Source of the DNA: Phycisphaerae bacterium
GTDB lineage: Bacteria > Planctomycetota > Phycisphaerae > Tepidisphaerales > Tepidisphaeraceae
DNA: 37,735 nt
Reading direction: 5' to 3'
Assembly (NCBI GenBank): GCA_025924315.1
Contig: JAICIO010000050.1
Coordinates: 1-37,735, forward strand
Shown here: positions 1-37,735 of the stretch, piece after piece
How the letters are laid out: each line of letters starts with the position of its first letter
Position numbering within the stretch: the first letter of the stretch is position 1
Translations under genes and position numbers: made by a program
The notes under the pieces: generated by a model
The model's input: the letters and a program-made list of their open reading frames with translations, nothing else
Told to the model about the DNA's origin: nothing
Databases searched by the model: none

Positions 1-264
1 AAAAACGCGAAGACAGGCAGCGGGATTTTCTTCGTGACCGTGCCATCGGGTCGACGAGCGGTTGTGTCGAAGGTACGCAATCCGTCGAGCAAAGAGTCGG
101 GGGAGCTCGAAGTGGAAGTGAACGGCAAGAGGGGCGAGCCGACGAAAATCCCCGCCGGGAAGACGGTCACGATTCGCACGAACATTCCCGACGGCGCGAC
201 AGACCTCGGCGTGCGATATAGTGGCGGAAAAGATCTCGTCATCGAGGAGACCAGCTTCCAGTGA
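1..264 (+). CDS. C-terminal end of an unidentified protein, cut by the window start
   Basis: The frame is open from base 1 and ends at the TGA at 262-264, so only about 87 C-terminal residues are seen. A GTG at 34 is in frame but there is no reason to take it as the start. The visible part alternates short beta-strand-like stretches with Gly, Asn and Pro turns (for example GELEVEVNGKRGEPTKIPAG), which looks like a terminal beta-sandwich of a secreted enzyme; that fold is inference. No family motif is recognised. The stop overlaps the GTG start of the next gene (GTGA at 261-264), so it very likely belongs to the same operon as the carbohydrate enzymes that follow. Confidence 0.6.
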   Translation, partial: KNAKTGSGIFFVTVPSGRRAVVSKVRNPSSKESGELEVEVNGKRGEPTKIPAGKTVTIRTNIPDGATDLGVRYSGGKDLVIEETSFQ

Positions 265-2408
265 TTCATCACAACGGGCGACTCGTCGTTGTGTGTCTGA
301 TCCTCTTCTGTTTCTCCGTGCGCGCGCAGGAATGGAAAGGTCGGGTGCGCGGGTCGTGGGTGGCGGATGAGAACGACGCGAAAGGCGTCGTGCTGTCGAC
401 GAAGGACAGCGTGTGCGACATCGTCGTGCAAAGTCGTTTTGGATTCTTTCCGAACGGCGAGTCTAACGTTCAGCAGGCCGCGCAATTCCTAGCTGCCGAC
501 ATCGAAAAGATTTGTGGAAAGAAGCCCTCGATCGTTGGATTTCCCAATCCCGATCACACGTCAATCATTCTCGCGACGGCGATTCCCGGCGTGAAGGAAG
601 AGAATCCGAAGTGGCCGTATGCGTTCCCGATGGGTGCGTGGGAAGCATTCGAAATCCATACCGGACCGAATGTCGTCACGTTAACCGGATCTGATTCGCG
701 CGGGACTGCTTTCGCCGCCTACACACTGAGTGAGCGCCTCGGCATCGATCCGCTTTATCTCTGGACCGGTTTCGTTCCCGAGCGTCACGAGAAGCTCGTG
801 ATGAAGGAGACCAACTTTGTCTCCGGCCCATCGACGGTGAAATACCGCGGGATGTTTCACGACGATGAGGACATCCTTCCGCGACCGTTCGAAAACACCG
901 GTTATCCCTATCGCTTCGGCGACGTGCCGCTCGAGTGGTACAAGAAATATTTCGAGACAGCGCTGCGGTTGAAGTTCAACATGGTCGCGCCGTGGACGCG
1001 CGTGCATCGACGTTACGAAGTGCAAAAGCTCGCGAGCGATTGGGGACTGTTTTACACGTCGCATCACTACGACATCGTTCTTTCAAATCCGTTCGGCATG
1101 ACGCGCTACGGTCTGGCGGAGCAGCGCAAATCGGGGACGAACTGGAATTGGCAGGCGAACCGTGAAGGCCTGCTGCGCTACTGGCGCGGCGGAATTGAAG
1201 AGAACAAGGACATCAACTGCATCTGGCCGGTTGGATTGCGCGGCACAGACGACACAGGTTACACGTTTGCAAAGGGCACGACAGCGGAGCAAGAAGCGCA
1301 GCTCTTCAAGGACGCGATCGACGCGCAGGTGTCGATGGTCAAGGCGATGGTGCCGAAGGACAAGCAACCGCCGCTGTTTCACTTCACGCTTTACACCGAA
1401 ATGCTGCCGAAGTTTCTCAGCGGTGATCTCGACGTTCCGGACGACGTGATGATCATCTGGCCCGACGACAACGACGGAAATATGCGTGGTCTGCCCACGC
1501 CGGAAACTCGCGGTAAATGGAAGCACGGCGTTTATTACCACCTCGCCTATCTCGGCAAACCGGTGAAGCAGAATGCGAGCACCGTTCCGCCGGAGCGCAT
1601 CGCGACGGAATTTAAGAAGATCGTCGATTCCGGGGCGACGGAATACATGCTCGTGAACGTTTCCGAGCTTCGCGAATTCGTTCGCGAGGCGAAGATGATT
1701 TCGGACATCTGCTGGGATGCGAAGACGGCGCTCGCCGGCGACGATCCGGCCAGGCGATACGAAGAGTGGTTCGCGCAGGAATACTTCGGCGACGCTGCTC
1801 AGAAAGACGCGGCCGAGGCGTACGCGGACTATTTCAAGCTGCTCGACACCTACGACAAACAATGGTACGCCGCGGAGCGATTTCATTCGTTGATCGAGCA
1901 CCTCTCGGCGCGCTTTACCGGGCACAAGTTTCCGCCGATTCCCGATGTGAAAGACGAACTCACGAAGCGCAATGAGCTGTATGAGTCGCTCATGCCGAAG
2001 TTCGACGCGGCGCGAGAGAAGATGACCTATCCACAGCAGCAGTTCTTCCAGGATAGCCTGATGCTTCCGCTGCTGTTTGATTATCGCCCGACGCAGGGGG
2101 CGCTGAAGTTGTGCGATGCGATGAATGAGCCTGACGATGCGAAGGCGTTCAAGCTGTGCGAGGAGGCGATGAAGCCGCTCGAGCAACTGGAAGTTGAGAT
2201 TCTGCGCGCCGAGCATCCGCCGTTCGAGAAGTGGTACCGCAAGACGTGGATCCGCCGCGAGACGAAGAACTGGAACGTGCATCGATCGTTCGAGGAATTG
2301 CGAATGTTCCTGACGACGCGCGGCGCGGGTAAGCTGATCGATCCCGAACCGCCGAAGGTTCGGCCGACGACGTTCACCAACGCGCCGACGACGGCGCCAT
2401 CACGATGA
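261..2408 (+). CDS. Glycoside hydrolase family 115-type protein (probable xylan alpha-1,2-glucuronidase)
   Basis: A protein of 715 aa starting at a GTG that overlaps the preceding stop. The first 22 residues form a Sec signal peptide (hydrophobic VVVCLILFCFSV, then RAQ). Residues 60-190 resemble the N-terminal domain of GH115, including the TGSDSRGTAFAAYTLSERLGI block. YRGMFHDDED at about 195-204 matches the family YRGxFxNDE signature at the start of the barrel. WPDDNDG at about 398 and the VNVSELREF region near 470 also fit. Known GH115 enzymes remove glucuronic or 4-O-methylglucuronic acid from xylan. At 715 aa it is shorter than many members (often 800-1000), probably lacking the C-terminal beta domain. 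Six bases separate it from the next gene. Family assignment is good; exact substrate is inferred. Confidence 0.82.
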   Translation: MIHHNGRLVVVCLILFCFSVRAQEWKGRVRGSWVADENDAKGVVLSTKDSVCDIVVQSRFGFFPNGESNVQQAAQFLAADIEKICGKKPSIVGFPNPDHTSIILATAIPGVKEENPKWPYAFPMGAWEAFEIHTGPNVVTLTGSDSRGTAFAAYTLSERLGIDPLYLWTGFVPERHEKLVMKETNFVSGPSTVKYRGMFHDDEDILPRPFENTGYPYRFGDVPLEWYKKYFETALRLKFNMVAPWTRVHRRYEVQKLASDWGLFYTSHHYDIVLSNPFGMTRYGLAEQRKSGTNWNWQANREGLLRYWRGGIEENKDINCIWPVGLRGTDDTGYTFAKGTTAEQEAQLFKDAIDAQVSMVKAMVPKDKQPPLFHFTLYTEMLPKFLSGDLDVPDDVMIIWPDDNDGNMRGLPTPETRGKWKHGVYYHLAYLGKPVKQNASTVPPERIATEFKKIVDSGATEYMLVNVSELREFVREAKMISDICWDAKTALAGDDPARRYEEWFAQEYFGDAAQKDAAEAYADYFKLLDTYDKQWYAAERFHSLIEHLSARFTGHKFPPIPDVKDELTKRNELYESLMPKFDAAREKMTYPQQQFFQDSLMLPLLFDYRPTQGALKLCDAMNEPDDAKAFKLCEEAMKPLEQLEVEILRAEHPPFEKWYRKTWIRRETKNWNVHRSFEELRMFLTTRGAGKLIDPEPPKVRPTTFTNAPTTAPSR

Positions 2409-2414
2409 GGTGAT

Positions 2415-4406
2415 ATGAACCGACGAGATTTCATGAAGCTGGCGGCGCTGGCGGTGGCTGGGGGCAGTGCGTCGGGCGCGCTTGCGCAAGCACCGGTCAC
2501 GCCCGAACGCGGCGAGCCACTTGCCGTCGCGGGCGAAAGCGCGTTCGATCAATTCTTTCTTCAAATTCTCAACGGCTACCTCGCCAACTCACGAAAAACC
2601 TGCGACAGCTTCGCGGTTGTGGATTTTCCCGACGGCCGGCATCTGAAAACGTGCGACAACCCGAAAGATCACGGCTACGTCGGCGTCGCGCGCATGCTCC
2701 CCGCGATGGTCGGGTGGATTCAGAGCGGTCGCAGCCCGCAGGAGTTTGATGTCGGCGGCGGAAAGAAGATGTCGCTGCAGGACATCGTGCTGGCGACGTA
2801 TCGCAACGCGTTCAATCCGGAGCATCCGGATTTCTGGGGCATGCCCGAGAACAAGAACGGCAAGCCGACACAGCGGTCGGTCGAGGCCTCACTCGTCGCG
2901 CTCTCACTCGCGCGGCTCGGCGTTTCGTTCGTCGAGCAGCTGACTCCGCAAGAGCGAACGAACATCCAGAACTGGCTGGCGGCGTGTGTGGTCGTGCCGG
3001 AGCGCACGAACAATCACGCGTGGTTCACGGCCACCAACCAGGCGGCGCGGATCAAGCTGTCGAAGAAGTTCAAAGAATTTTCGGGCGATGAGAAGTGGAT
3101 GATCGACGATCTCACCGCGCTCGACAACCTCTACAAAACGGCGAAGGACGGGTGGTACAGCGATCAGCCGGACGTGCCGGTGTTTGATTACTACGCGTTC
3201 TGGACGTTCGGGAATTTCCCGCTGTATTGGGCGGAGATCGTCGGCGACGCGTATCCGGATTGGGCGAAACTGTTCCGCGATCGCGTGAAGGTGTTTCTCC
3301 AGAAGACGCCATTCTTCTATTCGGCAGACGGTGGGCATCCACTCTTCGGGCGCTCGCTCGTCTATCGCTGGTCGATGCTCTCGCCGATGGTCGAAGGATA
3401 TCGGCAGGGCCTGTGGCCTCACTCACCCGGGCTGCTGCGTCGCATCTGCCGTCTTAGCATTGACTGGGAGCGGCGCACCGGCTGCTTCGACGAACAGCGC
3501 GGAAAGCTCATCGAGATTTATTCGCCCAATGGCACGCCGTTCATGCGCGAGCCATATGTCGATGACGGGCACCCATATTGGACGATGCAGGGGTACTCTT
3601 TCCTCGGCATTCCATCAAACGACAAATTCTGGACCGATCCCGAAGAGCCGCTGCCGATCGAGAAGGACGATTTCGTCACGCGCTTCGAAGGCCCGCGGTT
3701 CTTGCTCGTCGGCTCGAAGCGCAGCGGGCAGGTGAAGTGGATCCATTCGCAGACGATGGCCCGCCGCGAGCCGTATCGCGATAAGTACATTAAGCTCGGC
3801 TACTCATCGCATTTCTTCTTCAACGTCATTCAGGAAAAAGATCGCGTGCCGTGGGATCAGACCGTGGTGCTGCGCGATCGGGCGAGCGGTGCGTGCTACG
3901 GCCGATCGAACATCAAAAGCGGCGAGCTCACGAAAGACGGCTATCACACAATCTGGATCATCCCGGTTGATGGCAAGGATGTTCAGATCGACACGACCAC
4001 GCGCATCGAAGGTGAGTTCGAGCATCGCACGCACGTCATCACCGCGCCTGCGGATTTCGAGCATCGGAACTTTGAAATCCTCGAAGGCTCATACGCACTC
4101 GGCCTGAATGAGAACGATCATGTCTGGCAGGATCGGTATGAGAATTGGCAGGCAATCTCCGGCAAGACTGGGCAGATTATCTCGTGGAATCTCGCGGGAT
4201 TTGCGGGCGTCGAGCTGACGCAATCGTTCGGCCAGCAGGAGCCGAAGGTGAACGTGATTTATCCACAGTTCGCGATCAACACGCTGCACACGCTTATGAG
4301 GCCCGGCGAGATGAAGCTTGTCAGCCTGCACTACGCGAGCCCGAAGGTGGAGACGCGCGAGGCAATCTTCCAAATGGCCAGAGAACGAGGACTTCTCAAT
4401 GCATAA
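2415..4406 (+). CDS. Tat-exported DUF2264 domain protein, possible glucuronidase-type glycosidase
   Basis: A protein of 663 aa with ATG at 2415 preceded by GAGGTG. The N-terminus MNRRDFMKLAALAVAGGSAS is a twin-arginine signal, with likely cleavage near ALAQA. Residues 30-420 carry the DUF2264 pattern: NNHAWFTATNQAAR, DGWYSDQP with FDYYAFWTFGNFPLYWAE, GRSLVYRW, then PHSPGLLRR and HPYWTMQGYSFLGIP. The fold expected for this family is an alpha/alpha barrel followed by beta domains, like polysaccharide lyases and heparinase-like proteins. From memory, DUF2264 members include beta-glucuronidases placed in CAZy family GH154; I treat that as a hypothesis here. It sits directly after GH115 and overlaps the next gene by 8 bp, so it probably acts on the same uronate-containing glycan. 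Confidence 0.75.
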   Translation: MNRRDFMKLAALAVAGGSASGALAQAPVTPERGEPLAVAGESAFDQFFLQILNGYLANSRKTCDSFAVVDFPDGRHLKTCDNPKDHGYVGVARMLPAMVGWIQSGRSPQEFDVGGGKKMSLQDIVLATYRNAFNPEHPDFWGMPENKNGKPTQRSVEASLVALSLARLGVSFVEQLTPQERTNIQNWLAACVVVPERTNNHAWFTATNQAARIKLSKKFKEFSGDEKWMIDDLTALDNLYKTAKDGWYSDQPDVPVFDYYAFWTFGNFPLYWAEIVGDAYPDWAKLFRDRVKVFLQKTPFFYSADGGHPLFGRSLVYRWSMLSPMVEGYRQGLWPHSPGLLRRICRLSIDWERRTGCFDEQRGKLIEIYSPNGTPFMREPYVDDGHPYWTMQGYSFLGIPSNDKFWTDPEEPLPIEKDDFVTRFEGPRFLLVGSKRSGQVKWIHSQTMARREPYRDKYIKLGYSSHFFFNVIQEKDRVPWDQTVVLRDRASGACYGRSNIKSGELTKDGYHTIWIIPVDGKDVQIDTTTRIEGEFEHRTHVITAPADFEHRNFEILEGSYALGLNENDHVWQDRYENWQAISGKTGQIISWNLAGFAGVELTQSFGQQEPKVNVIYPQFAINTLHTLMRPGEMKLVSLHYASPKVETREAIFQMARERGLLNA

Positions 4407-7263
4407 CGAATCGATCGTTCGAATGGTTGTCGTCGCAGTCGTACTTTCATTCGGCTTGTGCAGCGCGCGGGCGGCGGACGTGAAGCAGATCGAGATCACG
4501 AACAATCAGCCGTTCGCGGTGCAGATGCCGTTGCGGTTGTACGGGGCGAAATTGCCGGATTCACGCGTTGCGCAGAACGACGGCGATGATTCGCTCGTGC
4601 TGGTGAATGTCGATGCGAAAGCAACAGCGAACATTGACACGGGCGCCGAGCAAAAGGCTGATCGCACCGCGACGATCGCCGCGAAGGACGATGGCGTTTC
4701 GATCGAACTGAGCGATAAGCCGGTCGGCACGCTCGCGTGGGATCTGATCGTCGTCCCCAACAGCAAAGACGACGGCAGTGGCGAGCCTGCAAAGCCCAGG
4801 GATTTCGCAGCCGAGTTCAAGGCAATCCCGCTGAAGTTCGCGAAGACCGCCGAAGGACCCGTGTTCGAAAAGTGGTCGGCCAAGGGCGCGAAGGTTGGCA
4901 TCAACCTCGCGATCGATCTTTTCGCATTTCGCGACGGCACCGTCGATGTGACGACAACCGCGATCGATGAGTCGGCGCCGAAGACGAACGTCTATGCAGC
5001 CGTCATCAGCAAATTCGAGCCCGCCAAGCCCGCATCGCGATCGATGTGCTACAACAACGCGATCTCACCCCTGGGCGAAGGGCGCAGCCCGTGGCGGCCC
5101 AACGGCGAAAAAGATCGCCACATGTTCATTCAGCGCGGCGTCGACTGGATCAATTTCAAGTCGGAAGATGTGCCGTCAATCCTTCTGCTAAACGACTTCG
5201 CGACGTCGTTCACGGTTCACGTGGATAAGACGGCAAAGACGCCGGCGCATTGGACGGGCGCGAACGGCCCACAACTGGCGGAAGAAGTGCAATCGAGCGG
5301 CAACACGATTTACTCAGTCACAGAGCTGGCGCATCCAACCATTAAATACTATCGCTCGCGCTTCGAGCCGAATGTACTGCCCGACAAAGATCAACCGATG
5401 AAGTTCACGCACCGCCTGATGCTGTCGGACAAGCCGGTAGCGGACGCACGGGCAGATCAGGCGTTCATTGCATATACGACATTCACGCCGCAAGCGCACG
5501 ATGGCGACAATCTCAAGGTTAACATCGGCGCGCCGTTCACCAAGTTTGGCACCGCCTATTTCCCGTATTCCACACTTGGCGAAAACTTCGAGGGCTGGCA
5601 TCTCCCGGGCCAGAGCAAGGAGACCTATTGGCCACTGTCCGCCGACACCGTGAAGAACTACAAGCTCTTCGCCGACGACATCAAGCGCGACCTGCGCATC
5701 GCCAAGGCGATGGGGTTCCAGACGATTCGCATGCACCACCTCGAGATGATCTCGACGCTCGATAAGAGCACGCAGGACGAGTATCTCGACTTCTTCTTCG
5801 GACAGCTGAAAGAGCTTGGTCTCACGGCGCTGATCGACGTGAAGCTGCCGGTCGCGCGCGTCGCTGAGCTGGTGAAACGATATGGCCCGCTGATCGACGG
5901 TGTCGAGATCGACAACGAAGTGCTCATCTTCGGCATCAACGACAACGAAGTGCAGGGCTGGAAGGACACGTACAAGGCGGTGAAGGAGGTCAATCCGAAC
6001 ATGCCCGTGTGGTTGACCGCGCACACGAACACCGGCGCGTTCGCGCGGCTGCTCAAGCTCGGCGTGCCATTCGATCGCCTCGGCCAGCACGCGTACATGG
6101 ATTCGCTCAATGCGATTCCGTCGTCGCGCGATTATTCGCTCGCGATGGCGAACTACGCGACGAAGATCGGCAAGTCGCCGATCATCACCGAATGGAACTG
6201 GCGGTTCCTCACCCGCATGAACCCTGAAGCGCGGGCCGAGGTCTACACGCCGATCTTCGAGAACGTGCTGAAGACCGGCTCGATGCCGATCCTATATCAG
6301 TTCCAGTTCCAGGAAAGTCTCGCGATGGCGACGCATACGCTGCGCGGGATCCGGCATTATGAATTGCTGAATCTCTCACGGCGGCCGAAGCCGGAGGCGT
6401 TCAAGTTCATCGCGTTGATGCAGCAGTATGGCGATCCGAACGCGCCGCAGATGGAACTGCCAACGCGGTATTTCAGCGGTGATGATTCGACCATCACGGT
6501 GAAGAATACGACGAACGAGAAGGCGACGTACACGATCACCGGTGAAGCTTCTGCGGGGGCGCAGGCATCGGTTGAACCGGCGTCGCTCGAGATCGATCCG
6601 GGTCAGACGAACACGTTCGCGTTGCACGTCAAGCTTTCGCCGGACGCGCTTCCCGGTTTCTATCAAGGTTTCGCTCGAATTCAGCGGCAAGATGGAAACA
6701 TCGCTTATGCGTGGGCGGAGAAAGCCAATCCCGGCGCACCGAAGATCGACAAGGAAAATGCGTGGCACAAGGAAGTGAAGTATTCGAGTGATGCGCTGGA
6801 TTACGACTTCAATCGCGACCTGGCGGTGGTGTTCGCGACCGAGCCGACGCAGGATCCGGACGCCGGTAAGCGCTGGGATGTCGAGAGCGCGTGGTTGTTG
6901 CAGCAGACGCTCGAGTCCGCGACGGGCCGGCCGGTGAAGTTCTACGCCGCGAATGATCTGCCTGATGACCTTCGCAAGAAGGGGAACCTCATCGTTGTCG
7001 GCATGCCGAAGACGCATGAGCTGATCAAGTCGGTCGAAGGTGAGATCAAGCCGGAAGGCAAGGCGTGGGTCGCGCATGCGAACGCGAACGATCAGCACGG
7101 CGATTGGCTGATCGTCGGCGGAGAGGATGAAGCGTCGCTGAATCTCGCCGCGACGGATCTGACCCTGCGGTATTGGAAGTATGCGAAGGATTCCGCGTCG
7201 CGACGGATTCCTCTCACGAACAAGCCGATCGAGAAGGGACCGGACCCCGGCGCGCTGCCCTAA
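4399..7263 (+). CDS. Large secreted clan GH-A type glycosidase of unassigned family
   Basis: A protein of 954 aa. I take ATG 4399, which overlaps the previous stop (ATGCATAA) and has GAACGAGG upstream; it gives a clean signal peptide (RMVVVAVVLSFGLCSARA). Residues 27-400 look like beta-rich domains. Residues about 410-690 form a TIM-barrel region: IRMHHLEM, then EIDNEV with Glu507 as candidate acid/base, GQHAYMD, and ITEWNWR with Glu598 as candidate nucleophile. That strand 4 NE plus strand 7 TEW layout is the clan GH-A signature. Residues about 720-780 are an NPCBM- or alpha-sandwich-like segment. The last 150 residues (FATEPTQD, IVVGMPKT, DWLIVGGEDEASLNLAATDL) resemble the helper domain usually found at the N-terminus of GH20, GH67 or GH115 enzymes, here placed at the C-terminus. 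I cannot name a CAZy family. Confidence 0.75.
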   Translation: MHNESIVRMVVVAVVLSFGLCSARAADVKQIEITNNQPFAVQMPLRLYGAKLPDSRVAQNDGDDSLVLVNVDAKATANIDTGAEQKADRTATIAAKDDGVSIELSDKPVGTLAWDLIVVPNSKDDGSGEPAKPRDFAAEFKAIPLKFAKTAEGPVFEKWSAKGAKVGINLAIDLFAFRDGTVDVTTTAIDESAPKTNVYAAVISKFEPAKPASRSMCYNNAISPLGEGRSPWRPNGEKDRHMFIQRGVDWINFKSEDVPSILLLNDFATSFTVHVDKTAKTPAHWTGANGPQLAEEVQSSGNTIYSVTELAHPTIKYYRSRFEPNVLPDKDQPMKFTHRLMLSDKPVADARADQAFIAYTTFTPQAHDGDNLKVNIGAPFTKFGTAYFPYSTLGENFEGWHLPGQSKETYWPLSADTVKNYKLFADDIKRDLRIAKAMGFQTIRMHHLEMISTLDKSTQDEYLDFFFGQLKELGLTALIDVKLPVARVAELVKRYGPLIDGVEIDNEVLIFGINDNEVQGWKDTYKAVKEVNPNMPVWLTAHTNTGAFARLLKLGVPFDRLGQHAYMDSLNAIPSSRDYSLAMANYATKIGKSPIITEWNWRFLTRMNPEARAEVYTPIFENVLKTGSMPILYQFQFQESLAMATHTLRGIRHYELLNLSRRPKPEAFKFIALMQQYGDPNAPQMELPTRYFSGDDSTITVKNTTNEKATYTITGEASAGAQASVEPASLEIDPGQTNTFALHVKLSPDALPGFYQGFARIQRQDGNIAYAWAEKANPGAPKIDKENAWHKEVKYSSDALDYDFNRDLAVVFATEPTQDPDAGKRWDVESAWLLQQTLESATGRPVKFYAANDLPDDLRKKGNLIVVGMPKTHELIKSVEGEIKPEGKAWVAHANANDQHGDWLIVGGEDEASLNLAATDLTLRYWKYAKDSASRRIPLTNKPIEKGPDPGALP

Positions 7264-7280
7264 CAACCCGACAAGCGCGC

Positions 7281-7358
7281 GTCATTCTGAGCGAAGCGAA
7301 GAATCTCGACATCGCGTGACGCGTTCTATCCGAGATCCTTCGCTTCGCTCAGGATGAC
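7281..7358. repeat. Palindromic repeat, copy 1
   Basis: An imperfect inverted repeat of 78 bp. The left arm at 7281-7308 begins GTCATTCTGAGCGAAGCGAA and the right arm at 7331-7358 ends with CGCTTCGCTCAGGATGAC; the arms pair along almost their full length around a loop of about 22 bp. The same element occurs at 10819, 14328 and 27867. This copy lies between the GH-A gene and the first GH10-like gene, where it could fold in the mRNA and partly separate the two expression units. Elements with this core are familiar as dispersed palindromes in many bacterial genomes. Confidence 0.9.
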
Positions 7359-7381
7359 AATGTTTGCGGACCGAGGTGGAT

Positions 7382-9094
7382 ATGAATCGACGTGATTTTC
7401 TGCGCACGAGCGCGGTAGTGGCTGCGACCGCGATCGGGTGTCGGTCGAATCGATCGCACCACCCCGCGCCGACATCCGGTCCGGCCGAGGAAGGCATCGG
7501 GCTGAGTCCGGAGGATTCCTACGCGGAGCGCAATGCATCCAAGGTTCCGCACCTTCGGGTGATTTTGAAAGAGGTGGATGATTCGCCGCTCGATCCGGAG
7601 CGGCTGAAGCTGATTCACGCTCGCGACCTGCCGAACGATCCGATTCCTGTGCCGATCGACGAATTGAAGGGCGAGGCGCTCGTCGGTCTGGCGAAGGAGC
7701 CGATTCAGATCTGTGTGCGATTGAAGGTGCCTGACTTCGGCGAGGTTTACTGCTTCGCGGACAATGACGGCAAAGGCTACACGCGCGTCGGCGATGTCAA
7801 TTTTGTCGTCGATGCCGCCGTCACACGCCTGGCTCGCGTAAAGAAAGTCATCGCGAAGAACGGCTGGCTCGGCGTTCCCTCCGATCCCGAACTCGACAAG
7901 CACCTCGAGGCCGCCGCCAAGCCGATCCCGAAAGAACCCGGCCCCGCGCGAACCGCCGCTGCGTATGAAGCGCTCTCGCATGGGTTGCACGCGGGCGAGC
8001 GATTCGTGCTGAATCTGGCGAAGCACCGCATCTCGCGACTGGCGGCGCCTCGGAAGAATTTCGGCTTCGGCATTCTGGGCGCGCACCCGGATCGCAAAGG
8101 TGATTACGACAAGCGGATCAACGAGCTGTTCAATTTCGCGACGGTCGCGTGGTACTCGTGGCGAGAGGAGAAATACGCCAAGACCGCGCAGCCGGTGGAT
8201 TACAAGCGGATGGACGAATCGATCGCGTGGTGCAAGGCGAACCACATTACGCCGAAGAATTTCGGGTATTTGTACATGACGCGCGGTGCGACGCCGGCCT
8301 GGCTGCGTCCGCCGGAGTTTTCAACCGAGACGACGGCGCCCGCGGTCGATCGCTTCAACTCGCGTTGGGGCTTCGACGAGCTTCGCGCGCTCTACAAGCA
8401 GATCGTTCACGACACCGCCGTTCGTTATCGCGGGCAGGTGCCATACATGGAGGTGATGAACGAGGCGCACGATAAGGCGAACCTTTGGCGGATGACGCAC
8501 CCGCAGGTGCTCGAGATGGCGCGCACCGTGTTCCAGGCGGCGCGCGATGGCGATCCGAATCTGAAACGGCAGATGAATCATTGCTGCCTGTGGGGCGAAT
8601 ATGCGAAGAGCCCGAATCCGGGCGGCGAGCGAAAATGGTCGCCGTATCGGTTCGTGCGAGATTGTCTCAGCAACGGCGTCGAATACGAAGTGATCGGCTT
8701 GCAGCTTTACTATCCGCAGTTCGACATTTTTGAGATCGATCAGATGCTGAATCGGTTCATGGATTTCAAGAAGCCGATGCACATTACTGAGATTGCATGT
8801 GCGTCGAAGGACACGCTCGATCCGCAAAGCATGCGGCCGAAGACGTACGCGCCGGGCTGGCACGGGCCGTGGACGGAAGCCACGCAGGCGGACTGGCTCG
8901 AGGCGGTTTACACGATCGTCTACAGCAAGCCGGAGTTTGAAGAGATCGGCTGGTGGGATTTGGACGACACGCCCGGCCATTTCTGGCAGCACGGTGGACT
9001 GTTGAATGCGGACATGACCCCGAAGGAAGCGTTCCGTCGATTGCGAAAGTTGCAGGAACAGTGGGGCGTGGCGAAAGAGATGGCGAAGCAGTGA
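7382..9094 (+). CDS. GH10-like glycosidase, Tat lipoprotein (first of a tandem pair)
   Basis: A protein of 570 aa. ATG 7382 is chosen because GAGGTGG lies just upstream and it starts exactly at the Tat motif NRRDFLRTSA; a TTG at 7364 is the only earlier option. The signal ends in AIGC, so Cys20 may be lipidated. Residues 45-200 form an N-terminal beta-rich module of unknown type. The barrel follows: YLYMTRGATPAW, then PYMEVMNEAHDKAN with Glu361 as candidate acid/base, and MHITEIA with Glu470 as candidate nucleophile, then GWWDLDDTP and GLLNADMTPKEAF like the GH10 C-terminal WGLxD and KPAY regions. GH10 enzymes are mainly endo-beta-1,4-xylanases. The first-strand motifs are divergent, so exact activity is uncertain. 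A paralogue follows with a GTGA overlap. Confidence 0.78.
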   Translation: MNRRDFLRTSAVVAATAIGCRSNRSHHPAPTSGPAEEGIGLSPEDSYAERNASKVPHLRVILKEVDDSPLDPERLKLIHARDLPNDPIPVPIDELKGEALVGLAKEPIQICVRLKVPDFGEVYCFADNDGKGYTRVGDVNFVVDAAVTRLARVKKVIAKNGWLGVPSDPELDKHLEAAAKPIPKEPGPARTAAAYEALSHGLHAGERFVLNLAKHRISRLAAPRKNFGFGILGAHPDRKGDYDKRINELFNFATVAWYSWREEKYAKTAQPVDYKRMDESIAWCKANHITPKNFGYLYMTRGATPAWLRPPEFSTETTAPAVDRFNSRWGFDELRALYKQIVHDTAVRYRGQVPYMEVMNEAHDKANLWRMTHPQVLEMARTVFQAARDGDPNLKRQMNHCCLWGEYAKSPNPGGERKWSPYRFVRDCLSNGVEYEVIGLQLYYPQFDIFEIDQMLNRFMDFKKPMHITEIACASKDTLDPQSMRPKTYAPGWHGPWTEATQADWLEAVYTIVYSKPEFEEIGWWDLDDTPGHFWQHGGLLNADMTPKEAFRRLRKLQEQWGVAKEMAKQ

Positions 9095-10797
9095 ACCGCC
9101 GGCATTTCCTGATCTCGTCCGCGGCGCTCGCGCTCGGCTGCCGCGCGCGATCATCGTCGCCGACCAGGCGCGCGCCATGGCCGGCACCGACGACGGAGGA
9201 AGCGAAGGGTCTGCGAGCCGAAAACGCAACGGCGGCGAAGAACGCCTCGCGCGGGCCGCACCTTCGCGTGGTCTTGCAGGAAGCCGATGGTTCGCCGCTG
9301 GGGCATGATCGCGCGCGGTTGCTGATGGCGCGCGATCTCGCCAACGACGCGTTTCCGGCGCCGATCGATGAACAGAAGGGGCTCACGCTCGTCGGGCTCG
9401 CAAACGAACCGTTGCAGGTTGCGGTGCGGTTGAAGGTCCCGGACTTCGGCGAGATCTACTGCTTCGCGGACAGTGGTGGGAAAGGTTATGAGCGGGATCA
9501 GGAAGTCGATTTCATTGTCGATGCGGCGGCGACGCGACTGCGGCGGGTGCGCGAGGCCATGGATGCCCAGCGCCCGCTGGGGATTCCGAGCGACCCGGAA
9601 TTGGACAAGCATCTCGACGAGGCGGCGCGACCTGTCCCAAGGGAGGCGGGCGCGGCACGAACCGCGGCGGCGTATGCATCTCTCTCGCATGGGTTGCATG
9701 CCGGCGAACGCTTCACGCTGAACCTCGCGCGCCATCGCATCTCGAAGCTGTCCGCCCCGCGGAAAGACTTCGGGTTCGGCATCCTCACGCATCCTGACGT
9801 CGGCGGCGAGTATGAGAAACATGTTGCCGACGCATTCAACTTCGGCTCGTGCGGGTGGGGCACGTGGAAAGACGAAGCTGCCGCCAGGGGCGATGCGCCG
9901 CTCGATTATGCCCGCGCCGACCGCTCGGTCGACTATTGCAAGCGCCTGGCGATGACACCAAAAATCTACGGTTATCTCTACGCCGCGAAGAGCGTCACAC
10001 CGCCGTGGATCAAACCGGAGTTTTCGACCGAAACCACTGCCCCCGCGATCGGTCGATTCAAAACGGGTTGGGGTTTCGATGAGCTTCGCGAGCTGTACAA
10101 AAAGATCGTTCACAACACGGCCGTCCATTATCGCGGGCGCGTGCCGTACATGGAGGTGATGAACGAGGCGCACGACAAGGCGAACATCTGGCGCCTGACG
10201 CACGAGCAAATGCTCGAGATGGCGCGCACAGTGTTTAACGCGGCGCGCGACGGCGATCCGGATGTGAAGCGGCAGATGAACCACTGCTGCCTGTGGGGCG
10301 AATATGCGAAGACACTCAATCCCGACGGCTCGCGCATGTGGACGCCGTATCGGTATATCCGCGATTGTTTTGAAAATGGCGTGGACTGCGAAGTGATCGG
10401 TTTGCAGCTGTACTATCCGCAGTACGACCTCTTCGAAATCGATCACATGCTTTCGCGTTTTCTCGACTTCAAACGGAAGCTTCACATCACCGAGATGAGT
10501 ACGCAGTCGGTGGATGGACAGGATCCGCAGAGCATGCGACCGACATCCGCGCCGCCGGGCTGGCATGGGCCATGGAACGAGACGATGCAGGCGGACTGGC
10601 TCGAAGCGATTTACACGATCGCGTACAGCAAGCCGGAGTTTGAATGCGTCGGGTGGTGGGACCTGGCGGACGTGCCCGGCAAATTCTGGCCGTATGGTGG
10701 CTTGCTCCATGGCGATTACACGCCGAAGGAGAGTTTCGTGCGGCTGCTGAAGCTGCAGGAGCGGTGGGGCGTGAAGAAACAGAACGTGAATGCATGA
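9091..10797 (+). CDS. GH10-like glycosidase, Tat lipoprotein (second of a tandem pair)
   Basis: A protein of 568 aa. The start is the GTG at 9091, which overlaps the previous stop (GTGA) and opens directly into the Tat-like signal NRRHFLISSA; LALGC is a good lipobox with Cys17. It is clearly a paralogue of the gene before it: both share VPYMEVMNEAHDKAN, RQMNHCCLWGEYAK, VIGLQLYYPQ and the same N-terminal module (PHLRVVLQEADGSPL). Candidate catalytic residues are Glu359 in VMNEAHD and Glu468 in HITEMST. The proteins differ throughout, so the duplication is not recent and the two may attack different linkages or chain lengths of a xylan-like substrate. The stop TGA overlaps an ATG of the next gene. 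Confidence 0.78.
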   Translation: MNRRHFLISSAALALGCRARSSSPTRRAPWPAPTTEEAKGLRAENATAAKNASRGPHLRVVLQEADGSPLGHDRARLLMARDLANDAFPAPIDEQKGLTLVGLANEPLQVAVRLKVPDFGEIYCFADSGGKGYERDQEVDFIVDAAATRLRRVREAMDAQRPLGIPSDPELDKHLDEAARPVPREAGAARTAAAYASLSHGLHAGERFTLNLARHRISKLSAPRKDFGFGILTHPDVGGEYEKHVADAFNFGSCGWGTWKDEAAARGDAPLDYARADRSVDYCKRLAMTPKIYGYLYAAKSVTPPWIKPEFSTETTAPAIGRFKTGWGFDELRELYKKIVHNTAVHYRGRVPYMEVMNEAHDKANIWRLTHEQMLEMARTVFNAARDGDPDVKRQMNHCCLWGEYAKTLNPDGSRMWTPYRYIRDCFENGVDCEVIGLQLYYPQYDLFEIDHMLSRFLDFKRKLHITEMSTQSVDGQDPQSMRPTSAPPGWHGPWNETMQADWLEAIYTIAYSKPEFECVGWWDLADVPGKFWPYGGLLHGDYTPKESFVRLLKLQERWGVKKQNVNA

Positions 10798-12995
10798 TCG
10801 ATATGAAGCGCGCCATTTGTCATCCTGAGCGAAGCGAAGGATCTCGATATCGGGAGTCGCTGGCAATCTCGAGATTCTTCGCTGCGCTCAGAATGACAGT
10901 GATTGCGCTCGTGTTCGTTACAACGTTGATCGCTCGTGGTGACGAGAAGTTCCGCGCCCCCGCGATTCCACTCATCACGCATGATCCTTATTTCAGCATC
11001 TGGGAAATGTCCGATCGCCTCACGGATGATTGGCCCAAGCATTGGACGGGCGCAACGCAGGCGCTGTGCGGAATGGTGCGAATCGACGGAAAATCGTATC
11101 GCTTCCTCGGCCCGAAGCCCGACGGTGTCAGCGTTGACGCGCTCGAGCAGAAGTCGCTCAAGATTTGGCCCACGCGAACGGTGGCGACGTTCGCGGCGCC
11201 GGGTGTTGAGCTCGAAGTCACGTTCTGTTCGCCGTTATTGCCGAACGATCTGACTACGTTCGCCCGGCCCGTGTCGTATGTTTTCGTTGGACAAAGGAAC
11301 GCGGATGGCAAGCCGCACACAGTCGAGGTTTACCTCGATGTCTCCGCGGAGATCGCCGTCAACTCGCCGGATCAAACGGTCGATGGCGCACGCGAAGATG
11401 CGTATCAACAAGCAGTGCCGTGCGCCGCCGGTGGTGACCCGATGTTGCTCAGCCTGGGTTCGAGCGATCAGCCGGTGCTCAAGCGCGGCGGCGATGGTGT
11501 GCGGATCGACTGGGGCCGAGCGTATCTGAGCGGCGAATACGCGTCGCACACAGCGCTCGGCAACGCGGTCGATCTCCGGCGGCAATTCGTCACCGACGGC
11601 ACGCTTCCGCCTTCTCGCACGGTAAAGGGCCAGGTCGTGCAGCAGGGATGGCCGGTAATGGCGATGACCCGGACCATTATGGGTTTCAAAGACCCATCGA
11701 TTCCGGACAAGACTTTTTTCCTCGTCGGCTACGATGAAGATTATGCGGTCGAATACCTCGGCCAAAAGTTACGCCCATACTGGCGAAAGGAAACGGACAA
11801 TTTCAGCGACGTGATCTTCAAGGCGTATTCGTACAACGAGCAGGTTCTAGAGGGCTGCATCAAGTTTGACGAGTCGTTGATGGCGGATTTGAAGGCAGCG
11901 GGCGGTGAGCAGTATGCACAGCTTGCGGCGCTCTGTTATCGCGAAGCGATGGCGGGGCATGGGCTCGCGCTATCGAGCGACGGCCGGCCTTTAATGTTCG
12001 CGAAGGAAAACTCATCGAATGGCTGCATCGGCACCGTCGATGTGATTTATCCCGCCGCGCCGATCTTTCTGCTTCTCTCGCCGAAATTGGTGGAAGCGAA
12101 TCTCGCGCCGGTGCTCGAATACGCCGAGCTTCCGCGGTGGAAGTGGAGCTTTGCCCCGCACGATCTCGGCACCTATCCGCACGCAAACGGCCAAGTGTAC
12201 GGCGGCGGCGAGCGGACGGAAGAGAATCAGATGCCGGTGGAAGAGTCAGCGAATCTGATCCTACTCGTCGCGGGGTTGGAAAAAGGTCTGCAAGGCCCAA
12301 CAAAGCTCGCGGAGAACCATCGCGCGCTCTTGAAAAAGTGGGCGGACTATCTTCTCGTGAAAGGCCTCGATCCCGAGCGGCAACTTTGCACCGACGATTT
12401 CAGCGGACATCTTGCCCACAACGTGAACCTCTCTGTGAAGGCGATCCTCGGCATCGCCGCATACGGGCAGATCTGCGAGACACACGGCGATCATGCCGAG
12501 GCCACCCGATATCTCGATGAAGCGAAGCAAATGGCGAAGAAGTGGGTCGCAATGGCGAAGGACGGCGATCACACGAAGCTCGCGTTCGACAAGCCGGGCA
12601 CCTGGAGCCAGAAATACAACCTCGTCTGGGATCGGGTGCTTGGATTGAACCTGTTTCCGCCGGAAATTGCGCGGAACGAGATCGCGTTTTACAAGACAAA
12701 GCTCAACAAATATGGGCTCCCACTGGACAATCGCGCCACGTTCACGAAAGTGGATTGGACCGTGTGGACGGCATGTCTATCGGATAATCAAGCCGACTTC
12801 GCGGCGCTGGTGAATCCGACGGTACGGTTTGCAAACGAGACGCCCGATCGCGTGCCGATGACGGACTGGTACCAGACCGATACCGGCCACGCCATGTCCT
12901 TCCGCGCCCGGCCGGTCGCCGGCGGGGTATTCATGAAGATGCTGTGCGATGAAAAAATGTGGCACAAGTGGATCGATGCTTCTAAAAGCAACTGA
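10794..12995 (+). CDS. Glutaminase-A-like (DUF4965/DUF1793) secreted protein
   Basis: About 733 aa from ATG 10794, which forms ATGA with the previous stop; ATG 10803 is an alternative. A palindromic repeat (10819-10897) lies in frame inside the 5' end, encoding HPERSEGSR and RFFAALRMT, and its last ATG (10893) starts a normal signal peptide (TVIALVFVTTLIARG). The mature protein follows the GtaA pattern: RAPAIPLITHDPYFSIW at the start, a beta-rich middle, then an alpha/alpha region with GCIGTVDVIYP, HDLGTYP, MPVEESAN, GTWSQKYNLVWD and SFRARPVAGG. Fungal members are described as glutaminases, but the fold is glycosidase-like and in this operon a role on carbohydrate is at least as likely. The final residues come from a CAACTG-rich short repeat. 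Confidence 0.8.
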   Translation: MIDMKRAICHPERSEGSRYRESLAISRFFAALRMTVIALVFVTTLIARGDEKFRAPAIPLITHDPYFSIWEMSDRLTDDWPKHWTGATQALCGMVRIDGKSYRFLGPKPDGVSVDALEQKSLKIWPTRTVATFAAPGVELEVTFCSPLLPNDLTTFARPVSYVFVGQRNADGKPHTVEVYLDVSAEIAVNSPDQTVDGAREDAYQQAVPCAAGGDPMLLSLGSSDQPVLKRGGDGVRIDWGRAYLSGEYASHTALGNAVDLRRQFVTDGTLPPSRTVKGQVVQQGWPVMAMTRTIMGFKDPSIPDKTFFLVGYDEDYAVEYLGQKLRPYWRKETDNFSDVIFKAYSYNEQVLEGCIKFDESLMADLKAAGGEQYAQLAALCYREAMAGHGLALSSDGRPLMFAKENSSNGCIGTVDVIYPAAPIFLLLSPKLVEANLAPVLEYAELPRWKWSFAPHDLGTYPHANGQVYGGGERTEENQMPVEESANLILLVAGLEKGLQGPTKLAENHRALLKKWADYLLVKGLDPERQLCTDDFSGHLAHNVNLSVKAILGIAAYGQICETHGDHAEATRYLDEAKQMAKKWVAMAKDGDHTKLAFDKPGTWSQKYNLVWDRVLGLNLFPPEIARNEIAFYKTKLNKYGLPLDNRATFTKVDWTVWTACLSDNQADFAALVNPTVRFANETPDRVPMTDWYQTDTGHAMSFRARPVAGGVFMKMLCDEKMWHKWIDASKSN
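10819..10897. repeat. Palindromic repeat, copy 2, inside a coding 5' end
   Basis: A 79-bp inverted repeat of the same family as copy 1. It begins GTCATCCTGAGCGAAGCGAA and ends CTGCGCTCAGAATGAC. It is in frame with the glutaminase-A-like gene and contributes about 26 codons with no stop. Its right end contains the ATG at 10893-10895, directly before the hydrophobic signal peptide. Confidence 0.9.
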
Positions 12996-13020
12996 CAACT
13001 GTCAATGGCAACTGCCAACT
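12989..13020. repeat. Short degenerate CAACTG direct repeats
   Basis: Units CAACTGA, CAACTGT, CAATGG, CAACTGC and CAACTA follow each other across the gene junction. The TGA stop of the glutaminase-A-like gene (12993-12995) lies in the first unit, and the array fills most of the 30-base gap to the next gene. It looks like a small tandem expansion. Confidence 0.6.
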
Positions 13021-13025
13021 AACTG

Positions 13026-14294
13026 ATGAAGATCACAGACATCAAAGCAACGACGGTGACAGTTCCGCTCGAAGCGCCGCTGCGGCATGCAAACGGGTGC
13101 CACTGGGGGCGGTTTGTGCGGACGATCGTCGAGGTGGAAACCGACGAAGGAATCACGGGCCTGGGCGAAATGGGCGGAGGGGGCGAATCCGCGGAGGCGA
13201 CGTTCCGCGCGATGAAGACGTATCTCGTCGGCCACGACCCCGCGCGCATCGAGGAGATGCGTTTTAAGATCGCGAATCCGACTGCTTCGCTTTACAACAA
13301 CCGCACGCAGGTGCTGGCGGCGCTGGAGTTCGCCTGCCTCGACATCCTGGGCAAGAAGTGGAACGCGCCCGTGCACGAGATCCTCGGCGGAAAGCTGCAG
13401 GATCGCGTGCCGTTCGCTTCGTATCTTTTCTTCCGCTATCCAAACGCCGACGGGAAGAATGAAGTGCGCACGATCGATCAGATGGTCGCGCATGTGAAGG
13501 AACTGAAGCAGAAGTACGGCTTCACGAGCCACAAGATGAAGGGCGGGGTTTTCGCGCCCGAGATCGAGCTCGATTATTTCCGCGCGATTGCGCACGCCGT
13601 CGGCGCCGACAAAGGCCCGGGACGCAATACCGATCGCGTTCGCTTCGATCCAAACGGCGTGATGTCCACCGAGCAGGCGATCCGCTTCGGCCAGGCGATT
13701 CAGGAGCTGAACAACGACTACTTCGAAGATCCGGTGTATGGGATGAACGCCATGCGCCGCGTGCGCGATTTCGTGCGCATTCCGACTGCGACCAACACGG
13801 TGGTGGTCGGCTTCGAGCAGCTTAGCGCCAACCTTCTCAACACCGCGGTCGATGTCATTCTGCTCGACACGACGTTCTGGGGCGGCATTCGCCAGTGCGT
13901 GAAGGCCGCGGGCGTCTGCGAGACGCTTCAGCTCGGCGTGGCGGTGCATTCATCCGGTGAGCTGGGGATTCAGCTTGCGACGATGCTCCAGCTGGGCGCG
14001 GTGATTCCGAATCTCTCCTTCGCCGCCGACGCGCACTATCACCATCTCGCGGACGACATCATCGTCGGTGGAAAGATGAAGTACGAAAATGGCTCGATCA
14101 AAGTGCCCGACGGCCCGGGACTCGGCGTGAAACTCGACCGCGAAAAGATGGGGAAATACAGCGAGCTGTTCAAGCGACTGGGCGCGTATCCGTACGATCA
14201 GGATCCGCTGCGGCCATGCTGGACGCCGATCATTCCCAACAATCGCTGGGCCGATCCGACCGACGCCCGCAATCCGGAGATCCGCGTATCATGA
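13026..14294 (+). CDS. Enolase-superfamily acid-sugar dehydratase, glucarate dehydratase-like
   Basis: A cytoplasmic protein of 422 aa without a signal peptide, starting at ATG 13026 ([11 protein letters not shown], the usual opening of the superfamily). Motifs follow the glucarate dehydratase subgroup: K170-M-K172 (the KxK base in HKMKGGV), metal ligands Asp208 (FDPNG), Glu234 (FEDP) and Asn257 (PTATN), and the Asp281 (LLDTTFWGG) and His308 (AVHSSGELG) dyad. Known glucarate dehydratases convert D-glucarate to 5-keto-4-deoxyglucarate. The presence of both the KxK lysine and the His/Asp dyad says the active site is intact. It is coupled to the GH2 gene by ATGA, and its neighbours release and import uronic acids. 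Other acid sugars are possible substrates. Confidence 0.82.
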
Positions 14295-17200
14295 CGTTCT
14301 TCGCACAACCGAAAAACCCGGCGAGCAGTCATCCTGAGCGAAGCGAAGGATCTCGGGATCGAACGACGCGCTCGATTTCGAGATTCTTCGCTGCGCTCAG
14401 AATGACAGCTGTCGTGGCGCTTATGAGCCTCACGGTCACATCGACGGTACACGGCGAGGTGCAAGGCGGAGGCATCAACATCACTCCCGACCAGCTAAAG
14501 ATCGGCAATAAAATCGACCTCACCGGTAAATGGTTCTTCAAGCCGGGCGTTGATGAAAAGTCTCCCGAGAAGGCGGAGTCGAGCGAAGGATATCTCACCG
14601 TTCCCGTTCCGCAGATGCTCAGCCGAATTCAGTGGTGGCTGGACGATTCGGAGGATTTCAAAAAGTGGGAAGACGCGCGGCTGAAGTCGCTGGGGTTCGA
14701 TACGGAGAAGACGGACGAAGGTTGGTACCGGCTCGAGTTCGACTGTCCGCAGCTTGCGAAGGATCAGCATCTCTGGATCGAGTTCGACGGCGTGGCGATG
14801 AAGTGCAAGACGTTCTGCAACGGTGCGCCGGTGGGTGAAGACAAGGGAATGTTTCATCGATTCGGTTACGACCTGACGCCGCATCTCAAGGCAGGCAAGA
14901 ACGTCCTCGCGATGTGGGTGTCGATGGAAAAGATCCCGCCGACGGAGGGAAATCTTGGCGAAGCGGTGACGGTGAATTTATCGGCGGCGAAAGTGATCTC
15001 GATGAGTAAGGGGATGTTCGGTCCGCTCACCGCGGGCAAACCGAATCGGGATTACGATCTCTATGGCATCTGGCAGCCGGTGAAGTTCGTCGTCCGCGGG
15101 CCGGCGCGGATCACGGATGCCTTTTTCCAGACGACACCGGATTTGAAGGGCGCAAAGATAGATGTCGATCTTCAATCGTCGGGTCTCCACGGCAACGTGC
15201 GCGTTCGTGCTCGGTTTACGGATCCCAAAGCGCCCGCCCACGCGGCACGATTCGAGCTATCGCAGACTGCGCCGCTCGCGGGTGTTGCTCACGTCAACCT
15301 GCAAGGCTCCGGCTTTGATGTGAAACCATGGACGCCCGCGGAGCCGAACCTCTACAAACTCGAGATCACCCTCGAGGACGAAAAGGGCGAGGTGCTCGAC
15401 CGCTGGACGCACAACGTCGGCTTCCGCACCTTCGACATTAAAGGCAATCATTTCTACCTGAACGGCAAGCCGTACTTCCTTCGCGGGGCGGATCAGGCGC
15501 CTTATGGGAAGAATCCGACCGATCCGGCGCTCGCGCGCAAGTACATCCAATACATGCACGACGGCAATCAGCGGTTCACGCGCACGCACGCGACGCCGTG
15601 GAATGAGCCGTGGCTCAATGCCGCCGACGAAATCGGCGTCGCGGTTAGCATCGAAGGGATTCGGCCGTGGGCGTTCGCGGGCAAAGCGCCGGAAGGCAAG
15701 CCCGCCATCATGCCGCCGAAGGACATCTTCCAGCATTGGCTGATGGAAAACGAAGACGTCGTGAAGCGCTGCCGCAACCATCCCAGCGTGTTCATCTTCA
15801 CCGTCGGCAACGAGATGATGCTCCGCGATGGGAAGAATATGGAGAAGTGGAAGCTGCTGAGCGAGGTCACAAAGAACACGCGGAAGTTTGCGCCGGGTTA
15901 TCCGATCGTGTGCTCGTCGGATTATGTGCGCGATCCGGGTTTTTACGAGAAGTCGCTTAAGCCCGCAGGGATCGATGATGGCGATGTCGACGACATGCAT
16001 CGTTACAGCGGCTGGTACGGTCCGTCCGCGTTCGTGATCAACTCGAAATTCGAAAAGGAAATGAAGGACAACCAGAAGAAGCGCCCCCTGATGGGCCAGG
16101 AATTCGCGACGGGCTATCCCGATCTCGACACTGGCCTGCCGGTGCTTCGTTACACGCGCGACCTGCTCACCCCGCAGGCGTGGATCGGGCACTGGGCTTA
16201 TCCCGGCAACGACCCCGCGTTTTTCCTGAATCACCTTGCGGTGCTGACGAAGCGTTGGGCCGATCAGCTGCGCTTCGAGCGCGGCGATAACACGTCCGGC
16301 TTCGGCCTTTTCAGCAGCGAGTGCTGGTACAAGCACAGCTACGATCCCGCGACGATCGAACCGTACGCACCGATTTACAACGCGGTGAAACTTGCGTGGG
16401 CGCCGATCGGGGTCGCGCTCGAAACCCCGCGGCGACGCTTCTATGCCGGTGATGAAACTTCCACCATCCTGCACATCACGAACGATGACGAGTCATTTCG
16501 CGATCTCTCGAATCTGAAGATCAGCGTCTACTTCAAGGATCCGAAGAACGTCGATCAGCCGATGAAGCAGGACGTCGGTGAAGTCGATTCGCTGCCGTAT
16601 TACAAGACCGCGGACGTGGACATGAAGTTTAAGCTGCCGACACCCGAGGCCGATCGCGCGGCAATAGTGATGGTCGTTCAAGTGACGAGCGACGGTAAAG
16701 AGATCGGCCGCACAGAAGACCCGATCGAGGTCTTCAAGAGGATCGAGATCCCGGAGAAACATGGTGACGATGTCATTGTGATGAAGCCAGATGAGCCGAT
16801 CGGTGATCTCGCAGAAGGGAAGCCGCTTCGGCAGAAAATCGAGGACGGCGCGACGCTCATCGTCTTCTCGCCCAAGAAGGAGATCGTTTCGCTTTTCCCG
16901 AACGATCTGATCGACGCGAAAGAAGGCAAAGGCGAATTCGCGGATTGGTTGCCGGCTGCGGGAACGAAGCTCACGAAAGATCTTCATCCGATGGACCTGA
17001 AGTGGTGGGGCAAGAAGCTCCTCGATCGTGAAGGCGCGTACATCTCGACGCAATCGCATCGTCTTAAGCTCGGCGGAAAGGCGCGCGAGCTGATTCGATT
17101 CATCCCCCCGCACGGCTATATCTCCGAGGAGAAAGTTTCCGAGCAGTATCGCTGCGTGATGTCGGAGATCCCGATCGGCAAAGGCCGGCTGTGGATCGTC

Positions 17201-17368
17201 GATCTCGATGTGCAGGATTCGGTCGGCGCTGATCCTGCGGCGGATTTGTTTGCGCGGAATCTGATCGAGGCGGCAAGCGATCCGGAATCAACGAAGGACC
17301 TCAAGCCGGTTCCGTCGCATGAAGAATTTTTGAAAGGCGCGGATCGGGAAAAGATGACGTTAGATTGA
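14291..17368 (+). CDS. Secreted glycoside hydrolase family 2 protein
   Basis: About 1025 aa from ATG 14291, which overlaps the previous stop (ATGA). A palindromic repeat (14328-14406) is read in frame, and its last ATG (14402) begins a normal signal peptide ([17 protein letters not shown]), so the functional start may be 14402. Residues about 75-230 are the sugar-binding domain ([33 protein letters not shown]). An immunoglobulin-like domain follows, then the TIM barrel opening [17 protein letters not shown]. Candidate acid/base is Glu508 (TVGNEMM); candidate nucleophile is Glu604 (MGQEFATG). The C-terminal 350 residues add beta domains. GH2 includes beta-galactosidases, beta-glucuronidases and beta-mannosidases; the specificity is not readable, though the neighbours make a uronate substrate plausible. 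Confidence 0.8.
14328..14406. repeat. Palindromic repeat, copy 3, inside a coding 5' end
   Basis: A 79-bp inverted repeat of the same family, from GTCATCCTGAGCGAAGCGAA to CTGCGCTCAGAATGAC. It is in frame with the GH2 gene, 37 bases after its first ATG, and encodes [12 protein letters not shown] and [11 protein letters not shown]. The ATG at 14402-14404 at its right end immediately precedes the signal peptide, the same geometry as copy 2. Confidence 0.9.
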
Positions 17369-17384
17369 GCGAATGGCCTCGAAA

Positions 17385-17408
17385 GCCCCGGCTGCTAGCA
17401 GCCGGGGC
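17385..17408. terminator. Perfect GC-rich palindrome between the GH2 and SDR genes
   Basis: A perfect 24-base palindrome: GCCCCGGCTGCT followed by its exact reverse complement. It lies 17 bases after the GH2 stop, where a terminator is expected, but no T run follows, so it may act as an mRNA 3' stabiliser, an inefficient terminator, or simply be a dispersed repeat. Confidence 0.5.
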
Positions 17409-17447
17409 GTTGTGAGTTGTGCGGACTTTGCACACAACGGAACGCAG

Positions 17448-18224
17448 ATGGTCAAGAACATCACCGATCTATCGGGCCGCGTCGCGGTCGTGATTGGGGG
17501 AACCTCCGGCCTCGGTCGTGCGATCGCGATCGCGCTGGCCGAATCCGGCGCGGATGTGGTGCCCTCCGGCCGGCGCAAGGAGATGGCGAACTCCGCCTGC
17601 GTGGAAATCGAAAAGCTCGGGCGACGCACGCTGCGCCATGGCGTCGATGTCGGCAATCGCGCGAGCATCGATGAGCTGCGCGATACCGTCCTCAAGGAAC
17701 TCGGCCACGTCGATATTCTCGTCAATGCGGCCGGTCGCACGTTTCGCCAGCAGGCCAAGGACCTGAGCGAAAAAGACTGGCACGCGGTGATCGATACCAA
17801 CCTCACCGGCATGCTCCGCGCGTGCCAATCGTTCTACGAACCGCTGAAAGAAAGCGGGCACGGGCGCGTGGTGAACATCGCGTCGCTGGCATCGTTCGTC
17901 GCGTGGTACGACGTGGTCGCGTACAACGTTTCGAAGATGGGCGTGCTGTCGCTGACGCAGACGCTCGCGATTGAATGGGCGCGCGACAACATCATCGTGA
18001 ACGCTTTAGCGCCCGGCGTTTTCCCGACGGACATCAACGCGACGGTGCTGCACGGCACCGCGCGCGGCAAAGAAATTCTGATGCGCACGCCGATGCAGCG
18101 CTTCGGTCGGCCGGAAGAAGTCGCGTCGGCGGCGGTGTTCCTGGCGTCCGATGCGGTCAGCTTCATCACCGGGACGACGATCGCGATTGATGGCGGGTAT
18201 TTGTGCTCGGGGGTGAATAGTTAG
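17448..18224 (+). CDS. SDR-family oxidoreductase (KduD or gluconate 5-dehydrogenase-like)
   Basis: A protein of 258 aa. ATG 17448 is chosen because MVKNITDLSGRVAVV matches the normal SDR beginning; an earlier in-frame ATG at 17373 would read through the palindrome. Classical SDR motifs are present: GGTSGLG for NAD(P) binding, NAAG, Ser146 in NIASLAS, Tyr159 and Lys163 in YNVSK, and the C-terminal FITGTTIAIDGG. The overall pattern is closest to 2-keto-3-deoxygluconate 5-dehydrogenase and gluconate 5-dehydrogenase, enzymes of hexuronate and gluconate breakdown, which fits the uronate transporter downstream. The precise substrate cannot be settled from sequence alone. Confidence 0.82.
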   Translation: MVKNITDLSGRVAVVIGGTSGLGRAIAIALAESGADVVPSGRRKEMANSACVEIEKLGRRTLRHGVDVGNRASIDELRDTVLKELGHVDILVNAAGRTFRQQAKDLSEKDWHAVIDTNLTGMLRACQSFYEPLKESGHGRVVNIASLASFVAWYDVVAYNVSKMGVLSLTQTLAIEWARDNIIVNALAPGVFPTDINATVLHGTARGKEILMRTPMQRFGRPEEVASAAVFLASDAVSFITGTTIAIDGGYLCSGVNS

Positions 18225-18246
18225 CGCGAGGCAGTGTGAGTCGCGT

Positions 18247-18307
18247 TTAGCCGCGAACTTGTTCGCGATGTCTTACCGAGAAACCTCGCGAGCAAGCTCG
18301 CGGCTAA
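18247..18307. repeat. Inverted repeat of a second type
   Basis: Left arm 18247-18268 (TTAGCCGCGAACTTGTTCGC) and right arm 18286-18307 pair with only a few mismatches around a 17-base loop. The core AGCCGCGAGCTTGCTCGCG differs from the other repeat family here. It lies between the SDR stop and the transporter ribosome-binding site. Confidence 0.8.
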
Positions 18308-18331
18308 GCGAAAAGGCAAAGGAGCTCATTC

Positions 18332-19753
18332 GTGGCATCTGATGAAGGCCAAGGCCACATGAAGGAAAACCTTCCAGCGGAGGAAGTGAAATCGATGGCG
18401 ACGGTTGCGCCGCCGGAATCCGACGGAGCGTCGGCAACCGGAGCGGCCATCGAATATGAGTCGTCGATCGCCGCGCGCGTCGGCCGCTATCGCTGGGTGA
18501 TCTGCGCGCTGCTGTTCTTCGCAACGACGATCAATTACGTCGACCGCGCGGTCCTCGGCGTACTGGCGCCGACCCTTCGAACGCAAATCGGATGGAACGA
18601 TCAGCATTACGGTTACATCAATTCTGCGTTCACGCTTGCGTACGCGATCGGATATCTCTTCGCGGGATGGCTCATTGACCGGATCGGCACGCGGCTTGGA
18701 TTTGCGCTGTCGTTGATCGTCTGGTCTCTCGCTGCGGCGGGGCACGCGTTGGCGCGCACCGCGTTTGGTTTTGGCGTCGCTCGTTTTGCATTGGGAATTG
18801 GCGAATCGGGAAACTTTCCGGCTGCCATCAAAACCGTCGCGGAGTGGTTTCCCAAGAAAGAGCGTGCGCTGGCGACGGGCATCTTCAATGCCGGCTCAAA
18901 CGTCGGCGCGGTGCTTGCGCCTGCGGTCGTGCCGTGGATCGCACTGACATGGCACTGGCAGGCCGCGTTCATCTTTACGGGTTTGGCCGGCCTTATCTGG
19001 GTCGCATTCTGGCTGCCCATCTATCGCCGTCCGTCCGAACATCCGAAGGTTTCGCGCGCGGAGCTGGCTTACATCGAAAGCGACGCGCCGGAAAGCGCCG
19101 CAAAAGTGCCGTGGGCGAAAGTCCTACCGCATCGACAGACCTGGGCGTTTGCCAGCGGAAAGTTCCTCACCGACTCGATCTGGTGGTTTTATCTTTTCTG
19201 GTTTCCGCTTTTCATGGCGGATCGGTTCAAGGTGGATCTGAAGAACATCGGTCTGCCGCTGATCACGGTGTATGTGCTGGCGGACCTCGGCTCGATCGCC
19301 GGGGGATGGCTCAGCTCATTCCTGCTCGGAAGGGACTGGTCTGCCAATGCCGCGCGCAAGACGGCGATGCTCGTTTGTGCATTGTGCATCATGCCGGTGG
19401 CGATGGCGCCGCGGGTGAACGGTGAATGGGTCGCGGTGTTCCTGGTGGGCATCGCGGCGGCGGCGCATCAGGGATTCAGCGCCAACCTTTTCACGCTCAC
19501 GTCGGACATGTTCCCGCGGAAGGCGGTCGGGTCGGTCGTCGGCATCGGTGGATTCGCCGGCGCGATGGGCGGGTTCTTCATGAACCTCGGCGCCGGCTGG
19601 CTCAAGCAGCACACCGGAAGCTACGTGATCATGTTCACGATCGCCGGATTTGCGTATCTCCTGGCGCTGTTGATCATTCACATTCTCGTTCCGCGGCTGG
19701 AGCCGGTGCAGATTGACGAGGGTCCGCGCGGGTTCGAAGCAGTTGTCTCGTGA
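18332..19753 (+). CDS. exuT: MFS hexuronate transporter, ExuT-like
   Basis: A protein of 473 aa with a GTG start at 18332, chosen because AAAGGAG lies 8 bases upstream; ATG 18359 is a weaker option. The first 50 residues are a polar cytoplasmic tail. Twelve hydrophobic segments follow, with the anion:cation symporter hallmarks: TTINYVDRAVLGVLAPTL in helix 1, AGWLIDRIGTRLG, GIGESGNFPAAIKTVAEWFPKKERA and GIFNAGSNVGAVLAP. The arrangement closely parallels E. coli ExuT, which carries glucuronate and galacturonate with protons. Position at the end of a uronic-acid-releasing operon supports a hexuronate substrate, although related proteins carry glucarate or galactonate. Confidence 0.8.
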   Translation: MASDEGQGHMKENLPAEEVKSMATVAPPESDGASATGAAIEYESSIAARVGRYRWVICALLFFATTINYVDRAVLGVLAPTLRTQIGWNDQHYGYINSAFTLAYAIGYLFAGWLIDRIGTRLGFALSLIVWSLAAAGHALARTAFGFGVARFALGIGESGNFPAAIKTVAEWFPKKERALATGIFNAGSNVGAVLAPAVVPWIALTWHWQAAFIFTGLAGLIWVAFWLPIYRRPSEHPKVSRAELAYIESDAPESAAKVPWAKVLPHRQTWAFASGKFLTDSIWWFYLFWFPLFMADRFKVDLKNIGLPLITVYVLADLGSIAGGWLSSFLLGRDWSANAARKTAMLVCALCIMPVAMAPRVNGEWVAVFLVGIAAAAHQGFSANLFTLTSDMFPRKAVGSVVGIGGFAGAMGGFFMNLGAGWLKQHTGSYVIMFTIAGFAYLLALLIIHILVPRLEPVQIDEGPRGFEAVVS

Positions 19754-20146
19754 GCCGCAGCAGGCTCGCGAAGGCGCAAGCGACGGTCGTGGCCGATCCG
19801 AACAGAAGCGTCGCTCGTGCCTTCGGACCCACTTGCCGCGCGAAGTATTTGAACGGGATTTTTTCAATCCCGCGCCCGATTTACGGCGTATGATATCTAC
19901 GGCCCCTCGGGGCTCATGCATACGATCGTTGTCGTCTGAGTCGTTCGGTTGACGAAGGCAGTCACACCGGCGCCACCGCGGTGAGTTCTTCAAGCCGCGG
20001 CTATTACTCAGGATAGCTCACACGTTTTTCGCGAGTCGGTGCACGCCGATGCGTGCATTGGTGCCCATGGAAAATTGTGTACAAATTGAGAATAATTGTA
20101 TACCGTGCCAAACCTGCGGGGGATTTACTTATGCGGAGTGCTTGAT
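19754..20146. other. Intergenic region after the transporter
   Basis: About 390 bases without a convincing gene. A small hairpin at 19854-19872 (CGGGATT, loop TTTTC, AATCCCG) and a GC hairpin near 19901-19915 could end transcription of the sugar locus. The last 70 bases hold the promoter and operator-like dyad of the first pseudopilin gene. A short open frame across 19713-19952 has no start signal and no recognisable product. Confidence 0.5.
20075..20103 (+). promoter_or_regulatory. Promoter with overlapping operator-like dyad, copy 1
   Basis: Half-sites GTGTACAA (20077-20084) and TTGTATAC (20096-20103) form an inverted repeat with an 11-base spacer. The same bases can be read as a -35 (TTGTGT, 20075) and a -10 (TGTATA, 20097) with 16 bases between. 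The dyad, spacing and downstream leader are repeated before the second pseudopilin gene. Dyads of this kind are typical operators; the binding protein is unknown. Confidence 0.55.
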
Positions 20147-21067
20147 ATGACGTCCCGCTCTCGTCTCGCCCGACTCACAGCTTTCACCTTGGTTGAACTC
20201 CTCGTCGTCATTGGAATCATCGCCGTCCTGATTTCGATCCTGCTTCCGACGCTTGGCAAAGCACGAGAGGCGGCCAATCGAACCAAGTGCCTCGCAAATC
20301 TGCATTCCATCGATCAGCTGCTCGTCACATACGCTACCCTCAACCACGACCAAGTGCCGATTGGGATCAGCGGGGCTGATTCAGGCAGCGGTGTTGTAAA
20401 AGACTCCGACGACTTCTACCTCACGCGCAAGACCGGTGCCTCGGGCACGCCCGATCCGGATTCGGTCCTGCTGCCCCCGAAGATTCCGATGCGCTACATG
20501 GGGCTGGGACTGCTCATCAAAGCAAATTTGGTGAAGGTTGGGTCGGGCGAGATCTTCTATTGCCCTTCGTATGTTGATCGAACCTACACCTACGACTTTC
20601 CCGGCAATGAGTGGCCGCCGCAGGGAAACTGCCGTTGCACCTACTCGTGCCGACCGAGCACCAACAATGTCAACCCGACGGCAGGATCACAGGCAACAGA
20701 TTTCGTTTACTGGTGCACAGGATCGAACAAAGGCCCGTTCTACCCGCTGAAGGTAACGCCCGGTACGGCGGATGTGCCGACCCCACAACAAGCTGGGGCG
20801 ATGTTCAAGCTGTCGAAACTGAAAAACAAGGCGATCGTCAGCGATTTCAACGGCGCGAACAATCTCGTCGACCAGCACCACAGGAAAGGATTGAACGTTC
20901 TTTACGCCAATGGTTCTGCGAGTTGGGTGGACCGCTCGGCGATCGCCAAGCAGATCGATGTGCCGCAACCAAACGGGTGGGGCGACATCAATTTCACGCT
21001 CGCAAGCTCCAACTTCATCCACGACATGATCTGGAACAACTTGGACCATGGTGGCCAGCAGTACTGA
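20147..21067 (+). CDS. Type II secretion pseudopilin-like protein, H-x9-NG type (copy 1)
   Basis: A protein of 306 aa. ATG 20147 is chosen because TGCGGAGTGC ends 5 bases upstream, exactly as in the second copy; the frame also extends back to 20096, inside the promoter. The N-terminus is a class III prepilin signal: basic residues, then [20 protein letters not shown], with Glu at the +5-type position and cleavage before Phe. [18 protein letters not shown] continues the pilin helix. The C-terminus has [15 protein letters not shown] after a His nine residues earlier, the H-x9-[DN]G signature of DUF1559-like proteins, which are highly multiplied in planctomycetes and relatives. Its role, perhaps a surface or secreted structure, is unknown. 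Confidence 0.85.
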
Positions 21068-21091
21068 TTGCCATCAAATCGAGATCTGAAC

Positions 21092-21124
21092 AGATGGACG
21101 CCATTGCGGCGTCCATCTTTTTTT
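21092..21124 (+). terminator. Rho-independent terminator of pseudopilin copy 1
   Basis: A perfect 11-bp stem (AGATGGACGCC and GGCGTCCATCT) with loop ATTGC, followed by a run of T to 21124. It lies 25 bases after the stop codon. Confidence 0.92.
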
Positions 21125-21251
21125 GCCGTCACGAGTTGCGCAGCCGGCGCGCCGTAAAGCGGGCGTTCCAGGAAACTGCGAGCCTTTGTCACGAGTAGAA
21201 GATTTCGAAACCTGCAGGGAATATCAGCAGGTAGTCAGGGGTTTTACATAA

Positions 21252-21280
21252 TTGTGTACAAATTAAGCAAATTTGTATAG
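21252..21280 (+). promoter_or_regulatory. Promoter with overlapping operator-like dyad, copy 2
   Basis: GTGTACAA (21254-21261) and TTGTATAG (21273-21280) are separated by 11 bases, as in copy 1. The -35-like TTGTGT (21252) and -10-like TGTATA (21274) have the same 16-base spacing. The spacer sequence is different, so the half-sites are what has been kept. Confidence 0.55.
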
Positions 21281-21325
21281 GCTCTTAACGAAATCTTGGG
21301 GGCGCACCTTTGCGGAGTGCACCGT

Positions 21326-22276
21326 ATGCCTTCCCGCCGTTCTGATCGATCGATCGGCTTCACCTTGGTCGAACTCCTCGTCGTCATCGGAATCATCGCG
21401 GTGTTGGTCTCGCTGCTGCTTCCGGTTCTAGGCCGGGCGCGCGAGGCGGCCAATCGCACCAACTGCCTCGCCAATTTGCACTCGATCCATCAACTCTTGG
21501 TGATGTATGCTGTGTTAAATAAGGATCAGGTTCCACTGGGTTACAGCGGTGGGGACAACGGCGGCGGCACCGAATCGAGCAGCTACTGGCTGACACGCTC
21601 GTCCAGCGCCAGTGGATCTCCTGATCCAGATTCCGTCATCGCCGGCTTCCCCCTTCGCTACATTGCACTGGGGCTGCTCTTCAAGCAGAACCTCGTGAAA
21701 GAAGGCATGGGCAGGAGCTTTTACTGCCCGAGCTTCGTCGAACGAGATTTTCAGTACAACATTCCAAGCAATCCCTGGCCGCCTTCGATCAACCGGAGTT
21801 GTCGCATCAGCTACGCGACTCGGCCAAGCACGAACAACCCGAAGCCCAACGTCTCTGGCAATTACGCGTCCGATCGCGTGTATTGGGGCACGGGTAGCAC
21901 AGCTGGTACACCGTTCTATCCGTTGAAGCTCGATCCTTCGAGCGCGTCGCTCTATCCCGTGCCCGCTGGTCAGCCCAAAGCTTCGCAGCCGATGTTCAAG
22001 CTCGCCAAGCTCAAAAGCAAAGCGATCATCAGCGACATGAATCAAAACAATCAGTGGGTCGACCAGTGTCACAAGAAGGGCATCAACGTTCTTTTCGCGA
22101 ATGGATCCGCCAGCTGGGTGGATCGTTCGGCGATCGCGAAGCAGATTGATATTCCCACAACAGCTGCGCCACCCGCCGGGCCCGGCTGGGGCAGCATCAA
22201 TTACAGCGCGACGACCTCAGATTACATCCACGACATGATCTGGAACTGCCTCGATCACGGCGGCCAGATCTACTGA
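21326..22276 (+). CDS. Type II secretion pseudopilin-like protein, H-x9-NG type (copy 2)
   Basis: A protein of 316 aa, paralogue of the preceding gene. ATG 21326 has the same TGCGGAGTGC box 5 bases upstream. The prepilin motif [20 protein letters not shown] is followed by [19 protein letters not shown]. Both copies share the order CPS(F/Y)V, RPSTNN, FYPLK, MFKL(S/A)KLK, and H-x9[17 protein letters not shown], then end [15 protein letters not shown]. The middle part differs in loops, so the copies have diverged since duplication. As with copy 1, the N-terminal helix should be cleaved and methylated by a prepilin peptidase and inserted in the inner membrane or a pseudopilus. Function is not known. 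Confidence 0.85.
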
Positions 22277-22304
22277 TCGGCTTCGACATTTAAGAACCAA
22301 ACAA

Positions 22305-22339
22305 AGATGGGCGCCACTCCGGCGTCCATCTTTTTTTTT
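22305..22339 (+). terminator. Rho-independent terminator of pseudopilin copy 2
   Basis: An 11-bp stem (AGATGGGCGCC and GGCGTCCATCT, one G-T pair) with loop ACTCC and nine T in a row. It is almost identical to the terminator of copy 1. Confidence 0.92.
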
Positions 22340-22531
22340 GGCGGATTTTTCGCCTGCTTCCGCGGTAAGATTCGGTCGTGCGAGTTCCTCGCACGGGCGA
22401 TGCGCACCGCACCGCTCACTTCTCGAAAATGGGGGAGCGTCAGCCCGATCTGGTTGACGCAGGTTGTCAAAAGTTGACGAAAGTTAACCTTCATTGACCT
22501 CGAGGCGCGAAATGCAAAACGAAGCCACGGT

Positions 22532-22627
22532 TTCAGACGCCGCTTCTGAGCGAAGCGAAGAGGCGGATCTGGTGTTCCGGAGTAGCACAATCCGCCTCTT
22601 CGCTGACGCTCAGAAGCGGCGTCTGAA
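22532..22627. repeat. Large hairpin with long nearly perfect arms
   Basis: The left arm 22532-22568 starts TTCAGACGCCGCTTCTGAGC and pairs with 22590-22627; only a small indel breaks a stem of about 37 bp around a 21-base loop. The core CTGAGCGAAGCGAAG is shared with the repeats at 7281, 10819 and 14328, but the flanks are different. It sits 30 bases past the permease stop and may serve as its terminator. Confidence 0.85.
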
Positions 22628-22657
22628 GGATTATTCAAAACGAACCCAACGCGAGCG

Positions 22658-23545
22658 TTAACCCTTTACGGCGCCGAGCTGTATCCCTTTAACAAGGAAC
22701 TTCTGCGTCGCCACGAACAGGATGATCAGCGGGATGATGTTCATCACGCTCGCGGCCATGAGGAGGTTGGTTTGCCGGCCGTAGATCGTGTCGAAGTAGA
22801 GCATACCGATCGGGAGCGTGCGGATGTGTTCGCTCTTGATCATGATCAGCGGCCAGTAGAACGACCCGTAGTTGCCGAGGAAGGTGAAGATCGCCAGTGC
22901 GATCAGGCCCGGGCGCGCCAGCGGCATGATCACGTTCCAAAAGACCTGCCACGGCGTAGCGCCGTCGATCGACGCGGCTTCGTCCAGCGCCGGCGGGATC
23001 GACAGCATGAACTGGCGCAGGAGAAACGTGCCGAACGCGCTGAACGCCGCGGGGACGATCAGCGCGGTGTACGAATCGAGGAGGTGCAGCTTCACCATCA
23101 GCGCGTAATTCGGGATCATCGTGACAATCCCGGGGATCATCAGCGTGCCGAGGTAGAGCTTGAAGACGGTGTCGCGCCCGCGCCAGCGCAAACGTGCGAA
23201 GGCATAAGCCGCCATCGCGCTGGTGAGGACGCCGAGAAACGTCACCCACATCGCCACGAACACGCTGTTGAAATAGTAAATGCCAAACGGGATCTGCTGG
23301 AAGACGGCCGGATAATTTTCCGGATGCCACTCGTGCGGCACGAACTTGAGCTGGTCGATTTCCTGCAGCGGTTTAAAGCTCGTGAAGAACATCCACGCGA
23401 AGGGGAGAAGCGTCGTGAGAGCAATGAACGCGAGGATCAGATGCGAGCGGATGAGCGCGCCGATGCGCCAAGGTTTGCGCGCACGAGGAGACGCGCCCCT
23501 GCGCGGCGCCGCCAAACGTGAAGGTTGAACGTTCGTCAAAGTCAT
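22658..23545 (-). CDS. Sugar ABC transporter permease, MalG type (CUT1)
   Basis: A protein of 295 aa with six hydrophobic segments after a basic, proline-rich N-terminal tail. The cytoplasmic EAA loop is clear: DEAASIDGATPWQVFWNVIM followed by PLARPG, which couples the permease to its ATPase. PFAWMFFTSFKP near residue 45 and the LPIGM region near the C-terminus are typical of MalG-type permeases. It starts 3 bases after the stop of the partner permease, so the three transport genes form an operon. No ATPase gene is next to it; CUT1 importers often borrow a shared MsmX- or UgpC-type ATPase encoded elsewhere. Substrate is not readable. Confidence 0.9.
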   Translation of the reverse strand: MTLTNVQPSRLAAPRRGASPRARKPWRIGALIRSHLILAFIALTTLLPFAWMFFTSFKPLQEIDQLKFVPHEWHPENYPAVFQQIPFGIYYFNSVFVAMWVTFLGVLTSAMAAYAFARLRWRGRDTVFKLYLGTLMIPGIVTMIPNYALMVKLHLLDSYTALIVPAAFSAFGTFLLRQFMLSIPPALDEAASIDGATPWQVFWNVIMPLARPGLIALAIFTFLGNYGSFYWPLIMIKSEHIRTLPIGMLYFDTIYGRQTNLLMAASVMNIIPLIILFVATQKFLVKGIQLGAVKG

Positions 23546-23548
23546 GCG

Positions 23549-24514
23549 TTACACGTCGCCCATTGCGCCCGAGCCGAATTTCCAGCCAATCAGCGTGACC
23601 ACGAAGATGATCGCAAATAGGGCCCACGAGATCGCAGAGGCATATCCCATCTGCACCTGCTCGAACGCTTTAATGTAATTGTAGTAACTGAGAGTAATCG
23701 TGGTGCCGGCGGGTTTGCCTTGCGTCATCACACGGGCCTGATCGAAACCACCCGTCAGCCCGCCGATGAAGCTCATGATCGTGATGAAGAACGTCGTCGG
23801 CGCCAGCTGCGGCCAGGTCACGTTCCAAAACGTCTTCCACCGTCCCGCGCCGTCGATCGCGGCCGCCTCGTACAAGTCTTGTGGAACGTTCGTCAGCGCA
23901 GCGAGGTACAACAACATGTTGTTCCCGCCGATCGCAATCCAGACTCCCATGATGATCAGCGCATCGCGCGCACCGAGTCCGAACTGTTTCGCGTCGAAGC
24001 CGACTCGCTCTGGCGAAAGCGCGAACAGCGAATGCGTCGAAAGCAACCACGCTGGCGGTTCGAGCGGAATACGAAGCGCGTGGAAGAACCAGCTGAGGGC
24101 GGAATTGATCGGGCCGAAGTCCGGGTTGTAGAGCGCCTTCCACAGGATCATCAGCGCGACGCCGTTGGTGAATGTAGGCAGATAAAACATCGTGCGATAC
24201 ACGACCATCCCGCGGAGCTTCTGGTTCAGCAGCATCGCGATCAGCAGCGAGCCGAAGATCGCGAAAGGCAGGCCCACCATGAGATACAGCGTGTTGAGCG
24301 AGTACAGCCAGAACTCGGTGTCGTGCAGCATCTCGCGCAGATTTTCCAGGCCCGTCCACTGCAGCGGGACGGTGTTCGACATCGTCCAGTTCGTGAAGGC
24401 GGCGCCGAGCGACCACAGCACGGGGATGGCCGTGAACACTGCGAAGCCTAGAAAATTGGGCAGCAGAAAGAGCATCGCCGCCCGAAAGTCGCTATGTCGG
24501 CGGGGACGATTCAT
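23549..24514 (-). CDS. Sugar ABC transporter permease, MalF/UgpA type (CUT1)
   Basis: A protein of 321 aa with about six membrane helices. The EAA loop reads YEAAAIDGAGRWKTFWNVTW then PQLAP. FLLPNFLGFAVFTAIPVLWSL is the usual first helix, and MLFYLPTFTNGVALMILWK-like residues near 115 fit the family. Its ATG overlaps the stop of the solute-binding protein gene (ATGA at 24511-24514), so translation is probably coupled. A long loop after helix 3 (about residues 130-175) is somewhat extended compared with typical members. It works with the MalG-type partner immediately downstream. Confidence 0.9.
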   Translation of the reverse strand: MNRPRRHSDFRAAMLFLLPNFLGFAVFTAIPVLWSLGAAFTNWTMSNTVPLQWTGLENLREMLHDTEFWLYSLNTLYLMVGLPFAIFGSLLIAMLLNQKLRGMVVYRTMFYLPTFTNGVALMILWKALYNPDFGPINSALSWFFHALRIPLEPPAWLLSTHSLFALSPERVGFDAKQFGLGARDALIIMGVWIAIGGNNMLLYLAALTNVPQDLYEAAAIDGAGRWKTFWNVTWPQLAPTTFFITIMSFIGGLTGGFDQARVMTQGKPAGTTITLSYYNYIKAFEQVQMGYASAISWALFAIIFVVTLIGWKFGSGAMGDV

Positions 24515-25881
24515 TGAACGGGTGAGTGAACGGGGGTGTGCGTGAGCGCTTCGTAACGTTGCCGGAGCGTGGGATCATGTTTGAGTTGCTTCTGGATATG
24601 CTCGTTCACCTCGCGCGTGGCGTCGGCCATGCCCTGCGCTGCGCTCTTCGCTCGCATTTTCACAAGATCCAACTGTTTCGTGATGATGCGATCGACCGCA
24701 GGGCCATTCACGAACGGACTCACCTGGTCCGGCTGCGCATCCTTCATCAGGTTTCGCCACACGTCGTTGTAATCTTCCTCAGGATGATCCGGGTCATGCA
24801 GAAACTTGTCTGTCTCCGAATACTTCATCACCGGTCCCATTCCGTCGGCCTGCTTGTTGATCAGGTCGTTGTACGGCTCACTCGCAAGATACTTCATGAA
24901 CGCGAAGGCCTTTTCGCGATTTGGGCTCTTGGAGTTGATGAGCGTCGCCTTTCCATATGCTCGGAAGATGCGTTCGTTGTAAACAGGGGACTCGGCTGCG
25001 CCCAATTTCAAGCCCGGAATCGAGCGCATCGAGCAGAGCCACCACCGTCCGCCCATCGCCATCGCGGCGCGTCGCGCTTCGAAGAGCGAGATCACGCCCG
25101 AACCCCATCCGCCGGTCGTCGCCATCGCCTGCTCTTCGGTCGGCGTCGGCGAGACTTTGTAGACGTAAATGAGGTCCGTCATGAACTGAATCGCCGCCGC
25201 GGCCTGGGGCGTGTCGAGCGTGCAGCGCGTGCCGTCGTCGCTGTAAAACTTCGCGCCCCATTGCATGAGGAACTGCGTGTAATCGATCGTCCAATCGCAC
25301 ATGAAGCCGTATTGCGAGACCTTTCCAGTCTGCGGATCGCGCACGGTTAGCTTCTTCGCGAGATCGATCAGCTGCGGCCAGTTCCACTGCCCGCGCGGCG
25401 GATACGGCACATGCGCGTCATCGAAGACGTCCTTGTGAAACCAGATCCCATTCACCGCCGCGTTGGTTGGGTATCCATAGACGCGACCGTCGAGAATCGC
25501 ATCGACATGCAGGCCCGGCCAGGTGAGCTTCCGCGGATCAAGTCCCGCCGCGGCGAGTTTGTCCGTCAGGTCCCACGCAACACCTGCTCGCACGTATGCA
25601 GACAATTGAAACGGGCTGTAGCAATCGAAGATATCCGGCCCGACTCCGCCGATCGATTGCACAATGACCTTCTCGAGGCCCGCATTGCTCGGATCCAATT
25701 CGAGGCGAAGCGTCGGGTTCATCTGATTGAACAGCGCGATCTGCGGACGGCGCATCGGATTGTCGTCGCTGCACCACGTCAGCTCGGTTTTTCCGTCGCG
25801 ATGTGCGTCGGGCGCAATCGACCACGCAATGGCCGTCATGCCGATCAGCGCCAAAAACGTCAGCGCAAAAAACGCCTTCAA
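24511..25881 (-). CDS. Extracellular solute-binding protein, family 1 (sugar ABC importer)
   Basis: A protein of 456 aa. The start is a TTG at 25881, supported by a strong GGAGG 7 bases upstream; there is no ATG in reach. The N-terminus (FFALTFLALIGMTAIAWSIA) is a signal peptide or membrane anchor without a lipobox. The fold signatures of family 1 binding proteins are visible: LTWCSDDNPMRRP, GPDIFDCYSPFQLSAYVRAG, YGYPTNAAVNGIWFHKDVF and NREKAFAFMKYLASEPYND. It captures a sugar, oligosaccharide or polyol for the two permeases downstream. The first gene of the operon, it diverges from the PEP carboxykinase gene across a 79-base gap that must hold both promoters. Confidence 0.88.
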   Translation of the reverse strand: MKAFFALTFLALIGMTAIAWSIAPDAHRDGKTELTWCSDDNPMRRPQIALFNQMNPTLRLELDPSNAGLEKVIVQSIGGVGPDIFDCYSPFQLSAYVRAGVAWDLTDKLAAAGLDPRKLTWPGLHVDAILDGRVYGYPTNAAVNGIWFHKDVFDDAHVPYPPRGQWNWPQLIDLAKKLTVRDPQTGKVSQYGFMCDWTIDYTQFLMQWGAKFYSDDGTRCTLDTPQAAAAIQFMTDLIYVYKVSPTPTEEQAMATTGGWGSGVISLFEARRAAMAMGGRWWLCSMRSIPGLKLGAAESPVYNERIFRAYGKATLINSKSPNREKAFAFMKYLASEPYNDLINKQADGMGPVMKYSETDKFLHDPDHPEEDYNDVWRNLMKDAQPDQVSPFVNGPAVDRIITKQLDLVKMRAKSAAQGMADATREVNEHIQKQLKHDPTLRQRYEALTHTPVHSPVQ

Positions 25882-25960
25882 ATGAAACCTCCGCCGAGAT
25901 CGAGGTTACTCGAAACGATCGCTTGGCGTAAGATCATGTGCCAATGGAAAGGGCAGAAAC

Positions 25961-27778
25961 ATGACGCAACTCGCTGATCGAAATTCTGCAACGGCGACCG
26001 ACCATGTGTTGGGGACCGAACCTAAAAATCTCAACTTGTTTGTCAAAGCGTGGATCGACGAATGCGTCGCGATGTGCAGGCCTGACAAGGTATTTTGGTG
26101 CGACGGCTCGCGCGCTGAAGCCGATGCGCTGCTTGACCAGGGTGTGCGCGACGGCGTGTTCATCCGCCTCAATCCGGACAAGCTTCCGCGATCGTATCTG
26201 CATCGCAGCAATCCGAATGATGTGGCGCGGAGCGAGCACCTCACGTTTATCTGCACCCCGTCGCAGGACTCGGCCGGCCCGACCAACAACTGGATGGAGA
26301 CGAAGCAAGCCTTCGCGAAATTGCGCGAGCTGTTCAACCGCTGCATGCAGGGGCGCACGATGTACGTCGTGCCGTTCGTGATGGGGCCGATCGGCTCGCC
26401 GCTGGCGCGCGTCGGTGTCGAGCTGACCGATTCGCTCTACGTCGCGGTGTCGATGGGCGTCATGACGCGCATGGGAAAGATCGCGTGGGAACAGCTCGGC
26501 GACGATGATGAATTCACGCGATGCCTGCACTCTCTCGGCGATGTGAATCCGGATCGGCGATACATCTGCCACTTCCCCCGCGAGAACACAATTTGGAGTT
26601 TCGGCTCCGGCTACGGCGGAAATGCGCTGCTCGGCAAGAAGTGCATGGCCCTGCGCATCGCGAGTTATCTTGGCCGGCAGAAAGAATGGATGGCCGAGCA
26701 CATGCTCATTCTCGGCGCGCAGGCGCCCGATGGTGAGAAGACCTACGTCACGGGCGCGTTCCCGTCATCCTGCGGCAAGACCAACTTCGCGATGCTCATT
26801 CCGCCGGAGAAGTACAAGAAGGAGGGCTGGAAGATCACGACCGTCGGCGACGACATCGCGTGGATGTGGGTCGACCCGAGCACGGGGCGATTGCGCGCGA
26901 TCAATCCCGAGGCGGGCTATTTCGGCGTCGTTCCCGGCACGAACGAGAAGAGCAACCCGAACGCAATGGCGATCATGTCGCACGACACGATCTACACGAA
27001 CGTCGCGCTCCTGCCCGATGGCGACGTGTGGTGGGAAGGCAAGACGAAAGAGCCGCCGGCGGAGGCCATCGACTGGCAAGGCCAGAAGTGGACGCCCGGT
27101 TTTGGTCGCAAGGCGGCGCATCCGAACAGTCGCTTCACCGCACCGATGAAGAACAATCCGGTGCTCGACGAAAACGCGGACGACCCCGCCGGCGTGCCGG
27201 TGCACGGCATCATCTTCGGCGGACGGCGCAGCAAAGTGATCCCGCTTGTCTACCAGGCCTTCAACTGGGTGCACGGCGTGTATCTCGGCGCCACCGTCGG
27301 TTCCGAAACGACTGCGGCAGCGACGGGACAGGTCGGCATCGTCCGTCGCGATCCGATGGCCATGCTCCCGTTCATTGGCTACAACATTCGCGACTATCTC
27401 GTGCACTGGTTCCGCATGCGCAAGAAGATGACGGACTGCCCGCGGCTCTTTCACGTCAACTGGTTCCGACAGGATGAGATCGGCAAATACCTTTGGCCCG
27501 GTTATGGCGAAAACATGCGTGTGCTGAAGTGGATCATCGATCGCTGCCACGGCCGCGCGTATTCGGTCGAGCATCCGATTGGCTGGATGCCGCGCGTCGA
27601 TCAATTCGATCTTGAAGGCATTGACGTCAGTGCCGACGATTTCGAGAAAATGCAGACGGTCACCATCGACGATCTGAAATCGGAACTGCTCAGCCAGGAA
27701 GAGTTGTTTCTTAAAATGGCAGGCGATTTACCGAAGGAAATCCTCTTCCAGCGCGAACTCCTCATCGCACGTCTTTGA
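25961..27778 (+). CDS. pckG: GTP-dependent phosphoenolpyruvate carboxykinase
   Basis: A protein of 605 aa, the normal length for the GTP-dependent class, starting at ATG 25961 with GGAAAGGG upstream. It catalyses oxaloacetate + GTP to PEP + GDP + CO2, the entry step of gluconeogenesis, in the cytoplasm. Key regions are visible: the FPSSCGKTN P-loop with the reactive Cys271, DDIAWMWVD for metal binding, RAINPEAGYFGVVPGTN, and FGGRRSKVIPLVYQAFNW for nucleotide binding. All are intact. It is probably a single gene followed by a hairpin. The adjacent divergent sugar importer and uronate locus fit an organism moving between sugar use and gluconeogenesis, but no shared regulation is visible. Confidence 0.97.
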   Translation: MTQLADRNSATATDHVLGTEPKNLNLFVKAWIDECVAMCRPDKVFWCDGSRAEADALLDQGVRDGVFIRLNPDKLPRSYLHRSNPNDVARSEHLTFICTPSQDSAGPTNNWMETKQAFAKLRELFNRCMQGRTMYVVPFVMGPIGSPLARVGVELTDSLYVAVSMGVMTRMGKIAWEQLGDDDEFTRCLHSLGDVNPDRRYICHFPRENTIWSFGSGYGGNALLGKKCMALRIASYLGRQKEWMAEHMLILGAQAPDGEKTYVTGAFPSSCGKTNFAMLIPPEKYKKEGWKITTVGDDIAWMWVDPSTGRLRAINPEAGYFGVVPGTNEKSNPNAMAIMSHDTIYTNVALLPDGDVWWEGKTKEPPAEAIDWQGQKWTPGFGRKAAHPNSRFTAPMKNNPVLDENADDPAGVPVHGIIFGGRRSKVIPLVYQAFNWVHGVYLGATVGSETTAAATGQVGIVRRDPMAMLPFIGYNIRDYLVHWFRMRKKMTDCPRLFHVNWFRQDEIGKYLWPGYGENMRVLKWIIDRCHGRAYSVEHPIGWMPRVDQFDLEGIDVSADDFEKMQTVTIDDLKSELLSQEELFLKMAGDLPKEILFQRELLIARL

Positions 27779-27785
27779 TCTTCTC

Positions 27786-27807
27786 CCCTCTCCCTTGAGG
27801 GAGAGGG
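27786..27807 (+). terminator. Hairpin after pckG
   Basis: CCCTCTCCCT pairs with AGGGAGAGGG, ten base pairs with a two-base loop, 7 bases after the pckG stop. No T run follows; GGGTGAGGGTGA follows instead. This sequence type is also a common dispersed repeat. Confidence 0.5.
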
Positions 27808-27866
27808 TAAGGGTGAGGGTGAACCGTGCGAGTCGAGTTGCGTTACTTCCTCGACCCGTGCTCGAT

Positions 27867-27940
27867 GTCATCCTGAGCGCAGCGAAGGACCTCGATAACG
27901 AGCGTAGCTCCCGATCCCGAGATCCTTCGCTCAGGATGAC
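27867..27940. repeat. Palindromic repeat, copy 4
   Basis: A 74-bp, slightly shortened member of the family seen at 7281, 10819 and 14328. The left arm is GTCATCCTGAGCGCAGCGAA and the right arm ends CCTTCGCTCAGGATGAC, lacking a few bases. It lies about 75 bases before the start of the Gfo/Idh/MocA gene. Confidence 0.88.
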
Positions 27941-28015
27941 GGTTGACGGCACTTCCGTTATTCTTTCCCGCCCGTGCGCTCGGCGCACGATTCGAAGTTC
28001 ATTCACGGAAACATC

Positions 28016-29128
28016 ATGCCCGAAAAAACACGTATCGGTCTCGTCGGCTGCGGTGCCATCGCTGGCGCTTATCTGCCGATGCTCAAGAACTTCCCGTTCC
28101 TCGAGGTCGCCGCGTGCGCGGATCTGAACATCGAGGCGGCCAAGAAGCGCGCCGCCGAATTCGGCGTGCCAAAAGTTCACAACACGGTCGACGACCTGAT
28201 GAAGGACGACTCGATCCAGGTCGTGCTGAACCTGACGATTCCGAAAGCCCACGTGCCCGTGGCGATGCAGTCGATCGAGAACGGCAAGTACACATTCGCG
28301 GAGAAGCCGTTTGCAATTAATCGCGACGAGGGCAAGCAACTCCTCGCGGCCGCGAAGAAGGCGAAAAAGAAGGTCGGCTGCGCGCCTGACACGTTCATGG
28401 GCGCCGGTGTTCAAACCGCCCGCGCGGAGATCGAGAAGGGCACCATCGGCAAACCGGTCGCGTTCACCGCGTTCATGATGTGCCGCGGACACGAGCACTG
28501 GCACCCCAGTCCCGAGTTTTACTACCAGCCCGGCGGCGGCCCGATGTTCGACATGGGGCCATACTACATTACCGCGCTCTTGAATCTCCTCGGCCACGTC
28601 ACGCGCGTGACCGGCATGGCGAAGATTGCGATTCCGGATCGCACCATCACGAGCGAGCCGCTGAAGGGAAAGAAGATCGATGTGCAAACGTACGATCACA
28701 TCGCCGGCGCGATGGAGTTTGAGAGCGGCGTGATGGGCACGATGGTGCAGAGCTTCGCGACGCGCTTCTGCGAGCTTGGCGGTAAACATCCGATCACGAT
28801 TTACGGCACGGATGGCACGATGAAGGTGCCGGATCCGAACACGTTCGACGGCACGGTTCTCGTGCGAACGACGAACGATGCGGAATGGCGCGAAGTTCCA
28901 CACGCGACGCCGAAAGGCTACGGCCGCGGCGTCGGCATCGCCGACATGATCGCATCGATCCAGCACAAGCGGCCGTTCCGATCGACCGGCGAACAGGCCT
29001 TCGCTGTGCTCGACATCATGCAAGGATTCATTGACTCAGCCGAGACCGGCAAGGCGTACAAGGTGAAGGCGAAGTACGAGCGCCCACCGATGATGCGAAG
29101 CGATTTGCCCTTCGGTCAGCTGGACTGA
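28016..29128 (+). CDS. Gfo/Idh/MocA family oxidoreductase
   Basis: A protein of 370 aa from ATG 28016; the upstream in-frame codons to 27974 do not look like protein. The N-terminal Rossmann domain has RIGLVGCGAIAGAYLPML and ADLNIEAAKKRA for NAD(P) binding, and FAEKPFAINRDEG carries the conserved EKP lysine. The second domain has the GGGPMFDMGPYYITALLNLLG segment of the active-site face. Family members oxidise or reduce sugars, inositols or their derivatives; the substrate cannot be told. It has no signal peptide, so acts in the cytoplasm. Its end overlaps the convergent Nudix gene by 13 bp. Confidence 0.9.
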   Translation: MPEKTRIGLVGCGAIAGAYLPMLKNFPFLEVAACADLNIEAAKKRAAEFGVPKVHNTVDDLMKDDSIQVVLNLTIPKAHVPVAMQSIENGKYTFAEKPFAINRDEGKQLLAAAKKAKKKVGCAPDTFMGAGVQTARAEIEKGTIGKPVAFTAFMMCRGHEHWHPSPEFYYQPGGGPMFDMGPYYITALLNLLGHVTRVTGMAKIAIPDRTITSEPLKGKKIDVQTYDHIAGAMEFESGVMGTMVQSFATRFCELGGKHPITIYGTDGTMKVPDPNTFDGTVLVRTTNDAEWREVPHATPKGYGRGVGIADMIASIQHKRPFRSTGEQAFAVLDIMQGFIDSAETGKAYKVKAKYERPPMMRSDLPFGQLD

Positions 29129-29583
29129 TCGAGGAGTGATTGCACGAGCGTCAGCGGAAAATTCGCGCCCTCGCGCACATCGCGCATCGCCGCGCGCAGG
29201 ACTTTCGGCGCGACGAGCTCCTTGTCGGGCATTGCCTCGAGTTCGGCAAAGGAAACGAATCGAACGGCGAGAATCTCATCGCCGGCATTGGGTTCGCCCT
29301 CGGCGCTCGCGGCGAAGACGAATCGAATCGCCTGCGATCGCGCATACACGCCGACTAAATGAGTGAGCGTTCCTCGGAGCTTCGTCTCCTCGTGGAGCTC
29401 TCGCACGGCCGCATCGTCAAGCGGCTCGCCGTGCTCGACGTGTCCGCCGGGCAGGTTCCAAAGCTTGTAAGACGCCTGTTTCGCTTCCTGCACGAGCAGA
29501 ATCTTTCCATAGCGCACAACGGCGATGCTCACGTGAATGAGAAAGCGCGGTCTCTGTGCGCTCGGATCACTTTGCAGATTCAT
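29116..29583 (-). CDS. Nudix hydrolase
   Basis: A protein of 155 aa. Residues 47-69 form an intact Nudix box, GGHVEHGEPLDDAAVRELHEET, matching Gx5Ex7REuxEE for metal-dependent hydrolysis of nucleoside diphosphate derivatives. VRYGKILLVQEA and LWNLPGG upstream are typical. The substrate is not predictable. The ATG at 29583 lies 17 bases inside the end of the S41 peptidase gene, so the two are co-translated. Its 3' end overlaps the convergent dehydrogenase gene. Confidence 0.92.
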   Translation of the reverse strand: MNLQSDPSAQRPRFLIHVSIAVVRYGKILLVQEAKQASYKLWNLPGGHVEHGEPLDDAAVRELHEETKLRGTLTHLVGVYARSQAIRFVFAASAEGEPNAGDEILAVRFVSFAELEAMPDKELVAPKVLRAAMRDVREGANFPLTLVQSLLDQSS

Positions 29584-30784
29584 CGCTCATCAACCATTTC
29601 TTGGCGGTTTCGAGAACTGTGTCTTTCCCTTGCGCGAGATCCTTCGCATTCACTCGCACCGGCATGTCGGGCTCGAGCCCGCGGCGCTCGATGGGGCGGT
29701 CGAGGAAGCCGGTGTACGCCTTTACCGGGACGATCACTTTGTAGAGCCCGTTCGTCAGCGTGTATTCCTCTTTTCGCGAAGACGCGCCGGACGTCGTCGA
29801 GCCAAAAGTTTTCGCACGCTTCTTCGCGATGAACCATGAGGCCCAGCCTTCGCCGGCGCTGATCGTGCGCTCGTCGAGCAGCAGGGCGATCTTGCCCTTG
29901 AATCGCGGACGGTCGGGCTCGTCTTTGTCGTCGAGATCGAAATTGCGGAACGATCGATCCGCGTCAAATCCGCCGCCGCTGTTTCCACGAACGTCGATGA
30001 TAATGCCTTTGCAACTGCCGAGCAGCCGTACGGCGCGGTCGAGTCCATCGATCAGGTTGTCGTTGATGCGGCGAACGTAGATGTAGCCGACGTCCTGATT
30101 CAGATGCTTCGGCTCGACCGACCCGGAATCATCAATGCCGTGAATCGGCACCGGCAACCGCGGGAGATAGCGCACACCCAGCGTCGCGGGGATTTCGAAG
30201 CCGCTCTGTCTCACATCGGAATCTTCCGTCACAAGGCGCACCTTCGCGCCGCGCTGCATCTGGCGGATGAACATCTTTGCGGCGTCGTAGCGCAGCGCCC
30301 GATCACTCGAATAGCCGGACCATTTCGTCGCGTTGTTTTCCCACGCTTTCATCGCCGCCTCGGCAGATTTGCCGTTCACCGACACGACCGCCATCCCGAT
30401 CTTGACCCCAGCGTTCTCCGCAGGTGAGCCTTTGTCGACGTAGTACACCACTGGCCGCTCGCGATCATCAATGACGCATGCGAAGCCGGGATCCCATTGG
30501 GGGAAATCAATCGGTGGAAACTTCGCGGTCCCTTCGAGCAGTTGCGCGTGGCTGTCCCGAAGCTTCGCGACGAGCTCCAGGCAAAGCCGGCCGAAGTCAT
30601 CGTCCGTCTGAACGTCCTTCGCTTTTGGAAGGAGCTCGTTGCCGACCTTCTTCCAATCGATCTTCTTTAGCTGGAAGCACGGATACACTTCGCCAAGGTG
30701 ATCGTAGAGGTCTTTGAACGAACGCTCATAGTCCCTCGCGTCGTGCGTTGTTTGTGCGCGCGCGACGCCCAAGAATGCGACCAA
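29567..30784 (-). CDS. Secreted S41-family peptidase with an unclear start
   Basis: About 405 aa from TTG 30784, but that start would cut the signal peptide to VAFLGVARAQ. Reading back in frame gives a full signal peptide (VIRSHFITVLSLVAFLGVARA) with no ATG, GTG or TTG; an ATT at 30814 follows AAGGCGGCGG and could be the real start. Residues 95-150 are PDZ-like (VYYVDKGSPAENAGVKIGMAV). The S41 core has GIIIDVRGNSGGG and the ERTISAGEGWASWF segment, with candidate nucleophile Ser309 counted from 30784. Such carboxy-terminal or tricorn-like peptidases cut proteins in the periplasm. The gene lies between an unknown gene and the Nudix gene. Confidence 0.85.
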   Translation of the reverse strand: MVAFLGVARAQTTHDARDYERSFKDLYDHLGEVYPCFQLKKIDWKKVGNELLPKAKDVQTDDDFGRLCLELVAKLRDSHAQLLEGTAKFPPIDFPQWDPGFACVIDDRERPVVYYVDKGSPAENAGVKIGMAVVSVNGKSAEAAMKAWENNATKWSGYSSDRALRYDAAKMFIRQMQRGAKVRLVTEDSDVRQSGFEIPATLGVRYLPRLPVPIHGIDDSGSVEPKHLNQDVGYIYVRRINDNLIDGLDRAVRLLGSCKGIIIDVRGNSGGGFDADRSFRNFDLDDKDEPDRPRFKGKIALLLDERTISAGEGWASWFIAKKRAKTFGSTTSGASSRKEEYTLTNGLYKVIVPVKAYTGFLDRPIERRGLEPDMPVRVNAKDLAQGKDTVLETAKKWLMSDESAK

Positions 30785-30818
30785 AGATAAAACAGTGATG
30801 AAGTGTGAACGAATGACC

Positions 30819-30840
30819 GCCGCCTTTTTAGGACGGCGGC
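30819..30840 (-). other. Hairpin over the ribosome-binding region of the S41 peptidase gene
   Basis: On the minus strand GCCGCC pairs with GGCGGC around the loop GTCCTAAAAA. The 3' arm covers the purine-rich AAGGCGG that would serve the ATT at 30814. It lies directly after the stop of the upstream gene, so it could end that gene or control access to the next start. Confidence 0.5.
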
Positions 30841-30841
30841 A

Positions 30842-31291
30842 TCATACCTCGGGTGGGGCGAATTTCGCGCTGCGAACCATCCCGTTGCAATCCTCGATTG
30901 AGACCATCGTGTTGGCCTCCTCCTCGCGCACGCGTGGTATCGAAAAGAATGCAACGATGAGTCCATCGTGCGTGACGCGGTACCAGAGTCGCACGATATC
31001 ATCCGTCGTGCGATAGCTGCCGCTGCCGAAGGGAAGGAAGTCGATGAAACGCCGCTCCTGATCTTCAAAGATCGCGCCTTCGGGTGGCAACGCGAGCTTC
31101 GTCGCGATCTCCCAGCACTGTTCATGCGATGCCTGCCGCGGATCGACCGCATCGCGGAATTCGGAAGACATCTTCAAAAGTCCCGCTCGCGTTGGTGGAC
31201 GCCCGATCACGTGCTCGCCCTGCGGATAAAACGTCCAGTCCATCGGCGCGTTGAATATGAGCGGTCCGAATGTGAGCGGTGCAGTGACCAT
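30842..31291 (-). CDS. Conserved-looking protein of unknown function
   Basis: A protein of 149 aa from the ATG at 31291, with AAGG about 9 bases upstream. It has no signal peptide or membrane segment. Composition is that of a globular soluble protein, with Trp-rich and aromatic stretches (APMDWTFYPQGEH, VRLWYRVTHDGLIVAFFSIP). I recognise no family. It is the first gene of a minus-strand group with the S41 peptidase and Nudix genes, but nothing shows a shared role. A real gene is supported by normal codon usage and the tight fit to the following gene. Confidence 0.65.
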   Translation of the reverse strand: MVTAPLTFGPLIFNAPMDWTFYPQGEHVIGRPPTRAGLLKMSSEFRDAVDPRQASHEQCWEIATKLALPPEGAIFEDQERRFIDFLPFGSGSYRTTDDIVRLWYRVTHDGLIVAFFSIPRVREEEANTMVSIEDCNGMVRSAKFAPPEV

Positions 31292-31391
31292 CGGCCGATC
31301 CTTATAAGACCGCGAACGTCCGAACGACCACTGTAGCAGGCGCGTTTCTGTCCCACCACAAGGAAATCGGCAGGCAAGGAATCAAGATGAC

Positions 31392-31423
31392 AATGCAGGC
31401 ATCCGATGACTAAAATGCAGGCA
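31392..31423 (+). promoter_or_regulatory. Direct repeats before the toxin-antitoxin pair
   Basis: AATGCAGGCA occurs at 31392-31401 and again at 31414-31423, 22 bases apart (about two helical turns), the second ending one base before the antitoxin ATG. This is the position and spacing expected of an operator for self-repression by an antitoxin; binding is inference. Confidence 0.45.
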
Positions 31424-31424
31424 C

Positions 31425-31673
31425 ATGCAATACACGATCCGACAAGTTCCCAAGGCCGTCGATAAAGCTCTCCGCGCCAAAGCAAAGGCGGAAGGCAAGA
31501 GCCTGAATGAAGTCGCGGTGCAAGCGCTCAGGACGGGATTGGGCCTCGACGACTCGAATGCGCCAAAGCGGGATCTTTCTTTTCTCGTCGGGACGCTCAC
31601 CCCGGAAGACGCGAAGGCCATGGACGAGGCGCGCGAGATGTTCGAACAGATTGACGAGGATGCCTGGCGATGA
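31425..31673 (+). CDS. vapB: VapB/FitA-type antitoxin
   Basis: A small protein of 82 aa. Residues 1-40 (MQYTIRQVPKAVDKALRAKA then GKSLNEVAVQAL) fit a ribbon-helix-helix DNA-binding domain as in FitA or VapB. The acidic C-terminal tail (LTPEDAKAMDEAREMFEQID) should wrap and inhibit the toxin. Its stop overlaps the toxin start by ATGA. Such antitoxins repress their own operon; the direct repeats upstream are candidate sites. Confidence 0.82.
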   Translation: MQYTIRQVPKAVDKALRAKAKAEGKSLNEVAVQALRTGLGLDDSNAPKRDLSFLVGTLTPEDAKAMDEAREMFEQIDEDAWR

Positions 31674-32053
31674 TCCTCGTGATCGACACGAATCGATATC
31701 GCGATCTGCGTGACCACGTTCTCGAAGTCGTCCAGATTGTGCAAACTGCGACAGAGGTCCACATTCCATTCGTTGTGCTTGCAGAACTCAAGGTCGGCTT
31801 CGGCCAGGGAAAGAGAAAGATCGAGAACGAACGACTGCTCAATCAGTTTTTGAGCCAGAGCGGCGTACATGTGGCGTTTCCGGACGCGACGACCGTGGAC
31901 GTCTATTCAAATCTCTTTGTCGATTTAAAGGCACGCGGAAGACCGCTTCCCCTGAATGATCTGTGGATCGCAGCACTCAGCGTGCAACACGGTTGGACGC
32001 TCTATTCGCGCGACAAGCATTTCGATCATCTGCCGCAGGTCGCGCGGATCTAA
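31670..32053 (+). CDS. vapC: VapC-type PIN-domain ribonuclease toxin
   Basis: A PIN-domain protein of 127 aa. The four acidic residues that bind metal are present: Asp6 in VIDTNRYRD, Glu39 in LAELKVGF, Asp97 in LPLNDLWIAA and Asp115 in SRDKHFD, so the nuclease should be active. VapC toxins cut specific tRNAs or rRNA and stop translation when the antitoxin is lost. It is coupled to the antitoxin by a 4-base overlap and ends 10 bases from the convergent topoisomerase gene. Confidence 0.88.
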   Translation: MILVIDTNRYRDLRDHVLEVVQIVQTATEVHIPFVVLAELKVGFGQGKRKIENERLLNQFLSQSGVHVAFPDATTVDVYSNLFVDLKARGRPLPLNDLWIAALSVQHGWTLYSRDKHFDHLPQVARI

Positions 32054-32063
32054 CCCCACGTTT

Positions 32064-33989
32064 TTAGACGTCCAGTTCATCCGCCTCTTCCGCGCGTTCC
32101 ATTATGAAACGGAACCGGGCGGAGGCGTCTTTGCCCATGAGTTCGTTGATCACGCGGTCGGTTGTGAGGGCGTCGGAGATCTCGACTCGGAGGAGGCGGC
32201 GGGTTTTGGGGTTGAGCGTTGTATCCCAGAGGACCTTTGGCATCATTTCGCCGAGGCCTTTGAAGCGGGTGATCTCGGGCTTGGCGTTGCCCTTGGCGTG
32301 CTGCTTGATGATGCGTTCTTTGTCAGCGTCGTCGGCGGCCCAGTGGGTTTCTTTGCCGATGTCGACGCGATAGAGCGGAGGCATGGCGAGATAGACGCGA
32401 CCGGCTTCGATAAGCGGGCGCATGTGCCGGAAGATGAAGGTGAGCAGCAGCGTCGTGATGTGGTGGCCGTCGCTGTCAGCGTCGGCGAGCAGCACGACGC
32501 GCTGGTAACGCAGTTTGTCGGGATCGCAATCGGGTCCGGCGCCGCAGCCCAGTGCGATGATGAGATCCGCGATCTCGCGATTCTCGACGACCTTCGCGAG
32601 CGACGAACCTTCGGTGTTCAGTACCTTGCCGCGCAGCGGCAGAATCGCCTGCTTGTTGCGATCGCGGCCTTGCTTGGCGCTGCCGCCGGCGCTGTCGCCT
32701 TCGACGATGAACAGTTCGCTCTCGTCGCGATTGCTTGACGAGCAATCGGCGAGCTTGCCGGGGAGATTCAGTCGCCCCGCGGTTGCGGTTTTTCGACTGA
32801 TGCTGGCACTGGCGGCGCGCGAGGCTTCACGCGCGCGGGCCGCGATGATGATGCGGTTGATGATCGTCTCGGCGACCGTGCGGTTGCTGTTGAGCCACTG
32901 CTCGAGGCCCGGGCGCACCGCGTTGTCGAGCATGCCCTGCACTTCGGGATTGTTGAGCCGCTCCTTGGTCTGTCCCTGGAACTGCGGATCCTCGATGAAG
33001 ACCGAGAGCACACCGAACACGCCTTCACGAATATCTTCCGCGGCGAGACTCACGCCTCGGGGCGAGAGGTTATGCGTTTCGATGTAGTTCCGGATCGCTT
33101 TAAGCACGCCGGCACGAAGGCCGTTCTCGTGCGTTCCGCCACTGGGGGTCGGCACGCCGTTGACGTAGCTCTTCACGAGCTCTTCGGTGCTCTCCGTCCA
33201 CGAGAAACACATCTCGATGCGCACCCCGTTCTGCTTCTCGAGCACAAAGGGCTGTTCGTGCACAGGTTTGACCTGCTCGTCCGTGATGAGCTTCTTCAGG
33301 AATGCCACGATGCCGTCTTCGTGCTGGAAGGTTTCCTTCTTGCCGTTGACCTCGTCGTGCCAGATGACCTTCAGGCCTTTGTGGATGTAGCTGGCGATCT
33401 CGAGGCGCTCGCGGATCGTTTCAGGGTTGAATTCCGTTCGCGGGAAGATCTGCGGATCGGGATGAAAGAAGATTTTCGTTCCACTTCCGCGGGCGGAGCC
33501 GAGCTTCTTCAACTTGCCGGTCGGCTTGCCCTGGCGAAATTCCATTTCCCATTCGGCGCCGTCGCGCTTGATCGTGGCGACGAGTTTCTTGGAGAGCGCG
33601 TTGACGACGGAAGCGCCAACGCCGTGCAATCCGCCGGACGTCTTGTAATTGCCGGATTGGCTGTTGTCGAACTTTCCGCCGGCGTGCAGCGTGCAGAGGA
33701 TGATTTCGATCGCGGGCCGCTTGTGCTTCGGATGCATGTCGACGGGAATCCCGCGACCGTTGTCGGAGACGGAGACCGTCGCGCCGTCCTTGTGCAGCGT
33801 GACTTCAATGCAGTCGGCGTGGCCGTTCATCGCCTCGTCGACGGAGTTGTCGAAGATTTCCCAGACGAGGTGATGCAGCCCCGCCGATCCCGTCCCGCCG
33901 ATGTACATGCCGGGACGTTTGCGAACGGGCTCCAGACCTTCAAGAACGGTGATGCTGCTGGCGTTGTAAGTTGCGGTTGCTGTTGCCAT
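32064..33989 (-). CDS. Type IIA DNA topoisomerase subunit B (ParE/GyrB)
   Basis: A protein of 641 aa from ATG 33989 with AAGGAAAAG upstream. The GHKL ATPase domain shows LEGLEPVRKRPGMYIGGT, EIFDNSVDEA, DNGRGIPV and GGLHGVGASVVNALS. The transducer and TOPRIM regions show QFQGQTKERLNNPEV, ELFIVEGDSAGGSAKQGRD and the metal-binding DADSDGHH, where most gyrases have DADVDG. RFKGLGEM closes the domain. It lacks the large insert of E. coli GyrB. With subunit A upstream it makes a tetramer that passes one DNA duplex through another using ATP. Whether it is gyrase or topoisomerase IV is uncertain; I lean to the ParE type. Confidence 0.92.
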   Translation of the reverse strand: MATATATYNASSITVLEGLEPVRKRPGMYIGGTGSAGLHHLVWEIFDNSVDEAMNGHADCIEVTLHKDGATVSVSDNGRGIPVDMHPKHKRPAIEIILCTLHAGGKFDNSQSGNYKTSGGLHGVGASVVNALSKKLVATIKRDGAEWEMEFRQGKPTGKLKKLGSARGSGTKIFFHPDPQIFPRTEFNPETIRERLEIASYIHKGLKVIWHDEVNGKKETFQHEDGIVAFLKKLITDEQVKPVHEQPFVLEKQNGVRIEMCFSWTESTEELVKSYVNGVPTPSGGTHENGLRAGVLKAIRNYIETHNLSPRGVSLAAEDIREGVFGVLSVFIEDPQFQGQTKERLNNPEVQGMLDNAVRPGLEQWLNSNRTVAETIINRIIIAARAREASRAASASISRKTATAGRLNLPGKLADCSSSNRDESELFIVEGDSAGGSAKQGRDRNKQAILPLRGKVLNTEGSSLAKVVENREIADLIIALGCGAGPDCDPDKLRYQRVVLLADADSDGHHITTLLLTFIFRHMRPLIEAGRVYLAMPPLYRVDIGKETHWAADDADKERIIKQHAKGNAKPEITRFKGLGEMMPKVLWDTTLNPKTRRLLRVEISDALTTDRVINELMGKDASARFRFIMERAEEADELDV

Positions 33990-34005
33990 GATTTACTTCT
34001 TTTCC

Positions 34006-34072
34006 TTGTAGGGTGTGGTTCACCACACCGTCTTCGCATTTGAACGGCGGTGTGCTGAAGCACACCCTACAA
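34006..34072. repeat. Inverted repeat between the topoisomerase genes
   Basis: TTGTAGGGTGTG at 34006 pairs with CACACCCTACAA ending at 34072, and each half holds an internal small hairpin (GGTGTGGTTCACCACACC and GTGTGCTGAAGCACAC). The element fills two thirds of the gap between subunit A and subunit B genes and is a third repeat type in the window. Confidence 0.8.
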
Positions 34073-34083
34073 GAGGTCGCGAT

Positions 34084-36612
34084 TTATTTTGTTCCCTCGA
34101 GCGGCGCGGGCGCCGGTACGGGGTTGTGGAGGACTTCGACGATCTGTCCGCGCGAGACGAACTCGTTTCCTTTTCCGCCGCGGCCGGTGACTTTGTAGCG
34201 ACCGGTGTTGAGGCGCTGCTCGCCGCCCATGCTCGTCTTGACGGTGAGCGTGTCGCGATCGCTGGTGGCGGTGATGGCCGCGAGCAGGCGATCGGTCTTG
34301 TCGAGCTTGATGAGCAGCACGCCCTTGCCCGGGCCGCCAAGGAAGTTGATTTCCTCGGCCGGGCAGACCATCACGCGACGATTGTGGCTCGCGGCGATGA
34401 TCGTCTCGTCACCGACGATGACCGCAGCCAGTGTGACTTCCGCGCCTTGCGACGGTCGCGCGTAACGCCGACCGGCGCGCGTTGAGATCTCGCGGAAGTT
34501 GTCGAGGCCGAAGCGCAGCGAATAGCCGTCACTCGTGACGGCGATCGCGTGAAGCTTGGGCGCTTCGTCCGGCTTCTTCGGATTGATCGCAGTCGCCTTT
34601 GGCGGAAGCACGCGGTTGTCCATCGACGTGGCGCCGATGATTTTTTCGCCGTCCTTCGTTTTGAACAGCTTCTGGATCGGTTCGCCATAACCCGTCGTTG
34701 CGGGGATGTCGATGATGCGGCACGTGTAGGCGGTGCCGAAGTTGCTGAAGAACGTGATCGTCGCGCGCGTGCTGCCGGCGACGAGCGCCAGAATGCGATC
34801 GCCTTCGCGCAAGCGCGTCGTCTCGGGATTGATTTCCTTTTGACGCTTCACCCAGCCGTCGGACGTCACCAGTACGTGGTTGTCTTCTTCGACGATGAAG
34901 TCCTCGGCCGTGTATTCGACTTCGTTCTCGGCCGCTTCGATCAGCGTGCGGCGCTTGTTGCGCGGCTCCTTGCCGTAGGTCCTGGCGAGCTCCTGGATCT
35001 CGTGCTTGATGATGCTCCAGCGGCCGGTGGCTTCTTCTTCGTTCAGCAGCCGCTTGATTTCCTTCGCGCGTTTGGCTCGATCCTCGAGCTCCTGGCGGAT
35101 GAGGTTGATCTCGAGCTTCGCGAGTCGATACAGCTTGAGTTCGAGGATGTCGTCGACCTGTTCCGGATCGAGGCCGTCGTCTTTCGGCTTGCGCGGACCG
35201 TGTGGATCGACGCCGTATTTCTTAAGGATTCGCGCCGCCGCGTCGGCTTTGCCTTCGCTCCCGCGGATGATCTTGATGAGGTCATCGAGGATGTCGAATG
35301 CGAACGCGAAGCCCTCGAGCGTGTGAATCCGCTTGCGAAGCTGCTCGAGCTCGTACGTCAGGCGCTTGGTCACGACTTCCAGACGGAAATGGAGGAAGTG
35401 CCAGAGAATGGCTTTGAGCCCGAGTCGTTCAGGACGGCCAACTTCCGGATTATCCGTCGGGATCAGGCACGTGAGATTGACGTTGAAGTTCGTCTGCAGC
35501 AGCGTGTGCTTGAAGAGGAACGCCATCACCTTGTCGATCTCAGCGTCGCGCTTCAGCTGCATCTCAATGCGCACGTCGTCGGTGCTGATGTCTTTAACGT
35601 CGAGCAGCAGCGGCATCTTTCGGCTGAGCACGATCTGCGCGATCGCTTCAACGAGTTCGGCCTTGTTCACGCCGTACGGAACGCTCGTGATGTAGATCGT
35701 CTGCGTGCCGCGCGTCGCGGGGCCTTTCTCCCATGTCGCGCGCATCTTGATGGCGCCTTGGCCGGTCTTGTAGATGTCGAGCAGTTCGCTCTTGGTGTTG
35801 AGGACCTGCCCGCCGGTGGGGAAGTCTGGGCCGCGAATCGCGTCGTTGGCCAGAAGTTGGAATTCCTTGATCTCGGGATCTTCGACGAGCTTGAGCAGGG
35901 CGTTGCAGATTTCGCCGAGGTTGTGCGGCGGAATGCTCGTCGCCATGCCGACTGCGATACCCGCGCTGCCGTTGAGCAGCAGGTTGGGTAGCTTGCTCGG
36001 CAGGACAACCGGCTCTTCCTTCGTGCCGTCGTAGTTCGGACGGAAGTGAACTGTGCCCTGGCCGATTTCCTGGATCGTCTCGGCGGCGATCGGCGTGAGG
36101 CGACACTCCGTGTATCGCATCGCGGCGGCGGGGTCGCCGTCCATCGAGCCGAAGTTGCCCGAGCCATCGACGAGCGTCGCGCGCATCGCGAAGGGTTGGG
36201 CCATCCGGACGAGCGCTTCATAGATCGAGCTATCGCCGTGCGGGTGATACCGGCCCATGACATCGCCCACGACGGTCGCGCACTTGCGATGTTTTTGATC
36301 CGCGCGAAGACCGTTCTGCCACATCGTGTAAATGATGCGGCGGTGGACCGGCTTCATGCCGTCGCGAACGTCGGGGAGGGCACGAGCGGTGATGACCGAA
36401 AGGGCGTAGTTCAGGTAGCGCGTCTGCGCGAGCTCGTGAAGGTTGCCGCGATCTTCGCCACCGGGTGGGGCGGTCAGGCCGCCGTCGTGTCCCCCGGTGC
36501 CGTTGCCGTTGAGCGCACCGTTACCGTTCCCGCGCGCATTCCCCCCGCTCGCATCCACATCGATTCGCTTAATCTTCTTTTTTGGCTTCGTTTGCAGGAC
36601 CTTCACAGCCAT
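34084..36612 (-). CDS. Type IIA DNA topoisomerase subunit A (ParC/GyrA)
   Basis: A protein of 842 aa. ATG 36612 is chosen for the strong GGAGGAGAAGG just upstream; another ATG 51 bases earlier is less likely. Residues 1-55 are an unusual basic then Gly/Asn-rich tail ([19 protein letters not shown]). The breakage-reunion domain follows with [37 protein letters not shown] and the active tyrosine Tyr167 in AAMRYTECR, then a long coiled-coil. The C-terminal beta-pinwheel repeats end in [10 protein letters not shown], resembling the gyrase box (QRRGGKG) but near the very end rather than in the first blade. This suggests a topoisomerase IV-like or atypical enzyme. Confidence 0.9.
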
Positions 36613-36798
36613 TCCTTCTCCTCCTTGCCCGTCCGTCACCCGCCTGAAGAGTATTATCGGCACCTGCAGCCAAATTGCTTCCGCCCATGCGGAGAATCGG
36701 AAGGTAAATCACTTTCGAGGCCGTATGTTAGGTAAAAGTTTGGCATCTGTCAAACTCTTCTTGCCGAGAAACTCCTGCGCGGATCCGGTGTCTTTGAT

Positions 36799-37302
36799 AT
36801 GGGTGAATATATGCGTGCGACGACAGTCGGCATCTTATGGTTGGTCACGTTTGCATCAACCGTGACCGCTCTGCCACCAACGACGAGACCCACGACGGCC
36901 GAGACAACCAAGCCGTCGCGAACAGTCGTCGCAGTGGTTAAGGGGAAGGAACGTGAGCTTCCGGATAATCAGCAGGAGAAGACCGCGTCGCTGATCGTTG
37001 AGCTGCTGGAGAGCTGTTCGGTCGACCGAACAGGTGACTCCGACGCTCATGGGGATCGATGGAAGCATTACGCGAACGCGACTCATTTGCTCGTGAAGTT
37101 TGATCCCCCGCAGCACGTTCAGTTCGGATCGAGCGGGATCGGCGCGATGGACGCGGACGCGATTCTCGTGCCGATTTCATCGACGAAGGTCCCTGGTGAA
37201 ATCCTTGTTCGCGATGGTGAACATTTTCATTCACTCGCGAAATACGACTACAAGCCTGCGAAAGCGCTGCAGCAAATCATGAAGAACATTCAAGGGCATT
37301 AA
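36799..37302 (+). CDS. Small secreted protein of unknown function
   Basis: A protein of up to 167 aa. ATG 36799 gives four extra residues before a second ATG at 36811, which begins a normal signal peptide (RATTVGILWLVTFASTVTA). After cleavage there is a Thr/Pro-rich linker (PPTTRPTTAETTKP), then a compact domain with HVQFGSSGIGAMDADAILVPIS and DGEHFHSLAKYDYKPAKAL. No family is recognised. No strong ribosome-binding site is seen. It ends 9 bases from the convergent PreA-type gene. Confidence 0.7.
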   Translation: MGEYMRATTVGILWLVTFASTVTALPPTTRPTTAETTKPSRTVVAVVKGKERELPDNQQEKTASLIVELLESCSVDRTGDSDAHGDRWKHYANATHLLVKFDPPQHVQFGSSGIGAMDADAILVPISSTKVPGEILVRDGEHFHSLAKYDYKPAKALQQIMKNIQGH

Positions 37303-37311
37303 GCGACTTCA

Positions 37312-37735
37312 TCAACCGCGCGCGAGGGCGTCCGTCTGCTTGACGAATTGATCGCCTTGCCATTCGCCGTCCTTGGCGACCACTCCGGCTTTTGCCTTCG
37401 CAGCCGCTTTCGCTTCGGCTTGTCGCTTCACGAGATCGGCGTGTGTGGTGAAGTACTGCAGGCTGTGGCCCTTGAAGTCGCTGATGCGCTCGAAGTTGTG
37501 CTTCGCCATGAAGCTGAGCAACTCGTCCTTCATCTTCTTGACCATTCCATAACCCTGCTTCATCACGCCAGTGCAGACCTGCACGGTGTCCCCGCCCAGC
37601 AGGATGAACTGTGCGGCGTCGTTGCCGGTTTCGATTCCGCCGATCGCGCTAAGCGTCCGATCCGGAAACTTGTCGCGAATCACTTCGGCGCATTCCTTCA
37701 CCATGCGCAGCGCGATCGGACGGACGGCCGTGCAC
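37312..37735 (-). CDS. preA: C-terminal part of PreA-type dihydropyrimidine dehydrogenase subunit (partial)
   Basis: The frame runs off the window end (reading TAVRPIALRMV at the edge), so only about 140 C-terminal residues are seen. SAIGGIETGNDAAQFILLGG and DTVQVCTGVMKQGYGMVKKM match the FMN phosphate-binding end of the PreA TIM barrel, which reduces uracil and thymine in pyrimidine catabolism with PreT. The tail after KGHSLQYFTTHADLVKRQ is Ala/Lys-rich (AEAKAAAKAKAG) and longer than I would expect. An ATG at 37704 is internal, not the start. Confidence 0.85.
   Translation of the reverse strand, partial: CTAVRPIALRMVKECAEVIRDKFPDRTLSAIGGIETGNDAAQFILLGGDTVQVCTGVMKQGYGMVKKMKDELLSFMAKHNFERISDFKGHSLQYFTTHADLVKRQAEAKAAAKAKAGVVAKDGEWQGDQFVKQTDALARG

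Follow-up and report, generated by a model that had tools for sequence, protein, structure and literature searches.

A rare, so far unnamed family of predicted clan GH-A proteins whose genes neighbor uronic acid genes across three phyla of bacteria

We analyzed a 37,735-nt stretch of DNA (hereafter, the window) from a Phycisphaerae bacterium (GTDB lineage Bacteria; Planctomycetota; Phycisphaerae; Tepidisphaerales; Tepidisphaeraceae; assembly GCA_025924315.1, contig JAICIO010000050.1, positions 1-37,735, forward strand). The genes identified from 261 to 19753 all lie on the + strand in an operon-like arrangement. Among them is a gene for an unclassified protein of 954 residues, which begins at 4399 and shares 8 nt with the end of the DUF2264 gene just upstream. 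The neighboring genes and the features of this protein are as follows.

261-2408, + strand: GH115 protein; also adjacent in the other Phycisphaerae locus
2415-4406, + strand: DUF2264 protein, distantly like beta-D-glucuronic acid dehydratases by sequence comparison
4399-7263, + strand: coding sequence for the 954-residue unclassified GH-A protein, from the ORF translation and relatives
4399-4476, + strand: probable Sec signal peptide, residues 1-26, read from the sequence without a predictor; pLDDT below 50
4477-5523, + strand: N-terminal half, rich in beta-strands, residues 27-375, from the predicted structure of the full protein
5524-6456, + strand: GH-A-type (beta/alpha)8 barrel, residues 376-686, from the predicted structure and from fold and profile comparison
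5917-5919, + strand: Glu507, proposed acid/base, after strand 4, from sequence, model, and alignments
6190-6192, + strand: Glu598, proposed nucleophile, on strand 7, from sequence, model, and alignments
6457-6753, + strand: Ig-like domain, residues 687-785, from sub-threshold fn3_6 and FixG_C matches and modeled strands
6754-7260, + strand: C-terminal alpha/beta domain, residues 786-954, of the type seen in GH67/GH115 N-domains, from profile and fold
13026-14294, + strand: glucarate-dehydratase-like protein of the enolase superfamily, conserved neighbor, from sequence comparison
14216-17368, + strand: GH2 protein, about 1,050 residues long, conserved neighbor, from sequence comparison
17373-18224, + strand: SDR oxidoreductase, conserved neighbor, from sequence comparison
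18332-19753, + strand: MFS transporter orthologous to galactonate/hexuronate-type transporters, conserved neighbor, from sequence comparison

Two adjacent, overlapping, and divergent GH10-like proteins (7364-9094 and 8953-10797) each carry the motifs VMNEAHD and LHITE and match PF00331 weakly (E = 2e-11 and 1.5e-10, respectively); the protein at 7364-9094 also matches a TAT signal model. A GtaA-type protein (10644-12995; DUF4964, DUF5127, and PF16335) lies within the same glycan locus, a setting in which a glutaminase label looks doubtful.

In 397 genomes of the window's class, we found one close relative of the 954-residue protein, with 56% identity. A first scan of genome contigs with a single sequence gave no result. 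When a two-sequence profile of the window protein and this relative was used to scan about 85,000 species, relatives were found at nine loci: the same Phycisphaerae contig, six in Acidobacteria, and two in Verrucomicrobia. Because the scan works from two short peptide patterns, nine is a lower bound. Searches of plasmids and of viral contigs yielded no relatives. Seven of the nine relatives are open, full-length frames that align end to end; of the other two, L013 has lost its start where the contig stops, and L012 is interrupted. The latter, at 9944-12753 in an Acidobacteria MAG, is broken into two overlapping frames by either a frameshift or an assembly error.

Alignment of the window protein with eight relatives gives identities of 40-56%, distributed unevenly over the N-terminal half (34-43%), the barrel (54-76%), the Ig-like domain (24-37%), and the C-terminal domain (36-56%). 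The barrel is the best conserved of all parts and is therefore under the strongest constraint. Domain order is identical in the relatives, with the alpha/beta domain at the C-terminus of every member. The gene is real, with relatives in Planctomycetota, Acidobacteria, and Verrucomicrobia, and the family to which its GH-A protein belongs is rare and so far unnamed.

Its N-terminal sequence suggests that the protein is probably secreted. A model of the full protein, with the nine-sequence alignment as input, has a mean pLDDT of 72.9 and a pTM of 0.76; overall confidence is moderate, with pLDDT below 50 at residues 391-414, 508-510, and 637-660, close to the active site. For the N-terminal half, we limit the fold claim to beta strands.

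Enzymes of clan GH-A have their catalytic glutamates at strands 4 and 7 of the barrel. The (beta/alpha)8 barrel of the clan is present here in a predicted, not solved, structure: strand 4 spans residues 499-504 and is followed by N506-E507, and strand 7 spans residues 593-601 and contains E598, so that both glutamates and the Asn before the acid/base occupy the places characteristic of the clan. All nine members of the alignment keep both E507 and E598, which are also aligned in two distant GH39/42-like proteins (L003 and L004). N506 and most barrel motifs are likewise invariant, as are six barrel arginines (R444, R602, R606, R652, R661, and R662). The earlier note had proposed a clan GH-A barrel with Glu507 and Glu598 as candidate catalytic residues. 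The ORF translation places them at these same numbers, in EIDNEV and ITEWNW, and fold prediction, fold search, and invariance all agree with the proposal.

The best Foldseek matches of the model include GH2 beta-glucuronidases, GH158, GH157, and GH39 (best E = 1e-9). In structural alignments, about 245-280 residues of 378-681 match GH5, GH1, GH39, GH164, and PslG alike, with Z of 18-20 among the 50 matches listed. GH157 and GH158 are on the Foldseek list and not among these 50, an absence that excludes nothing. Since similar scores are obtained with many GH-A families, the clan is clear and no single family stands out. The window protein has in common with these enzymes the barrel, the NE after strand 4, and the TE on strand 7, but it is only 10-18% identical to them in the structural alignments, shows no family-level sequence match, and has in addition a beta-rich N-terminal half and a C-terminal alpha/beta domain.

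The gene's surroundings are conserved along with it. At most of the nine loci, the genes beside it encode an enolase resembling glucarate dehydratases, an SDR, a GH2 protein, and a transporter of the hexuronate type, and often a DUF2264 protein and a uronate isomerase as well. The conserved set of the Acidobacteria loci comprises a regulator of the ROK type, a large protein that weakly matches TonB receptors, the GH-A protein, the enolase, the isomerase, the SDR, the MFS transporter, the GH2 protein, and often DUF2264; it is incomplete in places, partly because contigs end. Compared with their Acidobacteria orthologs, the window proteins are 71-88% (dehydratase), 50-52% (GH2, over most of its length), 62-67% (SDR), 51-63% (MFS), and 45-49% (DUF2264) identical. 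The dehydratase is nearest to the glucarate dehydratases of NCBIfam and to glucarate-dehydratase-type PDB entries but falls far under the equivalog cut-off, so the name expresses resemblance only. The uronate isomerase of the Acidobacteria loci matches the solved BH0493 at an E of about 1e-144 (PDB). It lies at 14162-15517 in L008, with orthologs in L007, L009, L010, and L012; those of L007 and L009 are without a Pfam match at E 0.001. An ortholog with 51% identity is encoded elsewhere in the window's genome.

The window's DUF2264 protein is distantly similar to beta-D-glucuronic acid dehydratases, whose family, once filed as GH154, has been proposed to consist of dehydratases (PMC12269599). 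Two GH88-family genes elsewhere in the window's genome are possible partners.

The uronic acid character of the locus, already recognized in the earlier note, is more strongly supported than that reading could have known, as uronate genes accompany the gene across phyla. Because the gene is kept beside uronic acid genes in three phyla, its product probably helps break down glycans that contain glucuronic acid. GH115 is encoded close by in both Phycisphaerae loci; neither GH115 nor GH10 was seen in the Acidobacteria loci over the stretches examined, where some contigs end. The shared substrate therefore need not be glucuronoxylan, and the glucuronoxylan link is confined to the two Phycisphaerae loci. 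As for the neighboring GH2 protein, which has orthologs beside the gene in three phyla, GH2 glucuronidases are expected to carry an N-x-K motif; we rejected a canonical beta-glucuronidase identity for this neighbor, as N-x-K is not found at a conserved position among the orthologs.

Such a locus could also accommodate a clan GH-A hydrolase that cuts a neutral linkage (e.g., beta-xylosidic, beta-galactosidic, or beta-mannosidic) in a glucuronic-acid-bearing glycan and does not recognize the uronic acid itself. The structural matches among the 50 listed are mainly neutral-sugar enzymes (a GH5 mannosidase, GH1 glucosidases, GH39 xylosidases, and a GH164 mannosidase), and the window neighbors include GH10-like and GH2 proteins, both of which would fit such an activity. 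The constant partners across phyla are, however, uronate enzymes, and the six invariant barrel arginines would suit an anionic substrate, a point that is only suggestive. We regard action on a neutral linkage as tenable but rather unlikely.

The earlier note could not place the barrel in a known family, and Pfam, NCBIfam, and PDB sequences likewise point to none, with the relatives included. Neither the barrel nor the C-terminal domain falls within any Pfam or NCBIfam model; Pfam gave only sub-threshold Ig/fn3 matches, at residues 697-766, and NCBIfam none above noise. None of the nine members matches a glycoside hydrolase model in Pfam, PF01229 (GH39) among them, even at E up to 1. Among PDB sequences, no barrel match was found with the single protein, the full profile, or a barrel-only profile; with no PDB chain related to the barrel profile, the barrel is not recognizable, at HMMER sensitivity, as belonging to a family with a solved structure.

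The two GH39/42-like planctomycete proteins L003 and L004, weak relatives that came up in the search of the class, share 22-25% identity with the window protein in the barrel region and have both catalytic residues in register, whereas their flanking domains differ. Profile alignment of the barrel with this pair (hhalign) gives a probability of 96.7% and E = 4e-10, placing E507 on NE and E598 on ITE; this E value flatters the match because the two proteins were picked for matching. A profile enlarged with L003 and L004 picks up 5jvk, a GH39 protein (E = 2e-22), along with PslG. These matches vanish once the pair is left out of the profile, and we rejected a GH39 assignment on this basis. L003 and L004 are 800-870 residues long or more, match GH42, GH39, and GH10 models weakly or partially, and possibly constitute another unclassified group.

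We conclude that the family is undescribed as judged by Pfam, NCBIfam, and PDB sequences, and that it may already be part of a recent CAZy family. Placement in a CAZy GH-A family that has no Pfam or NCBIfam model would leave the protein ordinary except for its domain order. Recent GH-A families may be without a Pfam model, and GH157, GH158, and GH39 are among the best Foldseek matches; against this, the barrel profile finds no relative among PDB chains, and we consider membership in an existing family unlikely.

The C-terminal domain is below Pfam reporting in single-sequence scans. In profile alignments (hhalign), it matches a Glyco_hydro_67N set from related genomes (probability 93%, E = 3e-7), compared with less than 2% for control sets of SDR, dehydratase, and DUF2264 proteins. 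A Glyco_hydro_20b set and a two-sequence set of GH115 N-termini gave no hhalign match to the domain; only the Glyco_hydro_67N set did, so the links to GH115 and GH20 come from structure alone. Modeled by itself, the domain has a pLDDT of 80.5. In fold, it comes closest to an archaeal S-layer cell wall anchoring domain (9fsa; Z = 15.7 over 126 residues, 2.6 A), followed by the N-domains of GH115 (Z = 11.8) and GH67 (11.4), BcsB (9.4), and GH84 and GH20 (8.4-8.6). Profile and fold thus both identify an accessory domain of the Glyco_hydro_67N type. We rejected this domain as a glucuronidase signature, given the better match to the S-layer domain and the almost equally good one to BcsB.

The position of the domain is unusual. 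In related genomes, 18 of the 20 Glyco_hydro_67N-type matches start 28-92 residues from the start of their open frame, and at least 440 residues follow in all 20, so none is C-terminal; the family's own C-terminal profile retrieves only the two known members from 298 genomes of the class. The GH67 and GH115 alpha-glucuronidases have the accessory alpha/beta domain in common with the window protein, but theirs is N-terminal with their own catalytic barrel after it, whereas here it is C-terminal. The window barrel has GH-A motifs and matches no catalytic Pfam model of GH67 or GH115, placing the protein outside both families. Profile, fold, and position counts all bear out the earlier description of a GH67/GH115/GH20-type domain at the unusual end, with the qualification that such domains are used more widely than that description implied. 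This accessory domain probably has a structural or binding role.

The S-layer and BcsB domains share the fold but are not enzymes, and apart from this fold, nothing connects the window protein with cellulose secretion or S-layers. A protein that only binds or is otherwise non-catalytic, with a GH-A barrel as scaffold and an S-layer-like domain at the C-terminus as its anchor on the cell surface, would accord with the nearest fold match but is very improbable in view of the invariance of both glutamates, the Asn ahead of Glu507, and most motifs of the barrel, the higher identity of the barrel (compared with the C-terminal domain), and the occurrence of the same domain type in GH67, GH115, GH84, and GH20 enzymes.

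Computation supports the family, the fold, the invariant catalytic pair, the domain order, and the conserved locus; catalysis, stereochemistry, and substrate are what we infer, the substrate being deduced from the neighbors only. The reading that we consider reasonably probable is that of a secreted, probably retaining clan GH-A hydrolase of a family undescribed in Pfam, NCBIfam, and the PDB, acting on glucuronic-acid-containing glycans. In a double displacement with retention, the acid/base would be Glu507 and the nucleophile Glu598. The enzyme would most likely cut a glycosidic bond in glucuronic-acid-containing glycans, or in oligosaccharides derived from them, outside the cytoplasm. The released uronic acid could then be imported via the MFS transporter and pass to uronate isomerase, or be oxidized and handled by the glucarate-dehydratase-like enzyme, or both. 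More speculatively, and with low confidence, the proteins might found a CAZy family of their own within clan GH-A, with a specificity for glucuronic-acid-substituted glycans that is new or rare and with a C-terminal GH67/GH115-type domain that helps handle uronic acid substrates.

If confirmed, these sequences would be the founding set of an undescribed clan GH-A family with its catalytic pair already predicted and its substrate narrowed by a conserved uronate locus, and would add a hydrolase to the glucuronic acid pathways of Acidobacteria, Planctomycetota, and Verrucomicrobia. Because the GH67/GH115-type accessory domain sits here at the opposite end of an unrelated barrel, the family also offers a test of that domain's role.

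Two of the Acidobacteria loci, L007 and L012, carry a CBM96 protein in place of GH115. The N-terminal 580 residues of the L012 protein (14911-17211) contain GH-A-like motifs (IWNEPDH and FSEHN) and belong to no Pfam family; its counterpart in L007 (12926-15129) is apparently split.

Follow-up and report, generated by a model that had tools for sequence, protein, structure and literature searches.

The locus described here raises the question of how a palindromic repeat can lie inside the coding sequence of two exported enzymes, between the beginning of the gene and its signal peptide, and from which ATG such genes are translated. The window (the whole stretch of DNA analysed, 37,735 nucleotides long) is contig C50 of a 6.57-Mb assembly in 262 contigs. 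Two 79-bp palindromes were found at the 5' ends of a glutaminase-A-like gene and of a GH2 gene, and the coordinates, the frame and the geometry given for them in the original prediction (a stop-overlapping ATG, then the repeat, then a hydrophobic core) were all confirmed:

10794..12995, + strand: coding sequence, including the repeat, of the exported glutaminase-A-like enzyme (PF16335, PF17168, PF16334)
10794..10818, + strand: probable ancestral start and signal-peptide n-region, MIDMKRAI, by comparison with orthologue n-regions
10819..10897, + strand: head-to-head REP pair of 79 bp within the 5' coding end of the glutaminase-A-like gene; its arms span 10819-10845 and 10871-10897
10893..10895, + strand: in-frame ATG from the right arm of this repeat
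10899..10934, + strand: hydrophobic core of the signal peptide, VIALVFVTTLIA
14291..17368, + strand: coding sequence, including the repeat, of the exported GH2-type enzyme (PF00703, PF02837, PF02836)
14291..14327, + strand: probable ancestral start and n-region of the GH2 gene, its ATG at 14291 overlapping the stop at 14292-14294
14328..14406, + strand: head-to-head REP pair of 79 bp within the 5' coding end of the GH2 gene; its arms span 14328-14354 and 14380-14406
14402..14404, + strand: in-frame ATG from the right arm of this repeat
14408..14449, + strand: hydrophobic core of the signal peptide of the GH2 gene

In the glutaminase-A-like gene the ATG at 10794 overlaps the previous stop codon (10795-10797, ATGA), a second in-frame ATG is found at 10803, and the frame runs through the repeat as ...SRFFAALR-M(10893)T-VIALVFVTTLIARGDE; the GH2 frame likewise reads ...SRFFAALR-M(14402)... 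and then the core. We read MIDMKRAI and VIALVFVTTLIARGDE, which flank the repeat in the first gene, as its n-region and core. The signal peptides beginning at the element's own ATG had been described as textbook examples, a description that does not hold, as MTVIAL... and MTAVVAL... have no basic residue ahead of the core. Such residues are supplied by the upstream codons or by the element (SRFFAALR). The window contains two more copies:

7281..7358, + strand: third full copy of the element, 78 bp long and lying outside genes, 5 nt ahead of the TTG-start ORF of a GH10-like gene
27867..27893, + strand: half copy, with a conserved arm

The product of the GH10-like gene gives a weak Tat-signal match (PF10518). 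The arm pattern is far from random, with seven matches in the window at up to three mismatches versus none in 100 shuffles, and 312 in the genome at up to two mismatches (157 forward and 155 reverse) versus a single one for the reversed control.

After merging the arm matches listed, the element is found in at least 155 places in the genome. Around these we fetched 134 stretches and searched them with a regular expression allowing up to two substitutions, which recovered 111 full head-to-head pairs (82 of exactly 79 bp) and 46 half elements. The arm consensus is GTCAT-N-CTGAGCG-N-AGCGAAG-N'-ATCTC, and the whole element, mostly 79 bp long, runs from GTCAT to ATGAC. The variable stem pair N/N' is complementary within 219 of the 222 arms, while both arms of one element share the same N in only 60 of 111 copies. 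Each arm is therefore a hairpin of its own, and a palindrome forming only a cruciform is ruled out. At the ends there is a terminal tag, mostly (T/C)GTC (G in 218, T in 219 and C in 221 of the 222 arms), flanked outside by T (69) or C (28) on the left and by A (69) or G (29) on the right in the 111 pairs. The stem starts with a paired AT (A3 220, T4 220, A22 221 and T23 220 of 222 arms) and the arm ends in a CTC tail (C 218, T 216, C 217 of 222). Two arm types fold into a 5-bp stem that continues for 2 bp beyond a tandem mismatch and closes with a 3-nt loop, the third folds otherwise, and none of the three is clearly better than its own shuffles. For the element as a whole the predicted hairpin has -30.2 kcal/mol (z -7.1).

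No left/right flank identity suggestive of a target-site duplication stands out among the 111 full copies. The outer T/A bases are complementary in only 49 of 111, by estimate no more pairing than base frequencies give, so the 81-bp unit used below is derived from reading frames and not from covariation. A GTAG tetranucleotide tag was not found in the arms, which mostly carry (T/C)GTC. A search for a mobiliser of the RAYT/IS200 kind gave 10 Y1_Tnp matches in the genome, none with an arm in its flanks up to 1.5 kb (one flank match at five substitutions was taken as chance), and with an assembly split over 262 contigs a mobiliser copy has possibly been missed. The elements are probably small, palindromic and non-autonomous.

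The properties that make the two copies in the window look so similar follow largely from the element itself. Of the three frames in which a copy of 79 bp can be read, one runs into a TGA in the left arm, another into a TGA in the right arm, and the third into neither, reading HPERSEGS...RFFAALRMT and ending in ATG. When the 82 copies of 79 bp were read in this last frame, it stayed open 156 times out of 164, and because the element is nearly palindromic it exists in both orientations. Most copies have two arginines among its C-terminal residues, which read R-x-FA-(A/S)-LRMT or similar. Hence the earlier observation that both copies are in the same frame, lack a stop and end in ATG is true, but these are not separate coincidences: the only frame free of arm stops is the one that ends in ATG, and they amount to one property of the element. 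One copy of 80 bp (C4:95442) has another open frame in its right arm and is yet in frame with an upstream ATG.

To place all the copies relative to genes we used a simple gene caller based on hexamer coding potential, which called 713 genes (85% coding). By these calls, 93 of the 111 full copies are intergenic, 11 lie at a gene start (called, in all 11, at the ATG of the element), a further six at a gene end, and one is internal, directly ahead of a hydrophobic segment in a mannosyltransferase-like membrane protein; 43 of the 46 half elements fall outside called genes. Seven of the 93 "intergenic" copies and both signal-peptide halves nevertheless belong to the set of 18 genes described below, since the caller starts those genes downstream. 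For the 109 copies with both neighbours called, flanking orientations were -- in 39, ++ in 37, +- in 24 and -+ in only nine, that is, copies between divergent genes are rare. The distance from the upstream stop is the same for 14 signal-peptide copies (median 23.5 nt) and 62 other unidirectional copies (21.5 nt, p 0.54). Besides the 18, we found three in-gene placements, at the N-terminus of a permease (C65:13245), in a membrane-protein loop (C16:1117) and at a C-terminus (C14:25509, one of the six at gene ends, translated almost whole). Signal-peptide n-regions thus take 18 of the 21 in-gene placements found, when they make up, on a rough assumption, some 1-2% of coding sequence.

The set of 18 genes with an in-frame repeat between an upstream start and a signal-peptide core (16 full copies and two half copies) was curated after the data had been seen, with signal peptides judged by hydrophobicity and by eye instead of a trained predictor. 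Among 268 element ends, 23 are in phase with, and open into, a downstream gene; 17 of these were retained by eye, and C4:95442 was added by hand from the frame-2 list. The copies, by contig and position, are:

full copies: C1:141945, C4:95442, C5:119516, C7:34145, C12:59007, C24:27050, C50:10819, C50:14328
further full copies: C58:32229, C61:29705, C65:25925, C116:2053, C121:6756, C177:6519, C184:6800, C196:2086
half elements: C2:18169, C32:51618

Six in-phase ends were left out, namely C9:77796 and C91:5706 (likely native start downstream), C65:13245 (the permease, in which no cleavable signal was seen) and C4:2019, C109:16607 and C117:12569 (doubtful half arms). A copy of 78 bp, C34:50756, was not counted either; a gene is called from its ATG, but that gene has no hydrophobic start and the element is not open through.

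An in-frame ATG is found 4-64 nt ahead of the element in 16 of the 18 genes; C24 has a TTG instead, and in C61:29705 the only start is within the element. In nine genes this ATG overlaps the previous stop by 4 nt (ATGA), compared to 25 of 235 same-strand neighbour pairs, which may include some of the nine (p 1e-4). More generally, an open in-frame ATG within 60 nt upstream occurs in 16 of the 23 in-phase ends and in 42 of the other 245 (p 2.7e-7). The hydrophobic segment shows the same tendency, directly following the element in 19 of 23 in-phase ends versus 163 of 549 other genes (p 4e-7), or versus 274 of 549 with a search range generous to the controls (p 0.002). Measured at called starts there was no difference in hydrophobic N-termini (12/23 vs. 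33/80, p 0.47), and we measured from the element end instead because the caller was judged often to start genes past the core. Counted raw among the 268 ends, whether in genes or not, hydrophobic ends amount to 26, 7 and 14 by frame. An in-frame element ATG stands directly ahead of the core in 17 of the 18 genes (the exception being C4:95442), and in 16 the core follows the element with no intervening basic residue or native start, one arginine being present there in each of C4:95442 and C7:34145. In the codons ahead of the element a basic residue was seen by eye in 16 of the 17 genes with an upstream start, all except C196:2086. Two of the 16 full copies deviate in length (74 and 86 bp). Nine of the 17 genes scanned (C4:95442 was left out) gave Pfam families above cut-off, comprising glutaminase A, GH2, peptidase S41, DUF1570, a regulator propeller, a BT_1020-like propeller, DUF2961, a GH5 cellulase and an amidohydrolase. 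The genome-wide count, curated by eye, thus extends the two original cases to 18 genes, a recurrence that supports the tolerance of insertion between start and hydrophobic core proposed from those two. That such insertion is also favoured is not needed to explain the pattern; given that signal-peptide copies and other unidirectional copies lie at similar distances from the upstream stop, a preference for signal peptides as targets is unnecessary.

Relatives were examined for the same genes without the repeat. In the relative G020 (86% complete), which has no arm match, orthologues of four genes of the set were found, with 52% (glutaminase), 60% (GH2), 69% (S41 peptidase) and 65% (DUF2961) identity, and all four have uninterrupted signal-peptide-like starts. 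Read from the DNA, their N-termini show a short n-region followed at once by the core, e.g., MSLRCIALALASLSLAVSFAPAAVAG and MNRIALLLPMICLAACAFA. A basic n-region adjoins the core in three of the four, and the GH2 orthologue has an apparent n-region, MPMLCLGILSTVAHA, without a basic residue. None of 19 other glutaminase matches has the repeat in its N-terminal stretch, and about 13 of them have an ordinary signal peptide by eye; a 20th, L046, is a fragment without the N-terminus. Arm matches are absent from 35 of the 61 genomes searched. Another relative, G025, has the same arms at a spacing of mostly about 170 bp. Of its 93 exact matches, 30 ends were examined, one from each of 30 loci, and none led into a hydrophobic segment in frame 0. 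We also tried the pattern as a general rule across genomes, and a multi-genome contig scan gave no overall frame excess among the 118 stretches listed (47, 56 and 20 in frames 0, 1 and 2). Requiring a hydrophobic segment together with an ORF that either measures 100 amino acids or reaches the contig edge gave 11, 1 and 5, in a test weakened by a longer repeat edge common to some of the frame-1 matches. In other phyla, three cases of comparable layout were seen by eye (Acidobacteriota L220, Omnitrophica L231 and Deltaproteobacteria L263), the right arm being the one part clearly recognisable.

The explanation that we regard as reasonably probable is that REP pairs landing past stop codons survive in the n-regions of signal peptides, with the old start kept. 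Unidirectional copies lie about 20 nt after the upstream stop. If the following gene begins on this stop (ATGA), a copy at that distance would come to lie within its opening codons, and in the nine genes with such an overlap it is found 7 to 21 codons into the gene. The insert would amount to 81 bp (79 plus two bases), that is, 27 codons, which would keep the frame, and one phase in three would be free of arm stops. A copy placed in this way would survive where the gene begins with a signal peptide, because only the n-region is lengthened and is removed with the signal peptide, and because the end of the element puts basic residues directly before the hydrophobic core. These last residues of the element may serve as n-region, and the segment carrying the repeat is probably cleaved off before the protein works, so that the precursor would gain about 27 residues and the mature enzyme none. 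Judging from the sequences, translation likely still starts at the old upstream ATG. The original prediction had left two alternatives, a repeat that adds residues to the N-terminus and a repeat that became the start; the former is favoured, with the upstream ATG kept in 16 of 18 genes and overlapping the stop in nine, and the latter is not. The flexibility of the n-region, already offered as a reason, fits best. The insert may not be neutral, as a hairpin of -30 kcal/mol directly after the start codon could lower translation. Signal peptides would then offer a palindromic element a place within genes where it does little damage.

Alternatively, the element itself could have become the start site, with translation from the right-arm ATG (M-T-core) and the upstream ATG a relic. 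The in-frame ATG directly ahead of the core in 17 of 18 genes, the 11 of 111 full copies at whose ATG the caller starts a gene, and C61:29705, with its lack of any start upstream of the element, speak for this. However, proteins begun there would in most cases be left with no basic n-region (MTVIAL..., MTAVVAL...), the ATG lies within the predicted stem, and the conserved arm before it has no purine-rich ribosome-binding motif at the usual distance, a motif on which this genome may not rely. The retention of 16 upstream ATGs, nine as ATGA, also argues against relics, which need not be kept, and recent insertion could explain it as well; we consider initiation within the element unlikely. A more sceptical view takes the whole pattern as an artefact of gene modelling, the copies being ordinary extragenic repeats and the true starts lying downstream. 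Many N-terminal REPs may indeed be extragenic for this reason, as the main text of Di Nocera et al. (PMC3733652) points out, and C9:77796 and C91:5706, the two dropped in-phase cases with a likely native start downstream, are of this kind. Yet no conserved downstream start was seen by eye in the 18 retained genes, 16 of which have neither a basic residue nor a native start between element and core; 16 of the 17 with an upstream start have, by eye, a basic residue before the element, and in three of the four orthologues from G020 a basic n-region stands beside the core. This makes an artefact very improbable.

The position in signal peptides could also be a by-product of tight gene spacing, if the element were kept because it acts at the RNA or regulatory level in pairs of coupled genes, either making the mRNA of the first gene more stable or reducing coupled translation of the second. 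Roles of this type have been proposed in the REP literature, as summarised in the main text of PMC3733652, and both the strong predicted hairpin (z -7.1) and the location of copies near upstream stops, rarely between divergent genes (9/109), are consistent with them. Against this, there is no sign that the position is conserved, 35 of 61 genomes having no arm match and the four orthologues no element; we find such a device somewhat unlikely as the explanation.

Survival of REP pairs in n-regions, if correct, would matter in several ways. That REPs and other palindromic repeats occur in genes, N-terminal ones and in-frame Rickettsia palindromic elements (RPEs) included, is already known from the sources cited below; those earlier in-gene mobile palindromes are scattered cases, and here there is a pattern within one genome. 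Placement in n-regions would explain why intragenic repeats persist, annotated starts near REPs would call for care, and about 18 natural tests would be available of the limits to lengthening a signal-peptide n-region. It is possible, but we hold it doubtful, that palindromic mobile DNA in bacterial genes generally finds a safe place in signal peptides and that such elements act as portable n-regions. If they do, inserts whose length is divisible by three and which have a single stop-free frame, closing with basic residues and an ATG, would replace or extend the n-regions of exported proteins.

REPINs and BIMEs consist of two REP hairpins in inverted orientation, carry a GTAG tag and are mobilised by RAYT transposases. 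The element described here resembles them in its paired inverted hairpins, with no target duplication seen, and differs in that neither a GTAG tag nor an association with a RAYT was found. It fits most closely, by its sequence features, with the CGTC/TGTC-tagged REPs (Di Nocera, De Gregorio and Rocco, 2013, PMC3733652). The main text of that paper defines this superfamily by an unpaired terminal tag CGTC, often TGTC or CCTC, a stem of 8-9 bp starting from AT, a loop of 4-5 nt, a tail that is mostly, but not always, CCA, and a predominance of head-to-head dimers; its members are said to lack a dedicated transposase. The tag, the AT stem start, the head-to-head pairs and the lack of a flanking transposase are shared, as is the distribution, mostly intergenic near upstream stops, with few copies between divergent genes and some at gene N-termini, whereas the tail here is CTC. 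Given this tail, and folds that do not confirm the stem and loop lengths, we regard the element as close to the superfamily and assign it to no named family. The term "signal peptide" does not appear in the main text of PMC3733652, and neither there nor elsewhere in the open-licence literature did we find a report of repeated placement of REPs in n-regions.

Two parallels for the position inside genes come from other elements. In Yersinia, an exported-protein gene has a predicted signal peptide that is partly a mobile repeat, RU-2/YPAL (Delihas, 2007, PMC2759123); the account given there has one strongly predicted locus (YPO1552), and its element is unrelated to the present one, while here 18 genes in one genome are affected and the repeat lies between n-region and core. 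The Rickettsia RPEs, of which RPE-4 and RPE-6 are said in PMC3733652 to be CGTC REPs, are likewise palindromic repeats lying in frame within host genes (PMC2229807, PMC10969869, PMC3733652). Compared by their description in these sources, RPEs measure about 105-150 bp and are inserted in varied genes, including those of enzymes such as guanylate kinase, unlike the elements of this genome, which occupy signal-peptide n-regions in 18 of the 21 in-gene placements found.

The full elements, which are head-to-head pairs of repeat hairpin arms, also occur at the ends of genes. At five of them, located on other contigs of the same genome (C4:10429, C5:90839, C13:21251, C30:37028, and C65:5116, given as contig and position), the called gene runs 10 nt into an arm, so that the TGA of the arm serves as the stop codon of the gene. 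A further full element, C14:25509 (stretch L096), forms the C-terminal end of a called gene of 617 aa, where it is read in a different frame (VILSEAKDL...) until the TGA of the right arm. Judging from these gene calls, the element can end genes too.

The same arms are found in G025, a relative from the same family, at loci L319–L348, with a spacing of mostly about 170 bp and an edge that often reads MTSVG; these arm pairs are perhaps a longer element assembled from the same arms. Among the matches listed, half arms encode MRFFASLRMT in a Bacteroidales contig (L298) and another ten-residue peptide in a Firmicutes contig (L214), in both cases immediately followed by a hydrophobic stretch and, in the first, by a lipobox-like SCG, which suggests possible n-regions built from the repeat.

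Within the window, the neighbouring GH10-like genes at 7364–9094 and 8953–10797 have long DNA stretches in common (72–85% identity, in register, spaced about 1.7 kb) and are probably the product of a tandem duplication. Another tandem pair of similar ORFs (20096–21067 and 21296–22276) lies at 20073–22337, with these features:

20073 and 21250, similar AT-rich motif at or before the start of each ORF
21092 and 22305, one downstream of each ORF, hairpins with a T run that resemble each other (91% alike)

The sole full copy called within a gene body, C16:1117 (stretch L099; 76 bp, in frame), is hosted by a gene for a mannosyltransferase-like membrane protein and immediately precedes a hydrophobic segment, the same layout as in the signal-peptide copies.
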